From assembly GCF_005473905.2 (NCBI RefSeq), contig NZ_CP061336.1, positions 1,472,501-1,536,500 of the forward strand: a stretch of DNA of 64,000 nucleotides, read 5' to 3'. The translations under genes and the position numbers were made by a program. The notes beneath the pieces were generated by a model, which did not search any database, was not told the origin of the DNA, and saw nothing but the letters and a program-made list of their open reading frames with translations. Positions 1 through 64,000 of the stretch are shown piece after piece. The first letter of the stretch is position 1. Each line of letters starts with the position of its first letter. Origin of the DNA: Ruminiclostridium herbifermentans. Lineage in GTDB: Bacteria > Bacillota > Clostridia > Acetivibrionales > DSM-1351.

Positions 1-1686
1 AGTGCTGCTTTTTCAATAGCTGGTCCCAAAATTCTTGGTAATGCAACTACAAAGATTTTTGAAGGTTTGATTGGCAAGGTTAGTGGAGAGAGTACTGGTA
101 TAGACTTTGATTATATAGGAGAAAAGTTATTATTTTTGGTAGGATTATATGCCATCAGTTCATTATTTGCATTTATTCAAGGGTACACAATGGCAGGTGT
201 TGCGCAAAAGGTATCCTACAGGTTGAGAAAAGAAATTTCTGAAAAAATTAACCGTTTACCTCTTAAATATTTTGATAAAATGACACATGGTGAAGTTTTA
301 TCGAGGGTTACAAATGATGTTGATACAGTTAGTCAAACACTTAATCAAAGCTTGTCACAGATTATTACATCCATAACAATGCTGATAGGAATATTGATAA
401 TGATGCTTTCTATTAGTTGGTTGATGACTTTGGCATCAGTATTAATTCTTCCATTATCAGTAGTTTTTATATCATTAATTGTTAAGAAATCTCAGAAATA
501 TTTTAAATCTCAGCAGGAGTATCTAGGACATGTAAATGGCCATGTGGAGGAAATATTTAGCGGACATAACATAATGAAAGCTTTTAATGGAGAGAAAAAG
601 GCAGTTGAAACCTTTGACCAGCTAAATAATACCCTTTATACATCTGCATGGAAATCTCAGTTTTTGTCAGGAATGATGATGCCTATAATTTTCTTTGTAG
701 GCAATCTTGGATATGTTATGGTATCAATTCTAGGAGGCTGGCTTGCAATTAAAAAAACTATAGAGGTTGGAGATATTTTGGCATTTGTTCAATATGTAAG
801 GCAGTTTTCACAGCCTCTTGGTCAGGTGGCACAGGTTGCTAATATATTACAGTCAACAGCGGCGGCAGCAGAAAGAGTATTTGAGTTTTTAGAAGAACAA
901 GAGGAAACAGAGGATATAGAGAAGCCTGTTACCATTGATGGAATAAAAGGAGAAGTAGAATTTAAGAATGTTCACTTTGGATATAATCCTGAAAGCATAA
1001 TAATAAATAATTTTTCAGCTCATATAAAGCCTGGACAAAGAGTAGCAATTGTAGGCCCTACAGGTGCTGGAAAGACAACAATGGTAAAACTTTTAATGCG
1101 TTTCTACGAACTGAATAGTGGAGACATCTTTATTGATGGTAATAACATTGTTGATTTCAAGAGAGGCGAACTGCGAGATTTATTTGGTATGGTGCTACAG
1201 GATACATGGCTGTTTAATGGAACAATTATGGACAATATTAGGTATGGCAGAATTGATGCTACAGATGAAGAGGTCATAAAGGCTGCAAAGGCTGCTCATG
1301 CTCACCATTTCATAAAAACATTACCAGATGGCTATAATATGGTGTTAAATGAAGAGGCAAGTAATGTATCACAAGGTCAAAAGCAGCTTTTAACAATAGC
1401 TCGTGCTATTTTGTCAGACCCCAAAATTCTAATTCTTGACGAAGCAACAAGTTCAGTAGACACTCGTACAGAGGTTCTTATTCAGAAGGCCATGGAAAAC
1501 TTGATGAAAAATAGAACAAGCTTTATAATAGCGCACAGATTATCAACAATAAGAGATGCTGATTTGATATTAGTTATGAAGGATGGGGATATTGTAGAGC
1601 AAGGTACGCATGAAGAATTAGTATCAGCTAAGGGTTTCTATGCTTCATTGTACAACAGCCAGTTTGAAACTAATGAGGCTTCATAG
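1..1686 (+). CDS. ABC exporter, fused permease-ATPase (5' truncated by window)
   Basis: C-terminal 560 or so residues of a half-size ABC exporter (multidrug/lipid type). The frame is open from base 1, so the true start lies outside the window and only the first segment of the membrane domain is missing. The permease half has several hydrophobic helices. The nucleotide-binding half shows Walker A GPTGAGKTT near nt 1055, a signature VSQGQ near nt 1365 (usually LSGGQ), Walker B ILILDEATSS near nt 1430 and the H-loop AHRLSTI near nt 1530. Such proteins work as dimers and export substrate with ATP hydrolysis; heterodimeric types are often encoded with a partner gene just upstream, which cannot be seen here. 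The substrate cannot be inferred. The frame ends at TAG 1684 and a terminator follows after about 130 bp. Confidence 0.93.
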   Translation, partial: SAAFSIAGPKILGNATTKIFEGLIGKVSGESTGIDFDYIGEKLLFLVGLYAISSLFAFIQGYTMAGVAQKVSYRLRKEISEKINRLPLKYFDKMTHGEVLSRVTNDVDTVSQTLNQSLSQIITSITMLIGILIMMLSISWLMTLASVLILPLSVVFISLIVKKSQKYFKSQQEYLGHVNGHVEEIFSGHNIMKAFNGEKKAVETFDQLNNTLYTSAWKSQFLSGMMMPIIFFVGNLGYVMVSILGGWLAIKKTIEVGDILAFVQYVRQFSQPLGQVAQVANILQSTAAAAERVFEFLEEQEETEDIEKPVTIDGIKGEVEFKNVHFGYNPESIIINNFSAHIKPGQRVAIVGPTGAGKTTMVKLLMRFYELNSGDIFIDGNNIVDFKRGELRDLFGMVLQDTWLFNGTIMDNIRYGRIDATDEEVIKAAKAAHAHHFIKTLPDGYNMVLNEEASNVSQGQKQLLTIARAILSDPKILILDEATSSVDTRTEVLIQKAMENLMKNRTSFIIAHRLSTIRDADLILVMKDGDIVEQGTHEELVSAKGFYASLYNSQFETNEAS

Positions 1687-1819
1687 AAATATTTATGGTA
1701 ACCAAACTGCGTTCAATATCTAATTAAAGTTTAATTTATTCTGAAAAGGAGTTATTGGAAATAAAAAATAATATAACAAACAGTAAAATGTTTAATATAA
1801 TAATTCTTTATTAATATTT

Positions 1820-1869
1820 AAAAAGCTTATACTTTTGAAAGATTAAATTTCAGAAGGTAAGCTTTTTTT
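1820..1869 (+). terminator. Rho-independent terminator
   Basis: AAAAGCTTA pairs with TAAGCTTTT across a loop of about 28 bases and is followed by a T run at 1862-1869. It follows the ABC exporter gene and precedes the coiled-coil gene. Confidence 0.7.
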
Positions 1870-1962
1870 GCATAATCGAAAACCTAGAGCCGATAATAGA
1901 CATCTGACACTTTAAATAAAATGAAGTTAATGATATAATTAAATTCTAAGGAGGTGTTGAGC

Positions 1963-2409
1963 ATGGACGATAAATTATTTAATTTGATTGAAAAAATGTA
2001 TTCAGATTTAAAGAATGAAATATCATCAGTAAAAGATAATTTAACGAATGAAATATCATCAGTAAAAGAGAATTTAACGAATGAAATATCATCAGTAAAA
2101 GAGAATTTAACGAATGAAATATCATCAGTAAAAGAGAATTTAAAGAATGAAATATCATCAGTAAAAGAGAATTTAACGAATGAAATATCATCAGTAAAAG
2201 AGAATTTAACGAATGAAATATCATCAGTAAGAGAAGATTTAACAAATGAAATAAGAACCGTAGGAAACCAAGTTTTGAAACTAGAAAATGATATAAATCC
2301 TAAAATAGAAGCTTTATTTGATGGCTATAAGCAGAATACAGAAGCCCTCGAACGAATAGAAAAAGAGGTCTCAAAGCAGGAAGAAATTATAATGCGACGT
2401 GTGAAATAA
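1963..2409 (+). CDS. Coiled-coil protein built of 11-residue repeats
   Basis: A 148-residue protein of unknown function. The start is the ATG at 1963, eight bases after a perfect AAGGAGG (1948-1954); GTG and TTG codons just upstream lie inside or next to the ribosome site. Residues about 18-94 are seven near-identical 11-residue units of the type NEISSVKENLT, then a divergent eighth unit, an acidic linker and a charged C-terminal helix (ALERIEKEVSKQEE). An 11-residue periodicity fits a hendecad, right-handed coiled coil. There is no signal peptide or membrane segment, so a cytoplasmic oligomeric rod is likely. The DNA repeats are almost identical, so the copy number should vary between strains. 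It is monocistronic, with its own intergenic regions on both sides. Confidence 0.85.
   Translation: MDDKLFNLIEKMYSDLKNEISSVKDNLTNEISSVKENLTNEISSVKENLTNEISSVKENLKNEISSVKENLTNEISSVKENLTNEISSVREDLTNEIRTVGNQVLKLENDINPKIEALFDGYKQNTEALERIEKEVSKQEEIIMRRVK
2014..2244 (+). repeat. 33-bp tandem repeat, seven copies, in coding sequence
   Basis: Seven consecutive 33-bp units begin AATGAAATATCATCAGTAAA; the first and seventh carry a few substitutions. A degenerate eighth unit starts at 2245. The antisense strand is open across the array only because the unit length is a multiple of three. Confidence 0.97.
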
Positions 2410-3374
2410 ATATATAAAAAATAATAGATATAAATAAATCGATAAAAATTAATAAATTAACACAAGTCCTTGAATCTTTCAAAGTTCTTCATTTTCGGAA
2501 GGTAAATAATCATCTCAGCAGTGACCAAATAATTCTTGAATTCCTCAAAAGGCTATATTTTGAGTATATTAAACTACATATTAAACTACATATTAAACTA
2601 CATATTATAGAATATTTAATTATAATAGTTCTATCAATTTTAATTTTTGTTTTTTTAACGCATCTGCCAAAACCTAATATAAGTTTTGTAAAGTTTCTGA
2701 TTTATACACAAATTTATGACGAGTATCATTGACATGAAAAGAACGCAGCAAGGGATCAACATAGGAATCTTTGTAACATGTCGCCTAGTTCATAAATATA
2801 GTGACGAACTTTACGATATTTACTTAGGCTGTGATCAAAAGTTAGCACTAATATCATTGAACTTTACCCGTTTATAAGTTTCAAAAAAGTCATTGCCTTA
2901 TAAAGACAATGACTTTTTGAGAAGTTTGTGTATAGGGGTTACCACAAAATTTATTTTTTAATATTGGTAAAATATTCTGCTTATTTATATATCGACACAT
3001 TATACTGTTTTCATTAACACTATTTTTAAAAAAATTTAATAAAATAAGAAAAAAATGTATAAAGTGGTGAATAGTTAGCGAAATTTGTAAAGTAATCAAA
3101 TAATTAGTATGTATTATTGGAAATGTTGAAAGCATAAATATTTATATCTTATAAGATAGCTGTTTATAATTTTACCGTGCTGTTTATAATCTAAGGATTG
3201 TACTCGTACTCGAAGTTGAAGTTAAAATAATATTGGCTACTAAAACAAGTAATTATACTAATCTTTAACACAAAACCAGACTATTCCCAATATGCTATAA
3301 ATTTTAGTAATTCACTTTGATAATAAAGCATGTTGTGAGTGTTGTAAAATAATAAATATCAACAGTATACTAGT
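2410..3374. other. Intergenic region, no convincing gene
   Basis: AT-rich, with many stops in all frames. It holds three tandem copies of the 12-mer ATTAAACTACAT at 2568-2603 and a hairpin terminator at 2883-2918. A minus-strand open stretch at 2890-3135 has no ribosome site and low-complexity composition. Confidence 0.7.
2883..2918. terminator. Bidirectional hairpin terminator
   Basis: AAAAGTCATTG and CAATGACTTTT form an 11-bp stem around CCTTATAAAGA, with A runs on the left and T runs on the right, so it could work in either direction. No adjacent gene is evident. Confidence 0.65.
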
Positions 3375-3555
3375 TAAATAGTATTCCAGTTAATATAATA
3401 TATGGCTGTCTCCCAAAATTGACGCTGAAATAATTGAGGTGAAGAATAAGAACTTTCGCCGACTATATATCCAAGGCATTTTGTATTAATTAATACTCAC
3501 AGATACTTAATTTCGCTGTGTCGGCTACATTACTTTTTCTTCACCTACTATTTCT
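3375..3555 (-). repeat. Dispersed structured element, copy A
   Basis: Read on the minus strand, this about 181-bp segment is roughly 70-75 percent identical by eye to 23455-23623. It is bounded by an outer stem (AAATAGTA with TACTATTT). Inside are GGTGAAGAA/TTCTTCACC, GCCGAC/GTCGGC and CACAG/CTGTG pairings in nested order. No open reading frame is shared by the copies, so this looks like a structured RNA or a small mobile repeat. Confidence 0.7.
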
Positions 3556-3694
3556 AGAATCAATTTTTAACTGAACTTCGCAATTTGATTATATTGCTGC
3601 TGCTTACCATTTTATTGATATTGCTAATAATTTTTTTGATAAAACATAAGTATGCAGAAAATGTTGTTTTGTCACAGTTCCAGATAACTTGTAT

Positions 3695-5023
3695 TTAGCG
3701 TATTTTTCTGCACTCTAAATAGAAACGCTTTTCTTCAGCTTCTCCCATTGAAAATGTTTTTCTTGGAAGAGCACCATCTAAAATAACTGTTTTGAATAAA
3801 TCGGTTTTGTTCATTGGGGGAAGATAAATTCCCATGTTGCCAGGTTGTGTGCCAAGCTTTGTTACAACATCATCACCATGTATATAATCAATTTTTACCT
3901 CTGGATGTTCTTTCATATATGAATCTAGAAAAGTTTGTAGTGTTCCCACTTCTAGATTACTCTTAGGGTTATTTATTGTTATGCTGCCTTTTCCTGCGGA
4001 GGTAATGTAATGGAATGTATGAACGGAATTAGGCTTTGCATTTTCACAGGTGCATTTTTCATCACATGAATTATTTGAGTAAAATGAGTTAAATTGGTTT
4101 ATGAGATCTTCTGAATTAACATTAAATAAAACTCTATGTATTGGCTCGAAAACAAGACCATCATCATGTACATTCACAAGTTCAACTAAAGCGTATCTTG
4201 CAGGATGATTTTGCTGCTCCTCAGATGTTAAAGTAGCCTTTACATTTTCCCAATGGCCTTTTGCTGATGCAAGAGAATGGTTCCCATCACCTACAGCAAA
4301 TAGTAAAATGTCTTTGTCACAGCCAATATTGTACTTCTTACTAAAATTGTCCTTCTGGGCCAGCTTTGACAAAGCGTCTGCAATGGAAGAGATATCAGCT
4401 TCATCACATATTTTATAGCCTTTGATATGCCCTCCGTTCATCATTAACTCAAAATCATACAACTTTTCTAAGTTAGCTGATTTTTCAAAAAGTGGCTCAA
4501 TAACTGTTTTATCAGGGTCATCGATCAAAACCATTATGTGAGGCAACTCAATAGGTGCGTTCTGACGGATTTTTATTCTAGGTGGCAAGCGCTCTATAAC
4601 TGTACCCTCAGTAGCTCTAATAAGTGTGTTTGAGCCTTTTGTATAGTCATAACATTCCAAATCTAGTGCAAGCATTAAGCCCTTTCTAGACTGACTATGA
4701 GATGTCTTCCTGTCTACTAGGATAAAACAATTGTCCAATTCATTGATAACCTTTTCGTCTATATATTTTTTCATGTTTTCATTTATTTGTGAAATCCTGC
4801 TTTCGCTATCACCGTCTTCTAAGTATACCTCTGGGAAAATAATGCTAAGAGTGGAAGGCTTTCCACTAGTAAATTCTTCTACACTTTTCCAGTAGTCTCT
4901 CTCTGATGTATATTGGTCACAGGCTACAACTGCCCAGCTAGTAAAATCCGTTTCCTTATTTGGAAGCATAATTTTTGGAATATGTACACCTAATTGGGAT
5001 AAAACTTTATTTGAATTACTCAT
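3695..5023 (-). CDS. DUF1015 family protein
   Basis: A 442-residue cytoplasmic protein of the widespread DUF1015 family, whose biochemical role is not firmly established. Family hallmarks are visible: an N-terminal WAVVACDQYTSERDYW segment near residues 30-45, the most conserved motif GDGNHSLASAKGHW near residues 240-260, and a C-terminal LPPM...FKTVILDGALPRKTFSMGEA segment. The length is typical. The start is the ATG complementary to 5021-5023, preceded on the minus strand by a GAGGTG ribosome site. In clostridia, members often lie near serine or phosphoglycerate metabolism genes, but no such partner is present here. It is monocistronic. Residues 325-340 contain a small cysteine group (CDEKCTC) within a variable loop. 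Confidence 0.88.
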   Translation of the reverse strand: MSNSNKVLSQLGVHIPKIMLPNKETDFTSWAVVACDQYTSERDYWKSVEEFTSGKPSTLSIIFPEVYLEDGDSESRISQINENMKKYIDEKVINELDNCFILVDRKTSHSQSRKGLMLALDLECYDYTKGSNTLIRATEGTVIERLPPRIKIRQNAPIELPHIMVLIDDPDKTVIEPLFEKSANLEKLYDFELMMNGGHIKGYKICDEADISSIADALSKLAQKDNFSKKYNIGCDKDILLFAVGDGNHSLASAKGHWENVKATLTSEEQQNHPARYALVELVNVHDDGLVFEPIHRVLFNVNSEDLINQFNSFYSNNSCDEKCTCENAKPNSVHTFHYITSAGKGSITINNPKSNLEVGTLQTFLDSYMKEHPEVKIDYIHGDDVVTKLGTQPGNMGIYLPPMNKTDLFKTVILDGALPRKTFSMGEAEEKRFYLECRKIR

Positions 5024-5381
5024 AAAATCACCTCATAAAAATTTTTGAAAATTTGTAGCAAATTTAATTACAAACTATTAATGCAAAATAATATTCAATA
5101 CTTTAACTTTTATGTAAGATTTGCTGGGGTTACCTAGATAAAAACAACATTAAACGTATAAAAATAAATTTTTGTACATGATAATGATAAATTCATTACT
5201 AATTGTGCGGACTTATTTACTTCTAAAATAATTAGATTAATATAGCCCAACACAATTAAATTTTGATATTTGTTCTAATTAAAAGTTATCTAGTAGTTAA
5301 ATGGTCTTACACAAAAATACCTCTGATAAACAGATAGATTGTACTAAATAAAGCAAATAATATTATTTATCATGAGGTAAG

Positions 5382-5407
5382 GTGATACCACAGTGGTATC
5401 ACTGTGG
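5382..5407. promoter_or_regulatory. Overlapping palindromes, possible operator
   Basis: GTGATACCAC (5382-5391) and GTGGTATCAC (5393-5402) are perfect inverted repeats around one base. The same bases form a second, mutually exclusive stem, CCACAGTG (5388-5395) with CACTGTGG (5400-5407). Either a dimeric repressor site or an RNA switch is conceivable; nothing downstream identifies which. Confidence 0.4.
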
Positions 5408-5452
5408 CATCTATCTGTAAATTTTACAATAATCTAGGTTCTAAGTCAATTT

Positions 5453-5582
5453 TCATATGAGTTAATATCTTACTTTTTGTTTAGTTGACTGTCCTAAAAC
5501 ACATCTTTGAAGTAACTTTCATGTGAGCATATGTATTCTTTTTGCTTAATGAACTGTCTTAAAATACATCTTTGGAGCAACT
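5453..5582. repeat. Imperfect tandem duplication of about 65 bp
   Basis: 5453-5517 and 5519-5582 share TCATRTGAG at the left, CTTTTTG...GAACTGTC-type centres and AAAAYACATCTTTGRAG at the right. No coding potential is visible. Confidence 0.6.
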
Positions 5583-5913
5583 CTGCACGAAATTGGCAGT
5601 AATAATCTCATTACGGACTCTACTGGCACATTTATTTCGCCACAATTAAAACTATTTAGCTTTCATTGATTGTTGCGAGAGACACTATCATGATTTTCTG
5701 TTGTAAAGCTAGATTTTCTGTACATTGATATCTTGCTTCAAGAAATAGTAAGCAGAATCAATATAGTCTGATTGCTAAACTCGGCTAGAAAATGATGCTA
5801 GAAATCATTAAAAATTGCCAATATTTTTATTATAAAATGTTTGAATTATTTAAATAACTAAAACAAATAATAAACATATTATGAAAGTGATAAGTGAAAT
5901 GTGGTGATTTACT

Positions 5914-6447
5914 ATGATAAGAAAATATAGTGAGGTATTGGGCTTGCCTGTTATATCTGCAAAGAATGGAATGAAAATAGGAACACTAAAGGATGTTGTG
6001 TTTTGCAGAGATAACAAAGGTGTCCTTGCATTCATAATAGAGAAGGGAAACCATAGCTTAAAGGGAAATGTAGTTATGCTGCAGGATGTTTTAAGCCTTG
6101 GAAATGATGCACTTATTATAAATGATTCTGATAACCTTGTAGAATACAAAAGAATAAAAAAAACACCCGAAATGCTAGAAAGAATACAGCTTCGTGGTTA
6201 TAAAATATATACACATTCAGGAAATGATATTGGGATAGTTAAGGATATACTTTTTGATTACAAGACTGGAAAGGTTGAGGGAGTTCAGGTTTCTGACGGA
6301 TTACTTCAAGATTTGTTAGTAGGTAGAAATATTATGCCATTTCTCGGCAAAATTGAAATAGGCGAAGAGAATATCTTAGTAGATAATGAAGCAGTTGAAG
6401 AGATGATGAACACTGGTGGTGGTATCAGAAGCCTGCTGGAAAACTAA
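5914..6447 (+). CDS. PRC-barrel domain protein
   Basis: A 177-residue protein with two PRC-barrel-like units: residues about 1-75 (YSEVLGLPVISAKNGMKIGTLKDVVF) and about 85-165 (GYKIYTHSGNDIGIVKDILFDYKTGKVEGVQVS). PRC barrels are small beta-rich adaptor domains found in RimM, photosynthetic reaction centre H subunits and in the sporulation/RNA-associated YlmC/YmxH family. In clostridia this two-barrel form is often next to a YtxH-like gene, as here. There is no catalytic motif and no signal peptide; a scaffold role is inferred. The start ATG at 5914 is preceded by GTGGTGA, a modest ribosome site. The downstream small membrane gene begins 270 bp later and need not be co-transcribed. Confidence 0.85.
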   Translation: MIRKYSEVLGLPVISAKNGMKIGTLKDVVFCRDNKGVLAFIIEKGNHSLKGNVVMLQDVLSLGNDALIINDSDNLVEYKRIKKTPEMLERIQLRGYKIYTHSGNDIGIVKDILFDYKTGKVEGVQVSDGLLQDLLVGRNIMPFLGKIEIGEENILVDNEAVEEMMNTGGGIRSLLEN

Positions 6448-6715
6448 TTTTACTGACTTTCACGTAAGTCTATCACTACAGAGAAATTATCAATGGTTTG
6501 TTGCCAAAATAAACCCGAAAGCATAGTTAATGTTTACATTGTGCAATTTTAAGTTGGGTATAGCAATGTTTAGCCGACTTATAACATTTAATTATAACCT
6601 AACTTACCTACTGATTTGCTAAATATGGATTCATCGCCTTATGGTTTTTAACATTCATAAGGCAATGAAAACCATTAATTATACAAAGCTTCTTTGCGGT
6701 TTAGGAGGTGATTAT

Positions 6716-6889
6716 ATGAAATTTGCAAAAGGAATACTTATTGGGGGATTAATCGGAGCATCTATTAGCGTTCTGACCAATCCGGATATAGTAGACCCTC
6801 GCATGAGAAAAAGACTTATAAAGTCAGGGAAAAAGATTGTACGTAGATCTAGTAATGTATTTGAAGACATGATACACATGTTCAGATGA
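6716..6889 (+). CDS. Small YtxH-like membrane protein
   Basis: A 57-residue protein. The ATG at 6716 is chosen because AGGAGGTG (6703-6710) sits five bases upstream; an in-frame TTG at 6641 has no ribosome site. Residues 1-20 (MKFAKGILIGGLIGASISVL) form a glycine-rich membrane segment with the GGLIGA pattern typical of YtxH/GvpP-like proteins. The rest is a short basic tail (RMRKRLIKSGKKIVRRSS). This is probably an inner-membrane anchored stress or envelope protein, but the family assignment rests mainly on the N-terminal pattern. Confidence 0.75.
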   Translation: MKFAKGILIGGLIGASISVLTNPDIVDPRMRKRLIKSGKKIVRRSSNVFEDMIHMFR

Positions 6890-7533
6890 TTTTACAACAT
6901 GAAAAGGATACCATTATTTAAATGCAAAAGAAACTATTAAAGTAAAAGAAATATTAAAGTAAAGCTACAAGAAAAGTGGATTAAAATTCAGGCAGGTCGC
7001 TGCAAAATAATAAGTCAATTTGGAAGTTAATAAAATTTGCAGATTTTTTGTTGATTATTAAGTTGCAGTGACCATTTAGCCTTCTAATTACATCATATAA
7101 ACTAACTTTAACAAACCCACAAGCTTCCTATCTCTACTATTTGTGTACAGCACAGGCGAAATGGATTTTATTAATTTAAAAAATAAAGCTTGCTCTAGCA
7201 TTGATTTTCCAACAGAAAAATCTGCTAATAATTAAAAAGAGGGAATCTCTGCAAGAACTTTGTGGATTTGAGTAATCAAGCAATGAATATGCACTTTTTT
7301 ATAACTATATGCGTTACTTTATAGAAGACTGTGCCATTATTAATAGTTTCAGTAAAATTTTATTACATAAGTCTGTGAGGATGATGTGTTTAAATTGGAA
7401 TAAAAGGACATACTTAACCGAAAGCTTAACTATATTTTTATGAAGGTTGGCTATACTGGTCCAATTGGTACTACCGGACCAACTCGAAAACATAACTATA
7501 TTTATATGACGGAAGTATGCATTGGAGGATAAT
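6890..7533. other. Intergenic region with a collagen-like coding relic
   Basis: No intact gene. At about 7443-7490 one frame reads GYTGPIGTTGPT, four consecutive Gly-X-Y triplets, flanked by frame-breaking sequence. This looks like the debris of a collagen-like surface/exosporium protein gene. The remainder shows nothing recognisable. Confidence 0.45.
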
Positions 7534-8583
7534 ATGAGGAATGTAAAAAAGGCTGTATTTTACATAATATTATCAGTGTTATTTATTGGATTGGTTATTT
7601 TTGTGTATTTTTTTAGCGATAGGATTTTTAAGATTTTATCACCTCTGCTAATTGCTATTGTCATTGCATATATTATTTATCCGTTAGTTATTAAATTTGA
7701 AAGAAAGGGTATAAAAAGAAGTATTGCAATAATAGTTATTTACACATTTATTGCATTATCAATAGTCTTCTTTTCAATTTACATTATGCCTTATGTATTG
7801 GACAATGCGAAACAATTGTTCAATACATTACCTAGCATAACAAATAACTACAAAGATCTTTTTAATTCACTTGTATCAAAAATTAAGACAAGCAAATGGC
7901 CTCCTGAAATTAAAAACGTAATATTTAATGAAATAAATAATGCAACCATTCTTGTGCAGCAATATTTTTCATCTGCAATGAAAAAGTCATTGGGGGCAGT
8001 AGCTTCATCAATTGCTATTTTAATAAATATTGTACTATCTATGATTATTGCATATTATTTATTGAAGGATATTGACGGGATAAAAAGATCAGCACTTCTA
8101 ATTGCTCCAAAGAGAATGCGTAATGAATTAGTCAATATTGGGCGTGAATTGAATTCTATTATATCTCATTTTATACAGGGACAATTACTTACAGCACTTA
8201 TAGTTGGAATATTAGAAACATTGGGTTTATATTTTATCAATGTGAAGTATCCTTTTGTTTTAGGGATAGTAGGAGGCATTGCTAATATTATTCCCTATTT
8301 TGGACCGTTTTTAGGTGCAATTCCTGCTGTTGCAATAGCATTACTAGACTCGCCCAGTAAAGCGCTTTTTGCAGTCTTAGTTTTTATTATTGTTCAGCAA
8401 ATTGACAATGCTTTTATTTCACCTAAAATTATTGAAGGGAAGCTGGGTTTACATCCAATAACTACAATTATTGCCGTGCTTGTAGGAGGAGAATTCTTTG
8501 GAATAATTGGTATGCTGATAGGTGTTCCCATAACTGCAATGCTTAAAGTTGTGTTTAAAAGAGCCATTGATTTAGTGGTATAA
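7534..8583 (+). CDS. AI-2E family transporter (UPF0118 permease)
   Basis: A 349-residue polytopic membrane protein. The ATG at 7534 follows GGAGG (7524-7528) with five bases spacing; the TTG at 7522 lies inside the ribosome site and is rejected. The N-terminus holds two hydrophobic helices, then a hydrophilic region (residues about 85-145), then a cluster of five to six helices containing the family patterns GQLLTALIVG, IANIIPYFGPFLGAIPA and GVPITAMLKVV. Family members include E. coli TqsA and sodium/proton antiporters; many are annotated as AI-2 exporters without evidence, so the substrate is open. No operon partner is evident. Confidence 0.9.
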   Translation: MRNVKKAVFYIILSVLFIGLVIFVYFFSDRIFKILSPLLIAIVIAYIIYPLVIKFERKGIKRSIAIIVIYTFIALSIVFFSIYIMPYVLDNAKQLFNTLPSITNNYKDLFNSLVSKIKTSKWPPEIKNVIFNEINNATILVQQYFSSAMKKSLGAVASSIAILINIVLSMIIAYYLLKDIDGIKRSALLIAPKRMRNELVNIGRELNSIISHFIQGQLLTALIVGILETLGLYFINVKYPFVLGIVGGIANIIPYFGPFLGAIPAVAIALLDSPSKALFAVLVFIIVQQIDNAFISPKIIEGKLGLHPITTIIAVLVGGEFFGIIGMLIGVPITAMLKVVFKRAIDLVV

Positions 8584-8903
8584 TTAAGAGATAGTATAAT
8601 TTAGAGATATATAAAAATATTGCTTAAAATCAATTTAACCATTATTATAATGTAAGAGGAATTAACTTTATTATTTCATCTACAAAAGTCAATTACTGTT
8701 CAAAATCTTTGCTTTAAGGATAATATTGTTTTTATTTTGTTGGTCTGGAATTTGATTATGACTTTTAGGAAGCTTATGCTCTAATCAAAATTATCGCTTT
8801 TAGATAATAGTAATTAACCTTTATTAGCTGGAGTATGCATTTAGTTAGTGAAATACTAGGAACTTCAAGCCAGCAATTTACTTAATATATGGAGGTAATA
8901 TAA
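8584..8903. other. Intergenic region
   Basis: AT-rich. Nothing recognisable beyond the GGAGGT ribosome site at its end. Confidence 0.6.
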
Positions 8904-9266
8904 GTGAAATTTGAACGCAAGCACAGGAATATTATAATAATTGCAATAGCAGCATTCTTTATATTATATGGATTGCTTGATATGGCATTCCATTTTAATA
9001 TTGATAAAGAATTAGTGGACAAGGTGTCTTGGATTCTGACCATAATTGCTGTTGCATTACTTTTCAGTGGTACTAAGCCGAAAATTAATAATTTTGATGA
9101 AGATAATAATAAACTGGAAAATGATGAAGACAAACAAAGCAATGATATTAATACAGAAAACTCTATTGAAGCTGATTCTAAAGCTGAATCAGAGAATTCT
9201 GATATGCTTATAGATGGTACTGTTGAGCAGGATAATTCTAATGGTGCTGATAATAAGGAAAATTAG
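8904..9266 (+). CDS. Small membrane protein with acidic tail
   Basis: A 120-residue protein, function not recognised. The start is GTG at 8904, seven bases after GGAGGT (8891-8896). The N-terminus is basic (KFERKHR), followed by a hydrophobic helix at residues about 9-27 and a second at about 41-54, joined by a short loop. The last 60 residues are a low-complexity Asn/Asp/Glu/Ser tail (NNFDEDNNKLENDEDK...), likely disordered. The topology suggests a hairpin in the membrane with the acidic tail in the cytoplasm. A consensus promoter for the next operon begins 57 bp after its stop. Confidence 0.75.
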   Translation: MKFERKHRNIIIIAIAAFFILYGLLDMAFHFNIDKELVDKVSWILTIIAVALLFSGTKPKINNFDEDNNKLENDEDKQSNDINTENSIEADSKAESENSDMLIDGTVEQDNSNGADNKEN

Positions 9267-9323
9267 AATATAAAGATTAGAATATGAGAAGTTTTCTTTG
9301 ATAAAATTTAGTATTGTCACTAC

Positions 9324-9352
9324 TTGACAGAGCCTGATATATTATATATCAT
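9324..9352 (+). promoter_or_regulatory. Sigma-A promoter of the T-box/valS operon
   Basis: TTGACA (9324-9329), a 17-bp spacer and TATCAT (9347-9352). Transcription would begin near 9360, giving a leader of about 650 bases that contains the T-box. Confidence 0.7.
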
Positions 9353-9532
9353 TATTTCTAAGCATTTATTATGATTTCTGGATTTAAAATGAGATTTTTT
9401 AATTGTATAAAATTTCATTAAGTCAGAAGTGTTATTAAAGAGGCGGGAGATATTGTTTTTTATTGTAAACTAATTGGTTCCCGCAACTTATAGAAGTGGA
9501 GGATATTTACTTTCCTCGTAATATTTTAAAAG

Positions 9533-9866
9533 TAATGAACAAGAGGAGTAGACAGTTGATTTTCCATAGAGAGGAGCCGCTGGGTGAAAGGCTCTGAATT
9601 GATGCTGTTGAAGGTAGCTTGGGAACTCCGCACTGAAATATTGTATTAATTAGGCAAAAATTTTAGTTGATTTTTGTGACACAGCGTAATATGCAATATA
9701 TACGATATAGTAGGCTGCGGCGGGTTGCGAACGTTAATCGTTTTGAGATTCATTTGGTAAATCTGATAGAATTTATTCTGATGTATTTTTCTATTGAGAT
9801 TAACTAATGAAATTTTGGTGGTACCGCGATATTGCTTTCGTCCAAATACTGGATGAAAGCTTTTTT
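9533..9866 (+). ncRNA. T-box riboswitch, valine type
   Basis: The leader begins with the conserved AATGAACAAGAGGAGTAGA segment (near 9535). Stem I closes with GGAGT/ACTCC, and a GTA codon at 9614-9616, inside the expected specifier loop, fits valine. The T-box proper, TGGTGGTACCGCG (9816-9828), has U as its variable base, matching an A discriminator in tRNA-Val. The terminator stem GCTTTCGTCC/GGATGAAAGC (9834-9860) is followed by six T. Uncharged tRNA-Val is expected to stabilise the antiterminator and allow expression of the downstream small membrane gene and valS. An additional hairpin (GCGGGA 9443-9448 with TCCCGC 9479-9484) lies upstream in the same leader. Confidence 0.93.
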
Positions 9867-10011
9867 GATTCTTACAGAAGTTTAGGCTTTAGTTAGCAAC
9901 TAGCTACAAAATTAAAAACTGGTAAAGTCACATAAACATTAAGCTTCTTGAGTTGTATAGTAATTTTGTGGAAGTTTATATAAGGGAAAAATAAGAAGGA
10001 GGGAGGAATCC

Positions 10012-10038
10012 ATGCTTAAGATAAATGAACTTTTATAA
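10012..10038 (+). CDS. Putative 8-codon leader peptide
   Basis: The best ribosome site here, AAGGAGGGAGG (9997-10007), is four bases from ATG 10012, which opens MLKINELL and then TAA. This mini-frame overlaps the next gene's start (10025) in another phase, which suggests translational coupling, or alternatively a small indel that moved the start out of frame. Confidence 0.4.
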   Translation: MLKINELL

Positions 10039-10306
10039 CAGCGAGCATGGTCACATAATTATGAAACTAATTGATATAGTAGCATTAATAATATTGGCAG
10101 TTGGATTTGCTATAGTGCTTTTGTCTAAAGTTATAGTCAATAAATTTAACTTGGTTGAAAAGCAGGAATGTAAGTATGCAAGCGAATTATCTGAGGAAGA
10201 GTTACAGAATTACAAGCTAAATAAAGCCTCATTTAATATGAAATTAACAGGATTGATAATAACAATTCCTGGATTTGTTTTATTAATATTTTCTAATAAA
10301 ATTTAA
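10025..10306 (+). CDS. Small two-helix membrane protein in valS operon
   Basis: A 93-residue protein, not confidently assigned. After a short N-terminus it has a hydrophobic helix (about residues 15-33, IDIVALIILAVGFAIVLL), a soluble loop with an acidic LSEEEL stretch and a second helix near the C-terminus (LTGLIITIPGFVLLIF). The topology is reminiscent of small DUF3784-like proteins, a weak comparison. The ATG at 10025 is 17 bases from the strong ribosome site, while an 8-codon frame starts at the optimal distance, so initiation may be coupled. It lies between the T-box and valS, so valine starvation should induce it. Confidence 0.65.
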   Translation: MNFYNSEHGHIIMKLIDIVALIILAVGFAIVLLSKVIVNKFNLVEKQECKYASELSEEELQNYKLNKASFNMKLTGLIITIPGFVLLIFSNKI

Positions 10307-10414
10307 ACAACTTAATTTGAAGCAACCTAATTTAATTAAGCTAATTTAATACAACCTGTAGTATCTAGATAATTAATAAGTTTATAATATATAAAATAAT
10401 TTGGAGGGAAGATT

Positions 10415-13066
10415 ATGGATGAACAACAAAACATAGCAAAACAATATGATCCTAGTCAAGTTGAGGATAGACTTTATAAAAAGTGGATGGATGAAGGATA
10501 TTTTCATGCGGTTCCAGACAAAAATAAAAAGCCCTATACAATTGTTATGCCACCACCAAACATTACTGGCCAGCTACACATGGGGCATGCCTTAGACAAT
10601 ACGCTACAAGACATTCTTATCAGAACAAAGAGAATGCAGGGCTATAGCGCATTGTGGCTTCCAGGAACAGATCATGCTAGTATTGCTACTGAAGCGAAAA
10701 TTGTTGATGCCATGGCAAAAGAAGGTATCACAAAGGATATGATAGGCCGTGAAAAATTCCTTGAAAGAGCATGGGAATGGAGAAGGGTTTATGGCGGAAG
10801 AATTGTAGAACAGCTTAAAAAACTAGGCAGTTCATGTGATTGGGAACGTGAACGTTTCACAATGGATGAAGGATTATCAAAAGCAGTTCAGGAGGTATTC
10901 TTAAAGCTTTATGATAAGGGACTCATTTACAAAGGTGAAAGAATAACTAACTGGTGTCCTAAATGTAATACTTCAATTTCTGACATTGAGGTTGAATATG
11001 AGGAACAGGCAGGACATTTCTGGCACATAAAATATCCAGTAAAGGACAGCGGCGAGTTTGTTATAATAGCAACAACACGTCCTGAAACACTATTGGGAGA
11101 TACAGCAGTTGCAGTAAATCCAGAGGATGATAGATATGCTCATTTGGTTGGCAAGACTCTTATTCTTCCGCTTGTAAATAAGGAGATACCTGTAATTGCG
11201 GACTCCTATGTTGACAAGGAATTTGGTACAGGTTGTGTTAAAATTACACCTGCCCATGACCCAAATGACTTTGAGGTTGGTTTAAGGCATGATTTACCTG
11301 TAGTAAGAATCATGGATGACAACGCAATAATGAATGACAATGCTGGTCAGTACAAAGGCCTTGACAGATATGAAGCTAGAAAGAAAATGGTAGAGGATTT
11401 AGAAAAGCTTGGTTTGCTTGTTAAAATAGAAAATCACTCTCACAATGTTGGTACTTGCCAAAGATGTAGAACAGTTATTGAACCATTCATTTCAAAGCAA
11501 TGGTATGTTCGCATGAAGCCGTTGGCAGAGCCTGCAATAGAAGCTGTTAGAAGTGGCGCAACTAAGTTTGTACCTGAAAGATTCTCAAAGATTTATTATA
11601 ACTGGATGGAAAATATTCAGGATTGGTGTATTTCAAGACAGCTATGGTGGGGACATAGAATACCTGCATATTACTGTCAGGAATGTGGACATATGATGGT
11701 TCAAGGAGATGCACCTGATAAGTGTTCTAAGTGTGGAAGCACTAAGCTTGAACAAGATCCTGATACACTTGATACATGGTTCAGTTCAGCCTTATGGCCA
11801 TTCTCAACTTTGGGCTGGCCTGAAAAGACAGAGGATTTAGAATATTACTATCCTACAGATGTTCTAGTTACAGGATATGATATCATATTCTTCTGGGTTG
11901 CAAGAATGATATTCTCAGGTGTAGAGCACATGAAGGAGACACCATTCAAATATGTATTTATACATGGTATTGTTAGAGATGCCCAAGGAAGAAAGATGAG
12001 TAAGTCACTTGGAAATGGTATTGACCCACTTGAGGTTATAGCTCAGTACGGTACTGATGCATTGAGGTTTGCTCTAGTAACAGGTAATTCACCTGGAAAT
12101 GATTTGAGATTCTCAACTGAAAAGGTAGAAGCTGCTAGAAACTTCGCAAACAAGGTTTGGAATGCTTCAAGATTTGTATTGATGAATTTTGATGAGGACT
12201 TGGATTTCAGCAAGGTTGATAAGAGCAAATTTACCATTGCCGACAAATGGATTATGTCAAGAATAAACACAGTAACTAAAGAGGTAACTGATAATATTGA
12301 TAAGTTTGAATTAGGTCTTGGTTTGCAGAAAATATATGACTTCATTTGGGAAGAATTCTGTGACTGGTATATTGAAATGGTTAAGCCAAGACTCTATGAC
12401 AGAGAAAGTGAAGGAAGACTGGAAGCACAGTATGTTCTGAACTTTGTTTTAGGAAATGCTATGAAGCTGCTCCACCCATATATGCCTTTTGTAACAGAGG
12501 AAATCTTCACTCATCTTATAAATGATGGCAGAAGCATAATGATTTCAGAATGGCCGAAATACAGTGAAGAATTAAACTTTGCTGCTGACGAGGCAAAAAT
12601 GAAAACTATTATGGATGCAATAAGAAATATTAGAAATATTCGTGCAGAAATGAATGTTCCGCCTGCAAAACGCGCAAAGATGATATTTGTAGCAGCTGGC
12701 GCAGATGAAAAGGCTACTTTAGCAGAGGGAGAAGCTTTCTTCCAAAGATTAGCAGGTGCTTCAGAAGTAGTGGTACAATCTGATAAAGAGGGTATTCCTG
12801 CCGATGCAGTTGGAACAGTTATTGCTGGAGTTGAAATATTCATTCCTCTTGATGAACTTATTGATTTTGAAAAGGAAATTGAGAGACTGACCAAAGAAAA
12901 GAAAAACCTTGAAGGCGAGCTAAAGAGAGTTAATGGAAAGCTTAACAATGAAGGCTTTATATCAAAGGCTCCAGCTAGTGTTATTGAAGAGGAAAAAGCA
13001 AAGAGAGAGAAGTACCAAGACATGTACGACAAGGTTGTTGCAAGGTTGGAGAGTTTAAAGAAGTAA
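10415..13066 (+). CDS. valS: Valyl-tRNA synthetase
   Basis: Charges tRNA-Val with valine in the cytoplasm. It is 883 residues, the normal bacterial length. The class I signatures are [13 protein letters not shown] (HMGH at 55-58) and KMSKS (527-531). The inserted CP1 editing domain contains [18 protein letters not shown] and the zinc-binding cysteine pairs (CPKCNT, CQECGH, CSKCGS) are present. The anticodon-binding helical domain follows, then the valine-specific C-terminal coiled-coil arm ([21 protein letters not shown]). The start ATG 10415 follows GGAGGG. Expression is expected to be controlled by the T-box leader at 9533-9866. No stop or frame anomaly is visible. Confidence 0.98.
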
Positions 13067-13440
13067 GGAGAACATTTATAAAAAATAATTTATTTACGCT
13101 TGGTTAGGCAATAATATTTGCATAAAAACGTGATAGAATTGGCTGTTACAAAACTAAATATATAGCTTTGTAGCAGCTCTAATTTTAAGATTCACTGAGA
13201 ATCTATAAATTCAAATAGCAGAATATTTATACTATACCTTAAGTTGTAAGGTTGTACTATGAGGAAAAGCTTTGAAGTCAAAACAAGGAATAAGAATGGT
13301 CTTTAGGATGGTTAAAGAATAATCTTTGGTTTGAGAATGAGGTGTTTCCTAGCTTAAAGTCAATTGTAAATCAGTATTTGAATGGAGTAGATTTGAATGG
13401 AGTAGAATCAAGAAATAAATTCATCAACAGAAAACTGCTT
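13067..13440. other. Intergenic region after valS
   Basis: Contains an imperfect stem GCTGTTACAAA (13142-13152) with TTTGTAGCAGC (13167-13177), possibly the valS terminator although the T run is weak, and a duplicated 15-mer (TTTGAATGGAGTAGA) near 13377-13407. No gene is seen. Confidence 0.55.
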
Positions 13441-13488
13441 AAATAGTACTTCAGTGCAATAGATATATATTGCATGGGAGTACTATTT
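13441..13488 (+). repeat. Dispersed structured element, short copy C
   Basis: AAATAGTACT (13441-13450) and AGTACTATTT (13479-13488) form a perfect outer stem; TGCAATA (13455-13461) and TATTGCA (13468-13474) form an inner stem. The right half is nearly identical to the 3' end of copy B at 23592-23623, so this appears to be an internally shortened member of the same family. Confidence 0.6.
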
Positions 13489-13667
13489 ATAATATGTGAT
13501 ATATTATTTCTTGTTATGCATCAGCAAAAGTCTGAGAATGAATAGTGCTAGTTCTTAGTACTTACTAATTCCTGCAATTAGCAAACATAATTTTTGAATG
13601 AACTTATATCTTACAGTAACCGATTAACCCTCCCCCTAATATAATGTTATTATGGATACTTTTAGGC

Positions 13668-13770
13668 GTGGAGGTTAGCATAAAAAGAATTAGATTATGT
13701 TAAAAAAACTATTTGCGTAACCTCCACAATAACAACAGCATTTTTATGGTCAAAATTAGGTGCGGAGGTT
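13668..13770 (+). promoter_or_regulatory. Leader hairpin with alternative anti-Shine-Dalgarno pairing
   Basis: GTGGAGGTTA (13668-13677) pairs perfectly with TAACCTCCAC (13718-13727). The right arm, AACCTCC, can instead pair with GGAGGTT (13764-13770), the ribosome site of the following gene. The two states are mutually exclusive. A TATAAT-like -10 box near 13640 would put the transcript start just before the hairpin. Confidence 0.5.
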
Positions 13771-13774
13771 TTTT

Positions 13775-15232
13775 ATGTATAATAATTTCACAGGCAATCA
13801 GTTTTTATCTAATGCAAATCAATTTGGAAGAGGCTTTGAGAAAAGTATTAATTCTCAAGTAGCAGGCGGAAATCAAAGTTCAGGCAGATTAAATAAATAT
13901 AGAAGCATGATAGTGGGCGTTAATACCAAAGTTCCCCTTGATAATGGTACATATACAACAGCAATTAATTTTGACAATGCTGCAACAACACCACCTTTTT
14001 ATTCTGTAGAAAAGGAAGTTAGAGATTTTTTGCCCTGGTATTCCTCAATACATAGAGGACGGGGCTATAAATCCATGTTGTCCACTGAGGTTTACGAGGC
14101 TGGGCGAGATATTGTCAAAAGCTTTGTAAAGGCTGACAATAAAAAAGATATTCTTATCTACACAAAGAACACTACTGACTCAATAAATATGCTGGCTTTT
14201 ATATTAAGTCAAGAAAAGGACGGCAGAGATGTGGTGTTGTCTACATGGATGGAGCATGCAGCAAATGATTTGCCGTGGAGAGATAAATTTACTGTTGACT
14301 ATATAGAAGTAGACCAGTTTGGAAGGCTTTCGCTCGAGGATTATGAAGAAAAACTGAAAAAGTATAAAAACAGAGTAAAGCTGGTGACAGTGGCAGGTGC
14401 ATCAAATGTTACTGGATACATAAATGATATACATTTAATGGCAGCAATGGCACATAGAAACGGGGCCAAAATTCATGTTGACGGAGCGCAGTTAGTACCT
14501 CATGTTGCTGTTGATATGAAGGATTTTGAAAGTGATGAGCATATTGATTATTTATCATTTTCTGCTCACAAAATGTATGCACCTTATGGATGTGGAGTAC
14601 TAATAGGACCTAAGACTACATTTGAAGATTGTATTCCATGCTGTGTGGGAGGAAGTATTATAAAACTTATTACTCATGAGCGTATTTGGTGGGAAGAGCC
14701 TCCTCAAAAAAATGAAGCAGGCTCACCAAATCTTATTGGAATAGTGGCAATGGTTTCGGCAATAAAAACATTGTCAAAGATAGGTATGAGTAATGCTTAC
14801 AATGTAGAAAAGAACCTTCATGACTATGCTTTCAGCAAAATGAAAAGCATACCAGATATTAAGTTTTATAGCAGCCCGGATAAACAGGAAACAATAGGTG
14901 TAATTCCATTTAATATAGAGGGAGTGCATCATTCATTAATGTCAGCTATACTTTCCTATGAAGCTGGTATTGCTGTGAGAAACGGTTATTTCTGTTCACA
15001 TCCTTATTGTGAAAACTTACTTGGCTTATCTGCAAAGGACATGGAGGATTTAATGAATGATTCTGCTTCATTATTTCCCGGGATTGTAAGAGTAAGCTTT
15101 GGAATATATAATGATCATGCTGAAATTGATAAACTGGTTTGCTTCTTAAAGCAAATAGCTAGTAATAAAAAGTATTATATTGATAAATATAGCAATTCAA
15201 GGGGACGCTATAATATTAAAAATGAAGTTTAG
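13775..15232 (+). CDS. Class V aminotransferase / cysteine desulfurase-like PLP enzyme
   Basis: A 485-residue, fold-type I PLP enzyme. The ATG 13775 is chosen because GGAGGTT ends four bases before it; the in-frame GTG at 13760 is inside the ribosome site. After a Gln/Asn-rich N-terminal extension come INFDNAATTPP (SufS-like substrate region), GRGYKSMLSTEVYEAGR, the cofactor-binding His in STWMEHAANDLPW, HVDGAQLVPH with the PLP-contacting Asp, and SFSAHKMYAPYG with the Schiff-base lysine. Family members take sulfur from cysteine or act as class V aminotransferases. The C-terminal region has Cys near GYFCSHPYCEN, a plausible persulfide-carrying loop. No SufU/IscU partner is adjacent, so the exact reaction remains open. 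Confidence 0.85.
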   Translation: MYNNFTGNQFLSNANQFGRGFEKSINSQVAGGNQSSGRLNKYRSMIVGVNTKVPLDNGTYTTAINFDNAATTPPFYSVEKEVRDFLPWYSSIHRGRGYKSMLSTEVYEAGRDIVKSFVKADNKKDILIYTKNTTDSINMLAFILSQEKDGRDVVLSTWMEHAANDLPWRDKFTVDYIEVDQFGRLSLEDYEEKLKKYKNRVKLVTVAGASNVTGYINDIHLMAAMAHRNGAKIHVDGAQLVPHVAVDMKDFESDEHIDYLSFSAHKMYAPYGCGVLIGPKTTFEDCIPCCVGGSIIKLITHERIWWEEPPQKNEAGSPNLIGIVAMVSAIKTLSKIGMSNAYNVEKNLHDYAFSKMKSIPDIKFYSSPDKQETIGVIPFNIEGVHHSLMSAILSYEAGIAVRNGYFCSHPYCENLLGLSAKDMEDLMNDSASLFPGIVRVSFGIYNDHAEIDKLVCFLKQIASNKKYYIDKYSNSRGRYNIKNEV

Positions 15233-15344
15233 AGATAATTTTCTATATACAACAAAAACATAAATATGTTACACTAAATTGAGGCAAATTAAGAGGTATA
15301 ATAAAGATATAAACTTTACTCAAATAGATATATTAGGTGATTAA

Positions 15345-17282
15345 ATGAATTTTGGATTTGTAAGAGTTGCAGCAGCGATACCAAAATTAAAGGTTGCAAA
15401 CTGCGAATATAATACAGCAGAAATAATTGAAAGTGCTAAACAGGCTCAGACAAAGGGTGCACAATTTGTTGTGTTCCCTGAGTTGGCTATAACGTCATAT
15501 ACTTGTGGAGACCTTTTTTTACAGAAGACGCTCCAAAATGATGCAATAAATAGCTTAAAAACAATACTTGAAAAAACAAAAGGTTTAGATTGTATTTTAT
15601 TAGTTGGTATGCCACTACTTGTAAATAGTAGATTATATAATTGTGCAGTTGTTATACAATCTGGAAAAATTTTAGGCATAGTTCCCAAAAGCTTTATACC
15701 CAATTATAGTGAATTCTATGAGGTAAGATGGTTTTGCTCTGGAATGGATTCTCACAATGAAAATATTAATTTACTTGGACAAGCTGTACCCTTCGGAACA
15801 GATTTGCTATTTGAAGCAGAGAATATGAATGGCTTATGCTTTGGAATAGAAATATGCGAGGATCTTTGGACAGCAATACCTCCAAGCAGTTATCAAGCTA
15901 TTAATGGTGCGACATTATTATTCAATCTGTCTGCAAGTAACGAAATTGTAGGTAAGCATGAATACAGGGAAAGTATCATAAAAATGCAGTCGGCAAAGTG
16001 TGCTGCTGCATATGTTTATACTTCATCTGGAGTAAATGAATCCACTACTGACCTTGTTTTTGGAGGTCATGCCTTGATTAGTGAGTATGGGGTGGTGCTT
16101 GCCCAATCAGAGAGATTTTCTTTTGACCAACAATTGATTATTAGTGATGTTGATATAGATAGAATGGTCAGTGAAAGATTAAAGAATTCTTCGTTTACAC
16201 ATAGGACTGAAAGTATTCAGTTCCGAAAAGTTTTATTCAGTGTGAGAGAGCCAAATAATTCTGAAGTTAAGAGAACTTTTGATCCACTTCCTTTTGTACC
16301 TTCAGAACTCAGCATTAGAAATAAACGCTGTAATGAGATATTTAACATCCAGACATCAGGATTGGTGAAGAGGCTTAAACATACAGGAATAGACAAGTGT
16401 GTCATTGGAATCTCAGGTGGATTGGATTCTACACTGGCTTTATTAGTTATTGTAAAGGCATATGATAGATTGGGAATTGATAGAAAGAATATACATGCTA
16501 TAACAATGCCTGGTTTCGGTACTTCTGATAATACACTTAACAATTCTCTTGAATTGATGAGGTTAATGAATGTAACTACATTCCAAATAGATATTAAAGA
16601 AGCATGTATGAAGCATTTTAATGATATTGGACATGATCCTGCTGTCTATGATGTGACTTATGAGAATGTACAAGCAAGGGAAAGAACTCAGATACTTATG
16701 GATATTGCAAATAAAATAGGTGGTCTGGTTATTGGTACTGGAGACCTTTCTGAACTTGCGCTTGGATGGTGTACTTATAATGGTGATCATATGTCTATGT
16801 ATGCAGTTAATTCGGGAGTGCCTAAAACACTTGTTAAATATTTGGTTCAGTGGGCTGCAGATTATGTGTTTAAGGATGAAACTAGTGAAGTGCTTAAAAG
16901 CATTATAGATACTCCAATTAGTCCTGAATTACTGCCTACAGATGATGCTGGTCAGATACAGCAGAAAACTGAGGATATTGTTGGACCCTATGAACTGCAT
17001 GATTTCTTTTTATATCATTTTGTAAGGTACGGAGCTCAGCCTTCAAAAATATTTGTTATGGCAAAGTATGCTTTTGAAGGAAAATATACAGATGAGGTTA
17101 TTGATAAATGGCTCAGAACCTTCTTAAAAAGATTTTTTAGTCAGCAGTTTAAGCGCTCTTGTTTGCCAGATGGGCCAAAGGTTGGTTCAATCAGTCTTTC
17201 ACCTAGAGGAGACTGGAGAATGCCAAGTGATGGTGATGTGAATTCCTGGCTCAAGGAATTAAAATTGAACTTATTTATTTAA
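15345..17282 (+). CDS. nadE: Glutamine-dependent NAD+ synthase
   Basis: Converts nicotinic acid adenine dinucleotide to NAD+ using ATP and glutamine-derived ammonia. The 645-residue protein is the two-domain form. The N-terminal nitrilase-type amidohydrolase (residues about 1-280) has catalytic Glu46 in FPELAITS, the lysine in VPKSFIPNY and nucleophilic Cys in GIEICEDLW. The C-terminal synthetase domain has the PP-loop SGGLDSTLAL at residue 357 and GTGDLSELALGWCTYNGDH. The start ATG 15345 follows AGGTGA. The gene stands alone apart from a 32-codon membrane peptide 18 bp downstream. Confidence 0.97.
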   Translation: MNFGFVRVAAAIPKLKVANCEYNTAEIIESAKQAQTKGAQFVVFPELAITSYTCGDLFLQKTLQNDAINSLKTILEKTKGLDCILLVGMPLLVNSRLYNCAVVIQSGKILGIVPKSFIPNYSEFYEVRWFCSGMDSHNENINLLGQAVPFGTDLLFEAENMNGLCFGIEICEDLWTAIPPSSYQAINGATLLFNLSASNEIVGKHEYRESIIKMQSAKCAAAYVYTSSGVNESTTDLVFGGHALISEYGVVLAQSERFSFDQQLIISDVDIDRMVSERLKNSSFTHRTESIQFRKVLFSVREPNNSEVKRTFDPLPFVPSELSIRNKRCNEIFNIQTSGLVKRLKHTGIDKCVIGISGGLDSTLALLVIVKAYDRLGIDRKNIHAITMPGFGTSDNTLNNSLELMRLMNVTTFQIDIKEACMKHFNDIGHDPAVYDVTYENVQARERTQILMDIANKIGGLVIGTGDLSELALGWCTYNGDHMSMYAVNSGVPKTLVKYLVQWAADYVFKDETSEVLKSIIDTPISPELLPTDDAGQIQQKTEDIVGPYELHDFFLYHFVRYGAQPSKIFVMAKYAFEGKYTDEVIDKWLRTFLKRFFSQQFKRSCLPDGPKVGSISLSPRGDWRMPSDGDVNSWLKELKLNLFI

Positions 17283-17300
17283 TTAAAAGGGGTAATGGAA

Positions 17301-17399
17301 ATGCATAAAAAATGGGTTAAATATGTAGCGATTGTATTGGTTGTTATATTTTTGCTTACAACAATTGGGTCGGTGGGATTTTCTTTATTTGGATATTAA
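17301..17399 (+). CDS. 32-residue single-pass membrane peptide
   Basis: ATG 17301 lies seven bases after AAGGGGT. The product has a basic N-terminus (MHKKWVKY), one hydrophobic helix (VAIVLVVIFLLTTIGSVGF) and ends in LFGY. It resembles the tiny DUF4044-type proteins of Firmicutes in size and pattern, but at this length the similarity is weak. It is probably co-transcribed with nadE. Confidence 0.6.
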   Translation: MHKKWVKYVAIVLVVIFLLTTIGSVGFSLFGY

Positions 17400-18032
17400 T
17401 TAAAGTTTAATTTATTCAGTTAATTTAGAGACAAAATTATTTGAACAGTTTTAATGCTAAAATCATACTAAATTAAATTTTAAACGTATACTATAAGGCA
17501 TTATTTTATTAACAAAAATTAACATAGTGTTAATGAAATTTTATTCATAAAATGTGTATATTTTTATATAATAAATAGAATTTGCTATAAAGCCGAATGT
17601 TCCATAGTTTCAACTTTTTAGATATACGCATTATATAGAATTAGGATACAAAGTATAAATAGTATTTTCTGAATAAAATAAAATTAGTTATTTTTACCCA
17701 TTTAATATATTTTGTTTTTATATTAAAATTAGCTTGTATTATTATGTTGACTATACAAAGTCTATTATAGTTGAAATCTTGGGGTTTAAAACGAAAAATA
17801 GCGTTTTAGTGATATTGTGGGTAATTGTTTGTTATGTGACTGAAATATGGATTTTGCTTTCAATTTTATATGGCTCCATAACCAAAGTGTTTTATCGGGT
17901 GTTTCATTCATTGAATGGGAAAACAGTTACTAACATTAGAAGATGCTAAACATTATAAAAAATAAGAAAAGAAATTTTGCAAAGCCAATTCTTAGCCAAT
18001 AATATTTGACTTTGAGCAAGGGTGTGAATGAT
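17400..18032. other. Intergenic region upstream of cdaA
   Basis: Very AT-rich. An open stretch at 17734-17949 begins with TTG, lacks a ribosome site and has no recognisable domain, so it is not called. A 21-mer at 17397-17417 matches 1720-1740, a chance-level observation in such composition. Confidence 0.55.
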
Positions 18033-18911
18033 TTGTTAAATTCTTTAGTTGAGAATTTCGAAAACATAACAAATTTTATATCGGTATATATACCTATTAA
18101 TGCTCCTCTCGAAATGCTAAAATCAATTATTGATATAAGCATTGTTTCTTATATAATTTTTAAGCTGATAAAGCTTGGAAAAGAGACTCGAGCTTGGCAA
18201 TTAGTTAAAGGTATAGTTGTAATATTTATTATTGCAATGCTCAGTGAATGGCTGCAGCTTAGAACCTTGGCTTTTATATTAAATAAAACTATTGAACTTG
18301 CAGGCTTTGCAGTAGTTGTATTATTTCAGCCTGAACTTAGAAGAGGTCTAGAGCAGCTAGGAAGAAGTAGCAATATTAGAGACTTTTTTAATTTTGACGA
18401 AAGTGATGACGTTATACATACCACATATACTATTGAGGAAATTGTTAAGGCTGCAACAGAACTTTCAAAGACACAAACAGGTGCTCTTATTGTTGTGGAA
18501 CGTGAGACAAAGCTGGGTGAGATTATAAATACAGGCACAACGTTAGATTCAAATATTAGTTCAGAATTAATAATAAATATTTTTACGCCAAACACACCGC
18601 TTCACGATGGAGCATTAATAATACGAGATAACAAACTGAAATCAGCTGCTTGCTTTTTACCTCTTACTGACAATCCTAACTTGAGCAAAGAACTTGGAAC
18701 TAGACATAGAGCCGCTTTGGGAATCACAGAAGTGTCGGACTGTATTTCTGTGGTAGTGTCTGAGGAAACAGGTAAAATATCCTATGCACTAAATGGTGGT
18801 TTATCAAGAAATCTTACACCTGATACCTTAAGAAAAGCGTTAAATAAAAACTTACTTGAGAAGAAGACAGTAAACAAAAAGTTATCTCTATGGAAGGGGA
18901 AATCAAAGTGA
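18033..18911 (+). CDS. cdaA: Diadenylate cyclase
   Basis: Makes cyclic di-AMP from two ATP at the membrane. It is 292 residues from TTG 18033, chosen because AAGGGTG (18018-18024) is eight bases upstream; TTG 18006 and GTG 18024 are alternatives. Three N-terminal membrane helices precede the DAC domain, with the catalytic DGA motif (Asp192, HDGALIIRDN) and the GTRHRAALG motif that binds the nucleotide. Cyclic di-AMP controls potassium uptake, turgor and cell-wall homeostasis. cdaA overlaps cdaR by four bases (GTGA), and glmM follows further on: the conserved Firmicute cdaA-cdaR-glmM order, here with one extra gene inserted. Confidence 0.97.
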   Translation: MLNSLVENFENITNFISVYIPINAPLEMLKSIIDISIVSYIIFKLIKLGKETRAWQLVKGIVVIFIIAMLSEWLQLRTLAFILNKTIELAGFAVVVLFQPELRRGLEQLGRSSNIRDFFNFDESDDVIHTTYTIEEIVKAATELSKTQTGALIVVERETKLGEIINTGTTLDSNISSELIINIFTPNTPLHDGALIIRDNKLKSAACFLPLTDNPNLSKELGTRHRAALGITEVSDCISVVVSEETGKISYALNGGLSRNLTPDTLRKALNKNLLEKKTVNKKLSLWKGKSK

Positions 18912-20122
18912 AAGAATATTTGAAAAAGGATTTGACATACAAAATACTTTCAATAGTCTTTGCTATTTTGCTTTGGTTTACTATTAATCCTGTTAAGACA
19001 GGCTATTTTACTGTTCCTATAAACATTATCAACGAGGAAAGCTTAAAAGCAAATGGATTGGTTTTAAACAGTAATTCTTTTACAAAGTATACCACCGTTA
19101 CAGTCCGTGAAAGGGTGGATGTGTTAGATGCTATCAAGGATTCTGATTTTGAAGTCACTCTAGATTTATCAAAGGTAAAAACCATTGAAGATAAGGTTAT
19201 AGAGTTAAATCCTCCACTCTATTTAGGAAGAGAAAATATTAGCAGCAATAGTATTGATATTAAGCCAAAGTTTGTGGAACTGGACTTGGGAAAGATAGAG
19301 GAAAATCCCTTTGTTGTTCAAGTTGAAACAAGCGGAGATTTGGCAAGCGGGTATGAAATTATAACTAAGACAGCTAATCCAGAAACAGTTAAGATTGAAG
19401 CTTTAGATTCAGTTATTGCTAATGTGGGTGCAGTGAAGACATATATTGACGTTTCTGGCTTAAATAGAAATTTGCAAATTCAGAAAAAGTGCAAAGTATA
19501 TAACAAAAGCGGCGAAGAAATGCCTGAATTAAGCAAAGGTCTTAATGTGATTGTGAATATTGAAGTTGGAAAGAGAGTTCCAGTAATTCCAATAACAGAA
19601 GGCAAGCCTGATAAGGATTATGTAGAGGGCATAAGTAAAGTAAAGCCTGCTAGTGTATTGTTAACTGAAATTGATGGAAAAGCTGATACATTATCTCAAA
19701 TTAATGAGGTTACTACAGTTCCAGTCAATTTAGAAAATGCAACTCAAACTTTTACTAAGCAGGTTCTTTTGCAGTTGCCTGAAGGAGTTAAGGTGGTCAA
19801 CTCCTCACGTGAGGTAAGTGTTGAGGTTGAAATAATACCTTTAGTTGAGCGCTCTTTTGTAATTGTACCTGGAAATATTACAATAATTGGGAAGACGGCA
19901 GAAGAAAACTATATTTATAAAATAATTGAGCCAGTTACAATTAAGTTAAAGGGTAAAGCCGATGATTTAAATAAAATCAGGGCTACAGATTTAATACCAA
20001 GTATTGACGTGGAAAAATTAGATGAGGGAATGCACAATGCTTTACTATCTGTAATATTACCTAGTGGTATTACTCAGGTAGAAAATGTTTTGGTTCCTGT
20101 TAATATAACAAAGGCGGAGTAA
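18908..20122 (+). CDS. cdaR: CdaR, YbbR-domain regulator of diadenylate cyclase
   Basis: A 404-residue extracytoplasmic protein with one N-terminal membrane anchor (YKILSIVFAILLWFTI) followed by tandem YbbR repeats. CdaR-type proteins bind CdaA and modulate c-di-AMP synthesis. GTG 18908 is preferred over ATG 18890 because AAGGGGAA (18894-18901) is correctly spaced from it and the GTGA overlap with the cdaA stop implies coupling. The repeated pattern of a beta strand plus 'PxxVxl.G' elements occurs about four times. The next gene starts immediately after its stop (ATG 20123). Confidence 0.93.
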   Translation: MKEYLKKDLTYKILSIVFAILLWFTINPVKTGYFTVPINIINEESLKANGLVLNSNSFTKYTTVTVRERVDVLDAIKDSDFEVTLDLSKVKTIEDKVIELNPPLYLGRENISSNSIDIKPKFVELDLGKIEENPFVVQVETSGDLASGYEIITKTANPETVKIEALDSVIANVGAVKTYIDVSGLNRNLQIQKKCKVYNKSGEEMPELSKGLNVIVNIEVGKRVPVIPITEGKPDKDYVEGISKVKPASVLLTEIDGKADTLSQINEVTTVPVNLENATQTFTKQVLLQLPEGVKVVNSSREVSVEVEIIPLVERSFVIVPGNITIIGKTAEENYIYKIIEPVTIKLKGKADDLNKIRATDLIPSIDVEKLDEGMHNALLSVILPSGITQVENVLVPVNITKAE

Positions 20123-21709
20123 ATGAAACTTTTAGTATCAAATTTAATTTTAGGTCTAGATGATGGACGAAAAGAGTTAGAAATTTTAACTGCAAAAAAG
20201 CTTAAGCTTAAGCTGCAAAGCGTAAAAAATATAAAAATAGTAAAGCAATCAGTGGATGCCAGAAAAAAGCCTGGCATTCGTCTTGTTTATTCGGTTTCCT
20301 GTGAAGTGTTAGAGGGCATTAGTATACCTAATAGTCCTGATGTTAAGATTTTAGAGCAAGTTCAAGAGGAAGTTTTAATACCAGGGAACAGACAAATTAA
20401 CGGCAGACCATTGATAATTGGAACTGGTCCGTCAGGGATTTTTTGCGGACTAATTTTGGCTCAGAATGGTTATAAGCCTATTGTAATCGAGAGAGGCGGA
20501 AATGTAGAAGAACGCACAAAAAAGGTTGAACACTATTGGAAATGCGGAGAACTGGATACTGACACCAATGTTCAGTTTGGTGAGGGTGGTGCCGGAACCT
20601 TTTCTGATGGTAAGCTTACTACAAGAATAAACGATTCTAGGTGCGATAAGGTTTTGCAGGAATATCACAGATTTGGTGCTCCTGATGAAATTTTATATAA
20701 GGCAAAGCCTCATATTGGAACAGATATATTAAAAAATGTTGTTGTCAATATGCGAAAGGAAATTGAAAGGCTTGGGGGAACTATTTTATTTAATACCAAA
20801 GCAATTGACATTAATATTCGCGATGGGAAGGTATGCGGAGTTTTAACAAACACCCATTCAAATATTGATACAAATGTAGTTGTTATGGCAATTGGTCATA
20901 GTGCTAGGGATACTTTTAATATGCTTTATACTAGAGGTGTGCCCTTTGAACAAAAGCCTTTTTCAATCGGTGTAAGAATTGAACATCCGCAAAGTCTTAT
21001 AAATACTGTTCAATACGGAGCAGCAAGCGGGCATCCTTCCCTTGGGGCAGCAGATTATCAGCTTTTTCATAAGCAAAAAGAGCGAACAACTTATTCTTTT
21101 TGTATGTGTCCCGGTGGTTTAGTTGTAGCATCGGCATCTGAACTAAATTCAATAGTTACAAATGGTATGAGTGAATATAAAAGAGACAGGGAAAATGCTA
21201 ATAGTGCTCTTGTGGTTTCAGTAGGGCCATCTGATTTTGAATCCTCGCATCCTTTAGCTGGAGTTGAGTTCCAAAGAAAATGGGAGGCATTAGCCTATAA
21301 GATTGGCGGAAGTAATGGAAGCGCCCCTATTCAAAGGCTTGAGGATTTTATATATAATAGGGTTGGGAAAATTGGAAGTGTAAAGCCTAGTTATACAGGG
21401 AAATCCCAATGTGCTGATATTAATAATTGTCTGCCTAATTATGTTACAAGCAGTATGAAGGAATCCATAGGCTATTTTGACAAAAAGCTGAAGGGCTTTG
21501 GGATGGGAGATGCGCTTTTAACTGGTGTGGAAACTAGAACCTCTTCACCCGTTAGAATTCCGCGAAATGAGTTTTTTGAATGTGTAAGTGTAGAGGGGCT
21601 TTATCCAGCTGGAGAGGGAGCCGGATATGCGGGAGGCATAGTAAGTGCAGCAGTTGACGGCATAAAAATAGCTCAGCAGATAATAAAGACGTTTGCTGTA
21701 CCAGCTTGA
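20123..21709 (+). CDS. FAD-dependent dehydrogenase, COG2509-like
   Basis: A 528-residue flavoprotein of the COG2509 'uncharacterised FAD-dependent dehydrogenase' type. After an 80-residue N-terminal domain comes the dinucleotide-binding motif IIGTGPSGIFCGLILA near residue 100 with the acidic IERGG at its end. NVQFGEGGAGTFSDGKLTTR, PHIGTD and the C-terminal GLYPAGEGAGYAGGIVSAAVDG motif, which contacts FAD, are family signatures. No signal peptide or Fe-S motif is visible. It starts on the base after the cdaR stop, so it is in the cda operon; its link to c-di-AMP or cell-wall precursor synthesis is positional only, but the family commonly sits between cdaR and glmM in clostridia. Confidence 0.9.
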   Translation: MKLLVSNLILGLDDGRKELEILTAKKLKLKLQSVKNIKIVKQSVDARKKPGIRLVYSVSCEVLEGISIPNSPDVKILEQVQEEVLIPGNRQINGRPLIIGTGPSGIFCGLILAQNGYKPIVIERGGNVEERTKKVEHYWKCGELDTDTNVQFGEGGAGTFSDGKLTTRINDSRCDKVLQEYHRFGAPDEILYKAKPHIGTDILKNVVVNMRKEIERLGGTILFNTKAIDINIRDGKVCGVLTNTHSNIDTNVVVMAIGHSARDTFNMLYTRGVPFEQKPFSIGVRIEHPQSLINTVQYGAASGHPSLGAADYQLFHKQKERTTYSFCMCPGGLVVASASELNSIVTNGMSEYKRDRENANSALVVSVGPSDFESSHPLAGVEFQRKWEALAYKIGGSNGSAPIQRLEDFIYNRVGKIGSVKPSYTGKSQCADINNCLPNYVTSSMKESIGYFDKKLKGFGMGDALLTGVETRTSSPVRIPRNEFFECVSVEGLYPAGEGAGYAGGIVSAAVDGIKIAQQIIKTFAVPA

Positions 21710-21712
21710 AAA

Positions 21713-21836
21713 AATGCGAAGTTTACATTTCGTGCATACATCGTGCTCTTCGCATTAAAAACCACAAGTGTTTTTTCCGCTGTTTTGACGATGTATGCGG
21801 ATGATAAAGTGAAAATATTGATTTAATGTGGTTTTT
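21713..21836 (+). ncRNA. Two-hairpin element with complementary loops
   Basis: Stem 1 is AATGCGAAG (21713-21721) with CTTCGCATT (21748-21756). Stem 2 is AAAAACCACA (21757-21766) with TGTGGTTTTT (21827-21836). The loop of stem 1 contains GCATACATCG (21734-21743) and the loop of stem 2 contains its exact complement CGATGTATGC (21789-21798). A ten-base-pair kissing or alternative helix is thus possible. The final U run could end transcription of the cda operon. Confidence 0.6.
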
Positions 21837-21892
21837 GCATATAATTTTAATTATTTCATATATCATACATAAATATATTATTAAGTAAACGT

Positions 21893-21994
21893 TGGAGGTA
21901 GCATGATAGAATATGGTTACAACAGTAATGATAGATTGTGTACCTCCACAAATGGAAATGCTAAATACTAAATTAAAATATAGACCTAGGAGGG
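21893..21994 (+). promoter_or_regulatory. glmM leader: short ORF and ribosome-site-sequestering hairpin
   Basis: TGGAGGTA (21893-21900) pairs with TACCTCCA (21941-21948). The left arm is the ribosome site of a 22-codon frame (ATG 21903 to TAA 21971). The right arm can also pair with the glmM ribosome site AGGAGGG (21988-21994). The GGAGGT-AGCAT and CCTCCACAA elements match the leader at 13668. Confidence 0.5.
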
Positions 21995-21999
21995 TTATA

Positions 22000-23349
22000 A
22001 TGGGGAGATTATTTGGAACTGATGGTGTTAGAGGAGTGGCAAACCTAGAACTTACCCCGCAGCTGGCATATAAGCTGGGGCAGGCAGGCGCTTATGTTCT
22101 TACAGGAGAAACAAAACATACACCTAAAATACTGGTAGGTATGGATACAAGAATATCAGGAGATATGCTTGAGGCGGCACTTATATCAGGTATTTGCTCT
22201 GTGGGTGCAAGAGCAATTAGTTTGGGTATTATTCCGACACCTGCAATAGCTTATCTTACAAGACAATATGATGCAGATGCTGGTGTAGTTATATCTGCTT
22301 CTCACAATTCCTTTGAATTTAATGGCATAAAGTTTTTTAATGCAAATGGATATAAATTGCCTGACGCAATAGAAGATAAGATTGAGGAAATTATTGCAAA
22401 TGGCGGAGAAGAACTGCCAAAACCAACTGGTCATAATGTAGGCTTTAAGGAATATAAAGAATCTGCTGTTGAAGATTATGTTTCTTTTGTAAAAAGCACT
22501 ATTTCCGGCGATTTAGAAGGAATAAAGGTTGCAATAGACTGTGCAAATGGGGCTTCATTTCAGACTGCACCAATGGCACTTTATGATTTAAAGGCAGAGG
22601 TAAGTGTAATCAATAATGAACCTAATGGAATTAACATAAATAGTAAGTGTGGTTCAACACATATGCAGCAGCTTCAAGCCTTTGTAAAGGAAACAAATTC
22701 TGATGTTGGTCTTGCTTTTGATGGAGATGCAGATCGAGTTCTTGCTGTTGATGAAAATGGAAATATTGTTGACGGGGATCAGATATTGGCAATTATAGGA
22801 TTGCATTTGAAGTCTAAGGGTATGCTGCCTCATAATACAATTGTTGCAACAGTAATGAGTAATATGGGGCTTGATATAATGGCTAAGAATAATGGCCTTA
22901 TTATTGAAAAGACAAAGGTTGGAGATAGGTATGTTCTTGAGGAAATGCTTAATAAAGGCTATATGCTTGGCGGGGAGCAGTCTGGTCACGTAATTTTCCT
23001 TGAGCACAATACTACTGGTGATGGACTTGTAACAGGCATTCAGCTGTTAAAGGTGTTAAAGGATTCAGGAAAGAAGCTATCTGAACTTGCAAGTGTTGTT
23101 CAGGTATTGCCGCAAGTACTGATAAATGCAAAAGTTTCTAACGAAAAGAAAAATAATTATCTTGATGATGAAGTAATAAAGAAAATGTGCAAAGAACTTG
23201 AAGATGAGTTTAATGGTGAGGGAAGAGTACTCATAAGACCTTCAGGAACTGAGCCTTTAGTTAGAGTTATGATAGAAGGCAAGGACAAGGAAGTAATAAC
23301 AAGGCGTGCAAAAGAGCTGGTTAGAGTTATTGAAGGTAGGCTAGCTTAA
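22000..23349 (+). CDS. glmM: Phosphoglucosamine mutase
   Basis: Interconverts glucosamine-6-phosphate and glucosamine-1-phosphate for UDP-GlcNAc and peptidoglycan synthesis. It is 449 residues from ATG 22000, five bases after AGGAGGG and beginning [12 protein letters not shown], as in nearly all GlmM proteins; the in-frame ATG at 21913 would add an unsupported extension. The phosphoserine loop is SASHNS (Ser101); most homologues have Pro after HN. The metal site is DGDADR, the sugar loop GEQSGH and the phosphate site [12 protein letters not shown]. It lies downstream of cdaA/cdaR, and GlmM is known to bind and inhibit CdaA in other Firmicutes. glmS follows about 2 kb later. Confidence 0.97.
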
Positions 23350-23454
23350 GAGAATAGCATAAAATGATTTATAGTTCTGCAATTTAAATACAATTTTGTT
23401 TAAGTTTCAAATTAAGCTTCAATTTGTTACTATGCTTGGTGAGAATTTTATGCT

Positions 23455-23623
23455 AGAAATAGTAGGTGAAGAACATGTATTGTAGCCGACACAGTGGAAG
23501 TCAGCAGCTGTGAGTATTGACTCGAGGTCATACGGTGGGCGAAAGTGCTTGTTTTTCACCGTAATTATTTGAGTGTAAATTTTGTGAGCGAGCAATAGAT
23601 ATATTTCACGGGAGTGCTATTTA
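23455..23623 (+). repeat. Dispersed structured element, copy B
   Basis: Homologous to copy A (3375-3555, minus strand) and, at its 3' end, to copy C (13441-13488). Shared blocks include AGAAATAGTAGGTGAAGAA, TGTAGCCGACACAG, CTGTGAGTATT, GGCGAAAGT and TAATTATTT. The outer stem AAATAGTA/TGCTATTT retains pairing through a wobble, consistent with selection on structure. Copy A is slightly longer in the middle. Confidence 0.7.
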
Positions 23624-23682
23624 AGCAGATTAATGGTTGCTTATATTATTTCCTGTTTTGAAGCAATCTGTATTTTATTTTG

Positions 23683-23711
23683 TTGACAAATCCATCTTAT
23701 TTACGTATTAT
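23683..23711 (+). promoter_or_regulatory. Distal glmS promoter, upstream of the ribozyme
   Basis: TTGACA (23683-23688), a 17-bp spacer and TATTAT (23706-23711). The predicted start near 23718 places the ribozyme about 70 bases into the transcript. Confidence 0.75.
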
Positions 23712-23789
23712 AAAGTGGATGGAAAAATTATTAGTCAAAGAATTAATGTGAGGGGGTGGAACAAACAGGATTAATAAGTAAATAATAAA

Positions 23790-23930
23790 GCGCCTGGACA
23801 GATATTTTATCTGTTGACGAGGAGAAGGAAGCAACACTTACCTTGTGTTGTATCGAAATATTCGGCGGATACCTTCCGGTTGTTACAATCGTCAGAAACG
23901 AAACAAAACTTGCAGGCAACTGCAAAACAA
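23790..23930 (+). ncRNA. glmS ribozyme: glmS ribozyme/riboswitch
   Basis: The catalytic core matches the glmS ribozyme: AAGCGCCTGGAC with cleavage expected between A23789 and G23790, a P2 helix ACAGAT/ATCTGT, GTTGACGAGGA, a variable P3 hairpin (AACACttaccttGTGTT), the block TATCGAAATATTCGGCGGATA, CCTTCCGGTTGTTACAATCG, and a terminal P4 hairpin (TTGCAGGCAACTGCA). Glucosamine-6-phosphate acts as cofactor for self-cleavage, which in Bacillus leads to mRNA decay. Unusually, the glmS start codon is about 1.5 kb downstream, beyond a tandem repeat array and a possible gene relic. Confidence 0.93.
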
Positions 23931-24164
23931 ACTAGTTTCACGTAACTAATCCTGTAGCATATCTTTTTTTATCTAATTTAATTCAACAATCTCAGATAAA
24001 AGCATTAAAAAAACAGCTTGTACTTTTGCTACTAGTGCTTTGTTATTCTTATTTTTAGCTTTGCTTTGATGTGGAGATTTCACTAGAAACCAAGGATTTA
24101 GTGTACAAATTCTTAAGGCTGTTGCATTGTTTTATTTCAACGAAAGAAATAACAGCTTAGCTTG
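23931..24164. other. Spacer between ribozyme and repeat array
   Basis: No gene or clear terminator. A small hairpin TTATTTC/GAAATAA lies near 24131-24152. Confidence 0.5.
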
Positions 24165-24690
24165 TACTAATTTGTATGCAAATGTGGAATGTCATTATGT
24201 TGAGGGCATATGTGATTATTAGGGCTATGCCTGTGACGATTGTTTAAAACAAACCTTCTACAAGCATTGATTAATTTGCATGTTAAATGAGGGATGCCAT
24301 TTTGTTTTATGGCAATGTGGATGTTAGGGTTATGTGTGTGATGATTGTTTAAAATAAACCTTCCACAAGCATTGATTAATTTGCATGTAAGATGAGGGAT
24401 GTCATTTATCTTGATGGCACATATGGATATTAGGGTTATGTTTATGATGATTGCTTAAAATAAACCTTCCACAAGCATTGATTAATTTGCATGTAAGATG
24501 AGGGATGTCATTTTGATTGATGGCATATTGGTGTTAGGGTTATGATTGTGATGATTGTTTAAAATAAACCATCCACAAGCAGTGATTAATTTGCATTTTA
24601 ATTGAGGAATGCCATTTAGCTTGATGGTAAATATGGATGTTAGGGTTATGTTTGTGACGATTGTTTAATACACACCTTCCACGCTATATA
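24165..24690 (+). repeat. 104-106-bp tandem repeats, about five units, in the glmS leader
   Basis: The anchor GATTGYTTAAWA recurs at 24238, 24343, 24449, 24553 and 24659, spacings 105, 106, 104 and 106. Each unit also has CCTTCYACAAGCATTGATTAA, TTTGCATG, GAGGRATGYCATTT followed by a GATGGCA-type complement (a small hairpin), and TTAGGGTTATG. The flanking units are degenerate. There is no open frame through the array. Confidence 0.9.
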
Positions 24691-24727
24691 CGGCACATGC
24701 TAAATTTGCAATCAGTGAAGAAACACA

Positions 24728-24928
24728 TTAATCATACATTGCTTGAGTGGGTATTTCCAACGCTTCAGCCGCTTTGGTCATTTTACCTGTGACCACCAAA
24801 CGCCCATTGCCGTTGCTTTGCCCAAAATACAAAGAGAACGATGGACGCACGGATGAATGCTTTGCATTTTCAAGCTGTGAACTGTTGTTTATGCAATATA
24901 TTTCGGATAAGCAATGATTTAAAATCAT
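24728..24928 (-). pseudogene. Possible gene relic, unrecognised
   Basis: This minus-strand frame of 66 codons is distinctly more GC-rich than its surroundings and ends in YFGQSNGNGRLVVTGKMTK then AAEALEIPTQAMYD. It has no ribosome site or signal peptide. The serine/asparagine-rich beta-strand pattern resembles fragments of small secreted clostridial beta-sandwich proteins, but I cannot identify the family. It is probably a truncated remnant. Confidence 0.3.
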
Positions 24929-25288
24929 TTATTTCATCAATAATCCATTGATAAGCTTAAACACCGTAGGATTTTTGCGATGGGAAAGTTGAATGTTAAA
25001 TAGAAAATATTATTATAATAATGACTGAGTTAAAAGCAAAAGCATAAATTAATTTTGAGATAGTTGCATTAAAGTCTATAATCACAATAAAAATGCTGGC
25101 AATTATTTTATTAGCTTATTGGGTTTAGTAGTTGACTTTATTGAAATGCTCTAGATAAGTGCATACCGTTAGTGGCTTGTTTGCAAATACGAATTGGCAG
25201 CAAAAGAATACGGCAAATCTATTTCATAAGAATTTAAGACATGGATTAACTAGCAAAAAAGTAATATTAGCTTTATGAAGTTAATTTT
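24929..25288. other. Intergenic region upstream of glmS
   Basis: AT-rich. No gene, terminator or repeat is seen. Confidence 0.55.
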
Positions 25289-25317
25289 TTGATAAATTGA
25301 TGTTTAAACTTTATAAA
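25289..25317 (+). promoter_or_regulatory. Proximal glmS promoter candidate
   Basis: TTGATA (25289-25294), a 17-bp spacer and TATAAA (25312-25317), 117 bp before the glmS start. If active, it yields a glmS message lacking the ribozyme. Confidence 0.6.
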
Positions 25318-25433
25318 GCAGAAAAACATATAGCATTATTTAAAATGTACATGTGAAGACAAAAAGAAAGTCATTTATATAAGCATTTTGAATTATTATT
25401 ATCAAAATTTATTAATTATTAAGGAGAATAAAT

Positions 25434-27260
25434 ATGTGCGGAATAGTTGGATATATAGGAAATAGAAAAGCAATACCTGTACTTTTAAGCGGACTATCAA
25501 AGCTGGAATATAGAGGCTATGATTCAGCAGGAGTAGCAATAAATGAAAATGGCAAGCTAAGAGTTGAAAAATGTAAGGGCAGATTAACATCGTTAGAGGA
25601 AAGATTAAAAACAGAAAATTTAGATGGTGGAATGGGAATCGGGCATACTAGATGGGCTACACATGGTGAACCTAATGATATTAACTCTCATCCTCATATA
25701 AGCCAATCAGGGGAGATAGCTGTTGTTCATAATGGAATAATTGAAAATTACATTCAATTAAAGGAATTTCTTGTGGAACGCGGGTATAATTTTAAGTCAG
25801 ATACAGATACAGAAGTGGTTGCACATTTGGTTGAGCATTACTACAAGGGTGACCTTTTAGATGCTGTAATGAAGGTAATTGATGAAATAGAAGGCTCCTA
25901 TGCGCTAGGCGTTTTGTCTAAGGATAACGAGGATATGTTTGTATGTGCAAGAAAGGACAGTCCGTTGGTTATAGGCTTAGGCGACGGTGAGAATTTTATT
26001 GCATCTGATATTCCTGCAATCCTTGAATATACTAGAAACATCTACATTCTAGAGGATAAAGAAGTAGCCGTAATGACTAAAGACAGCGTAAAGGTATTTA
26101 ATAGCCTTGGTGCTCCAGTTAAAAAAGAGGTGTTCAAAGTAAATTGGGATGTGGAAGCAGCTGAAAAGGGCGGCTATGAGCATTTCATGATGAAGGAAAT
26201 GTATGAAGAGCCAAAGGTTATAAGGGACACCTTTAGTCCTAGAATAATAAATGGAGAACTGAAGCTTGATAATATTAATATAACAAAAGAAGAAATTGAT
26301 AATTTGCAAAAAATATATATTGTGGCTTGCGGTACAGCTTATCATGCAGGTGTTGTAGGGAAATATATAATTGAAAAGCTTTGCAAGATTCCAGTTGAGG
26401 TTGATGTTGCATCAGAATTCAGATATCGTGATCCACTAATTACTGACAAGGATTTAACAATAATTATAAGTCAATCAGGTGAAACACTGGACACATTATT
26501 TGCGCTGAGAGAGGCAAAAAATAAAGGCTCAAGAATACTTTCAATAGTTAATGTTGTTGGAAGTTCAATTGCGCGTAGCTCTGATGATGTGCTTTATACT
26601 TGGGCAGGTCCTGAAATCGCTGTTGCCTCCACAAAGGCATATAACACCCAATTGACTGCTCTATACTTGGTAGCACTTGATTTTGCGCTAAAAAAAGGTA
26701 CTATTAGTAAGGAAGAGGCAGATAATATTTTGGCTTCACTGAAGGAAATTCCAGCAGGAATAGAAGAAATACTAAAAGACAAGGAAAACATTCAGAAATT
26801 TGCTCATAGACATTATAATGCAAAAAGTATCTTCTTTATTGGAAGAAGCCTTGATTACGCCCTTTCAATGGAAGGCTCACTTAAACTAAAGGAAATTTCC
26901 TACATTCACTCGGAGGCATATGCAGGCGGAGAACTTAAACACGGAACTATAGCACTTATTGAAAAGGGCACATTAGTAGTATGTCCAATGACTCAAGACT
27001 CTCTGTTTGACAAAATGGTCAGCAATATAAGAGAGGTTAAAGCAAGAGGCGCAGTAGTTCTAGCCATAACTCAGCAAAGGCACAAGGAAGAACTTGAAAA
27101 AACAGCCGACCTAGTACTAACAATACCAGATGTGGACTCACTGATAGCCCCAATCTCAGCAGTAACACCATTGCAGCTTTTCGCCTACTACATGGCACTA
27201 GAAAAAGGCTGCGATGTGGATAAACCAAGGAATTTGGCGAAGAGTGTAACGGTGGAGTAG
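25434..27260 (+). CDS. glmS: Glutamine-fructose-6-phosphate aminotransferase (isomerizing)
   Basis: Makes glucosamine-6-phosphate from fructose-6-phosphate and glutamine, the first step towards UDP-GlcNAc. It is 608 residues, normal length, from ATG 25434 with AAGGAG upstream. The N-terminal Ntn glutaminase domain starts MCGIVGYIG (Cys2 nucleophile after Met removal), with GHTRWATHGEP and NGIIEN. Two SIS sugar-isomerase domains follow (SQSGETLDT, STKAYNTQ, HSEAYAGGELKHGTIAL), and the C-terminus is DKPRNLAKSVTVE. Its 3' end is the attTn7 recognition region for TnsD-type proteins, and a Tn7-like element is inserted just past the stop. Regulation by the upstream ribozyme is likely but may be partly bypassed by a proximal promoter. 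Confidence 0.98.
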   Translation: MCGIVGYIGNRKAIPVLLSGLSKLEYRGYDSAGVAINENGKLRVEKCKGRLTSLEERLKTENLDGGMGIGHTRWATHGEPNDINSHPHISQSGEIAVVHNGIIENYIQLKEFLVERGYNFKSDTDTEVVAHLVEHYYKGDLLDAVMKVIDEIEGSYALGVLSKDNEDMFVCARKDSPLVIGLGDGENFIASDIPAILEYTRNIYILEDKEVAVMTKDSVKVFNSLGAPVKKEVFKVNWDVEAAEKGGYEHFMMKEMYEEPKVIRDTFSPRIINGELKLDNINITKEEIDNLQKIYIVACGTAYHAGVVGKYIIEKLCKIPVEVDVASEFRYRDPLITDKDLTIIISQSGETLDTLFALREAKNKGSRILSIVNVVGSSIARSSDDVLYTWAGPEIAVASTKAYNTQLTALYLVALDFALKKGTISKEEADNILASLKEIPAGIEEILKDKENIQKFAHRHYNAKSIFFIGRSLDYALSMEGSLKLKEISYIHSEAYAGGELKHGTIALIEKGTLVVCPMTQDSLFDKMVSNIREVKARGAVVLAITQQRHKEELEKTADLVLTIPDVDSLIAPISAVTPLQLFAYYMALEKGCDVDKPRNLAKSVTVE

Positions 27261-27285
27261 GGGGAGCCTAGGGAGATTGATACAT

Positions 27286-27315
27286 TGAGGAATCATAAAA
27301 AAGTTGTAGAATTTA
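27286..27315 (+). repeat. glmS-proximal (right) terminal inverted repeat
   Basis: Begins TGAGGAATCATAA and ends GTAGAATTTA. It is identical over 30 bases to the reverse complement of 38870-38899. The preceding five bases, TACAT, are the target duplication. Confidence 0.95.
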
Positions 27316-27355
27316 TAAAAAAGTAGTGAAATTTATAAAAAAGATATAGAATTTT
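27296..27355 (+). repeat. Three tandem 20-bp TnsB-binding-site candidates
   Basis: Units 27296-27315, 27316-27335 and 27336-27355 share TAAAAAAG, a variable TTGTAG-type centre and AATTTW. Tandem TnsB sites of about 20 bp inside each end are typical of Tn7 elements. Confidence 0.8.
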
Positions 27356-27408
27356 CTAAAATTGGAGACATAACGGATTTATTGATATTGTAAAGTAAGA
27401 TGACACGG

Positions 27409-27450
27409 TAAACCCCACTTTTGCTGAGTATTTAGCGGAGTGGGGTTTTA
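27409..27450 (+). terminator. Rho-independent terminator inside the transposon end
   Basis: TAAACCCCACT and AGTGGGGTTTTA form an 11-bp stem around a loop containing GCTGAGTATTTAGC, which can pair further. It would stop transcription entering from glmS and protect the element. Confidence 0.75.
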
Positions 27451-27902
27451 CAAATATTGTTACTGCCTTAATATATATTTTAATATTTGGAAAGTAACAA
27501 TAAATGGTCAAGATAAGAATGAACCGTTCTGTACAGATAAAAGGAGCATTTGGCTTTTAAAAAGCGAATATGGTTTCAATCGTTTCTAAATCAGAGGGAA
27601 AACAGTCTTAGAATTTCAATAAACAATCTATAATTAGTATGCTCAGAATCTACAAAACCGTTAAGATATTATGGAGCAATCAAAATTTAATTAAGAAATA
27701 AAAGTTAATAAAAAGAAAAGAGCATCTCTCGACTATTTTTTAAGTAGTTTTGAGACACTCCTGTTTAAAAGTCTCGTATATAATATGTCATTTAAATACG
27801 AGTTATATATGAATTTACTTTCTGTTAATAAACTATCTATGTATGATCAACTAGCAACCTTATCAATTTGGAAATATAAGCAGTTAAGTACTTTACTACG
27901 GT
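27451..27902. other. Non-coding stretch in the transposon
   Basis: No gene, repeat or clear regulatory signal is seen between the terminator and the stop codon of the minus-strand cargo gene. Confidence 0.55.
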
Positions 27903-28577
27903 TTATTGGTTCCTATATTGAGTTCCACCCATATTAAAATATTCTCCGTCTTCTGTTATTCCAGTAACAGTTGCTATAGCCACATCAATTACGCTACCAC
28001 CTGCGGAATAAATTTCACTAACTGACTTAAATTTCAGTAACCCACCAAGGAATCTTTTAGAATTTACTATTGGTCCACTAGAATTATTAATAAGTATAAC
28101 ATCTGCCTCTATATCTGAAACATTTAGTATACCCACATTTAATAATGTTAGTTTCCACACAGAAGAAGATACGAATGTACCTGTTAAAACTAGTACGCCT
28201 GCAGGTACACTTGCTGTAATAGCATTACTTTGAGTGGTTGTAGTGCTATCATTTTCTAGTTCACTCAGAGTGCTTGTAGTACTATTTTTTTCTGGAGCAC
28301 TTTTATTCTTATCGTTTTCTTGTAAATTACGTTTGGAAATTGGTAATATTGCAATTACATTATCCTCAGCTATACCGTATTTCTCAAGTATTGGCTTATA
28401 TTCCTCGAAATTATTAATGTCAAATTGTGGATACTGAGTAATATCAACATTAATTATCTCTACATCATTGCCTGTACTAATTGTAGTGTTATCATTAGCA
28501 AATGCAGGAATATTAGATGATATTAACAATGAAACAACAATAAAGATGCTAAACAATCTGGTAATTCTGTTTTTCAT
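27903..28577 (-). CDS. Secreted protein of unknown function (transposon cargo)
   Basis: 224 residues. The start ATG is complementary to 28575-28577, preceded on its strand by AAAAGGAAATTT; an upstream TTG start would add 28 residues with no ribosome site. A clear Sec signal peptide is present (MKNRITRLFSIFIVVSLLISS...IPAFA, cleavage after AFA). A Ser/Thr/Asn-rich linker follows, then a C-terminal hydrophobic beta-rich domain (AGVLVLTGTFVSSSVWKLTLLNVG) ending GGTQYRNQ. There is no cysteine, lipobox or sorting motif. The family is not recognised. It follows the 138-codon gene by 31 bp on the same strand, so the two are probably one operon. Confidence 0.75.
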   Translation of the reverse strand: MKNRITRLFSIFIVVSLLISSNIPAFANDNTTISTGNDVEIINVDITQYPQFDINNFEEYKPILEKYGIAEDNVIAILPISKRNLQENDKNKSAPEKNSTTSTLSELENDSTTTTQSNAITASVPAGVLVLTGTFVSSSVWKLTLLNVGILNVSDIEADVILINNSSGPIVNSKRFLGGLLKFKSVSEIYSAGGSVIDVAIATVTGITEDGEYFNMGGTQYRNQ

Positions 28578-28608
28578 AAATTTCCTTTTTCTTTTTAGTT
28601 TATAGGTT

Positions 28609-29025
28609 TTATACTGGCTTATCAGCCCAATCCAGGTCTGGCATAATATCCCATCTAGCATTGGCAGTACAGGTATATCCCATCAAAGTATATATGGCAT
28701 CAGGGTCTTTTTTTCGTATATATTGTACCAGTACTTTTGACATTGTTAGCTCACATAGTTCTTCGTCAGAGATAGAGGGATTCTGATTAATAGCTCTGTT
28801 GAATTCCAACTCAATAATAAAATAAAAGACAGAATCAACATAACCGTCACAGAAAAGATTGACTGCTGTTTGCAAGATTTTTTTGGAACTGCCGAACTTT
28901 GTTTTAAAGTTTTCTTCGGAAAAATGATTTCGTAAACAACCTTTATGGTGAATTGTTTTGTAAATTGAAACAACTGATGCAAATAAGTCCTTTTGTGAAT
29001 CGTCTTTAGGTATTACCTCATACAT
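28609..29025 (-). CDS. Unknown 138-residue cytoplasmic protein (transposon cargo)
   Basis: The start ATG is complementary to 29023-29025 and follows GGGAGG on the minus strand. The product is soluble and predicted helical. Motifs include SVVSIYKTIHHKGCLRNHFSEENF, a hydrophobic VDSVFYFIIELEFNRAI helix and a C-terminal acidic/aromatic DIMPDLDWADKPV. I do not recognise the family. It is first in a two-gene operon with the secreted protein gene and lies between the glmS-proximal end and tnsA, divergent from tnsA. In Tn7 this interval is normally almost empty. Confidence 0.7.
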   Translation of the reverse strand: MYEVIPKDDSQKDLFASVVSIYKTIHHKGCLRNHFSEENFKTKFGSSKKILQTAVNLFCDGYVDSVFYFIIELEFNRAINQNPSISDEELCELTMSKVLVQYIRKKDPDAIYTLMGYTCTANARWDIMPDLDWADKPV

Positions 29026-29347
29026 TTGATAGCCTCCCAATAAATTGATTTTTAATGGTACTTTAAATCGTTTTGTTGCTAACTGGATGGATTAAACAGT
29101 AAATAAAGTCATAAATAAGTGTAAACTATACAATTTTAATTTTCAATATATATTACAAAAAATATAAAAATTTTAAAAAATATATAAAATTTTACAAATG
29201 TTGCAGTGTGTTTTTTTACCTTACAATTAGTATGGCATCAATAATTCAATAGAAAAGTATTAAAATTTATGAAAAAGGGTTATAAAAAAGATGTATAGTT
29301 TTATACCGTATAATGGTATACTTACATTAAAAAGGAATGCAGTTTTT
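29026..29347. promoter_or_regulatory. Divergent promoter region of tnsA and cargo operon
   Basis: AT-rich, with poly-A tracts at 29157-29200. 29101-29130 reads AAATAAAGTC, ATAAATAAG, TGTAAACTATAC, reminiscent of the AATAAAGTC...AAACT TnsB sites of Tn7 and of the old ends at 38915 and 39539. Autoregulation by TnsB or a former end is possible. No gene is seen. Confidence 0.4.
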
Positions 29348-30184
29348 ATGAGTAAGTATAACCTTAATTGGGATGAAAATAAACTTAAAAAATATATTAG
29401 TGAGGGACGAGGTCAAGGTGTAGGTAAGGACTACAAGCCTTGGATTACTATACATGACTTCCCTTCTGATGGGTTTAGCTCAAGGCAGCCTGGTTGGAAA
29501 TCTAATCGGGTCTGCCATTTTTTGTCCAATAATGAGTTACGATACTTCTATTTGCTTGAGTGGGCTGATAATGTAACAGATATACGTGAGCAATATCCGA
29601 TGAAATTAGAGGATACTTTAAGAATTGCAGAGCAGCTTGGTATAAAGCATCCTATAAATACTAAGAATGATGTACCTTATGTAATGTCATCGGATTTTAT
29701 GATTACAATGAGCGTTAACGGCAAGGAGACTGATATTGTAAGGACAATCAAGCCTGCAGATAAGCTAGAAAAGAAAAATGTAATCGAGCATTTTGAAATT
29801 GAACGACGGTATTGGGCTGAAATGGGCATTGATTGGGGTATTGTGACGGATAAGGATATTCCGAGAACTTTTGTTTCCAATATTGAATGGGCATATTATT
29901 CATATCATCTTGATTCATATAATGAGTTGAGTATTCAGGAATTGCAGTATTATGGAGAAATACTTAAGGAAAGACTACAAGAGTATGAAGGCAGAATTGT
30001 ACATGTAGCCAGTGCTTTTGATAAGGAAATGAACCTAATTCCAGGTACTACACTTGATATACTGAAGCATCTGATTGCAAGGAAGGAAGTTATAATGGAT
30101 ATGCAATCGAAGCGCTGCATAGAAAATGTGACAGGAAGTATAAAAAAGATTAAAAAGAAAAACGATGGGATGGCTGCGATATGA
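29348..30184 (+). CDS. tnsA: TnsA transposon endonuclease
   Basis: Cuts the 5' ends of the transposon and acts with TnsB as the heteromeric Tn7 transposase. It is 278 residues from ATG 29348 (Tn7 TnsA 273), which begins MSKYNLNWDENKLKKYISEG and aligns with the usual N-terminus; an earlier in-frame ATG at 29291 is less likely. The restriction-endonuclease-fold catalytic residues are visible: Glu in LLEWADNVTDIREQYP, Asp in YVMSSDFMITM and Lys in VRTIKPADKLEKKN. The winged-helix C-terminal region contains HFEIERRYWAEMGIDWGIVTDK, a strong TnsA signature. It overlaps tnsB by four bases (ATGA). Confidence 0.95.
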   Translation: MSKYNLNWDENKLKKYISEGRGQGVGKDYKPWITIHDFPSDGFSSRQPGWKSNRVCHFLSNNELRYFYLLEWADNVTDIREQYPMKLEDTLRIAEQLGIKHPINTKNDVPYVMSSDFMITMSVNGKETDIVRTIKPADKLEKKNVIEHFEIERRYWAEMGIDWGIVTDKDIPRTFVSNIEWAYYSYHLDSYNELSIQELQYYGEILKERLQEYEGRIVHVASAFDKEMNLIPGTTLDILKHLIARKEVIMDMQSKRCIENVTGSIKKIKKKNDGMAAI

Positions 30185-31713
30185 AGGGATTACTATATGT
30201 TAACGAGCTTATTACATGGAATCCGGGTCAGGAGAATGAACATACAGACAGGATACTTTGGATAGAACCCGATGGATTTATTCTTTATACTATTGATGCT
30301 TTTTCAAAGCAAGGCTTACCTGCTTCAAAGAAAATAAGTGATGTATTAAGTGCAATTGAAGTTGGCGATGCTGTAAAACAGGAGGATGACTCCTTAATAA
30401 GGGTTATTGGTGAAGACAGCATAAAAGATGCTGATAGAATTAAAAGAGATAAGGCATGGTCTATTATAGCTGATATTGTAAGTTTTGAGAATGAACCTGA
30501 TATTTATGAGCGTGAAAAAAGAGGCCCATGGATTTCAAAAGCAGTCGAGATGCATGGTGTTACTTATACCACAGTATATAAATATCTCAGAAGGTTTTGG
30601 CAGAGAGGCAAAAATAAAAATGCACTCCTCCCCGATTACTATAATTCAGGAGGCAGAGGAAAAAGAAAGCTTCTTGGAGATAAAAAAATAGGACGGCCAA
30701 GAAAAAATATTGCTGTTAATGGACCAGGGATAAATGTCAATGAGTCAACAAAAAGGATATTCAGAATTGCAGTAAATAAATATTATGATACTCCCAAGGA
30801 AAACTTTTTAACGACTGCTTATGACCTTATGGTAAAGGAATTCTATAAAGAAGATTACAGATTTGAGGATGGTATACGAAAGCCAACTATTATACCAATT
30901 GGACAGATACCTACGATTACACAATTTAGGTATTGGTATGAGGTTGAGAGGGATATTAAGAAATCTCTTACAAAGAAAAAAGGCAGTAAGAAGTATGCTT
31001 TAAATCATAGAGCTGTTACTGGAAAATCGGATGCAGAAATTATTGGACCAGGATCAAAATATCAGATTGATGCTACAATTGCTGATGTTTATTTGGTTTC
31101 AAGGTTTAACAGAACATGGATTATCGGTAGACCTGTAATTTATGCTGTTATAGATTGCTTTTCAAGAATGGTAGCAGGAGTATATGTAGGACTTGAAGGA
31201 CCTTCATGGCTTGGAGCGATGATGGCACTCTCAAATGCCTTTACAGATAAGGTTAATTACTGCAAGGAATATGATATTAATATTTCACAGGAGGATTGGC
31301 CATGCCATCATATTCCGATTGCAATACTCGGTGACAGAGGAGAAATGGAGAGTAAATATGCTGATACATTAGTAAATGGTTTAGGCATCAGGATAGAAAA
31401 TACTCCTTCTTATAGAGCTGATTGGAAGGGTATTATTGAGCAATATTTTAATTTGCTTGACGGCAAGGTAAAGCCGCTTGTACCTGGACATATTGATATC
31501 TCGTTTCGGGAACGTGGTGGAACAGATTACAGGCTTGATGCAAAGCTTGATATATACCAGTTTACCCAAATAATAATTAATTGTGTACTGTATCATAATA
31601 ATCAACATTGGATGAAAAAATTCAGTATGAGTGAAATTATGGTTGAGGACGACATAGATCCTATTCCTAAAGAACTTTGGAATTGGGGGATAAGCAATAG
31701 ATCAGGTAAATAA
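30181..31713 (+). CDS. tnsB: TnsB transposase, N-terminal and catalytic part, ending at an in-frame TAA
   Basis: DDE recombinase that binds the transposon ends and performs 3'-end cleavage and strand transfer. This 510-residue part includes N-terminal helix-turn-helix DNA-binding regions and the rve/DDE core: Asp in YQIDATIADVY, Asp in AILGDRGEMES and Glu in DWKGIIEQYF. It stops at TAA 31711-31713 within WGISNRSGK, whereas the same frame continues for 220 more codons with clear TnsB C-terminal sequence. The full frame (30181-32373) has 731 codons, close to Tn7 TnsB (702). A single T-to-A change in a TTA leucine codon would explain the stop. The missing part carries the TnsC-contacting tail, so the fragment alone is probably inactive. 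Confidence 0.92.
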   Translation: MKGLLYVNELITWNPGQENEHTDRILWIEPDGFILYTIDAFSKQGLPASKKISDVLSAIEVGDAVKQEDDSLIRVIGEDSIKDADRIKRDKAWSIIADIVSFENEPDIYEREKRGPWISKAVEMHGVTYTTVYKYLRRFWQRGKNKNALLPDYYNSGGRGKRKLLGDKKIGRPRKNIAVNGPGINVNESTKRIFRIAVNKYYDTPKENFLTTAYDLMVKEFYKEDYRFEDGIRKPTIIPIGQIPTITQFRYWYEVERDIKKSLTKKKGSKKYALNHRAVTGKSDAEIIGPGSKYQIDATIADVYLVSRFNRTWIIGRPVIYAVIDCFSRMVAGVYVGLEGPSWLGAMMALSNAFTDKVNYCKEYDINISQEDWPCHHIPIAILGDRGEMESKYADTLVNGLGIRIENTPSYRADWKGIIEQYFNLLDGKVKPLVPGHIDISFRERGGTDYRLDAKLDIYQFTQIIINCVLYHNNQHWMKKFSMSEIMVEDDIDPIPKELWNWGISNRSGK

Positions 31714-32373
31714 AGGTCTTATCCTGAAGATATTGTGAAGCTTAACCTTATGCCAGCAGATTTGGCTACAGTTACAGAAAAGGGGTTAAAATTCAAGAAT
31801 CTGCTGTATAGCAGCCCAAAGCTAATTGCTGATAGATGGTTTGAAATAGCTCGCAATAAGCGAAGCTGGAAAGAAAATATAGCGTATGATCCCAGAAATA
31901 TGAATTTTGTCTATATCAAAACAGAAAATAATAAGAGCTTTATTAAGTGTGAAATGCTTGATAAAAGACTGTATAACAATAAAACACTAGATGAAATAGA
32001 AAATTTATATGCTTATCAAAAGCTTAAGCTAGACAGGAATCAGGAAAAGCTTCTACAGTCTAATGTTGACTTTTTTACTAAAATTGAAAGCATAGTACAG
32101 GCAGCGGATAAAATGACTGCTGAACAAAAAGATAGAACTGTAAGTAATACGGAAAGAACTAAGAATATTAGGGAAAAAAGAAAATCGGAGAAGTATATTG
32201 AAAAGGCAGAGAATGCATTTATTTTGGATGCAGAAAAGGAATCAGAAAAAGCTAATATTCCTAACAATGTTATACCTATAAGAGAAAATGAAACCGATAA
32301 ATACAAATATCCAAGCCATATTGAATATTTAAAGAAAAAGCAAAAGGAAAGAATGGATAAAAAAGATGAGTAA
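31714..32373 (+). pseudogene. tnsB: TnsB C-terminal part, in frame after the stop codon
   Basis: Directly after TAA 31711 the same frame reads RSYPEDIVKLNLMPADLATVTEKG, then YDPRNMNFVYI, conserved C-terminal beta-barrel and linker regions of TnsB, ending in a Lys/Glu-rich tail (YPSHIEYLKKKQKERMDKKDE). No further stops or shifts occur in 220 codons. The first alternative start, GTG 31735, has no ribosome site, so independent translation is doubtful. It overlaps tnsC by eight bases. Confidence 0.88.
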
Positions 32374-33580
32374 AAATCCAAACACAGGCGTGATTGTTGA
32401 AGCAAGATATTCAAAGCAGCAACTGAAGGAATACTCTGGTAACCCACTAATTGAGGCGTTACCACCAATTTGGAGCTTTGAACAGGTTGAAGAGCTGCTA
32501 CACTTTTATCCTGAGCATACCAATGAAGAACGAAATTATGAGCCGCATATAAGATTTCACTGTGTCCAACGCCTTTTCAGCTACTTTCAGCCTTGGAGTA
32601 CTCACTTTGATATTGAACAGAGAATTTCAAGGGTAATAAGACAAGGCTACATAACAAGAAATCCACTTAATCCAAATTATGCGGGAGATTTGCAAAGAAT
32701 ATATCAGATGATTAAGGATGGAAATTATGAATTTAAAAACTCAGAGCTTTCAAAGCCATCAGCATCAGGCTTCACAATAATAGGATTTTCAGGTATGGGT
32801 AAATCTACCGCAGTGGAAAGTATTCTGAATAGATATCCTCAAATTATTTTTCATGAAGAGTACAATAATTTTGATTTTGACCATAATCAGCTTGTATGGC
32901 TGAAGCTTGATTGTCCTCATGACGGTGGAGTAAAAGGACTGTGTGCCAACTTTTTCATGGAATTTGATAGGTTATTGGCAGACAAAACATACAGTAAATT
33001 TGCAGCCGGAAGAAATACTACAACTGCAACAATGATTCCTAGAATGGCACAAATTGCTAGAAGACATAGCTTGGGACTTCTCGTTATTGATGAAATACAG
33101 CATCTCAGTGTTGCTAAAAGCGGTGGTCAAGAAAAAATGCTTAATTTTTTTGTTAATTTAGTAAATACTATTGGGATACCAGTAATCCTTATTGGAACAA
33201 CTAAGGCAATGTCAATTTTGCAGGGCGAATTCAGACAGGCTAGACGTGGAAGTGGACATCAGGGTGATTTGATCTGGGAGAACATGGAACAGGATGATGA
33301 CTGGGATTTGCTTGTTGAAGGCATGTGGAGCTACCAGTGGATTCAGAATAAGTGTGAACTGACAAAAGAGATTAAGGATGTTATGTATGAGGAAAGTCAG
33401 GGGATTGTCGATATAGCTGTAAAACTATACGCAATGGTGCAAATGAGAGCAATAGCTACCGGCGAAGAAACAATTAACTCTGACTTAATCAAAAGAGTAG
33501 CTAAGGACAATCTTAAGTTGGTCAGACCAATGCTTGATGCATTAAAGTCTGGTAAAAAGCAAGAAATTAGCAAATATTAG
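32366..33580 (+). CDS. tnsC: TnsC AAA+ regulator, main part, ending at an in-frame TAG
   Basis: ATP-dependent matchmaker that links target recognition by TnsD to the TnsAB transposase. Its 404 residues include Walker A GFSGMGKST near residue 143, Walker B LLVIDEIQHL and sensor-1 IGTTKAM. The frame ends at TAG 33578-33580 after EISKY, but continues unbroken for 149 more codons (DIRPLDIEQF...). Homologues usually have a glutamate at this point (KYEDI), so GAG to TAG is the simplest explanation. The whole frame, 32366-34027, encodes 554 codons including the amber, matching Tn7 TnsC (555). The AAA+ core is complete; the severed tail is the region that contacts TnsA/B in Tn7. Confidence 0.92.
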   Translation: MSKNPNTGVIVEARYSKQQLKEYSGNPLIEALPPIWSFEQVEELLHFYPEHTNEERNYEPHIRFHCVQRLFSYFQPWSTHFDIEQRISRVIRQGYITRNPLNPNYAGDLQRIYQMIKDGNYEFKNSELSKPSASGFTIIGFSGMGKSTAVESILNRYPQIIFHEEYNNFDFDHNQLVWLKLDCPHDGGVKGLCANFFMEFDRLLADKTYSKFAAGRNTTTATMIPRMAQIARRHSLGLLVIDEIQHLSVAKSGGQEKMLNFFVNLVNTIGIPVILIGTTKAMSILQGEFRQARRGSGHQGDLIWENMEQDDDWDLLVEGMWSYQWIQNKCELTKEIKDVMYEESQGIVDIAVKLYAMVQMRAIATGEETINSDLIKRVAKDNLKLVRPMLDALKSGKKQEISKY

Positions 33581-34027
33581 GATATTCGACCTTTAGATAT
33601 AGAACAATTCTGCGATGAGCGATTGAAGGAACTAAACCTTAATAAGCTTATTAAGCAGAAGCAGAATAAAATATTGCAGTCTGAAAATGATAAGGATAAG
33701 GTATTTCAGGAGGTTGTATTAAGGCTTGTAGATTTAAATATTGATCATGTTAAGGCTAAAAATATGACAAGGAACATCTTAAAGTCCTTTCAGGGTACAG
33801 TAAATGTTGATAATGTTTTCAAGGAGGCAATGCTTCTTTTACTGGAGCAGCGTTCAATAAAAAGTGATGTCCCTAAAAAGAGGACAGCTAAGAGTACTAA
33901 AAAAGATAAAGACGATTTGAGGGTAATTATAGAAAAAGGCAGAGATGAAAGCAAATCTGCATATGAGGCCTTAAAGACCGAGGGGATTATAAAATGTCCA
34001 GTTGAGGAATTTAATTTAACAGGATGA
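33581..34027 (+). pseudogene. tnsC: TnsC C-terminal part, in frame after the stop codon
   Basis: 148 codons in the tnsC frame after TAG 33578: DIRPLDIEQFCDER, then a helical, lysine-rich tail (LNLNKLIKQKQNKI...EEFNLTG). There is no further interruption and no ribosome site near the candidate TTG start at 33623. It ends six bases before tnsD. Confidence 0.85.
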
Positions 34028-34033
34028 TTATGA

Positions 34034-35935
34034 TTGAACTACTTCCCTACTTCGTATCCTGACGAACTGCTGTATAGTATATTAGCAAGGTACCATGTCA
34101 GAAACGGTAATATAAGTCCTAAAATGACTTTACATGAATTGTTCGGAACAAACACTATTACTGCAGTGGGTGATATGCCAAGTGATATTGATTCACTGGT
34201 ATGTCGGATTCCTAAGCACAAAAGGTTAACTGCTGATGGGCTAATCATGAATAATACACTTTTTCCGTACTATACTGCATTTATGCCTGAAGCCAGAACA
34301 AAGTTAATTGAAGCTGACATGAAAGGAAACGGCGGAGGCAAAATCCATACTATGGCTGGAATTATGGCAGGGTCTATTAATGTTCCAGAATATTTAAGGT
34401 TTTGCCCTGAATGTAATAAGGATGATGAACAGAAATACGGTGAAAACTACTGGCACAGGCTACATCAGATGCCTGGAGTGTTGTTTTGCCCTGTTCACAA
34501 TGAAATGATACTGGATAGCACAGTTAATCTGAAAATACAGAATAGACATGAATTTATTGCAGCTAATGAAAAAAATTGCTTAGAGAAGCACACAAAAATT
34601 AACTACACAGAAAAAGATATAAATAGTCTTATTACTCTCTCTGAGGATATAGATTGGATAATTAAAAATTATGAAAATGTAAAAGATTTTATGGAAAAAA
34701 CCTATGGAACTAGGAATTACTACATTGAAAAGCTTAAAGACAGAGGATATGCAACGGTAAATGGCCGAGTTTATCAAGAAAATTTAGTGGCAGATTTCAT
34801 TGAGTTTTACGGATTTGATTTTCTTAATTCGGTACAATGTCCTGTAGACTATAATAACCAAAATAACTGGCTTTCAAGTATTGTAAGAAAGCATAGAAAA
34901 GTTTTTCATATTGTGATGCATCTGCTGTTAATCAGATTTCTTTATGGCTCTGCTGAGAAATTTATTAATATTGGGGACAATTATAAGCCATTTGGAACAG
35001 GTCCATGGCCTTGCTTAAATCCAGTAGCTGACCATTACAAGAAGTTTGTAATAAAAAAGGCTAAGATTACTCATTGCTATGATACCAAGCACCCGGTAGG
35101 AACATTTGAATGCAGCTGTGGTTTTATTTATTCCCGGCGAGGACCAGATACTTCACCGGACGATTTATTTAAGGTTGGCAGGATAAAAATGTTTGGTTTA
35201 GTATGGGAAAAGAAGCTTGAAGAAGCTATTAATAAAAATTGGGGCTTAAGAAGGGTTGCCCGGGAGATGAAGGCTGATCCAAAGACAATAAAGCTATATT
35301 CAGCCAAGCTTGGTTTGAAAACAGGGTTTAATGATGAGAATATACATTCTGAAAAAGGTAGTCAAGCATCTATTGATAATGTACTTCAACAAAACGATAG
35401 CTTACTTTATAATCACAGGAATGCATGGTTATTAGCAAAAAAGACTTATCCTGATAAATCAAAAACAGAACTAAGAAGCATAGCAAAAGCACATTATGCA
35501 TGGCTTTACAGGCACGATAAAGATTGGTTAGATAAGAATTCGCCTGAGCATCAAAAGATACAAATAAATTCTACTAGGGTTGATTGGATTGCAAGGGATT
35601 TTGAGGTTTTACAAAAGGTTAAGGATGCTGAAAAGGAAATATTAAATACCAAGGGCAAACCAGAAAGAATATCTCTGAGCAGAATTGGCAGAGTTAGTGG
35701 GCTTCTTGGATTGCTTGAGAAGCACTTGGATAAGCTACCTCAGACTAAGGCATACATTGAGGCTGTTTCTGAAACTGATGATGCTTACAGAAAGCGAAGA
35801 ATACTCTGGGCTATACAAAAATTATCCGAGTCAGGAGAAGAACCGAAATTGTGGAAGGTTATGAGGATAGCTGGTATACGTAAAGAGTATGAAAAGCAGG
35901 CTGAAGAGTGCTTGGGTAAGAAAAAAGGTTATTGA
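34034..35935 (+). CDS. tnsD: TnsD/TniQ target-selection protein
   Basis: Binds the target and recruits TnsC; in Tn7, TnsD recognises the 3' end of glmS, and this element sits at that site. 633 residues from TTG 34034. The N-terminus MNYFPTSYPDELLYSILARYHVRNGN is the standard TniQ opening. The TniQ zinc finger is CPECNK...WHRLHQMPGVLFCPVH near residues 118-150. The C-terminal half has Tn7-TnsD-like helical DNA-binding repeats (RRVAREMKADPKTIKLYSAKLG). It is longer than Tn7 TnsD (508) but typical of TnsD in Firmicute elements, and uninterrupted. An out-of-frame ATG at 34030 gives only a 10-codon frame. Confidence 0.92.
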   Translation: MNYFPTSYPDELLYSILARYHVRNGNISPKMTLHELFGTNTITAVGDMPSDIDSLVCRIPKHKRLTADGLIMNNTLFPYYTAFMPEARTKLIEADMKGNGGGKIHTMAGIMAGSINVPEYLRFCPECNKDDEQKYGENYWHRLHQMPGVLFCPVHNEMILDSTVNLKIQNRHEFIAANEKNCLEKHTKINYTEKDINSLITLSEDIDWIIKNYENVKDFMEKTYGTRNYYIEKLKDRGYATVNGRVYQENLVADFIEFYGFDFLNSVQCPVDYNNQNNWLSSIVRKHRKVFHIVMHLLLIRFLYGSAEKFINIGDNYKPFGTGPWPCLNPVADHYKKFVIKKAKITHCYDTKHPVGTFECSCGFIYSRRGPDTSPDDLFKVGRIKMFGLVWEKKLEEAINKNWGLRRVAREMKADPKTIKLYSAKLGLKTGFNDENIHSEKGSQASIDNVLQQNDSLLYNHRNAWLLAKKTYPDKSKTELRSIAKAHYAWLYRHDKDWLDKNSPEHQKIQINSTRVDWIARDFEVLQKVKDAEKEILNTKGKPERISLSRIGRVSGLLGLLEKHLDKLPQTKAYIEAVSETDDAYRKRRILWAIQKLSESGEEPKLWKVMRIAGIRKEYEKQAEECLGKKKGY

Positions 35936-36027
35936 AATAATTTACTTCAAATATAAGAAGACGATATAAAATAAATTTTATTCCGAATAATTCAAATAAG
36001 GAAAAAATAAATTACAACATAGTAATC

Positions 36028-36060
36028 AGAGCTTTTGCTATATAATTTGCAAGCTCTTTT
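36028..36060 (+). terminator. Terminator of the tns operon
   Basis: AGAGCTTTTGC and GCAAGCTCT pair around an AT-rich loop and are followed by TTTTAT. It lies about 90 bp after the tnsD stop. Confidence 0.7.
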
Positions 36061-36234
36061 ATGTTCATTGTAATTCTTTATATTGTAGCAAAAACTATTT
36101 GGAAATATCAGTACTTTTGTTATATTATGGAATGTTTTAGTAAACTATGGTGGAATCATATAGAAGCTAGTTTGAGGCTATATTATAGTCTAATAGATTT
36201 ATTTTACTGATTTCTATCTAAGGAGAATATTTAA

Positions 36235-37458
36235 ATGAATTATGATTATTCTGGATATGATTTTTATAATAGCGTTGATAAAATATCTTTTATGAATGAA
36301 AATTCTACAGACTTTAGAGCAATATTTAAAGCTGTTTCGAGGTTTGAATACAATTATGGAAAAGACCTTAGTGATTTTTCAATAGAAGAAATTGGGGGAT
36401 TTATGAAAGCCTATGAGCCTTCAACTCCTGGTGCAGCAGCTACCGTTAGAAATTGTCTGAAAAATTACATTAATTACATTCATGCAAAGCAAGGAAAAAA
36501 TAAAGAAGAAAATCCATTAAACAAATTAAAAGAGATTTTTAATACTGAACGAAATTGGTCAGATCAATTTGTGGCTGAAAGCCAAATTCTTATTAGTCAT
36601 AATAAACTTATTGAGATTGAAAATAAATTAGAAAATAAACAAGATGCAATAATTTTCAGATTACTATTTGAAGGGATACAAATAGCTGAAATGGTGCATC
36701 TTACCAAAGAAAGTATATCTGGTAACACCATTAACATAGAAAATAATAGATTGGTTCAAGTTTCTGATCGATGCATAGAAATAATTAATGAAGCACTAAT
36801 TGAAGAAGAGTATAAACCACTAGAAAAAAGTTTGGGTTCATCAAAAGGTATCTGGGGCTATTTAAAAGAAAATAAGGAATATTTAATAAGGAAGACAGAT
36901 AGAGTATCTACTGAAAACGAGAGAACTTCTTATATGTTTATAAGATCTCGTATTACTGACTCTCTCATAAGACTAAAAATAAAAGGAATGACATCAAAAA
37001 ATATCATGCATTCAGGAATGATTTATAAGTCATTACCATTATTTAGAGATGTTAATAAACCTAGATTAACACAAAATGAGTACTCTGACCTTGCAAAAAA
37101 ATTCGGTTATTATACTATCGGAGCATTACCTTACATTGTAAATATTGAAAATGCAAAAAAGTTATATGGGAATGAACTGAATATTGATAGCAAGGAAATA
37201 TTAAGAAATAGTGTTAAAACAGGAAATGATGATACAGAGAAAGAAATGTTCCCTTGGTGGAAGTTTAAAGAGGAAAACGGTGAGTATGGAGAGCTAATTG
37301 TAAAAAATTATTTATTAAATAAATATGGTAAAAAGAATGTAAGGAAAATGGTTGACTCAGCTGGTTTTGACTTTGAAGTTAAAACAGAAAATATTAAAAA
37401 TTGTATTGAAGTTAAAACTATCGGTAAATACAGTATATATATATATTACTATAAATGA
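36235..37458 (+). CDS. MrpR-like (integrase-fold) domain fused to DUF3883; prematurely ended
   Basis: A transposon cargo gene, 407 residues as read. Residues about 20-300 resemble the phage MrpR-type repressor, a tyrosine-recombinase-fold protein lacking catalytic residues: FRAIFKAVSRFEYNYGKDLSDF, AATVRNCLKNYINYIHAK, AIIFRLLFEGIQIAEMVHL. Residues about 350-400 are the start of a DUF3883 domain, a PD-(D/E)XK-like fold: GEYGELIVKNYL, SAGFDFEVKT, CIEVKTIG. The frame leaves the conserved domain at a TA tract (37434-37446) and stops after YYYK. The next frame carries the missing remainder, so insertion of one TA unit would give a 488-residue protein. The start ATG 36235 follows AAGGAG. A defence role is inferred from the nuclease-like domain and context. 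Confidence 0.75.
   Translation: MNYDYSGYDFYNSVDKISFMNENSTDFRAIFKAVSRFEYNYGKDLSDFSIEEIGGFMKAYEPSTPGAAATVRNCLKNYINYIHAKQGKNKEENPLNKLKEIFNTERNWSDQFVAESQILISHNKLIEIENKLENKQDAIIFRLLFEGIQIAEMVHLTKESISGNTINIENNRLVQVSDRCIEIINEALIEEEYKPLEKSLGSSKGIWGYLKENKEYLIRKTDRVSTENERTSYMFIRSRITDSLIRLKIKGMTSKNIMHSGMIYKSLPLFRDVNKPRLTQNEYSDLAKKFGYYTIGALPYIVNIENAKKLYGNELNIDSKEILRNSVKTGNDDTEKEMFPWWKFKEENGEYGELIVKNYLLNKYGKKNVRKMVDSAGFDFEVKTENIKNCIEVKTIGKYSIYIYYYK
37434..37446 (+). repeat. TA dinucleotide tract at a frame break
   Basis: Six TA units plus T inside the DUF3883 coding region. Adding one unit restores the frame to ITINELLTALEN, the expected DUF3883 continuation. Confidence 0.8.
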
Positions 37459-37699
37459 GCTTTTGACTGCCCTAGAGAATCAAGATATTTACTATATGTA
37501 CATATTGAAACTTATTGATAAAAAAGAGTGCGTTACAGAGTGCTATGAGATAAATAACCCTATAGCTTTTTTTAATATAGACCATGAAATTTTAGGATAT
37601 AATTTTTGCAACAATAACTTTGATCTGCAAATGACTACTCAAGTTTTTACTATAAATATAAATCAAGAATTTTTAAATGATTTAAAGAGAGTTTTTTAA
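37447..37699 (+). pseudogene. DUF3883 C-terminal remainder in the shifted frame
   Basis: The frame beginning near 37433 reads YIYITINELLTALENQDIYYMYILKLI and runs to TAA 37697-37699 without interruption. The T-x-NE-x-x-x-A pattern is the conserved strand-helix element after IEVK in DUF3883 proteins. No ribosome site is available, so it depends on a frame change at the TA tract. Confidence 0.75.
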
Positions 37700-37940
37700 G
37701 TAAGCTTTGTTTTTATAATTCAAATTTTATCAAAAGGTAATGTGTTTTTATTATGCTATAAATTTGATGTGTTTTAGCCCGTTTTATATTATGAAAATGA
37801 TATAAATAAAATGTAGGCTAGTATAAAAATTAGGTGCAAAATGATAAGTATCGAATTACGAAAAAAATAATGCTAAAAATTATAAAAAATAATGTGCTAT
37901 AGGTTACAGGAGCTATCAAGTTAGGAGAAGAAATAACATA

Positions 37941-38210
37941 ATGAGCAGACTAAAGGTCAGATCATGGTCATTCGAAGAAGATGAAGAAGTTGAGTTGTAT
38001 TGGCATGGGATTCCATTTCAGAATTCAGAGGGTTTGTGGATGTTGAAATGTTTATTCAAAAGAAGTGATGGCAGCTTTAAGGAGCAGATAACTCCATTTG
38101 GTACACTTCCCTATCTTAGAATTGGTCAATCTTATATAAATGGTGACTTTTCAAATAGACCAGGAAAAGGTTCGTTATATGAAATTAAATTACCGAGGTT
38201 TGTGAAATAG
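37941..38210 (+). CDS. Small unknown protein (transposon cargo)
   Basis: 89 residues, family not recognised. ATG 37941 follows AGGAG (37923-37927) at a longish distance of 13 bases. The product is a compact, probably beta-rich soluble domain with aromatic residues: VRSWSFEEDEEVELYWHG, GLWMLKCLFKRSDGSFKEQ, LYEIKLPRFVK. No signal or membrane segment. It lies near the left end of the transposon with the next gene 58 bp downstream. Confidence 0.55.
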   Translation: MSRLKVRSWSFEEDEEVELYWHGIPFQNSEGLWMLKCLFKRSDGSFKEQITPFGTLPYLRIGQSYINGDFSNRPGKGSLYEIKLPRFVK

Positions 38211-38268
38211 ATTTCTAGCAAATAAAAAGGTTAATCTAAAACTTGGATTAAAAGAGCTTGATAATGGA

Positions 38269-38682
38269 ATGCTTACAATAATTAATCAAATAAATAATGA
38301 TAGGAATTGGGGATCACATATACCGGAATCTTTACTTGTAGCTCAAATGGAAATAGTCAAAAAAAAGATTGAAGAACACCCTGGTAGATATGCAGCAATT
38401 AATAATCCGATTCGCATTGTTGAGTTTGAATACTATGAAGGAGCGTGGTTAGTAGATCTATATAGAGAAGCAACTAATAATATAAAACGCTTTGAAAGAG
38501 TTTTACAACAGATGAAGAAAGACTATTCGATTTTAATTGGTAAAAGCATGCATATAGAAAAAGTATTAATAAATACTAGGCCCATAGGCGATTTAGATAT
38601 TCCCCAAATCTCAAATGAGATACAACAAAACAAATATACTGGTATTGAAGGTCGAGATATTTTTTGGGATGACAATTTGTGA
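38269..38682 (+). CDS. Small unknown protein (transposon cargo)
   Basis: 137 residues, family not recognised. ATG 38269 has only a weak AAGAG upstream. The frame is open back to 38206, so a short N-terminal extension or fusion with the previous gene after a small indel cannot be excluded. Predicted mostly helical, with NWGSHIPESLLVAQMEIVKKKIEEHPGR at the N-terminus and GIEGRDIFWDDN at the C-terminus. It ends about 190 bp from the transposon's left end. A conflict-system accessory role is only a guess from position. Confidence 0.5.
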   Translation: MLTIINQINNDRNWGSHIPESLLVAQMEIVKKKIEEHPGRYAAINNPIRIVEFEYYEGAWLVDLYREATNNIKRFERVLQQMKKDYSILIGKSMHIEKVLINTRPIGDLDIPQISNEIQQNKYTGIEGRDIFWDDNL

Positions 38683-38750
38683 AAGAGATTCTGTAAGGAC
38701 TAAGTATGATACTAAGTGTATCTCATAGGGAGGATTATTGTATTTTGTGT

Positions 38751-38889
38751 GATTTTACAACTTTTTTATTAATATTTAAATAAGTACTACTAAAAAGTGA
38801 AAATAACTTTATAACTTTATTTTTATGATTAACTTATTTGTTAATGATAATATGCGGATTCTATACTCGTAAATTCTACAACTTTTTTA
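38751..38889 (-). repeat. Left-end TnsB-site candidates of the transposon
   Basis: On the minus strand, AATAAAAAAGTTGTAAAATC (38751-38770), ATAAAAATAAAGTTATAAAG (near 38808-38827) and the terminal TAAAAAAGTTGTAGAATTTA (38870-38889) resemble the three units at the right end, in inverted orientation and more widely spaced, the asymmetric layout known for Tn7 ends. Confidence 0.65.
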
Positions 38890-38899
38890 TGATTCCTCA
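38870..38899 (-). repeat. Left terminal inverted repeat
   Basis: Perfect 30-bp inverted match to 27286-27315. It is followed at 38900-38904 by TACAT, the target duplication. Confidence 0.95.
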
Positions 38900-38903
38900 T
38901 ACA

Positions 38904-39187
38904 TGCGTCATAACAATAAAGTTGTGCACTGGATAATAAAGTTGTACACTGGATAATAAAGTTGCATACTATAAAATTTAAAAGAATGTTGTTATTTCAG
39001 GATTTTAAGTTATGTTACTTGCAATAATACATACTAATTTTTAAATCGCAATTAGCTAATATTATCAAATATTTATTCTGTAAAATTAGCTGGTGTACAA
39101 CTTTATTATTTTATTACATTTTACACAGATGGAATATCAATGGTTTGATTCTTATCCCAGTGTACAACTTTATTCTTTATTACGAAA
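38904..39187. mobile_element. Remnant of an older Tn7-like element
   Basis: Starting at TGCGTCATAAC, three AATAAAGTTG-type 20-bp sites lie at 38915-38932, 38935-38952 and 38955-38970. Two inverted sites (ending ACAACTTTATT) lie at 39092-39107 and 39157-39174. Opposed arrays around about 280 bp are what an internally deleted Tn7-like element would leave. The site sequence, AATAAAGTTGTGCACTGG, is close to the Tn7 consensus. The far terminus is degenerate and no duplication was found. The intact transposon inserted one base into the start of this remnant. Confidence 0.6.
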
Positions 39188-39321
39188 AGTAGAACTACCT
39201 TGATATATTTTAATGAAAGTGCTCTGGCGCACTTTCATATACACGAAGATTCAAATAAATATGATGCATTAATTTTTTTCATGTTATTATGAGGCAGGGC
39301 CAGCAGCTCTTTGAATGTGTA

Positions 39322-39464
39322 GTTTCTCATAAAGTTTGGTACTAGGGTTCATTACAAAAATTTATTAGTAGTGTCCTGTAATATAACTCTAGTGCATTAT
39401 ACAAGGATATAATCACTTTCCGTACCAAACTTTAGCGAGTCTAGTTCCAAACTATTCGAGAAAC
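39322..39464. repeat. Imperfect long inverted repeat
   Basis: GTTTCTC (39322-39328) and AAAGTTTGGTAC (39331-39342) match GTACCAAACTTT (39422-39433) and GAGAAAC (39458-39464) in inverted orientation. It could be a MITE-like insertion. A separate short hairpin, TGAAAGTGC/GCACTTTCA, lies at about 39214-39238. Confidence 0.45.
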
Positions 39465-39527
39465 CACAACAATTTTTGGGCTTCGTTAATCAAATAAATA
39501 TTGCGTTTCTAATAGTATACAATTAGA

Positions 39528-39594
39528 TGTCCCAGTTTAATAAAGTCGTATACTAGATAATAAAGTTGTGTACTGAATAAAAAAGATGTGTACC
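39528..39594 (+). repeat. End of a third Tn7-like element
   Basis: Begins TGTCCCAGTTT and carries three tandem sites: AATAAAGTCGTATACTAG (39539), AATAAAGTTGTGTACTG (39559) and AATAAAAAAGATGTGTACC (39577). The orientation places the element body to the right, where a tnsA relic follows. Confidence 0.7.
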
Positions 39595-39729
39595 AAATTC
39601 AAATTAAAATTAATTGGTATGCATTTTTTTTATGGTGTAATTTTATAAAACAGATTGGAGTATTTAAATATAGTTTGTATATAATCATCCTTTTTATGGT
39701 ATACATAGCGTATAGAGGATGATTTTTCT

Positions 39730-40225
39730 ATGGCTAAAAGAAAATGTGAGAGCAGACATGATTTTTATGTAATATGGATAGAAGAAGGCTATGCACAAGA
39801 TATAGGGAAATAATATATACCTTGTCTGACAAATCTATAATATTCCGTCAAAAGGAAGAGCTACGAGGCTATATGGAATAAAAATAGACAGGTAGCATGA
39901 TGTTTTTTAGGACAAGGAGAAAAAGTATCTATACATTCTTGAATTTGCTGATTGCGTTAAGGGTATTCGTGAACAATACCCTCTCTTTACTCTTAAGCAG
40001 ACAATGGTTATTTCAGATGAACTCGGAATTGAACATCCCAAAGATCCTGTTACTGGTGAAAACATAATAATGACTACGGATTTTCTTATTACGATTGAAA
40101 AAAATGATCAGCTTCTGCAATTAGCTCGTACTTTGAAGAATCCTAAAGAACTTGATAATTATAGACAGATTGAAAAATTTGAGATAGAAAGACGATACTG
40201 TATTTACTTTATTGATACCTTATAA
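39730..40225 (+). pseudogene. tnsA: tnsA relic
   Basis: The decayed start MAKRKC...EEGYAQDIGK hits a TAA where TnsA has GKDYKPW; further stops and shifts follow. From about 39920 one frame reads KYLYILEFADCVKGIREQYP, GIEHPKD, TTDFLITI and FEIERRY, all TnsA signatures including the catalytic Glu and Asp regions. Homology stops abruptly after ERRY near 40198, so the rest of the gene has been deleted. Confidence 0.85.
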
Positions 40226-41199
40226 GTACTATTACCTAAATAATACTTTAATAAATTAGTTATTTCATTCTTATCTGATTTATGTTGCTGTTCTGAGAAA
40301 TATGCATTATTAACATTAGGTTTTACAAGTTCAATTATTATGTTTCTCTGGACATTATCATACATTAAAATATTATGGTCAATACGTGGCAAATACCCGA
40401 TTGCACCAGTTATTATTGTATAACCCGCTTCATATTTTCCTTCATCGGAGGATACAGGCTTTTGAGGTAAAGAAATTACGGTACCATTTTTGGAGACATT
40501 ATACTTTTCAGACAAATCGGTTATTATGATAAAAGAGTCGTCAATTTCCTTTTTTGAGTCACTATCAATTACTTTAATAATCCATTTACCTTGTTTTATA
40601 TCAGATATATTTTTATGTTCTACAACGTTATTTATCAAAGTGTCTTCCGTAATAAAGTATTTGTTACTACCTTTACTTTCACTAAAATAATAGTTTAATA
40701 AATCATCTATACTTTTTTTATTTACAGGATTAAGGATTTCTATGTAGTTTTCATTGTTTGTATTTTGAGATTTTGATAACTCTGCATTTAATATTGTTCC
40801 TTCAGTATAAATACAGGTATCATTTTCAATTATTGGTAAGTATCCTTCTGAATAAATAATAAAAGTATATCCTTTTTGATACCTCCCTGTATTTGGGGAA
40901 AAAGGACTTTGCGGTATATTAATTATATTATCAGTTTCTGTTAGTTCATACTTATTGTTCAAATCAGGTATTACCACAAGATAATTTTTAATTTTTTCTT
41001 TTGTTTCACTATCTATTATATTAAAAGTCAGATCGAATTGATTTTCTTTAATATTAGACTTGTTTTCTATATTTGATACTTCATTAATTAACTTATTTTG
41101 GTTGATATTTTGAGCACTGTTATATTTATACACAGAAAATGCTAATAAGCAAACCAAAGCAATTATACTACTTGATAAAATAATTTTTCTCTTAGTCAT
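40204..41199 (-). CDS. Membrane-anchored protein with two carboxypeptidase-regulatory-like repeats
   Basis: 331 residues, minus strand, with AAAGGAATATT before its ATG. Residues 5-24 form an N-terminal membrane anchor or uncleaved signal (KIILSSSIIALVCLLAFSVY). Two homologous units follow, about residues 52-138 and 205-293. Each has a 'DLTFNIIDSETKEKIKNYLVVIPDLNNKYELT' type opening, an 'IPQSPFSPNTGRYQKGYTFII' type middle and a 'GYLPIIENDTCIYTEGTILNAEL' type end, an Ig-like CnaB/carboxypeptidase-regulatory pattern. No catalytic motif. It follows the SpoIID-like pseudogene by 63 bp on the same strand and its 3' end overlaps the tnsA relic by 22 bp. Confidence 0.7.
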   Translation of the reverse strand: MTKRKIILSSSIIALVCLLAFSVYKYNSAQNINQNKLINEVSNIENKSNIKENQFDLTFNIIDSETKEKIKNYLVVIPDLNNKYELTETDNIINIPQSPFSPNTGRYQKGYTFIIYSEGYLPIIENDTCIYTEGTILNAELSKSQNTNNENYIEILNPVNKKSIDDLLNYYFSESKGSNKYFITEDTLINNVVEHKNISDIKQGKWIIKVIDSDSKKEIDDSFIIITDLSEKYNVSKNGTVISLPQKPVSSDEGKYEAGYTIITGAIGYLPRIDHNILMYDNVQRNIIIELVKPNVNNAYFSEQQHKSDKNEITNLLKYYLGNSTYKVSIK

Positions 41200-41216
41200 A
41201 ATATTCCTTTCTTATT

Positions 41217-41253
41217 GTTTACCCAGGAGGTTTAAAATGCCTCTTGGGTAAAC
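41217..41253 (-). terminator. Strong intercistronic stem-loop
   Basis: GTTTACCCAGGAGG and CCTCTTGGGTAAAC pair over 14 positions with one G-T pair, around TTTAAAATG. There is no U run on the minus strand, so it may be an attenuator or mRNA-processing hairpin rather than a full terminator. Confidence 0.5.
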
Positions 41254-41262
41254 TTATTACAT

Positions 41263-42417
41263 TTAGTTATATGTACCTGTAACTACTGATGCTCCTGTAT
41301 AATAATGTGGAAGGATATCAGTATATAAATAGCCATTTGTAACATAACCGGCTGTTCCATCCTGACACAAGCCTACTCCATGCCCATCAGTTGCTGGAAT
41401 AGCATATTTTGTTGGATCATATGGACAGCTAACACTTACAAGATAGGAAACGTCCGTCCCCCAGACATCTTTACAACTTTTTGTGTTTCCTGAACAGGAG
41501 TTAAAAAAGAATGCATGAACATATTTTATATTCCAATTATATGGAGAACCACTTACTAGTGCAGGTATTTTTTTAGCAGTATCATTTGTTGCTGTCGTAG
41601 CATAGCTATTTGTAAGATTAGGGTTATAAACCTGACAACATGTAGAGTCACAAACATCGTAAGAGCTACCATGTTTTCTATCAAAATATGTGGAATATGT
41701 AGCATAACCTCTTGCTGCTATTGCTTGAGTTCTGTAGATCTCTTTAATTTGTTCAACAGTTTTACCACCCATCTTATCTCCAATTTCACCAGGTATAACT
41801 CTAGATATATAAGTTTCTAGGGGGACAGTTTCGATTGTATTTGTGGCTTTCCTAAGAACTTTTATATTTGTTGGAACATATGGAGTAGGTCCTGCAGTAT
41901 TAAAAATCTGTTTTAATACCATGTCATTTGTTAAACCCGATTTTTTTGACTCACTGAATGATAGTGCGGGTCCGGGGGCACCTTCTATTTGGGTTTGACG
42001 CTTAAATGTATCTATGATTTCCGTACTTTTTGATATTTCAAAAGATAAATTAGTTTCACCTGCAAACACAGGGTAGGCTATATACGAAGCAGTTTTATAT
42101 CCTTTATACTGAATATACCAGTCATAATCACATATTTTAAGATCATTAATTAAGAACTCTCCATTCTTATCAGTTGCAATAGAATTTGTGGTATTATCCT
42201 CTCTATTAAAATATTTTACAATTGCATTGCTGAGTTTTTCTCCAGTAGAAGGATCTGTGACACTACCTTTTACACATGTTTGTATCTGAATTGTTTTAGT
42301 GCTATTAGATACATCATCATTTTTAGCATAAATTTAATATTGAGGTATAACAAGCGATAAAGCTAAAGTAATGATTATATATTTTTTTGAAGGTTTAGAA
42401 ATTGGTCTTTTGTACAT
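41263..42417 (-). pseudogene. SpoIID/LytB-domain secreted protein with an in-frame stop in the signal peptide
   Basis: From the ATG complementary to 42415-42417 (ribosome site AGAGG) the frame reads MYKRPISKPSKKY, a hydrophobic IIITLALSLVIPQY, then TAA (42334-42336), then IYAKNDD and 350 more open codons. The expected signal-peptidase site is just after IYA, so the stop is inside the signal peptide. After it come a carboxypeptidase-regulatory-like domain (VKGSVTDPSTGEKLSNAIV) and a SpoIID/LytB domain with VPLETYISRVIPGEIG, TQAIAARGYATY, YDVCDSTCCQVY and DGHGVGLCQDGTAGY. SpoIID is a lytic transglycosylase acting on peptidoglycan in engulfment; this relative is more likely an accessory cell-wall protein. 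A GTG at 42069 would give a product without export signal. Confidence 0.8.
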
Positions 42418-43259
42418 TACTGCCTCTTAGACTTTTTGATTTTTGATTAAACTTATGCATAAGTAATATATGTAATTATATACCAAAAATTAACATAAAA
42501 CAATACAATTAACATAAATTCTGTTTTATGTTAATATAAGTTTTTTTTTATTAAGGCACACACAGAAGAGTTTTTTGTTATTCTATGATTTTTTTATTTG
42601 TTAAAAAGTAATTTTAAATAGATATTATATAATTTCTATAATTTTAAATAAAATTGCATTAAATGAAAATGAGATAATACTTACTAGTAGGCTATAAATT
42701 TTACATCTTTTTACTTATCAAAGCCATTTTCTATTTTGTTACTTTTACTTGATGATGTAAAATTAAAAGACAGATTGAATATTGGTAAGAATTTGTTTTT
42801 TTAAAAACAGAATGGAAATTTTAAATACAGTTTATCCATTTTGCATTACTATTTTTCAATTAATATATTTATTATTTTGTAATATGCTCAATAAATGAAA
42901 TATTCGCATGTAAGCTTATGATTTAAACAACTGCAGAAATTATTAAGGTTATAGACATTAACCTTAGGCTAAGTTGTTTTTATATTGTTTTATATTACAA
43001 TATGCTTTAGAATATGTTATTATGTGAAAAAATGGATTATAATGTAAATGCAGAGAGTGTGAAAAGTTTTGATAAAAAGTGATATTTCTTACAATTATAC
43101 TAAAGAAGTTGGTAATACACAGCTTAGTCAAGGATTTATACATAAAGGATTTTGCTGGATATGACTATCAAAAGTGAAAGGTCAAAACTAGAGCTAATTT
43201 CCCACTCGCAGTAATTTTGAATTTAAAGGGTGAAATTTGATTGAGGAGGATTGATTGCA
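42418..43259. other. Intergenic region with a 13-bp inverted repeat
   Basis: TTAACATAAAACA (42490-42502) and TGTTTTATGTTAA (42522-42534) are perfectly inverted around 19 bases; nine T at 42541-42549 follow. This could be an operator for the minus-strand genes or a terminator of lost plus-strand genes. The remainder is AT-rich without a gene. Confidence 0.55.
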
Positions 43260-44867
43260 ATGGAGAAAATGGAGAATATATTTATTCATGATGCTACAGC
43301 AACATGGAGTGGTTTTATATATCAGGGTGAGATCGCAATATACTTGGCAGTGAAGAAAATTTGTGAATTAAGGGATGTATATAAATTAGGAATTGATGAG
43401 ATAGGTTCTAAATATCAAATCGAAGTAGAAAACTGTGAGGATATTGCAATTGTAAACATGGATGAAGAAGGAAAAAGATACATTTCAATTCATCAGGTTA
43501 AAAATCAAGATGCTAGTAGCATTGGAGATTATCGACGTCCATTGACACAGCTGATGTTAGAAAAAGGGTTTCATACTAAAGAACATTTAGGAAATCCAGA
43601 AGCATATTTGCATGTCAGTAATAAAATAAGTGAAAAAAGTGAGACTGATATAAACCAACATTTGAAAGAATGGGAAGAGAGCATACGAAATTATTTTTTT
43701 AAGATGAAAGATCTTATTGTAAAACTTGATAAAGTTGATGATAAGAAATCAATTTTGCAAGAGATAAAGAAAGAAGTACATAATGAGCCAATAAAAATTA
43801 ATCGTAAGGAATATAATGAACTGAAAAGAAATATTAAAGATACTTGTAATAAGGAGAGTAACAATATTGAAGAATTAAAGCAAGTGATGGGAGAGCTAAT
43901 TTCTTTTTTAGATAAAAAATTAGGTGCATCTTATATTGATAAGGAGGTACAAGTGTATCAATATGAGGATGGAAATACATTTTGTCGTGGAACAGATATC
44001 TTTAAAAAAATAGTAGAACAAGTAAAAAGATACAAGCAGGATGATAAGAATATTACACTTGAGCAATATGAGTATATAACTGATAAATTACTTCATTATA
44101 TGAGGGGACATGTGATTAAAAGACATCAAAGAAAGCAAAAGGGAGTTACGTTTGAAAAATCGATTGCATTTTGTGACATAATTAATATTTTAAATGATAG
44201 TCTTGAAAATTATGAAAAGGAAGCCAATATTCTCGCATTAAGAAGATTGTATGATGAATATTTATCCCAATATTGTGAATTAGTATGCAAAGAAGCTTGT
44301 TTGGATTCAGAAGACCAAGCTAAAGAGTGTAAATTACAACAAAATGAATACACAAGAGTAGATTTAAACAATGAGGATTTCAAAAAATTATGTTATAGTT
44401 TTAATCCTGATTGCAATAAAACAATTTTTGACCGACGTTGCCTAAACAGTTTACTAGATAAAAATGGGTTAATTAAATCAGTTTTCGAGATTATAAAAAA
44501 AGTTCCAGAGCAGAATTTTATGAAAGAAGATGATAAGACAAGATTTGTAATAGACAATAAAAACAATAATGCATTTTTAACTGCTATTTCAAACAGTATT
44601 AGTAATGTAGTAGTTGATGATATAGTGCAAGGAATAGAAAATAATGCGGAATTAATTAAACCTATTTTTGAAGCAGACCAGATAATTACTGCTAATTTGA
44701 AAGCAAGTAAATCTATTTGGGAAAATAAATATAGTGAAATACAAGAGATATATATAAGAAGTGTAACTGAGATAAACGAAGAGACTAATCAAAACAGTAT
44801 TTGTAAGCCAAAAAAACCAGAGTTTATCAAGTCAGAGGAGATAATTGGAATACTTTCAAATTATTAA
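43260..44867 (+). CDS. ABC-three-component-like system, nuclease-type first subunit
   Basis: 535 residues from ATG 43260, nine bases after GGAGGA; the TTG at 43251 abuts the ribosome site. The N-terminal ~110 residues look like a restriction-endonuclease-fold domain of the kind in ABC-3C and Cap4-like proteins: SGFIYQGEIAIYLAV, EVENCEDIAIV and ISIHQVKNQ give the E...D...QxK pattern. A long helical middle and a C-terminal domain (IFDRRCLNSLL, ANLKASKSIW) follow. This kind of effector is known or predicted to be kept inactive until the ATPase senses invading DNA. It is followed after 15 bp by the second gene. Codon use is very AAA/AAT-rich compared with the housekeeping block, consistent with transfer. 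Confidence 0.75.
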   Translation: MEKMENIFIHDATATWSGFIYQGEIAIYLAVKKICELRDVYKLGIDEIGSKYQIEVENCEDIAIVNMDEEGKRYISIHQVKNQDASSIGDYRRPLTQLMLEKGFHTKEHLGNPEAYLHVSNKISEKSETDINQHLKEWEESIRNYFFKMKDLIVKLDKVDDKKSILQEIKKEVHNEPIKINRKEYNELKRNIKDTCNKESNNIEELKQVMGELISFLDKKLGASYIDKEVQVYQYEDGNTFCRGTDIFKKIVEQVKRYKQDDKNITLEQYEYITDKLLHYMRGHVIKRHQRKQKGVTFEKSIAFCDIINILNDSLENYEKEANILALRRLYDEYLSQYCELVCKEACLDSEDQAKECKLQQNEYTRVDLNNEDFKKLCYSFNPDCNKTIFDRRCLNSLLDKNGLIKSVFEIIKKVPEQNFMKEDDKTRFVIDNKNNNAFLTAISNSISNVVVDDIVQGIENNAELIKPIFEADQIITANLKASKSIWENKYSEIQEIYIRSVTEINEETNQNSICKPKKPEFIKSEEIIGILSNY

Positions 44868-44882
44868 TTAGGAGGTAATAAA

Positions 44883-45644
44883 ATGCGAGAATTCATAGAA
44901 TCAATGTTTGATAGGGAAAAGAAAGTTAAGTTTAATTATCAGGATTATAATACTTTGTTTGTAAAAGAAAAGTATAATACGTTTTATTTATTCTTTTTCT
45001 TGAATAATGAAAATGAATTATTAGAATTGAAAGATAAAGCAGGAGAACTATATCAAACAATAAAAGAAAGTAAAGATATATACAAAGTGGATATGGATAA
45101 AAACGTAACATGCATATATTGCTTGTGTGTTGAAGATGAAAAATATTATGAAACAGAAGCAACAGGTACAATTAGTGAATTAAGTAAAAAGATTTGTCTC
45201 GTTGAAGAAGATTTAAATTACTTCAAAAAGAATGTTTTATTATATACAGATGCTATGGATAAGTTTGCAAGTGAAAATATTGGGGAATTTGATTCACTCT
45301 GTCAGGAGAAAATAACTGAAAGCAATTTCCAAGACTATAAAAAAAATAATATCGAAAACTATCAATATGATTTTCTTATGAATTTATTTATCAAACTTCC
45401 ATTCCTAAATTTTCAAAAATATCTACTAAGGAATAAAAAAGGGTATAGAACAGTGAGCAGCTTTATTGATGAGGAATATAATGAAAAGAAAATTGATAAA
45501 GAGCGAATAATTAATGAAATGAATCAGTTGGAAGGGAAAATTGATGATGAAAATATGTTATATGCATGGTTAGATGAGTTAATAAAAAAGAAAACTAATG
45601 TCGAAAAAAATATATCTTGTGAGGTGATAAACGATGAAGATTAA
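44883..45644 (+). CDS. ABC-three-component-like system, middle component
   Basis: 253 residues, ATG 44883 with AGGAGGT upstream. A soluble, Lys/Glu/Tyr-rich protein with no catalytic motif. The N-terminus FIESMFDREKKVKFNYQDYNTLFVKEKYNTFYLFFFL is followed by helical segments and KLPFLNFQKYLLRNKKGYRTVSSFIDEEY. The assignment as 'middle component' rests on its size, its position between the nuclease-like and SMC-like genes and the absence of other domains. It overlaps the ATPase gene by 11 bases. Confidence 0.65.
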   Translation: MREFIESMFDREKKVKFNYQDYNTLFVKEKYNTFYLFFFLNNENELLELKDKAGELYQTIKESKDIYKVDMDKNVTCIYCLCVEDEKYYETEATGTISELSKKICLVEEDLNYFKKNVLLYTDAMDKFASENIGEFDSLCQEKITESNFQDYKKNNIENYQYDFLMNLFIKLPFLNFQKYLLRNKKGYRTVSSFIDEEYNEKKIDKERIINEMNQLEGKIDDENMLYAWLDELIKKKTNVEKNISCEVINDED

Positions 45645-48054
45645 AAGTCTAGAAATTTGCAATTTTAAACTCTTTGATAAAAATTTTAATGAGATTAGTA
45701 ATATATCGGAAGTAGATCTTATTTTATTGAATGGTCCAAATGGATATGGTAAGACTACTATATTTGATGCTATAGAATTCGCATTAACAGGAGAAATAAA
45801 ACGAATTTATCAATATAGTGATGAACTGGGTGTAAAAAAAAATGACGCATACAATAAGAAAATACTAATTGCAGATGAAACAAAGGAAGCATATATTAAA
45901 TTGTGCTTAGAAGGAAATAAAGGTGAGATAGAAATTCAGCGGATTTACAATCCAGAAAAAGAAAAATTAAATAAAGTATCTAAAGAAAATAACCCGTATA
46001 ATATTTTTAAAAAATTTGAAATGAAGTTAATTGTTGATGGACAGGAAATTAAAGAAACTGAAGAAGTGAACAGAACGCTTCAAGAATATCATCTAAATGA
46101 TATGGGAGATTTTTTTGACAAATGTTGTTTCCTTTCACAAGATGAACATTTAGGATTTTTAAAAAAGGCAAATACAGACAAAGTAGCAGCATTGAAATTT
46201 TTATTTGATATTCCATCTGAACAAAAAGATGAAGAAGATAGAGTTGACAAATTAATGAAATCTCTCAAAAATGAGAATAGGACAAAAAATTTGGGATATA
46301 TAACAAAACTTGAAAATCAAAAAACTAAACTAAATAGTGAAATTGAATCATTAAATAAACATATAAAAGAAGCTACTACAAATAATGAACCTAAAATTAG
46401 CTACCAGCGTCTTTTTCCAGAAAAAACAGTATATTGGGATATGGAGAGCATGACATTAGATGGAGAAAAATATGATGAAGCAATAGCAGAAATAGAAAAG
46501 TTGATTTATTTTTCGGAAAATCAAGAAGCATGTCTTAATTTTTTATATAATAAACCGTTTAAAGATATAATAGAACCTTTTAGAGGAAATGAAAATATTA
46601 TTTATACAGACAATCCGCTTGAGTATACATATAGGTATTACCCATTAGTGAAAGATGAAGAAAAACTTGAGACAACATATTTTGAACAGCAAAAATATAA
46701 TATATTAAAAGAAAATATAAATAAAAGAGAATTACAGAAAATTAACTGGAACTTCATCTCTTCGAAAAAATTGTTAGATGAAGGCGCCATTAATAAAATA
46801 AAAGTAAAGTTAGAGCAAGTGTCTCAATTAGAAAAAACGCAAAGTATCGTATCAAAAGTCGTCACAAGTATTACAAAAACAAGAACAACATTAATGAACC
46901 TTGTTAATGACGCAGTTCAACAATCTATTATTGATGATAAAACTTGTCCACTATGTGGTGCATCATATTCTGAAAAATATGTGCTGGATCAAAAAATTAA
47001 AGCAGAAACAGATATATTACAAGCATTATGTGATAACTCTTCCAAAGAAATTAATGTCATTATTGATAGTTTATATAAAGAGTATTTTGATGCGTTACTA
47101 AAGGATATTGAAAATAAACTAAAAGATACTATCTCAGAAGGCATATTTAACAAGTTACAAGAAGTGAAGAAGAATAAATCTCATATGTATAATATAAAAG
47201 ATTTATTACTAAAATTATCTATTAATTTACCAGAAAAATATACGGAAGATATAATAGAAATTGATAAAGGATATAATGATTTAATTCAAATTATTACTAA
47301 AAAGTTAAGAACTGTTCCTCAGGAAATCGAAATACAATTAAATGTAAAAGATTTTATTCATGAATATGAAAAATATTATGACAAAAATGAAGAAAGTTTT
47401 ATAAAGCTTACAAGTGAAATGCTTCGTACAAAAATTAATTATGTAAAATCATCATTCTTTAATTCCAGTATCAAATTATTAAATGAGAAGAAAAATGAAC
47501 TTGAGAAAACATTGAATAGACTAGAAGAATTGAATAGAATTTATACAGAATTAAGTAATTATCAAGATGCAATTAAAAAGGGGATTAAGGAATATAAGCG
47601 AAAAATAATTCAAGATATAGAACCTCTGTTATATGTATATACTGCAAAAATATTACAACAAAAATTTAATGGAAAGAGTATATATATTAAAACTGATGAT
47701 GATATGGAGAACATACAATTTATTAACTCTGTAGATGATAAACAGGATATCTTATATAATATGAGTTCTGGACAGCTTGCAGCTGTTTCTTTATCATTTT
47801 TGCTCTGTATGAATCAAGTCTATTCAAAACAGGATTTACCTATCCTGTTGATTGATGACCCAATTCAGACAATTGATGACGTAAATATGGTCGGATTGGT
47901 CGATATCTTACGCCATGAATTTGATGATAGGCAGATTTTTATTTCTACACATGAACAGAAATTTGAATGGTATCTTGCATATAAGTATAAAATGACTGGA
48001 AGAGAAATAAAACCCTTTAATATGAAAAATTTATTGTTACTAAATGATAAGTAG
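45634..48054 (+). CDS. ABC-three-component-like system, SMC/RecN-type ATPase
   Basis: 806 residues. Walker A GPNGYGKTT at residues 34-42, then DAIEFALTGEI; Q-loop region FLSQDEHLGF; two coiled-coil arms around a zinc hook CPLC at residues 438-441; ABC signature NMSSGQLAAVSLSFLLCMN; Walker B PILLIDDPIQTIDDVN; and the H-loop STHEQKFEWYL. This is an SbcC/Rad50-like architecture that would bind DNA or DNA ends. The start ATG 45634 follows GAGGTGATA inside the previous gene, indicating translational coupling. With its two partners it forms a probable anti-phage or anti-plasmid operon, likely cargo of one of the Tn7-like elements, although that boundary was not found. Confidence 0.85.
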   Translation: MKIKSLEICNFKLFDKNFNEISNISEVDLILLNGPNGYGKTTIFDAIEFALTGEIKRIYQYSDELGVKKNDAYNKKILIADETKEAYIKLCLEGNKGEIEIQRIYNPEKEKLNKVSKENNPYNIFKKFEMKLIVDGQEIKETEEVNRTLQEYHLNDMGDFFDKCCFLSQDEHLGFLKKANTDKVAALKFLFDIPSEQKDEEDRVDKLMKSLKNENRTKNLGYITKLENQKTKLNSEIESLNKHIKEATTNNEPKISYQRLFPEKTVYWDMESMTLDGEKYDEAIAEIEKLIYFSENQEACLNFLYNKPFKDIIEPFRGNENIIYTDNPLEYTYRYYPLVKDEEKLETTYFEQQKYNILKENINKRELQKINWNFISSKKLLDEGAINKIKVKLEQVSQLEKTQSIVSKVVTSITKTRTTLMNLVNDAVQQSIIDDKTCPLCGASYSEKYVLDQKIKAETDILQALCDNSSKEINVIIDSLYKEYFDALLKDIENKLKDTISEGIFNKLQEVKKNKSHMYNIKDLLLKLSINLPEKYTEDIIEIDKGYNDLIQIITKKLRTVPQEIEIQLNVKDFIHEYEKYYDKNEESFIKLTSEMLRTKINYVKSSFFNSSIKLLNEKKNELEKTLNRLEELNRIYTELSNYQDAIKKGIKEYKRKIIQDIEPLLYVYTAKILQQKFNGKSIYIKTDDDMENIQFINSVDDKQDILYNMSSGQLAAVSLSFLLCMNQVYSKQDLPILLIDDPIQTIDDVNMVGLVDILRHEFDDRQIFISTHEQKFEWYLAYKYKMTGREIKPFNMKNLLLLNDK

Positions 48055-48305
48055 TAGATTACTGCTTGAAACACATAATTATACATTTGCTTTGAATAAT
48101 AGTTTCGAGAAAATATAAATAATAACAATTGTTATATTGATTCGAAAACAAAATACCATACTGTTTTAAGGAATTAGTGGCATGACAAAAGCTGAGTATG
48201 TTAAACTAGTTAATGAGAAATTCCAGTATAATGCAGGTGGAGTTAAAATCATATTAGCTAAAATGTAAATTAATATAATAGGCAAGGTTGAAAGAGAGGA
48301 AAAGG
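48055..48305. other. Short region with a possible toxin-tail remnant
   Basis: 48182-48268 encodes 28 codons, MTKAEYVKLVNEKFQYNAGG then VKIILAKM. This resembles the extreme C-terminus of a larger protein, perhaps a polymorphic toxin, without its body. No ribosome site. It immediately precedes an immunity-like gene. Confidence 0.35.
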
Positions 48306-48683
48306 ATGAATACACATTTAGAAACAGAGTTTTCGAGATGGCTAAGTCGGTATTTTGCATCGGAACTACGAGAAGAGATTAAGGCATTCAATTTTAACTT
48401 ATATGAAAGTGAAGATGATTATCATGTTCAATTGATTGGTTCAAAAACCCTTCCTGAAGAGGATGATGATTGGGCATGTGATGAAGTGTTTACAACAGGA
48501 GAGGATGTATTTCTGGTTTCACGAAAACAGGCTGGTAGTGAATGGAAAGAAGGACTTGAGTTTATAACAAAGCTTGTTAAATGGTATTTAGAGCATGGCA
48601 ATTATGCTGATGTGTTAAAGAGGGTTAAGGTAATTGGAATAGGTTTTGTTGATGGAGATATTGATATAATATATCAGGGATAG
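48306..48683 (+). CDS. Unknown acidic protein, possibly an immunity protein
   Basis: 125 residues from ATG 48306, preceded by GAGGAAAAGG; an in-frame TTG 18 bases earlier is less well placed. A small, acidic, single-domain protein: FSRWLSRYFASELREEIKAFNFNLYE, TLPEEDDDWACDEVF, EGLEFITKLVKWYLEHGNYADVLK, and IGFVDGDIDIIYQG. Size, charge and the short toxin-tail-like frame upstream suggest the immunity partner of a lost polymorphic toxin. I do not recognise a specific family, and a stand-alone function is equally possible. Confidence 0.6.
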   Translation: MNTHLETEFSRWLSRYFASELREEIKAFNFNLYESEDDYHVQLIGSKTLPEEDDDWACDEVFTTGEDVFLVSRKQAGSEWKEGLEFITKLVKWYLEHGNYADVLKRVKVIGIGFVDGDIDIIYQG

Positions 48684-48777
48684 ACTGCTTGGCTAGGAAA
48701 TCCAAAAATTATTTACAAAAGCAATTCTGAAAAGAGTTCGCCTAAAATATATTTACAAAAAGCAGAGGAATCTACAT

Positions 48778-49626
48778 ATGAAATTTAAAAAAGCTGATGC
48801 CGAATTATTTATACCTGATGGAAAACCTGTTGCTGTTGCATTGAAAAGGACAACTTGTATGGCTATTTCTGCACATCAGGATGATATTGAAATAATGGCT
48901 TATCATGGTATTGCACAATGCTTTGGAAGAGATGATGAGTGGTTTTGCGGGGTAGTTGTTACCGATGGTGCTGGAAGCCCAAGGAATGGACGCTATGAGA
49001 AATATACAGATGAAGAAATGAAAAAGACTAGAAAACTTGAGCAGAAGAAAGCAGCCTATGTTGGAGAATATGGGGCTTTGGCACTTCTAGGATATACCAG
49101 CAGTGAGGCTAAGGATAGAAACAATAAAGAGGTAGTAGAAGAAATTAAAGAACTAATAAAAGAAGCTAAACCAAAGGTTGTTTATACTCATAACCTTGCT
49201 GATAAGCATGACACACATGTAGCAGTTGCTATTAGAGTTATAAATGCAATCAGGCTGCTTCCAGAAGAATTTAGACCTCAAAAGGTTTATGGCTGTGAGG
49301 TTTGGAGAGGCCTTGATTGGCTCAATAGTGAAGATAAGGTATTATTTGATGTGTCAGCTCACGCAAATATAGCAGCTGCAGTACTTGGTGTTCATGATTC
49401 TCAAATATGCGGTGGTAAGAGATACGATTTGGCAACAGAGGGAAGAAGACTTGCAAATGCAACATATTCAGAATCACATAAAACTGATTGCTCAAATGCA
49501 CTAAGCTATGCAATGGACTTAACTCCATTAATTAAAGATGATTCACTTGATATAAGTCAATATATCCAAAGCTATATCGAACGGTTTCGAAATGATGTCA
49601 TAGATAGAATCAATGCATTTATGTAA
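48778..49626 (+). CDS. PIG-L family deacetylase
   Basis: 282 residues, ATG 48778 preceded by AGAGGA. LmbE/PIG-L zinc-dependent N-deacetylase, acting on N-acetylglucosaminyl-type substrates. The zinc motif AHQDD (usually AHPDD) lies at residues 32-36 in MAISAHQDDIEIMA. TDGAGSPRNGRY and the downstream His of YTHNLADKHDTHVAV complete the metal site. The Pro-to-Gln change is next to, not in, the metal ligands. There is no signal peptide, so it is cytoplasmic. Neighbours give no pathway; bacillithiol, sugar and antibiotic roles are all known in the family. Confidence 0.88.
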   Translation: MKFKKADAELFIPDGKPVAVALKRTTCMAISAHQDDIEIMAYHGIAQCFGRDDEWFCGVVVTDGAGSPRNGRYEKYTDEEMKKTRKLEQKKAAYVGEYGALALLGYTSSEAKDRNNKEVVEEIKELIKEAKPKVVYTHNLADKHDTHVAVAIRVINAIRLLPEEFRPQKVYGCEVWRGLDWLNSEDKVLFDVSAHANIAAAVLGVHDSQICGGKRYDLATEGRRLANATYSESHKTDCSNALSYAMDLTPLIKDDSLDISQYIQSYIERFRNDVIDRINAFM

Positions 49627-49651
49627 CTAGCTTAACAAATATGTTTAATAG

Positions 49652-49687
49652 ACACCTCATATGATAATATGTTATCATATGAGGTGT
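49652..49687 (+). terminator. Perfect 16-bp hairpin
   Basis: ACACCTCATATGATAA and TTATCATATGAGGTGT around TATG, 26 bp after the PIG-L stop. The following sequence AATTATTTGG has a weak T run. Probably the terminator of that gene. Confidence 0.7.
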
Positions 49688-49958
49688 AATTATTTGGAAT
49701 TGATGTTATATGGACATGGCTATTTGCGAGTAAGGTATAAATTGTCTTTGGAGAGGGTAATTAAGTGATATATGCTTCAATTGAGTGAATTTTTATTCAT
49801 TACCTGTATAAACTTTAGAAATACCAATATTCAAATATTAAGATAATGCCTATGATAAATATTCAAAAAAGTGTAGTAAGAAAATGATATAGATATATTT
49901 TTTGGCTTTTTACTTTTTGAAAAATTTAAATTGAATTGGTTATTTACGGAGGCTCAAA

Positions 49959-50693
49959 GTGAAACAAAATAAATATGATGATAGTATTTTTTTTGAAAAG
50001 TACAGCAATATGGAGCGCTCAAAAAATGGGCTAGAAGCTGCGGGAGAGTGGCATGAACTTAAAAAGATGATGCCAAATTTTCTGAATAAGAGAGTTTTAG
50101 ATTTGGGCTGTGGTTTTGGGTGGCATTGTAGGTATGCAGCAGAGAATGGTGCAAAGTCAGCCATCGGAGTAGATATATCACAAAAAATGTTAAGTGAAGC
50201 AAGGAAAAAAACAAGTTCTGAAAAGATTCAGTATATTTGTATGCCAATTGAGGAAATAGATTTTCCCACTGATTCTTTTGATGTAGTAATAAGTTCTTTG
50301 GCTTTTCATTATATTCAATCATTTGAGGATATTTTAAGCAAAATAAGTAAATGCCTAATAAATGGCGGAGATTTTGTATTTTCTGTGGAACACCCGATTT
50401 TTACTGCACAAGGACCACAGGATTGGCACTATGATAAACAGGGGAACAAGCTGCACTGGCCAGTTGACCGATATTATATCGAAAGTGCTCGTAATGCTGT
50501 ATTTCTAGGGGAGGAAATTTTAAAGTATCATAAAACATTGACGACATACCTAAACGGTCTCATAAAATCAGGGTTTGAAATAACAGGTATTGTTGAGCCC
50601 AAACCAGCAGAAGATTTACTAAATACTGTTCCTGAAATGCTGGATGAACTCCGCAGACCAATGATGTTACTTGTGTCATCACGAAAAAAATAA
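49959..50693 (+). CDS. Class I SAM-dependent methyltransferase
   Basis: 244 residues, GTG 49959 six bases after CGGAGG. Rossmann methyltransferase: motif I VLDLGCGFGWHCRYAA near residues 47-62, motif II GVDISQKML, motif IV-like FDVVISSLAFHYIQSFEDIL and GGDFVFSVEHPIF. The UbiE/Methyltransf_11-type fold gives no substrate. The C-terminal part resembles small-molecule methyltransferases of the SmtA group. It is monocistronic as far as can be seen. Confidence 0.9.
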   Translation: MKQNKYDDSIFFEKYSNMERSKNGLEAAGEWHELKKMMPNFLNKRVLDLGCGFGWHCRYAAENGAKSAIGVDISQKMLSEARKKTSSEKIQYICMPIEEIDFPTDSFDVVISSLAFHYIQSFEDILSKISKCLINGGDFVFSVEHPIFTAQGPQDWHYDKQGNKLHWPVDRYYIESARNAVFLGEEILKYHKTLTTYLNGLIKSGFEITGIVEPKPAEDLLNTVPEMLDELRRPMMLLVSSRKK

Positions 50694-50808
50694 TGTACAA
50701 AAGTGATGAATGACGCATTGAACTATTTTCTTATACAAGCAAGTATAAAACATCAGATAGTTAAGTTGTTGAGGAGAAAACTTAAATATTTTGGGGGAGA
50801 TGTGATAT

Positions 50809-51765
50809 ATGAAACTTAAAAAAAGAAGTATCCTTATAATAGCTGTAATGGTTATTATGACAGTAGTTGGATGTAGTTCACAAAGCACTCATACTTCTTT
50901 AGTACCATCAAATGAAACGGTAGCAGTTTCAACAACAGAATTAACCTCAGTAGAATCAATGGCAGATAAGCAAAATACTTCGAAGAGATTTAAAAAAATC
51001 ACTATTTCAAGTGTTGCATTACAAAAAGAAATGCGTGTAAATGTATATTTGCCTAAGGAATATAGCCAAAATAAAAAATATCCTGTTCTGTATTTAATTC
51101 ATGGATACACGGGAAATGAAGATTCTTGGTTTCCTGACCTTCAGGTTGAAAGGAAGGCGGATAAACTTATTGAAAATAAGGAGATCGAGCCATTAATTAT
51201 TGTTTCTCCACAAATCGATAACAGCTATGGAATCAATTCTGAAGTGTTTTCTATTGAGAACGGTATCGCGCCTTCACATTTTGATAAAGGTATGTACGAA
51301 GACTATCTTTACAAGGAATTAATTCCTTATATTGATGCAAATTATAGTACAATTGCATCAAAAGAAGGTCGATATATAGGAGGATTATCTATGGGCGGCT
51401 GGGTAGCTTTACATATGGCATTTACTTATACAGATATGTTTAGTAAGGTTGGAGGACATAGTCCAGCAATATTTATAGACCAATACCCAGGTAGTGCAAT
51501 GGCCTTTTTGTATCCTACTGAAAAACTTAGAAATGAAAGAGATCCCATTCGTGTAGCTGAGAGTAAAGATCTTACAAGCTTAAAAGTGTTTTTAGATTGT
51601 GGCGATAATGACAGCTATCAATTTTATGAGGGCTGTGAACAACTGAATGAGATATTAAAGTCAAAGGGTGTAGATTCACAGTATCACTTAAGCGCAGGCG
51701 AACATGATGGGGCCTATTGGGAAGCTAATGTTGAAAAATATTTAAAATTCTATGCTGGTAAATAA
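50809..51765 (+). CDS. Esterase lipoprotein (alpha/beta hydrolase, esterase D/feruloyl type)
   Basis: 318 residues, ATG 50809 after GGGGGAG. The N-terminus is a lipoprotein signal (KKRSILIIAVMVIMTVVGCSS, lipid on Cys) followed by a Ser/Thr-rich linker, so the enzyme is anchored outside the cell. The catalytic domain starts near residue 55 and has LYLIHGYTGNEDSW (oxyanion region), the nucleophile elbow GGLSMGGW (Ser) near residue 197, Asp in FLDCGDNDSY and His in SAGEHDGAYW. Putative esterases of this type include S-formylglutathione hydrolase and xylan/feruloyl esterases; secretion favours a polysaccharide ester substrate. A terminator follows at 51908. Confidence 0.87.
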   Translation: MKLKKRSILIIAVMVIMTVVGCSSQSTHTSLVPSNETVAVSTTELTSVESMADKQNTSKRFKKITISSVALQKEMRVNVYLPKEYSQNKKYPVLYLIHGYTGNEDSWFPDLQVERKADKLIENKEIEPLIIVSPQIDNSYGINSEVFSIENGIAPSHFDKGMYEDYLYKELIPYIDANYSTIASKEGRYIGGLSMGGWVALHMAFTYTDMFSKVGGHSPAIFIDQYPGSAMAFLYPTEKLRNERDPIRVAESKDLTSLKVFLDCGDNDSYQFYEGCEQLNEILKSKGVDSQYHLSAGEHDGAYWEANVEKYLKFYAGK

Positions 51766-51860
51766 AGCAGTTGGTTAAACATCAAATTTAGCTTGACTTA
51801 AATCAATTATGATTTTAAGCTGATTATAGCCAGTTTACCAAATCTATAGTAAAAGAGAAA

Positions 51861-51935
51861 TAAACTAAACTTGAGAGATTAGATAAATTCTATGCCGAAA
51901 CAAACTAACCCGGCCATAATGACCGGGTATTTTTA
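51861..51935 (+). terminator. Terminator in a duplicated 67-bp segment, copy 1
   Basis: ACCCGG (51908-51913) pairs with CCGGGT (51923-51928), then ATTTTTATT. The segment 51861-51928 is repeated, with few changes, at 52946-53011. Confidence 0.75.
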
Positions 51936-52189
51936 TTAAATTTGGTCAATTACGCTAAATATTTGACTTACGGGGACGCTATATATCATAAAATGAAAGT
52001 ATATTTAGAGTTGTTATTATAAAAGTTTTATTTTCATAGCCCAAATATAATAATGACAGCATTTGACTATAGCAATTATTGTTCAAGTCTTTGTGATGGA
52101 ATTCGTATAGTGATGACATTTATATCGTTTCAAAAATAAAACTATTGTTTATATTACTGGATATTTAGGTGATTGTAATTAACTATTGC
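51936..52189. other. Intergenic region
   Basis: No gene or clear signal is seen between the esterase terminator and the convergent minus-strand gene. Confidence 0.5.
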
Positions 52190-52990
52190 CTATATATCCA
52201 ATTCAAAATTCAGCGGTCTATACAAAATGCAACATTCAGTAGCTATTTCTTTCGGAATTGAATTAAAAACAGGATGCTCCGCATATTTACCCAATATAGG
52301 TTCGCCGTAAATATCATAAACCTGATGAAAACCACAATATTCGGAACTCATTTTTACACTTTTAGGATTGGTTGCTTCTACGAAAATTCCTTTGTAGCCT
52401 TTATTGTACGCATCTATAATCAAACATTCAACAAGCTTTATTATTACAAATCTCTTTCTATCTTTAAGTGTTGCTCCTGACATAAAACCATGTACATATT
52501 CGTCACCACGGATTTTAGTGCCTGTCTTATGTTCAATTGTACGTACAAGCCTAGCATCTAATTCAGATAGAAAATCGAAAGCAATATTTATAGGAGCAAT
52601 ATTACCTTCAAGCACAGGTAATTCTTCATCAGGATTAAAGTTCTCACAAGCAATTGCGCCTACAACTTTTCCTGAAAGTAAATCTTTTGCAACATAACAA
52701 AGATTTTGTTTAGCTATCACATTCAAATAACCATATACAAATTCATACATGTCAACTACAGATAGGTTTAGGGCATTGACCATTGGCTCACTTATATGAA
52801 CGCCATCCACCTCAACTCCTGCAAAAGATTGGGCAAGGCATTCTGCTGCACCTCTAACTGTCTCTTCATAGTTAGGATTTAATGCTTCAAAGGTTAAGTC
52901 TTTAAAGCTAACCGGACAATAAACAATGTCTTTACTATTTATAAATAAGCTAAACTTAATGAGATTAGATAAATTATAAGATAAAAACAA
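52190..52990 (-). CDS. GNAT-like protein, copy 1, with a displaced 5' end
   Basis: Paralogue of the gene at 53131-53904; the two are clearly related over about 245 residues (FKDLTFEALNPN, RGAAECLAQSFAGVEVDGVHISEPM, CYVAKDLLSGKVVGAIACENFNPDEELP, YKGIFVEATNPKSVKMSSEYCGFHQVYDIYGEP). Homology starts at codon 20 (52933), KDIVYCPVSF. The first 19 codons are encoded by the duplicated terminator segment, and the only start, TTG 52988-52990, lies in its U run without a ribosome site. The fold looks like a GNAT acyltransferase (GKVVGAI beta-strand, EATN and CGF elements); the substrate is unknown. It may be an untranslated duplicate. Confidence 0.65.
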   Translation of the reverse strand: MFLSYNLSNLIKFSLFINSKDIVYCPVSFKDLTFEALNPNYEETVRGAAECLAQSFAGVEVDGVHISEPMVNALNLSVVDMYEFVYGYLNVIAKQNLCYVAKDLLSGKVVGAIACENFNPDEELPVLEGNIAPINIAFDFLSELDARLVRTIEHKTGTKIRGDEYVHGFMSGATLKDRKRFVIIKLVECLIIDAYNKGYKGIFVEATNPKSVKMSSEYCGFHQVYDIYGEPILGKYAEHPVFNSIPKEIATECCILYRPLNFELDI

Positions 52991-53011
52991 GCCCGGCCAT
53001 TTTGACCGGGC
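52946..53011 (-). terminator. Terminator in a duplicated 67-bp segment, copy 2
   Basis: GCCCGG (52991-52996) pairs with CCGGGC (53006-53011). On the minus strand the stem is followed by TTGTTTTTATC, so it ends transcription of the 53131-53904 gene. It is related to 51861-51928. Confidence 0.75.
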
Positions 53012-53130
53012 AGTTTTACTTATATGATAAATAACAAAATATAGAAATTCTTTATTATACGTATAAAATATAAATGTTTATAAGAAATATATAAAAGTGT
53101 TATAGTGTAAGCCTAATTATCACAACTTGT

Positions 53131-53904
53131 CTATGTAACTAATTCAAAATTAAGTGGCCTGTACATTATACGACATTCAGTAGCTATTTCTCTTGGAATT
53201 GATTTGAAAACAGGATGCTGTGAGTAGTCACCAAGTATTGGCTCTCCGTAAATATCATAAACCTGATGAAAACCGCAATATTCAGACACCATTTTTATAC
53301 ATCTAGGGTTAGTAGCTTCTCCGATAATTCCTTTGTAGCCTTTGGAGTAAGCATCTAAAATCAAACGTTCAAATAATTTAATAACTACAAACCTTTTTTT
53401 ATCTTTGAGCCTCGCTGCTCCCATAAATGCATGTACATATTCTTCGTTTTGAATTTTATTAAAAGTCTTATTTTCAATTGTTTCCACAAACCTAGCATCT
53501 AGTTCAGCCAGATAATTTAAAATAATATTCATAGGAGCTAAATTGCCTTCAAATACTGGCAATTCGTCATCTGGATTAAAGTTTTCACATGCAAGAGCTC
53601 CCATAACCTTTCCCGTATGTATATTCCTTGCTACGTAGCAAAGATTCTGGTTAGATACTTCAGATAAATAAGCATATACATACTCAAACATGTCATTTGC
53701 TGATAGTTTGCAGGCGGTAGTCATTGGCTCACTTATATGTACGCCATCTATCTCCACTCCTGCAAAAGATTCTGCAAGACATTCAGCTGCACCTCTAACA
53801 GCTTCGTAATCTTTTGGATCTAATACTTCGAAGGATAAGTCTTGAAAACTAACCGGACAAAATACAACGTCTTTCAACATTACAGTATTTACAGCAGTAC
53901 TCAT
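53131..53904 (-). CDS. GNAT-like protein, copy 2
   Basis: 257 residues, ATG complementary to 53902-53904 with AAGGAGG nine bases upstream on the minus strand, a proper initiation region unlike copy 1. Soluble protein: LKDVVFCPVSFQDLSFEVLDP, RGAAECLAESFAGVEIDGVHISEPM, NLCYVARNIHTGKVMGALACE, KGYKGIIGEATNP, YCGFHQVYDIYGEPILGD. The central 'GKVMGALACENFNPDDE' strand and the C-terminal helix/strand arrangement suggest a GNAT N-acyltransferase. No pathway is evident from neighbours. Its terminator is copy 2 of the duplicated segment. Confidence 0.75.
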   Translation of the reverse strand: MSTAVNTVMLKDVVFCPVSFQDLSFEVLDPKDYEAVRGAAECLAESFAGVEIDGVHISEPMTTACKLSANDMFEYVYAYLSEVSNQNLCYVARNIHTGKVMGALACENFNPDDELPVFEGNLAPMNIILNYLAELDARFVETIENKTFNKIQNEEYVHAFMGAARLKDKKRFVVIKLFERLILDAYSKGYKGIIGEATNPRCIKMVSEYCGFHQVYDIYGEPILGDYSQHPVFKSIPREIATECRIMYRPLNFELVT

Positions 53905-54270
53905 AACATTTTCCTCCTTTATTATGTTTTATTAATAGTATACAAAAATAAGTAATACATAAAAATATACCATTAATTGTAATTAGTTTACTTCTATTTA
54001 TTCAGCCAGTCAATAGTATTATCGTCATAATTAGAGCTAGGACCATTGATACAAGCTTTCTAGTAATTTGTATAGTCGACCTAATAAAGTAGATATTTGG
54101 TGATTAGTTGATTTAAATATAAAGTTTTTTACTGATATATTCAGTATTATACAGCCATACGCCATTTATAAATAAAGTAAAATAAGAAATTGAAAGTGCG
54201 GTAGAAATAGAGTTAATTGAAATCACGATAATTAAAATGAATTATATTAACTTACTAACTAATCACATAG
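53905..54270. other. Intergenic region between divergent genes
   Basis: AT-rich. Nothing recognisable except the promoter at its right edge. Confidence 0.5.
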
Positions 54271-54299
54271 TTGACAATGTTAGACAAACAATCTATAAT
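54271..54299 (+). promoter_or_regulatory. Perfect-consensus sigma-A promoter
   Basis: TTGACA (54271-54276), a 17-bp spacer and TATAAT (54294-54299), 62 bp before the STAS-like gene. Confidence 0.85.
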
Positions 54300-54361
54300 T
54301 TTGATAGAGTATATAAAACTGTAAGATATATTTAAAATTTTTAATGCTAGGAGGCTGTTGA

Positions 54362-54718
54362 ATGTATAAAATTGAGGTTGAATCTGCAAAAAAAGTAATA
54401 AAAGCAACTATATCTGGTATGCTAAGTTTAGATGATGTTAAAAATTATCAGGATGAGTTAATAACAACATGTTCCAAATTAAATATAAGTGAATATGTGC
54501 TTATTATTGATGCACGTGAACAAAAGGCAATGTCACAAGATGCAATTCCGTATGTAGAGCAAATTATGAAGTTTTATGCTGACACCCCATTTAAAAAAAG
54601 GTTTTCAGTTATGTTAGAATCAGCGATAGCTATGTCGCAGGTAAATAGGGTAGGGAAAAAAGAAGTTGAATTATTTGAACTTGTTACTAGTGTTGAAGAA
54701 GCTTATGCAAAGATATAA
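54362..54718 (+). CDS. STAS/SpoIIAA-like protein
   Basis: 118 residues, ATG 54362 seven bases after TAGGAGG. The pattern YKIEVESAKKVIKATISGMLSLDDVKNYQDEL, VLIIDAREQKAMSQDAIPYVEQIMKF and KRFSVMLESAIAMSQVNRVG fits the alpha/beta STAS-like fold of SpoIIAA/DUF3478-type proteins. The usual phosphoacceptor serine of anti-anti-sigma factors (DxSG context) is absent, the corresponding strand reading IIDAREQ, so phospho-switching as in SpoIIAA is unlikely. It has its own consensus promoter and a terminator at 54749, hence a single-gene unit likely to be well expressed. Confidence 0.7.
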   Translation: MYKIEVESAKKVIKATISGMLSLDDVKNYQDELITTCSKLNISEYVLIIDAREQKAMSQDAIPYVEQIMKFYADTPFKKRFSVMLESAIAMSQVNRVGKKEVELFELVTSVEEAYAKI

Positions 54719-54748
54719 AGCTACATAGTAGTGTACATAAATATTATG

Positions 54749-54789
54749 AAAGGGCTTGATTTCGATATAATTCGAAGTTAAGCCTTTTT
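54749..54789 (+). terminator. Rho-independent terminator
   Basis: AAGGGCTTGATTTCGA pairs imperfectly with TTCGAAGTTAAGCCTTTTT, 30 bp after the STAS-like gene. Confidence 0.75.
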
Positions 54790-55044
54790 GCATGTATTTC
54801 ATATATTTTTAGAGAATCTCTCAGTATTTCTTAAGCAGCACAAAATCATCTTATTCAAAGAGTTGATCTAGTGCTGTTATTCTTTTTAATCACAATAGCT
54901 GGGGAAGAACAATATTTGGATGTTTTATTTAAGAGCCAATTCATTAATTATATGATTCCTGTTTGTTTGTAAATATGAATTATTTATGTCTGAAGCTTAT
55001 AAACTTATTCATAGTAAGTCACTATGAAAAAATCGGATTATATA
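54790..55044. other. Intergenic region upstream of cooS
   Basis: No gene or repeat is seen. Confidence 0.5.
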
Positions 55045-55073
55045 TTGACATTTATTAGTGAACCTCTTATAAT
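55045..55073 (+). promoter_or_regulatory. Perfect-consensus sigma-A promoter of cooS
   Basis: TTGACA (55045-55050), a 17-bp spacer and TATAAT (55068-55073), 53 bp before the cooS start. Confidence 0.85.
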
Positions 55074-55126
55074 GAATAAAATCATATTAAATATATAGGA
55101 AATATAGGCTAAAAGAGGGCGATTAT

Positions 55127-57142
55127 TTGAGTATATTGATTCAATTTGAATTAAAGAGATACCATCATTTAAAATTTGGTGATAATGAAAGTCATCACCA
55201 TCACAATAGTTCTGGTTGTAATGATTATGCAACTGCTATTGCAGAATATAGAAAAAGCTTTGCATCAAAAAAAGATGTTATTGAGCAGACACCTGACCCA
55301 GCTGTAAAGGATATGCTTTTACATATGAATGAAAAGGGTATTGAAACAGTTTTTGATCGGTTTGATGAACAAAAGCCTCAGTGCAGCTTTGGGTTAGCAG
55401 GTGTTTGTTGTAAAAATTGCACCATGGGGCCATGTAAAATTACAAAGAAAACTCCAAGGGGAGTTTGTGGAGCTGATGCAGATGTAATTGTAGCCAGAAA
55501 TTTGCTCAGAAGTATTGCTGCTGGTGTTGCAGCACATGGAGCAAGGGGAAGAGAGTGCATGTTAGCATTAAAATATGCTGCTGAAGGGAAAATAGATATA
55601 CCTATAGAGGGAGAGGCTAAAATACTAGCTTCAGCAAAGGCCTTTGGCATTGAGACTGAGGATAAAACAATTACAGAATTAGCGGCATTGGTAGCAGATA
55701 TACTTTTAGAGGACTTATCAAGAACAGTACCTGCACCACATAAGACACTTCATGCCTTTGCTTCAAAAGAAAGGATAAAAACGTGGAGTGATTTGGATAT
55801 TATACCAATCAGTCCATATCATGAGGTTTTTGAAAGCTTACATAGAACAAGCACTGGTAATGATGGATATTGGAAAAACTTGTTAAAGCAGATGCTAAGA
55901 AGTGGTGTAGCCTTTGCTTGGTCAAGTGTTTTAGGTTCTTCAATTGCAATGGATAGTCTTTTTGGACTTCCTACTCGCAGTACCTCAAAGGTTAACTTAG
56001 GTGCTTTAGAAAAAGGATATGTCAATATTGCAGTGCATGGACATTCTCCGGTTTTAGTGAGCCAGATTGTTAAGTTTGGAAAAACTGATGAATTTATAAG
56101 CCTAGCGAAAGAAAAAGGGGCTCTAGGAATTAAATTTTATGGCATCTGCTGTTCGGGACTTTCTGCCATGTATAGGTATGGAGGGGTTATTCCATTATCT
56201 AATGCAATTGGAGCAGAATTGGTGCTGGGAACAGGCGCTTTAGACCTTTGGGTGGCAGATGTTCAGGATGTATTTCCTTCAATTATGGATGTCGCAAAAT
56301 GCTTTAAAACTACAGTGGTAACCACTAACGATTCGGCGAGATTACCTGGTGCGGAGCACTTTGGATATGACCATGATCATTCTAATATGGATCAGACTAA
56401 TGCTCTGGCAAGAAAAATTCTACTAAGGGCAATTGAAAGCTTTGCAGATAGAAGAGAAATACCTGTTCATATTCCGAAATATGAAGCTGAAGCAGAGGTG
56501 GGGTTTTCCTTAGAGTATATTAATAAGTATTATGGTGGCTTAAACCCTATTGTGGATGCAATTAAAAGCGGAGAAATTTTAGGAATTATTAATCTTGTGG
56601 GCTGTAATAATCCTAGAATTATTTATGAAAAAGCAGTTGTTGAACTGGCTGATATATTGATTAAAAACAATATTTTAATATTAACTAATGGCTGTGCGTC
56701 TTTTCCATTAATGAAGCTGGGATATTGTTCAACAAATGCATTAGAGCTAGCTGGTCATAAATTAAAAGTTTTCTTAAAAGATTTACCGCCTGTTTGGCAC
56801 ATGGGTGAATGCTTGGATAATGCGAGAGCGTCTGCTTTCTTTAAAGCAGTAGCAGAAGCTTCAGGAGTAGCAATTAAGGATATGCCTTATGCCTTTGCAA
56901 GTCCAGAATGGTCAAATGAAAAGGGTATCTGTGCCGCTTTAAGTTTTAGATTATTAGGTATAGATTCATATCACTGTGTTTATGTTCCAACACAAGGCTC
57001 TGATAATGTAACGGAGTTTATGAAGAATGGAACAAAAGATATTTTAGGTTCAAGAATGATTGTAAATGTAAATCATATAGAATTAGCAAATCAGATTGTA
57101 AATGACCTAAAGGAACAGAGAAAAGCCCTTGGATGGGACTGA
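55127..57142 (+). CDS. cooS: Ni-Fe carbon monoxide dehydrogenase-type protein, with a variant C-cluster
   Basis: 671 residues, TTG 55127 after GAGGGCG. CooS oxidises CO to CO2 at a Ni-Fe-S C-cluster. The N-terminus has a His-rich stretch (SHHHHNSSGC), then D- and B-cluster cysteines in PQCSFGLAGVCCKNCTMGPC...GVCGA. The C-cluster ligands are His in NIAVHGHSPV, Cys in FYGICCSG, Cys in GCNNPRI, Cys in LTNGCASFP and Cys in HMGECLDNA. The cysteine expected in the VDVQC motif is Asp381 here (VADVQDVFPS), and GICCTGNE is changed to GICCSGLS. The catalytic Lys in EWSNEKG is kept. It is therefore a divergent CODH whose activity is uncertain. No CooF gene is adjacent; an ABC importer follows. Confidence 0.9.
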   Translation: MSILIQFELKRYHHLKFGDNESHHHHNSSGCNDYATAIAEYRKSFASKKDVIEQTPDPAVKDMLLHMNEKGIETVFDRFDEQKPQCSFGLAGVCCKNCTMGPCKITKKTPRGVCGADADVIVARNLLRSIAAGVAAHGARGRECMLALKYAAEGKIDIPIEGEAKILASAKAFGIETEDKTITELAALVADILLEDLSRTVPAPHKTLHAFASKERIKTWSDLDIIPISPYHEVFESLHRTSTGNDGYWKNLLKQMLRSGVAFAWSSVLGSSIAMDSLFGLPTRSTSKVNLGALEKGYVNIAVHGHSPVLVSQIVKFGKTDEFISLAKEKGALGIKFYGICCSGLSAMYRYGGVIPLSNAIGAELVLGTGALDLWVADVQDVFPSIMDVAKCFKTTVVTTNDSARLPGAEHFGYDHDHSNMDQTNALARKILLRAIESFADRREIPVHIPKYEAEAEVGFSLEYINKYYGGLNPIVDAIKSGEILGIINLVGCNNPRIIYEKAVVELADILIKNNILILTNGCASFPLMKLGYCSTNALELAGHKLKVFLKDLPPVWHMGECLDNARASAFFKAVAEASGVAIKDMPYAFASPEWSNEKGICAALSFRLLGIDSYHCVYVPTQGSDNVTEFMKNGTKDILGSRMIVNVNHIELANQIVNDLKEQRKALGWD

Positions 57143-57259
57143 TATTCATGGTTTTGTTTTGTGGAAACGCTAAAAAAATATAATTTGTGGTTCTCTTCTA
57201 ATATCTAATCATGAAATTACCTAAAATTTTTGGCTCCAAGCGGGCGTGGGAGGTTATAT

Positions 57260-58246
57260 ATGAAAGGTATATATAAAATTATTGCGTTAGTTTTATCAAT
57301 TGGACTTATTATAGGTTTAACTGCTGCTTGTGGAAGTAAAGCAGATGTACAAAATACAACAAACAGTGAAAACACAAATAATAAATCATCTAAAGAAACG
57401 GTGAAAATAGCATATTTACCAATTACACATGCGCTGCCTATTTTTGTAGAAAATCAGCTACAAAATCGAACAGGCGATAATTTTAAAATAGAACTTGTTA
57501 AATACGGTTCATGGCCTGAACTTATGGATGCACTAAACACAGGCCGTGTAGATGGAGCATCTGTTTTGATTGAACTTGCAATGAAAGCTAAAGAACAGGG
57601 AATAGGAATAAAAGCAGTTGCTCTTGGTCATAAGGATGGAAATGTTATTGTAGTAGCAAATGATATAAATTCTGTTGCGGACTTAAAAGGAAAGAACTTT
57701 GCAATACCTCATAGACAGTCTTCTCACAATATACTGCTCGGTCAATTGCTCAAAGATGCAGGTCTTACATATAAAGATTTAAAAGTTGTGGAACTTTCTC
57801 CGCCAGAAATGCCAGCTGCTCTTGCTCAAGGTCAGATTGCTGGATATTGTGTGGCAGAACCATTTGGGGCAAAGTCTGTTGCAATTAATACAGGTAAGGT
57901 TTTAGCCGATTCAAAAGAACTTTGGGAGGACTCTATCTGCTGCTCTTTAGTTCTTACTGAAAGCTTTATAAATGACAAGCATGATATTGCGCAAAAGCTT
58001 ACTAAACAATATAACGAAGCTGGAAAATATATTGAAGAGCATAAGAAAGAAACTGAGGAGATTGCAAAACAGTATTTAAAGCTCGATGACAATGTATATA
58101 ATTTGTCAATGAAATGGATTTCATTTGATGATTTGAGAATTACTAAAGGGGCATATACTGATCTCACAAAAAGGCTTATTGAGTTTGATATTTCAAAGAC
58201 ACCTCCTACTTATGATGATTTTATAGATGATTCACTCTTTGGTTAA
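57260..58246 (+). CDS. ABC importer substrate-binding lipoprotein, NitT/TauT type
   Basis: 328 residues, ATG 57260 six bases after GGGAGG; an in-frame TTG 30 bases upstream would extend the signal without support. The lipoprotein signal is IIALVLSIGLIIGLTAAC (lipid on Cys). The mature part has the NMT1/SsuA-like pattern VKIAYLPITHALPIFVENQL, the typical switch KYGSWPELMDALNTGRVDGA and DLKGKNFAIPHRQSSHNILLGQLL, with a GYCVAEPFGA segment. Relatives bind nitrate, taurine, alkanesulfonates or thiamine precursors. First gene of a three-gene importer operon directly downstream of cooS (117 bp). Confidence 0.88.
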   Translation: MKGIYKIIALVLSIGLIIGLTAACGSKADVQNTTNSENTNNKSSKETVKIAYLPITHALPIFVENQLQNRTGDNFKIELVKYGSWPELMDALNTGRVDGASVLIELAMKAKEQGIGIKAVALGHKDGNVIVVANDINSVADLKGKNFAIPHRQSSHNILLGQLLKDAGLTYKDLKVVELSPPEMPAALAQGQIAGYCVAEPFGAKSVAINTGKVLADSKELWEDSICCSLVLTESFINDKHDIAQKLTKQYNEAGKYIEEHKKETEEIAKQYLKLDDNVYNLSMKWISFDDLRITKGAYTDLTKRLIEFDISKTPPTYDDFIDDSLFG

Positions 58247-58331
58247 TAGAAAAAGCATTGCAGATGTTGATTTTATCAATAGAATTTAGCATCAAATTAT
58301 TAATTTTGAAATAGAAAATGGGGGCTAATGA

Positions 58332-59099
58332 ATGAAAAAAGTAATTCATATTGTCGTATCTTTTACAGCTTTAATTTTAATATGGCTGCTTGCTGTAATT
58401 TTTGGAAATTGGAATAAAGCACTGCTTCCTTCCCCTCTCAATGTAGTAGAGGGTTTCAAAGAAATGGTTTATAGTGGAGTTTTGTTAACAAGTATTTTAG
58501 ATAGTATGTTGAGGTTTGCCATCGGTTATTGTATAGCAGTTATTACTGGGGTAACATTAGGACTGATATTAGGCTGGTTTAGAGGTGTATGGAACTATAT
58601 AAATCCAATTGTCCAACTGCTAAGGCCAATTTCACCAATTGCATGGCTTCCATTTATTGTATTATGGTTTGGAATTGGTGATTTACCAGCCATTGTTATA
58701 ATTTTTATTGCAGCATTTTTTCCTATTCTGCTGACTACAGTAACAGCAGTAAGTAAAGTAGACCAGACATACATAAAGGTTGCAAGGAATTTTGGCATAA
58801 AAGGCGTAAGCTTTCTCACCAAAATTGTTCTTCCATCAGCATTCCCATATATTGCTACAAGTCTTCATCTAGCACTGGGAACTGCTTGGGTATTTTTGGT
58901 GGCAGGAGAAATGGTGGGAGCACAGACTGGCCTAGGTTATTTGATAATTGACTCTAGAAATAATTTGAGAGCAGATATGTTGCTGTCAAGTATAATTGTT
59001 ATTGGATTAATTGGGTTAATATTAGATAGTCTAATTGGTTTAATAGAAAAGAGTATATTAAACAAATTTGGATTTGTGGCTAATGATGGGAGGACTTGA
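58332..59099 (+). CDS. ABC importer permease, SsuC/TauC type
   Basis: 255 residues, ATG 58332 after GGGGG. Six hydrophobic segments and the permease coupling (EAA) loop are visible: YIKVARNFGIKGVSFLTKIVLPSAFPYIATSL. RPISPIAWLPFIVLWFGIGD is a signature of sulfonate/nitrate/taurine permeases. The third gene begins one base after its stop and the substrate-binding gene is 85 bp upstream, so it forms the transmembrane part of this importer. Confidence 0.92.
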   Translation: MKKVIHIVVSFTALILIWLLAVIFGNWNKALLPSPLNVVEGFKEMVYSGVLLTSILDSMLRFAIGYCIAVITGVTLGLILGWFRGVWNYINPIVQLLRPISPIAWLPFIVLWFGIGDLPAIVIIFIAAFFPILLTTVTAVSKVDQTYIKVARNFGIKGVSFLTKIVLPSAFPYIATSLHLALGTAWVFLVAGEMVGAQTGLGYLIIDSRNNLRADMLLSSIIVIGLIGLILDSLIGLIEKSILNKFGFVANDGRT

Positions 59100-59100
59100 T

Positions 59101-59871
59101 TTGTATATAAAAGTTGAAGATGTATCAAAACAATATGTACAAAATAATAAAGTATTTCAAGCTATGGAGCATGTTTCGTTAAACATTGAAAGAGGAGAAT
59201 TTATTTGCTTGCTAGGTCCTAGTGGTTGTGGAAAGACTACGCTGCTCAATTCCATTGCAGGCTTTGAAAGAGTAAGCAGTGGAAGGATTACAATAGATGG
59301 AAATGAAGTAACAGAGCCATCAAATAAAAATGTAACGATATTTCAGAATTATGGACTGCTTCCATGGCGAACAGTAAAGAAAAATGTTGAGTTGGGGCTA
59401 GAGGGCAAAAAACTCTCTAAAAAGGAACGGGCTGAAATTGCAGATAAATTCATTAATATTGTCGGCTTAAGTGAATTTAGTAAAAGTCATCCCAATCAGC
59501 TTTCTGGAGGCATGCAGCAGCGTGTTGCCATTGCGCGCGCTCTTGCAGTAGATCCTGAAATAATATTTATGGATGAGCCATTTGGGGCATTAGATGCTCT
59601 AACAAGATTGAAAATGCAAGATGAGATATCTAGTATATGGGAAAATCAGAAAAAGACTATTATTTTTGTAACACATGATATTGAAGAAGCTGTTTTTCTT
59701 GCTGATAGAGTTGTTGTTATGACTCCTAACCCAGGTAAAATTAAGAGCATTATTAATGTTCCTATAGCACGGAAGAGAGATAGAACTAGCCCTGATTTCT
59801 TAAAAATTCGAGATAGGATTTTTGATGAATTTGAAATGAAGAAAGCTGATAATACAGAGTATTTAATTTAG
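59101..59871 (+). CDS. ABC importer ATPase, SsuB/TauB type
   Basis: 256 residues from TTG 59101, seven bases after GGGAGG (59088-59093); ATG 59083 lies before that ribosome site. Walker [12 protein letters not shown]-loop [12 protein letters not shown], signature [16 protein letters not shown], Walker [13 protein letters not shown] and H-loop [10 protein letters not shown] are all intact, of the NitT/TauT class. It energises uptake through the preceding permease. A terminator at 59924 closes the operon. Confidence 0.93.
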
Positions 59872-59923
59872 TATATAAATTTCACAAATACTGCAGCTGC
59901 ATAAAAATAAATTAGTACAACTA

Positions 59924-59957
59924 CATCACCATTTGGATATCTCTAAAGGTGATGTTT
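59924..59957 (+). terminator. Terminator of the ABC importer operon
   Basis: CATCACC (59924-59930) pairs with GGTGATG (59948-59954) and is followed by TTTTTAT. Confidence 0.8.
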
Positions 59958-59986
59958 TTATATTCAAAGACAATTTTTGTACATAA

Positions 59987-60016
59987 TTTACACAATTCAT
60001 AAACTAATGGTATAAT
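59987..60016 (+). promoter_or_regulatory. Promoter upstream of the GH4 gene
   Basis: TTTACA (59987-59992), an 18-bp spacer and TATAAT (60011-60016). The leader of about 160 bases contains a small dyad (GGCACAAGGTCGTGC near 60031). Confidence 0.6.
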
Positions 60017-60181
60017 TTCCATATAGCATACAGGCACAAGGTCGTGCTGTGATCCAATCACACTAATTTGAAAATGTACACAATATAATTTTAGTTAATC
60101 AATTATCAAATATAACAATAGCATTAAAAGTTTTTATACAAAGAAGTATAAGACTAAGCTGAAAAAAAGGGGTTTTCAAAT

Positions 60182-61585
60182 ATGAATTATCAAGGTGATT
60201 CGGCTACAGATATTAATATTGCATACATAGGGGGAGGCTCAAGGGGCTGGGCATGGACATTTATGACTGACCTTGCTTTAGAGCCAAATATTTCTGGAAC
60301 AATTAAGCTTTATGATATAGATTTAGAAGCAGTTAAAAGTAATGAGATTATTGGAAATAATGTTTCTAGAATAAAGGAAGCTATTAGTAAATGGAATTAT
60401 GAAGTGGCTTATACTTTGCAAGATGCACTTATTAATGCAGACTTTGTTATTATTTCAATGCTACCTGGAACTTTTGATGAAATGGAAGTAGATGTGCATA
60501 TGCCGGAAAGGTATGGGATTTATCAATCAGTTGGTGATACTGTGGGACCTGGAGGCATAATGCGTGCACTTCGTACACTGCCTTTGTTTGTAGGATTAGC
60601 AAATGCAATAAAAACCTTTTGTCCTAATGCTTGGGTTATAAATTACACAAATCCATTGTCACTTTGTGTGAAAACGCTATACTATGTGTTCCCAAAAATA
60701 AAAGCCTTTGGATGCTGTCATGAAGTGTTTGGTGCACAACAATTACTTAAGGGTATTTTTGAAAAGAAAACAGGTATTGAGGTTTGGAGCAGAAATGAAA
60801 TATTAGTTAATGTATTGGGAATTAACCATTTCACCTGGTTTGATTATGCTTCTTATAAAGGCAAAAACCTTTTTCCAATTTTTAAAGAATATGTCTCTGA
60901 GCATTTCGATGAAGGCTTTATAGACGAAAATTATAGTAAAGCTGATCGTTTTTCATGCTCTCATAGGGTTAAATTTGATTTGTTTAATAGATTCGGATTG
61001 ATTGCTGCTGCTGGAGATAGACATTTAGCTGAGTTTATGCCAGGAGACACATATCTCTTAAATCCCGAAACAGTTGAACATTGGGGATTTTCACTGACTC
61101 CGGTTTCATGGCGTAAAGCAGATTTACAAAGACGACTAGAAAGAAGTAGACGTTTGGTATCTGGAGAAGAGTCTTTTAATTTAGTACCATCTGGAGAAGA
61201 GGGGATTTTGCTTATTAAGGCTTTATGCGGACTTAATCGGTGCATAAGCAATGTTAATATGCCTAATTCTTTTATGCAAATTAGAAATTTACCTAAATCT
61301 GCAATTGTAGAAACAAATGCTATTTTTGAAGGTGACAGAATTCGTCCAATTGCAGCAGGAAGGATTCCTGAGGGGATTCTCGCATATATTAAACCGCAAA
61401 CTGACAATCATGAACGTGTCTTAAAAGCAGCATTAGAATGCAACATAGATCTTGTATATGAAGCTTTCAAATATGATACGTTAATTAATGGAAGGCTAAG
61501 TAAAAAGGAAATAAAATGTTTAGTAGGTGATATGATTAAAGGTACTATGAAGTATTTACCTAAAAAATGGGAAGCTGAATTATGA
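60182..61585 (+). CDS. Glycoside hydrolase family 4 protein (alpha-galactosidase/6-phospho-alpha-glycosidase type)
   Basis: 467 residues, ATG 60182 after AAGGGG. GH4 enzymes cleave glycosides by an NAD+- and Mn2+-dependent redox mechanism in the cytoplasm. The N-terminal Rossmann motif is NIAYIGGGSRGWAW. Metal/cofactor elements YTNPLS, GCCHEV (Cys and His) and NHFTW are present, with VGDTVGPGGIMRALRT upstream. No phosphate-binding signature can be asserted, and no sugar transporter is adjacent, so the substrate (galactoside, glucuronide or phosphoglycoside) is open. It has its own promoter and terminator. Confidence 0.88.
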   Translation: MNYQGDSATDINIAYIGGGSRGWAWTFMTDLALEPNISGTIKLYDIDLEAVKSNEIIGNNVSRIKEAISKWNYEVAYTLQDALINADFVIISMLPGTFDEMEVDVHMPERYGIYQSVGDTVGPGGIMRALRTLPLFVGLANAIKTFCPNAWVINYTNPLSLCVKTLYYVFPKIKAFGCCHEVFGAQQLLKGIFEKKTGIEVWSRNEILVNVLGINHFTWFDYASYKGKNLFPIFKEYVSEHFDEGFIDENYSKADRFSCSHRVKFDLFNRFGLIAAAGDRHLAEFMPGDTYLLNPETVEHWGFSLTPVSWRKADLQRRLERSRRLVSGEESFNLVPSGEEGILLIKALCGLNRCISNVNMPNSFMQIRNLPKSAIVETNAIFEGDRIRPIAAGRIPEGILAYIKPQTDNHERVLKAALECNIDLVYEAFKYDTLINGRLSKKEIKCLVGDMIKGTMKYLPKKWEAEL

Positions 61586-61683
61586 TATATTGGATATATT
61601 CTAATTATCTTTGAACAACAAGAAATAGATAAACTTGACAATAGCTTGACTTTCTATTCGAAAGTTGAGTAATAACTATTAAT

Positions 61684-61713
61684 AAGCTAATCAAAATATG
61701 GTTAGCTTTTTTT
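61684..61713 (+). terminator. Terminator of the GH4 gene
   Basis: AAGCTAA and TTAGCTT pair around an AT-rich loop with a run of seven T following. Confidence 0.75.
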
Positions 61714-61988
61714 GATGTGCAAAAATTTATTGATAATCCTAAAGCTTTCTAATGTCAGTGAAGAAATTCAAGCCTAATTGTGCTCAAATTGGATAAAAGA
61801 TTAATTTTCCTGAAAAAATAAATATAGTTTTTTAATAAAAAATATTCTCTTCGAATTTTGAACGGTAATTGCCTATGTTTAGTATATAACAAGTAAAGTG
61901 ATGGAATACTATTACAAAATTATGCTTTGTAGAGACAAATTTTATAGCTACAGCAAAAATAGAAAATTTCTAGAAGGGAGAACAAATA
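61714..61988. other. Intergenic region upstream of hcp
   Basis: No gene is seen. A TTGAAC at 61856 and TATATA near 61881 are too far apart for a normal promoter, so the hcp promoter is not assigned. A GAAGGGAG ribosome site ends the region. Confidence 0.5.
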
Positions 61989-63638
61989 ATGCATAACGAA
62001 ATGTTTTGCTTTCAGTGTGAACAAACAATAGGAGGCAAGGGCTGTACGAAAGTAGGTAACTGTGGAAAAGACAGTGAAGTAGCAGCATTACAGGACTTAC
62101 TTATTTATCAACTAAAGGGTATAGGCTATTGTGGACAAAAATTATTGGAAAAGGGTATCAAAATAGATGATGAAACAGATAAATTTATTATGGATGCTGC
62201 TTTTTCAACTCTAACAAATGTTAACTTTGATCCTGAGAGATTTGTAGAATATTTGAGAAAAGCACAAGAAATAAAAGAGTGCTTGAAAAAGCAGCTGCTA
62301 GAGTGTAAAAATCATTTTCCAGAAGTAGTAAGTTATACTCTTCCAGCTACAAAAGAAGAAATGCTTAAGGATGCAAAAAAAGCTGGTATAATGTATGACC
62401 AGACTTTAGATGCAGATATTCGTTCCTTAAGAGAGATGCTCATTTATGGAATGAAGGGAATGGGAGCTTATGGCCATCATGCGCATGTTTTAGGCTATAA
62501 GGATGAGACAGTTAGTAAGTTTTTCTATAAGGGTTTTGCAGCAGTTATTAATGAAGGCCTGACAGTTGATGATTTGTTCAATTTAATTATGGAATTTGGA
62601 CAAGTCAATTTAAAATGCATGGAGTTACTTGATAAAGCAAACACGGGCTCCTATGGCAATCCTGTTCCAACACAAGTCAGTATTACAAAGAAAAAGGGTC
62701 CATTTATTATTGTTTCTGGGCATGACCTGAAGGACTTAAAGGAACTGCTTGAGCAAACGGAGGGCAAAGGAATCAATATATATACCCATGGTGAAATGCT
62801 TCCTGCTCATGGCTATCCAGAATTAAAAAAGTATCCTCACTTAGTAGGTAACTTTGGCGGAGCATGGCAAGATCAACAAAAAGAGTTTGACGGAATACCG
62901 GGTTGTATACTTATGACAACAAATTGTTTGCAAAAACCACGAGACTCCTATAGGGATAGAATATTTACAACAAGTATTGTTGGATGGCCTGAAATAACTC
63001 ATATCAGAGAGGTTAACGGTAAAAAAGACTTTAGTCTTATAATAAACAAGGCTTTTCAGCTAGGTGGTTTTACAGAAGATGAACCTGAACAGAAAATAAC
63101 AGTGGGCTTTGGGCATAATGCAGTATTAAGCAATGCCGATAAGATAATTGATGCAGTAAAAAATGGAGCGATAAAGCATTTCTTCCTGATTGGAGGATGT
63201 GATGGTGCAAGACCGGGAAGAAATTATTTTACTGAATTTGCAGAGAAAACACCAAAGGATACAATAATACTTACACTTGCTTGTGGTAAGTACAGATTTA
63301 ACAAAATGAATTTGGGTCAAATAGGAGAATTTCCTAGAGTTCTTGATGTAGGTCAGTGTAATGATTCTTTTGGAGCAATAAGAATTGCACTGGCGCTTGC
63401 AGATGCATTTAAATGTGGAGTAAATGATTTGCCGCTTTCATTAATTCTTTCCTGGTATGAACAAAAGGCTGTATGTATTCTTATTACATTGTTATCACTT
63501 GGAATTAAGGATATTAGACTTGGACCAACACTACCGGCATTTATTACACCAAATATATTGCAAGTATTAATTGATAAGTTTGGAATCAAACCAATATCAA
63601 CGCCAGATGAGGATTTAAAGGCTATATTGGGAAACTAA
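61989..63638 (+). CDS. hcp: Hybrid cluster protein (hydroxylamine reductase)
   Basis: 549 residues, ATG 61989 following GAAGGGAG. Hcp carries a cubane and a hybrid Fe-S-O cluster; it reduces hydroxylamine in vitro and nitric oxide in E. coli, with roles in nitrosative stress and S-nitrosylation. N-terminal cluster cysteines: CFQC, GCTKVGNC. Hybrid cluster ligands: His in VSGHDL, Glu in HGEMLPAHGYP, Cys in TTNCLQKP, GGCDGARPGR, LACGKYRFN and VGQCNDSFG, and the Glu/Lys pair in WYEQKAV. All expected residues are present. It belongs to the same structural superfamily as CooS encoded 5 kb upstream. No hcr reductase gene is adjacent. Confidence 0.95.
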   Translation: MHNEMFCFQCEQTIGGKGCTKVGNCGKDSEVAALQDLLIYQLKGIGYCGQKLLEKGIKIDDETDKFIMDAAFSTLTNVNFDPERFVEYLRKAQEIKECLKKQLLECKNHFPEVVSYTLPATKEEMLKDAKKAGIMYDQTLDADIRSLREMLIYGMKGMGAYGHHAHVLGYKDETVSKFFYKGFAAVINEGLTVDDLFNLIMEFGQVNLKCMELLDKANTGSYGNPVPTQVSITKKKGPFIIVSGHDLKDLKELLEQTEGKGINIYTHGEMLPAHGYPELKKYPHLVGNFGGAWQDQQKEFDGIPGCILMTTNCLQKPRDSYRDRIFTTSIVGWPEITHIREVNGKKDFSLIINKAFQLGGFTEDEPEQKITVGFGHNAVLSNADKIIDAVKNGAIKHFFLIGGCDGARPGRNYFTEFAEKTPKDTIILTLACGKYRFNKMNLGQIGEFPRVLDVGQCNDSFGAIRIALALADAFKCGVNDLPLSLILSWYEQKAVCILITLLSLGIKDIRLGPTLPAFITPNILQVLIDKFGIKPISTPDEDLKAILGN

Positions 63639-63868
63639 TAAGTTTTTACAAAGTCCTGAGTAGAGAGTAAAAATGTGATGTGACCTCCTAGTAGAATTTT
63701 AGTTCTAAATATATGAGGTAGCTTATTCTATTCTTTACTTGGGATTTACATATGAAATATGTTTATTGAATTGCTATCAGAAATGATGTATTATATTAAG
63801 CAGGAAAATTACTATTTTTTGGGTAATGCGAGTAATATAATTTTTTAAAAGAGAGAAGATAAGTAGAA

Positions 63869-64000
63869 ATGAAGCTTTTTGAATATAGTTTATCAACAAA
63901 TACTGAAGGTATGTACAATGTAACAAGACAAGCAGCCGAGGCAGTAACTAAAAGTGGTGTAACTGACGGAATATGTGTAGTCTATTGTCCCCACACTACG
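63869..64000 (+). CDS. YjbQ/UPF0047 family protein (3' truncated by window)
   Basis: The first 44 residues from ATG 63869, with AGAGAGAAG upstream: MKLFEYSLSTNTEGMYNVT, then AAEAVTKSGVTDGICVVYCPHTT. The VYCPHTTAxxxINE-type motif start is characteristic of the YjbQ/secondary thiamine-phosphate synthase family; the frame is open to the window edge. Only the N-terminal third is visible, so completeness cannot be judged. Confidence 0.8.
   Translation, partial: MKLFEYSLSTNTEGMYNVTRQAAEAVTKSGVTDGICVVYCPHTT

Follow-up and report, generated by a model that had tools for sequence, protein, structure and literature searches.

A probably disabled Tn7-like transposon overlying older insertion remnants behind glmS in Ruminiclostridium herbifermentans

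The DNA behind glmS in Ruminiclostridium herbifermentans, within the 64,000-nucleotide window analysed here (contig NZ_CP061336.1, positions 1,472,501 to 1,536,500), raises the question of what has inserted there, whether it can still move, and on what kind of DNA it came to rest. We are confident that the element, here called E1, is a glmS-targeting Tn7-like transposon at attTn7, now disabled, which forms the newest layer over the remnants of two others, E2 and E3. Its borders are the following.

25434-27260, plus strand: glmS, the attachment gene (ORF of 608 aa), with attTn7 at its 3' end
27281-27285, plus strand: target-site duplication TACAT, glmS side
27286-27354, plus strand: E1 right end, with a 30-bp terminal inverted repeat (27286-27315) and three predicted TnsB-type sites
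38752-38899, minus strand: E1 left end, with three sites and the second 30-bp inverted repeat (38870-38899)
38900-38904, plus strand: second TACAT copy, whose last T (38904) doubles as the first base of E2

E1 spans 11,614 bp (27286-38899), its first base being the 26th after the glmS stop codon (27258-27260), which is separated from TACAT by 20 nt. The inverted ends are complementary at 30/30 positions and stand 11,554 nt apart; a perfect 30-bp pair around a tns cluster is not chance, and a search of the same genome with positions 27281-27380 returned the query stretch itself, the 30 bp at the opposite end and one weak match of 31 nt. Right-end sites start at 27295, 27315 and 27335, a spacing of 20 nt, and left-end sites, on the minus strand, at 38752, 38806 (weak, with three mismatches) and 38873, 54 and 67 nt apart, giving a dense predicted TnsB-site array at the right end and a spread one, with a weak middle site, at the left; by analogy with Tn7, these end repeats are probably TnsB sites. 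The insertion carries its 5-bp duplication about 20-25 bp behind glmS, in a fixed orientation with the right end towards glmS, and the last 600 bp of glmS were matched in all 11 genomes of the genus. The initial annotation had described perfect 30-bp terminal inverted repeats, TACAT on both sides and three 20-bp site repeats at the right end, all of which are present, and its reading of a Tn7-like transposon at attTn7, in the position and orientation of Tn7, is borne out by the ends, the duplication and the offset. It had also taken the perfect ends to imply a recent insertion; perfect they are, but on their own they are a weak sign of recency because mobile elements keep their ends perfect.

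Within these ends lie the transposition genes.

29348-30184, plus strand: tnsA, open frame (Pfam TnsA N and C, PF08721/PF08722)
30181-32373, plus strand: tnsB, with an in-frame TAA at 31711-31713 (codon 511), just before the Mu-transpos_C domain
32366-34027, plus strand: tnsC, with an in-frame TAG at 33578-33580 (codon 405)
34034-35935, plus strand: tnsD, open frame (Pfam TnsD PF15978, 1.3e-111; TniQ PF06527, 1.2e-26)
37938-38210, plus strand: tnsE remnant, N-terminal residues 19-108 of 559, 83% identical to TnsE of G008

TnsA, its start codon set by comparison with L023, matches the Tn7 TnsA structures 1F1Z/1T0F at E about 3e-45 (2.9e-45), and TnsD matches Tn7 TnsD (8GLU) at 2.4e-31 over residues 1-301; homology is clear for TnsB (7PIK, 1.4e-97) and TnsC (8GLU, 1.7e-91). 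That tnsABCD lie inside the element holds by homology, but tnsB and tnsC are each interrupted by an in-frame stop, which the initial annotation overlooked, as it did the tnsE remnant and the Tn7-like nature of the far flank; the break in tnsB bears on whether the element is active and not on its descent. Some 90 N-terminal residues are left of TnsE, the second-pathway selector. Relatives of this stub in G001, G008, G031 and G054 are open frames of 547-560 aa, that of G008 including TnsE_C; a search of solved structures with the full-length G008 protein gave no hit at E up to 1. Two ORFs were considered as additional genes and rejected: one of 134 aa (33623-34027), a candidate for a new conserved transposition gene between tnsC and tnsD, is the in-frame C-terminal part of tnsC, and one of 89 aa, a candidate for new cargo, is the N-terminus of tnsE.

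E1 shares with Tn7 of Escherichia coli the gene order tnsA-B-C-D(-E), with homologous TnsA, TnsB, TnsC and TnsD, an attTn7 site behind glmS, a 5-bp duplication with the right end towards glmS, and sites that are close together at the right end and spread at the left. Unlike Tn7, whose ends begin TGTGG, it has ends that begin TGAGG, and it differs further in the stops in tnsB and tnsC, the stub of tnsE and the cargo between the right end and tnsA. Its right end carries three sites spaced 20 nt, against the four partly overlapping 22-bp sites given for Tn7 in PMC11406308.

The cargo comprises three further regions.

27903-29040, minus strand: glmS-proximal cargo, proteins of 252 and 143 aa, no Pfam or PADLOC match
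36235-37699, plus strand: cargo gene with MrpR core-binding and catalytic-like domains (PF22822, 2.3e-12; PF22823, 7.6e-11)
38269-38682, plus strand: 137-aa cargo ORF, no family match

The roughly 2 kb of cargo that had been placed between the glmS-proximal end and tnsA is there, as two minus-strand ORFs, but is not peculiar to E1, for in G001 tnsA likewise begins about 2.7 kb inside its element, and a related cargo pair occurs in G004 at 68-70% identity. G004 (L024) is itself of E1 type, its right end having one mismatch in 26 and its tnsA 94% identity over residues 20-129; unlike that of E1, this tnsA breaks off at residue 129, the ORFs that follow resemble IS21 istA/istB by eye, and searches of the genome for TnsD at 1e-20 and for TnsB at 1e-60 gave no match. 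The 252-aa protein has, by eye, a signal-peptide-like start; no function was obtained for the 252-, 143- and 137-aa proteins from Pfam or PADLOC, nor for the latter two from NCBIfam. The domains of the gene at 36235 we take to be of tyrosine-recombinase type; its reading frame seems to be lost at a TA run (37434-37446), and it was matched in one of 58 genomes of the order, its own (E up to 1e-8). Pfam gave no Cas families among the 12 larger ORFs of E1, and no CRISPR array was found among 20 of the at least 60 direct-repeat families listed, so that by those listings the cas genes and CRISPR array inside the ends that characterise a CAST do not appear.

Three other genomes, G008 (L023/L005), G031 (L063/L006) and G054 (L064/L007), encode full-length TnsB at 67-78% identity to that of E1, in elements with related right ends at or near glmS; their tnsA starts about 100-145 nt behind glmS, which leaves no cargo ahead of it, and their TnsB and TnsC, unlike those of E1, are without stops. 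Full-length tnsE follows tnsD directly in G008 and after one 151-aa ORF in G031, and G054 has no tnsE near its tns set, the sole match being on another contig. Three close TnsB relatives read through at the position of the tnsB stop. A search of 58 genomes of the order at E up to 1e-60 gave 16 other TnsB copies, of which 14 have frames of 709 aa or more; the frame here is 519 aa. Of 15 other tnsC loci inspected, 13 have open frames of 538 aa or more. The disrupted copies in other genomes, tnsB in L073 and L075 and tnsC in L073, are interrupted at other points. The genome itself holds one TnsB copy, no second having been found. Six peptide patterns found no TnsB relative in viral contigs, and TnsB relatives on plasmids were all below 60% identity (457 records at 1e-30).

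It is improbable that sequencing or assembly errors account for the stops and that E1 is a working tnsABCD element. The genome is a single 4.8-Mb contig rated 100% complete, and glmS and four downstream genes, which can be aligned almost end to end in G009, are unbroken. Errors would fit the tnsB and tnsC frames downstream of the stops, which are open to their natural ends with no clear excess of changes, and the frame break of the cargo gene at 36235, which falls in a TA run, where errors typically arise; yet neither stop stems from an indel, since the reading frame continues unchanged across each, and the truncation of tnsE is no single-base error. That changes beyond the stops are not clearly in excess also speaks for young stops. 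Neither break position carries a stop in any other copy examined, and the two stop codons differ (TAA and TAG), both of which make it highly improbable that the transposase is active in a split or read-through form, its parts acting together. Such a form would suit the position of the stops near domain borders (that of tnsB shortly before Mu-transpos_C, that of tnsC after the AAA+ part) and the freedom of both genes from frameshifts; each downstream part has a possible start codon, GTG or TTG, although by eye no good ribosome-binding site precedes GTG 31735 or TTG 33623. The dN/dS after the stops, window against L023, is 0.17 for tnsB and 0.23 for tnsC, in keeping with split function, but the sequence of tnsC hints at relaxed constraint beyond its stop, with 18 window-only and 10 L023-only changes there against 13 and 22 before it (outgroup L064).

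Beyond the second TACAT lie two older layers.

38904-39186, plus strand: E2, a gene-less older Tn7-like remnant with a different end type, far boundary uncertain
39528-40225, plus strand: E3, a third-type Tn7-like right end (sites 39537, 39557, 39577) with a tnsA fragment (39833-40225)

Judged from its sequence, the downstream flank of E1 is older Tn7-like debris and no ordinary chromosome. E2 has right-end sites at 38913, 38933 and 38953 and left-end-type sites on the minus strand at 39092 and 39159; no settled position was found for its left boundary and second duplication. When E1 and one TACAT are removed in silico, glmS is followed at +25 by the E2 right end, TGCGTCATAACAATAAAG. Positions 39242-39315 may be an unrelated IS remnant, with three relatives in G026. 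Over 62 bp the E3 end shares 95% identity with the glmS-adjacent right end of the sister genome G001, where an E3-type element with TGTAG duplications stands directly ahead of an E1-type right end, the AATCATAAAAAAGTT end forming the second layer. This opposite order of end types indicates that the site is layered, with the newest layer adjoining glmS. It also counts against E1, E2 and E3 being one large composite element moved as a unit, which, neighbours though they are within 27286-40225, we find scarcely credible: E1 by itself is framed by a perfect duplication and by inverted ends without a mismatch, and the ends of E2 and E3 are of other types. No relative was found with all three together elsewhere under one outer duplication, nor a strain with a single layer at glmS.

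On the best reading, E1 is a Tn7-like element of the ordinary kind that inserted into a serial-insertion island and was later inactivated. By homology with Tn7, TnsD would have recognised the end of glmS and TnsC would have bridged to TnsA/TnsB bound at both ends of E1, which would have been pasted about 23 bp past the glmS stop, right end towards glmS, with duplication of TACAT; it would thereby have landed ahead of the older E2, with its different end sites, traces of E3 lying farther out. Nonsense mutations in tnsB and tnsC, most likely arising after insertion, would have disabled it, and most of tnsE has been lost. With these nonsense codons and tnsE mostly gone, E1 is now most likely an immobile, fixed cargo island, with the caveat that separate translation of the open parts of tnsB and tnsC, or read-through of the stops, is conceivable.

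A Tn7-like right end was present at 23 of the 43 glmS flanks examined in the order, with further arrays behind it in five of these 23. Right ends adjoining glmS start at +25 or +26 in G001, G002, G004, G031 and G054 and, with their ends as placed here, at +19 in G006 and at +15 in G007; G008 gave no measurable offset. Matching ends in related elements, which the initial annotation had anticipated, were found as AATCATAAAAAAGTT ends at glmS in G002, G004, G006, G008 and G031. Its proposed comparison with an empty site does not refute its reading, but the predicted predecessor, glmS followed by the E2 end, appeared in no relative among the genus loci and the further glmS flanks inspected.

Parks and Peters 2007 reportedly described genomic islands arising from serial Tn7-like insertion, with several insertions or remnants at one attTn7; what distinguishes the present case from such islands is the opposite layer order of two end types in two species of one genus. 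As a type the element is ordinary, and the site gives readable layers whose top member combines perfect ends with broken transposase genes. Different end types presumably admit a new element to an occupied site, and the layers allow one to ask which end types are mutually exclusive at attTn7 and at what pace a resident element becomes immobile. A broader and still speculative possibility is that attTn7 across the order is a layered archive, in which full and gene-less mini-elements reinsert at nearly the same base pair and push older layers outward, many right ends carry a terminator just inside, so that glmS termination survives, and different end sites evade target immunity, as would be recorded in the opposite orders of G000 and G001. 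Among the listed titles and abstract openings on tandem or stacked insertions and Tn7-like MITEs, none was exactly on point, though such work may already have been published.

Long-loop hairpins escaped the standard terminator scan (loop of at most 8), and a custom hairpin rule found no terminator-like hairpin in E1 itself; by eye, E1 has a hairpin without a U run near 27405-27452. Terminator-like hairpins were seen inside many right ends, and gene-less mini-elements are stacked in other genomes; together, mini-elements and hairpins inside right ends suggest a simple route to harmless repeated insertion behind glmS.

E1, the Tn7-like element downstream of glmS, spans 27286 to 38899 (11,614 bp). 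The initial annotation had described its boundaries correctly: in the repeat listing of the window the terminal 30 bases at either extremity are a perfect complement of each other, TACAT lies on both flanks with its left copy starting 20 nt past the glmS stop codon, and the right end carries three repeats, taken as TnsB-type sites by inference from Tn7, at 20-nt spacing. Three sites also occur at the left end, on the minus strand and at intervals of 54 and 67 nt; the middle site is weak. When 27281-27380 was searched against the own genome, the matches were the query itself, the 30 bp of the opposite end and a single further match, a weak one. This anatomy agrees with Tn7 insertion as described in PMC2918618 and PMC11406308, and E1 would have arrived through TnsD-directed cut-and-paste insertion, as in Tn7. 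The perfect ends had also been read as a sign of recent insertion, but such ends alone give no insertion date.

The presence of tnsABCD inside E1 is upheld by homology, TnsA, TnsB, TnsC and TnsD each directly matching the solved Tn7 proteins and TnsD containing the TnsD and TniQ Pfam domains, but the earlier description had missed an in-frame stop in both tnsB and tnsC, and overlooked the N-terminus of tnsE. In tnsB, codon 511 is TAA; three close full-length relatives have a sense codon at this position, a fourth, from a Nostoc record, being matched only up to residue 356. Across 58 genomes of the order (E up to 1e-60), the frame reaches 709 aa or more in 14 of the 16 other TnsB copies, compared to 519 aa in E1, while the remaining two (L073 and L075) are partial, at 440 and 502 aa, and broken at other points. 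In tnsC, codon 405 is TAG; the open reading frame between tnsC and tnsD, considered as a separate extra gene, was rejected as such, comparison with relatives identifying it as the C-terminal part of tnsC. Counted from the match start, the tnsC frame stays open over 538 aa or more in 13 of 15 other loci looked at (one of these copies, L052, running to the end of the stretch available), and is broken or shorter in L073 (367 aa) and L074 (457 aa). Close to the left end, an 89-aa open reading frame corresponds to the TnsE N-terminus; a search with this stub matched five of the 58 genomes, the own genome among them, and the relatives in the other four (G001, G008, G031 and G054) are open frames of 547-560 aa, with a TnsE C-terminal domain found in that of G008. 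Since TnsE is described as almost universal among glmS-targeting elements (PMC11406308), the truncation of tnsE in E1 represents a loss.

No second TnsB was matched in the own genome at E up to 0.001, so that complementation in trans by a related element of the same cell is unlikely. Today, the locus is likely to be a fixed island whose newest layer is unable to move by itself. Against L023, the element next to glmS in G008, dN/dS is 0.05-0.23 over the tnsA-D pieces, with dS near saturation at 0.8-2.0. Amino-acid changes were polarised as window-only to L023-only, using the glmS-adjacent elements L063 (G031) or L064 (G054) as outgroup. With L063, the counts were 24:34 before the stop and 16:17 after it in tnsB, and 15:20 and 11:12 in tnsC; with L064 they were 26:26 and 19:17 in tnsB, and 13:22 and 18:10 in tnsC. 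Neither outgroup gave a clear excess of window-only changes downstream of the stops; as raw counts only, the ratios tilt towards a post-stop excess in all four comparisons, most strongly in tnsC with L064. The stops in tnsB and tnsC look young relative to the split from L023.

Between tnsD and the tnsE stub lies a cargo gene (36235-37699) with MrpR-type core-binding and catalytic-like domains, which seems to lose its reading frame at a TA run and is matched in only one of the 58 genomes, the own one. The target selector TnsF of Tn6022 is described in PMC10293859 as a protein whose core-binding and partial catalytic domains resemble those of XerH.

Older layers behind E1 in the window:
38904 onwards, right end of E2, a gene-less Tn7-like remnant: TGCGTCATAACAATAAAG, its first base being the last T of TACAT
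38913, 38933 and 38953, right-end sites of E2
39092 and 39159, left-type sites of E2
39528 onwards, right end of E3, followed by a tnsA fragment at 39833-40225 (Pfam 1.4e-9; 39.8% identity over 123 residues)

With E1 removed, the E2 end would begin at the 25th base past the glmS stop, and the glmS-adjacent ends in G001, G002, G004, G031 and G054 begin at the 25th or 26th base. Over 62 bp, the E3 right end shares 95% identity with the glmS-adjacent end of G001, where an E3-type element with tnsABCDE is flanked on either side by a TGTAG duplication and an E1-type right end starts directly behind the second TGTAG; the two species thus carry these types in opposite order. G005 has an E3-type end ~64.6 kb past glmS and, ~35-41 kb past it, a tnsABCD set. 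The stretch 39242-39315, between E2 and E3, has three relatives in G026 (72-74%) and one in G005 (89%), and could be what remains of an IS or a mini-element. A three-gene ABC-3C or Lamassu-like defence cluster (43251-48054; CTD1, MComp1 and SMC-like AAA, with PADLOC matches to LmuA and LmuB) lies about 3 kb past the E3 tnsA fragment and may belong to the cargo of an older Tn7-like layer.

Detection of glmS succeeded in 45 of the 58 genomes (E up to 1e-60), and 43 flanks of 33 to 3,472 bp were analysed, excluding G029 and G045 near contig ends. Arrays were defined as two or more sites spaced by 20 nt, and as glmS-adjacent when starting within 60 nt of the stop; this rule covers one broad site type and misses some ends, such as the second G002 end, shown by another rule, and the older layers of the own genome and G001 fall outside the 1.5 kb scanned there. 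A glmS-adjacent array occurs in 23 of the 43 flanks, compared to a chance expectation of 0.0001 per genome (Markov resampling, 41 flanks ≥100 bp). Additional arrays follow the first in five flanks, five within 3 kb in G024, two each in G012 and G015, and one each in G046 and G049, and G032 has a single array at 147 nt with none nearer glmS. The minus-strand control gave three arrays in ~62 kb of the same flanks (G011, G024 and G015), so that a chance occurrence may be among the single far arrays.

By the same rule, the G024 locus (L129) holds six Tn7-type right-end arrays in 3 kb, 26-2200 nt past glmS. Its layers include two copies of a unit that lacks genes and has right- and left-type ends, and over 527 bp the copies are 100% identical; judged from sequence, such units are Tn7-derived mini-elements at attTn7. 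At E up to 1e-10, 16 of 58 genomes contain relatives of the 528-bp unit, some of which are just a right end, and copy numbers are lower bounds, only ten candidates being scored in most genomes. The identical neighbouring units may reflect recombination instead of insertion. Tn7 ends in E. coli are reported to act across up to 190 kb (PMC12452197), and such target immunity argues against insertion beside a same-type end. The two E1-type ends in G002, 148 nt apart, are left unexplained by immunity unless sufficiently different. In G006 (L028), a ~300-bp mini-element with right and left ends lies 19-320 nt past glmS, with a GATGT duplication on both sides, recognised by eye.

Seventeen right ends from the genus and order, hand-picked by us, were scanned for hairpins with 60 shuffles each. 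A hairpin with a T-rich tail starts 65-102 nt inside the end in 11 (G004, the first of G002, both of G001, G007, G031, G024, G012, G014, G046 and G019), matched by at most one of 60 shuffles; one stem type is common to the last five, which are thus not independent. The hairpin of the second G002 end was equalled by 3/60 shuffles, and those of G008 and G054, only ~240-250 nt inside the end, by 0/60 and 10/60 respectively. The hairpins would fit a transposon-borne putative terminator for glmS, although E1 itself, like G015 and G041, has none by the rule. In G008 (L023/L005) the last nine glmS residues are unaligned and the frame continues into the transposon end, either through real insertion inside glmS or through an assembly fault of this MAG. 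Further along the window, two adjacent minus-strand genes (52190-52990 and 53131-53904; 266 and 257 aa) match the same G009 gene and are apparently a tandem duplication.
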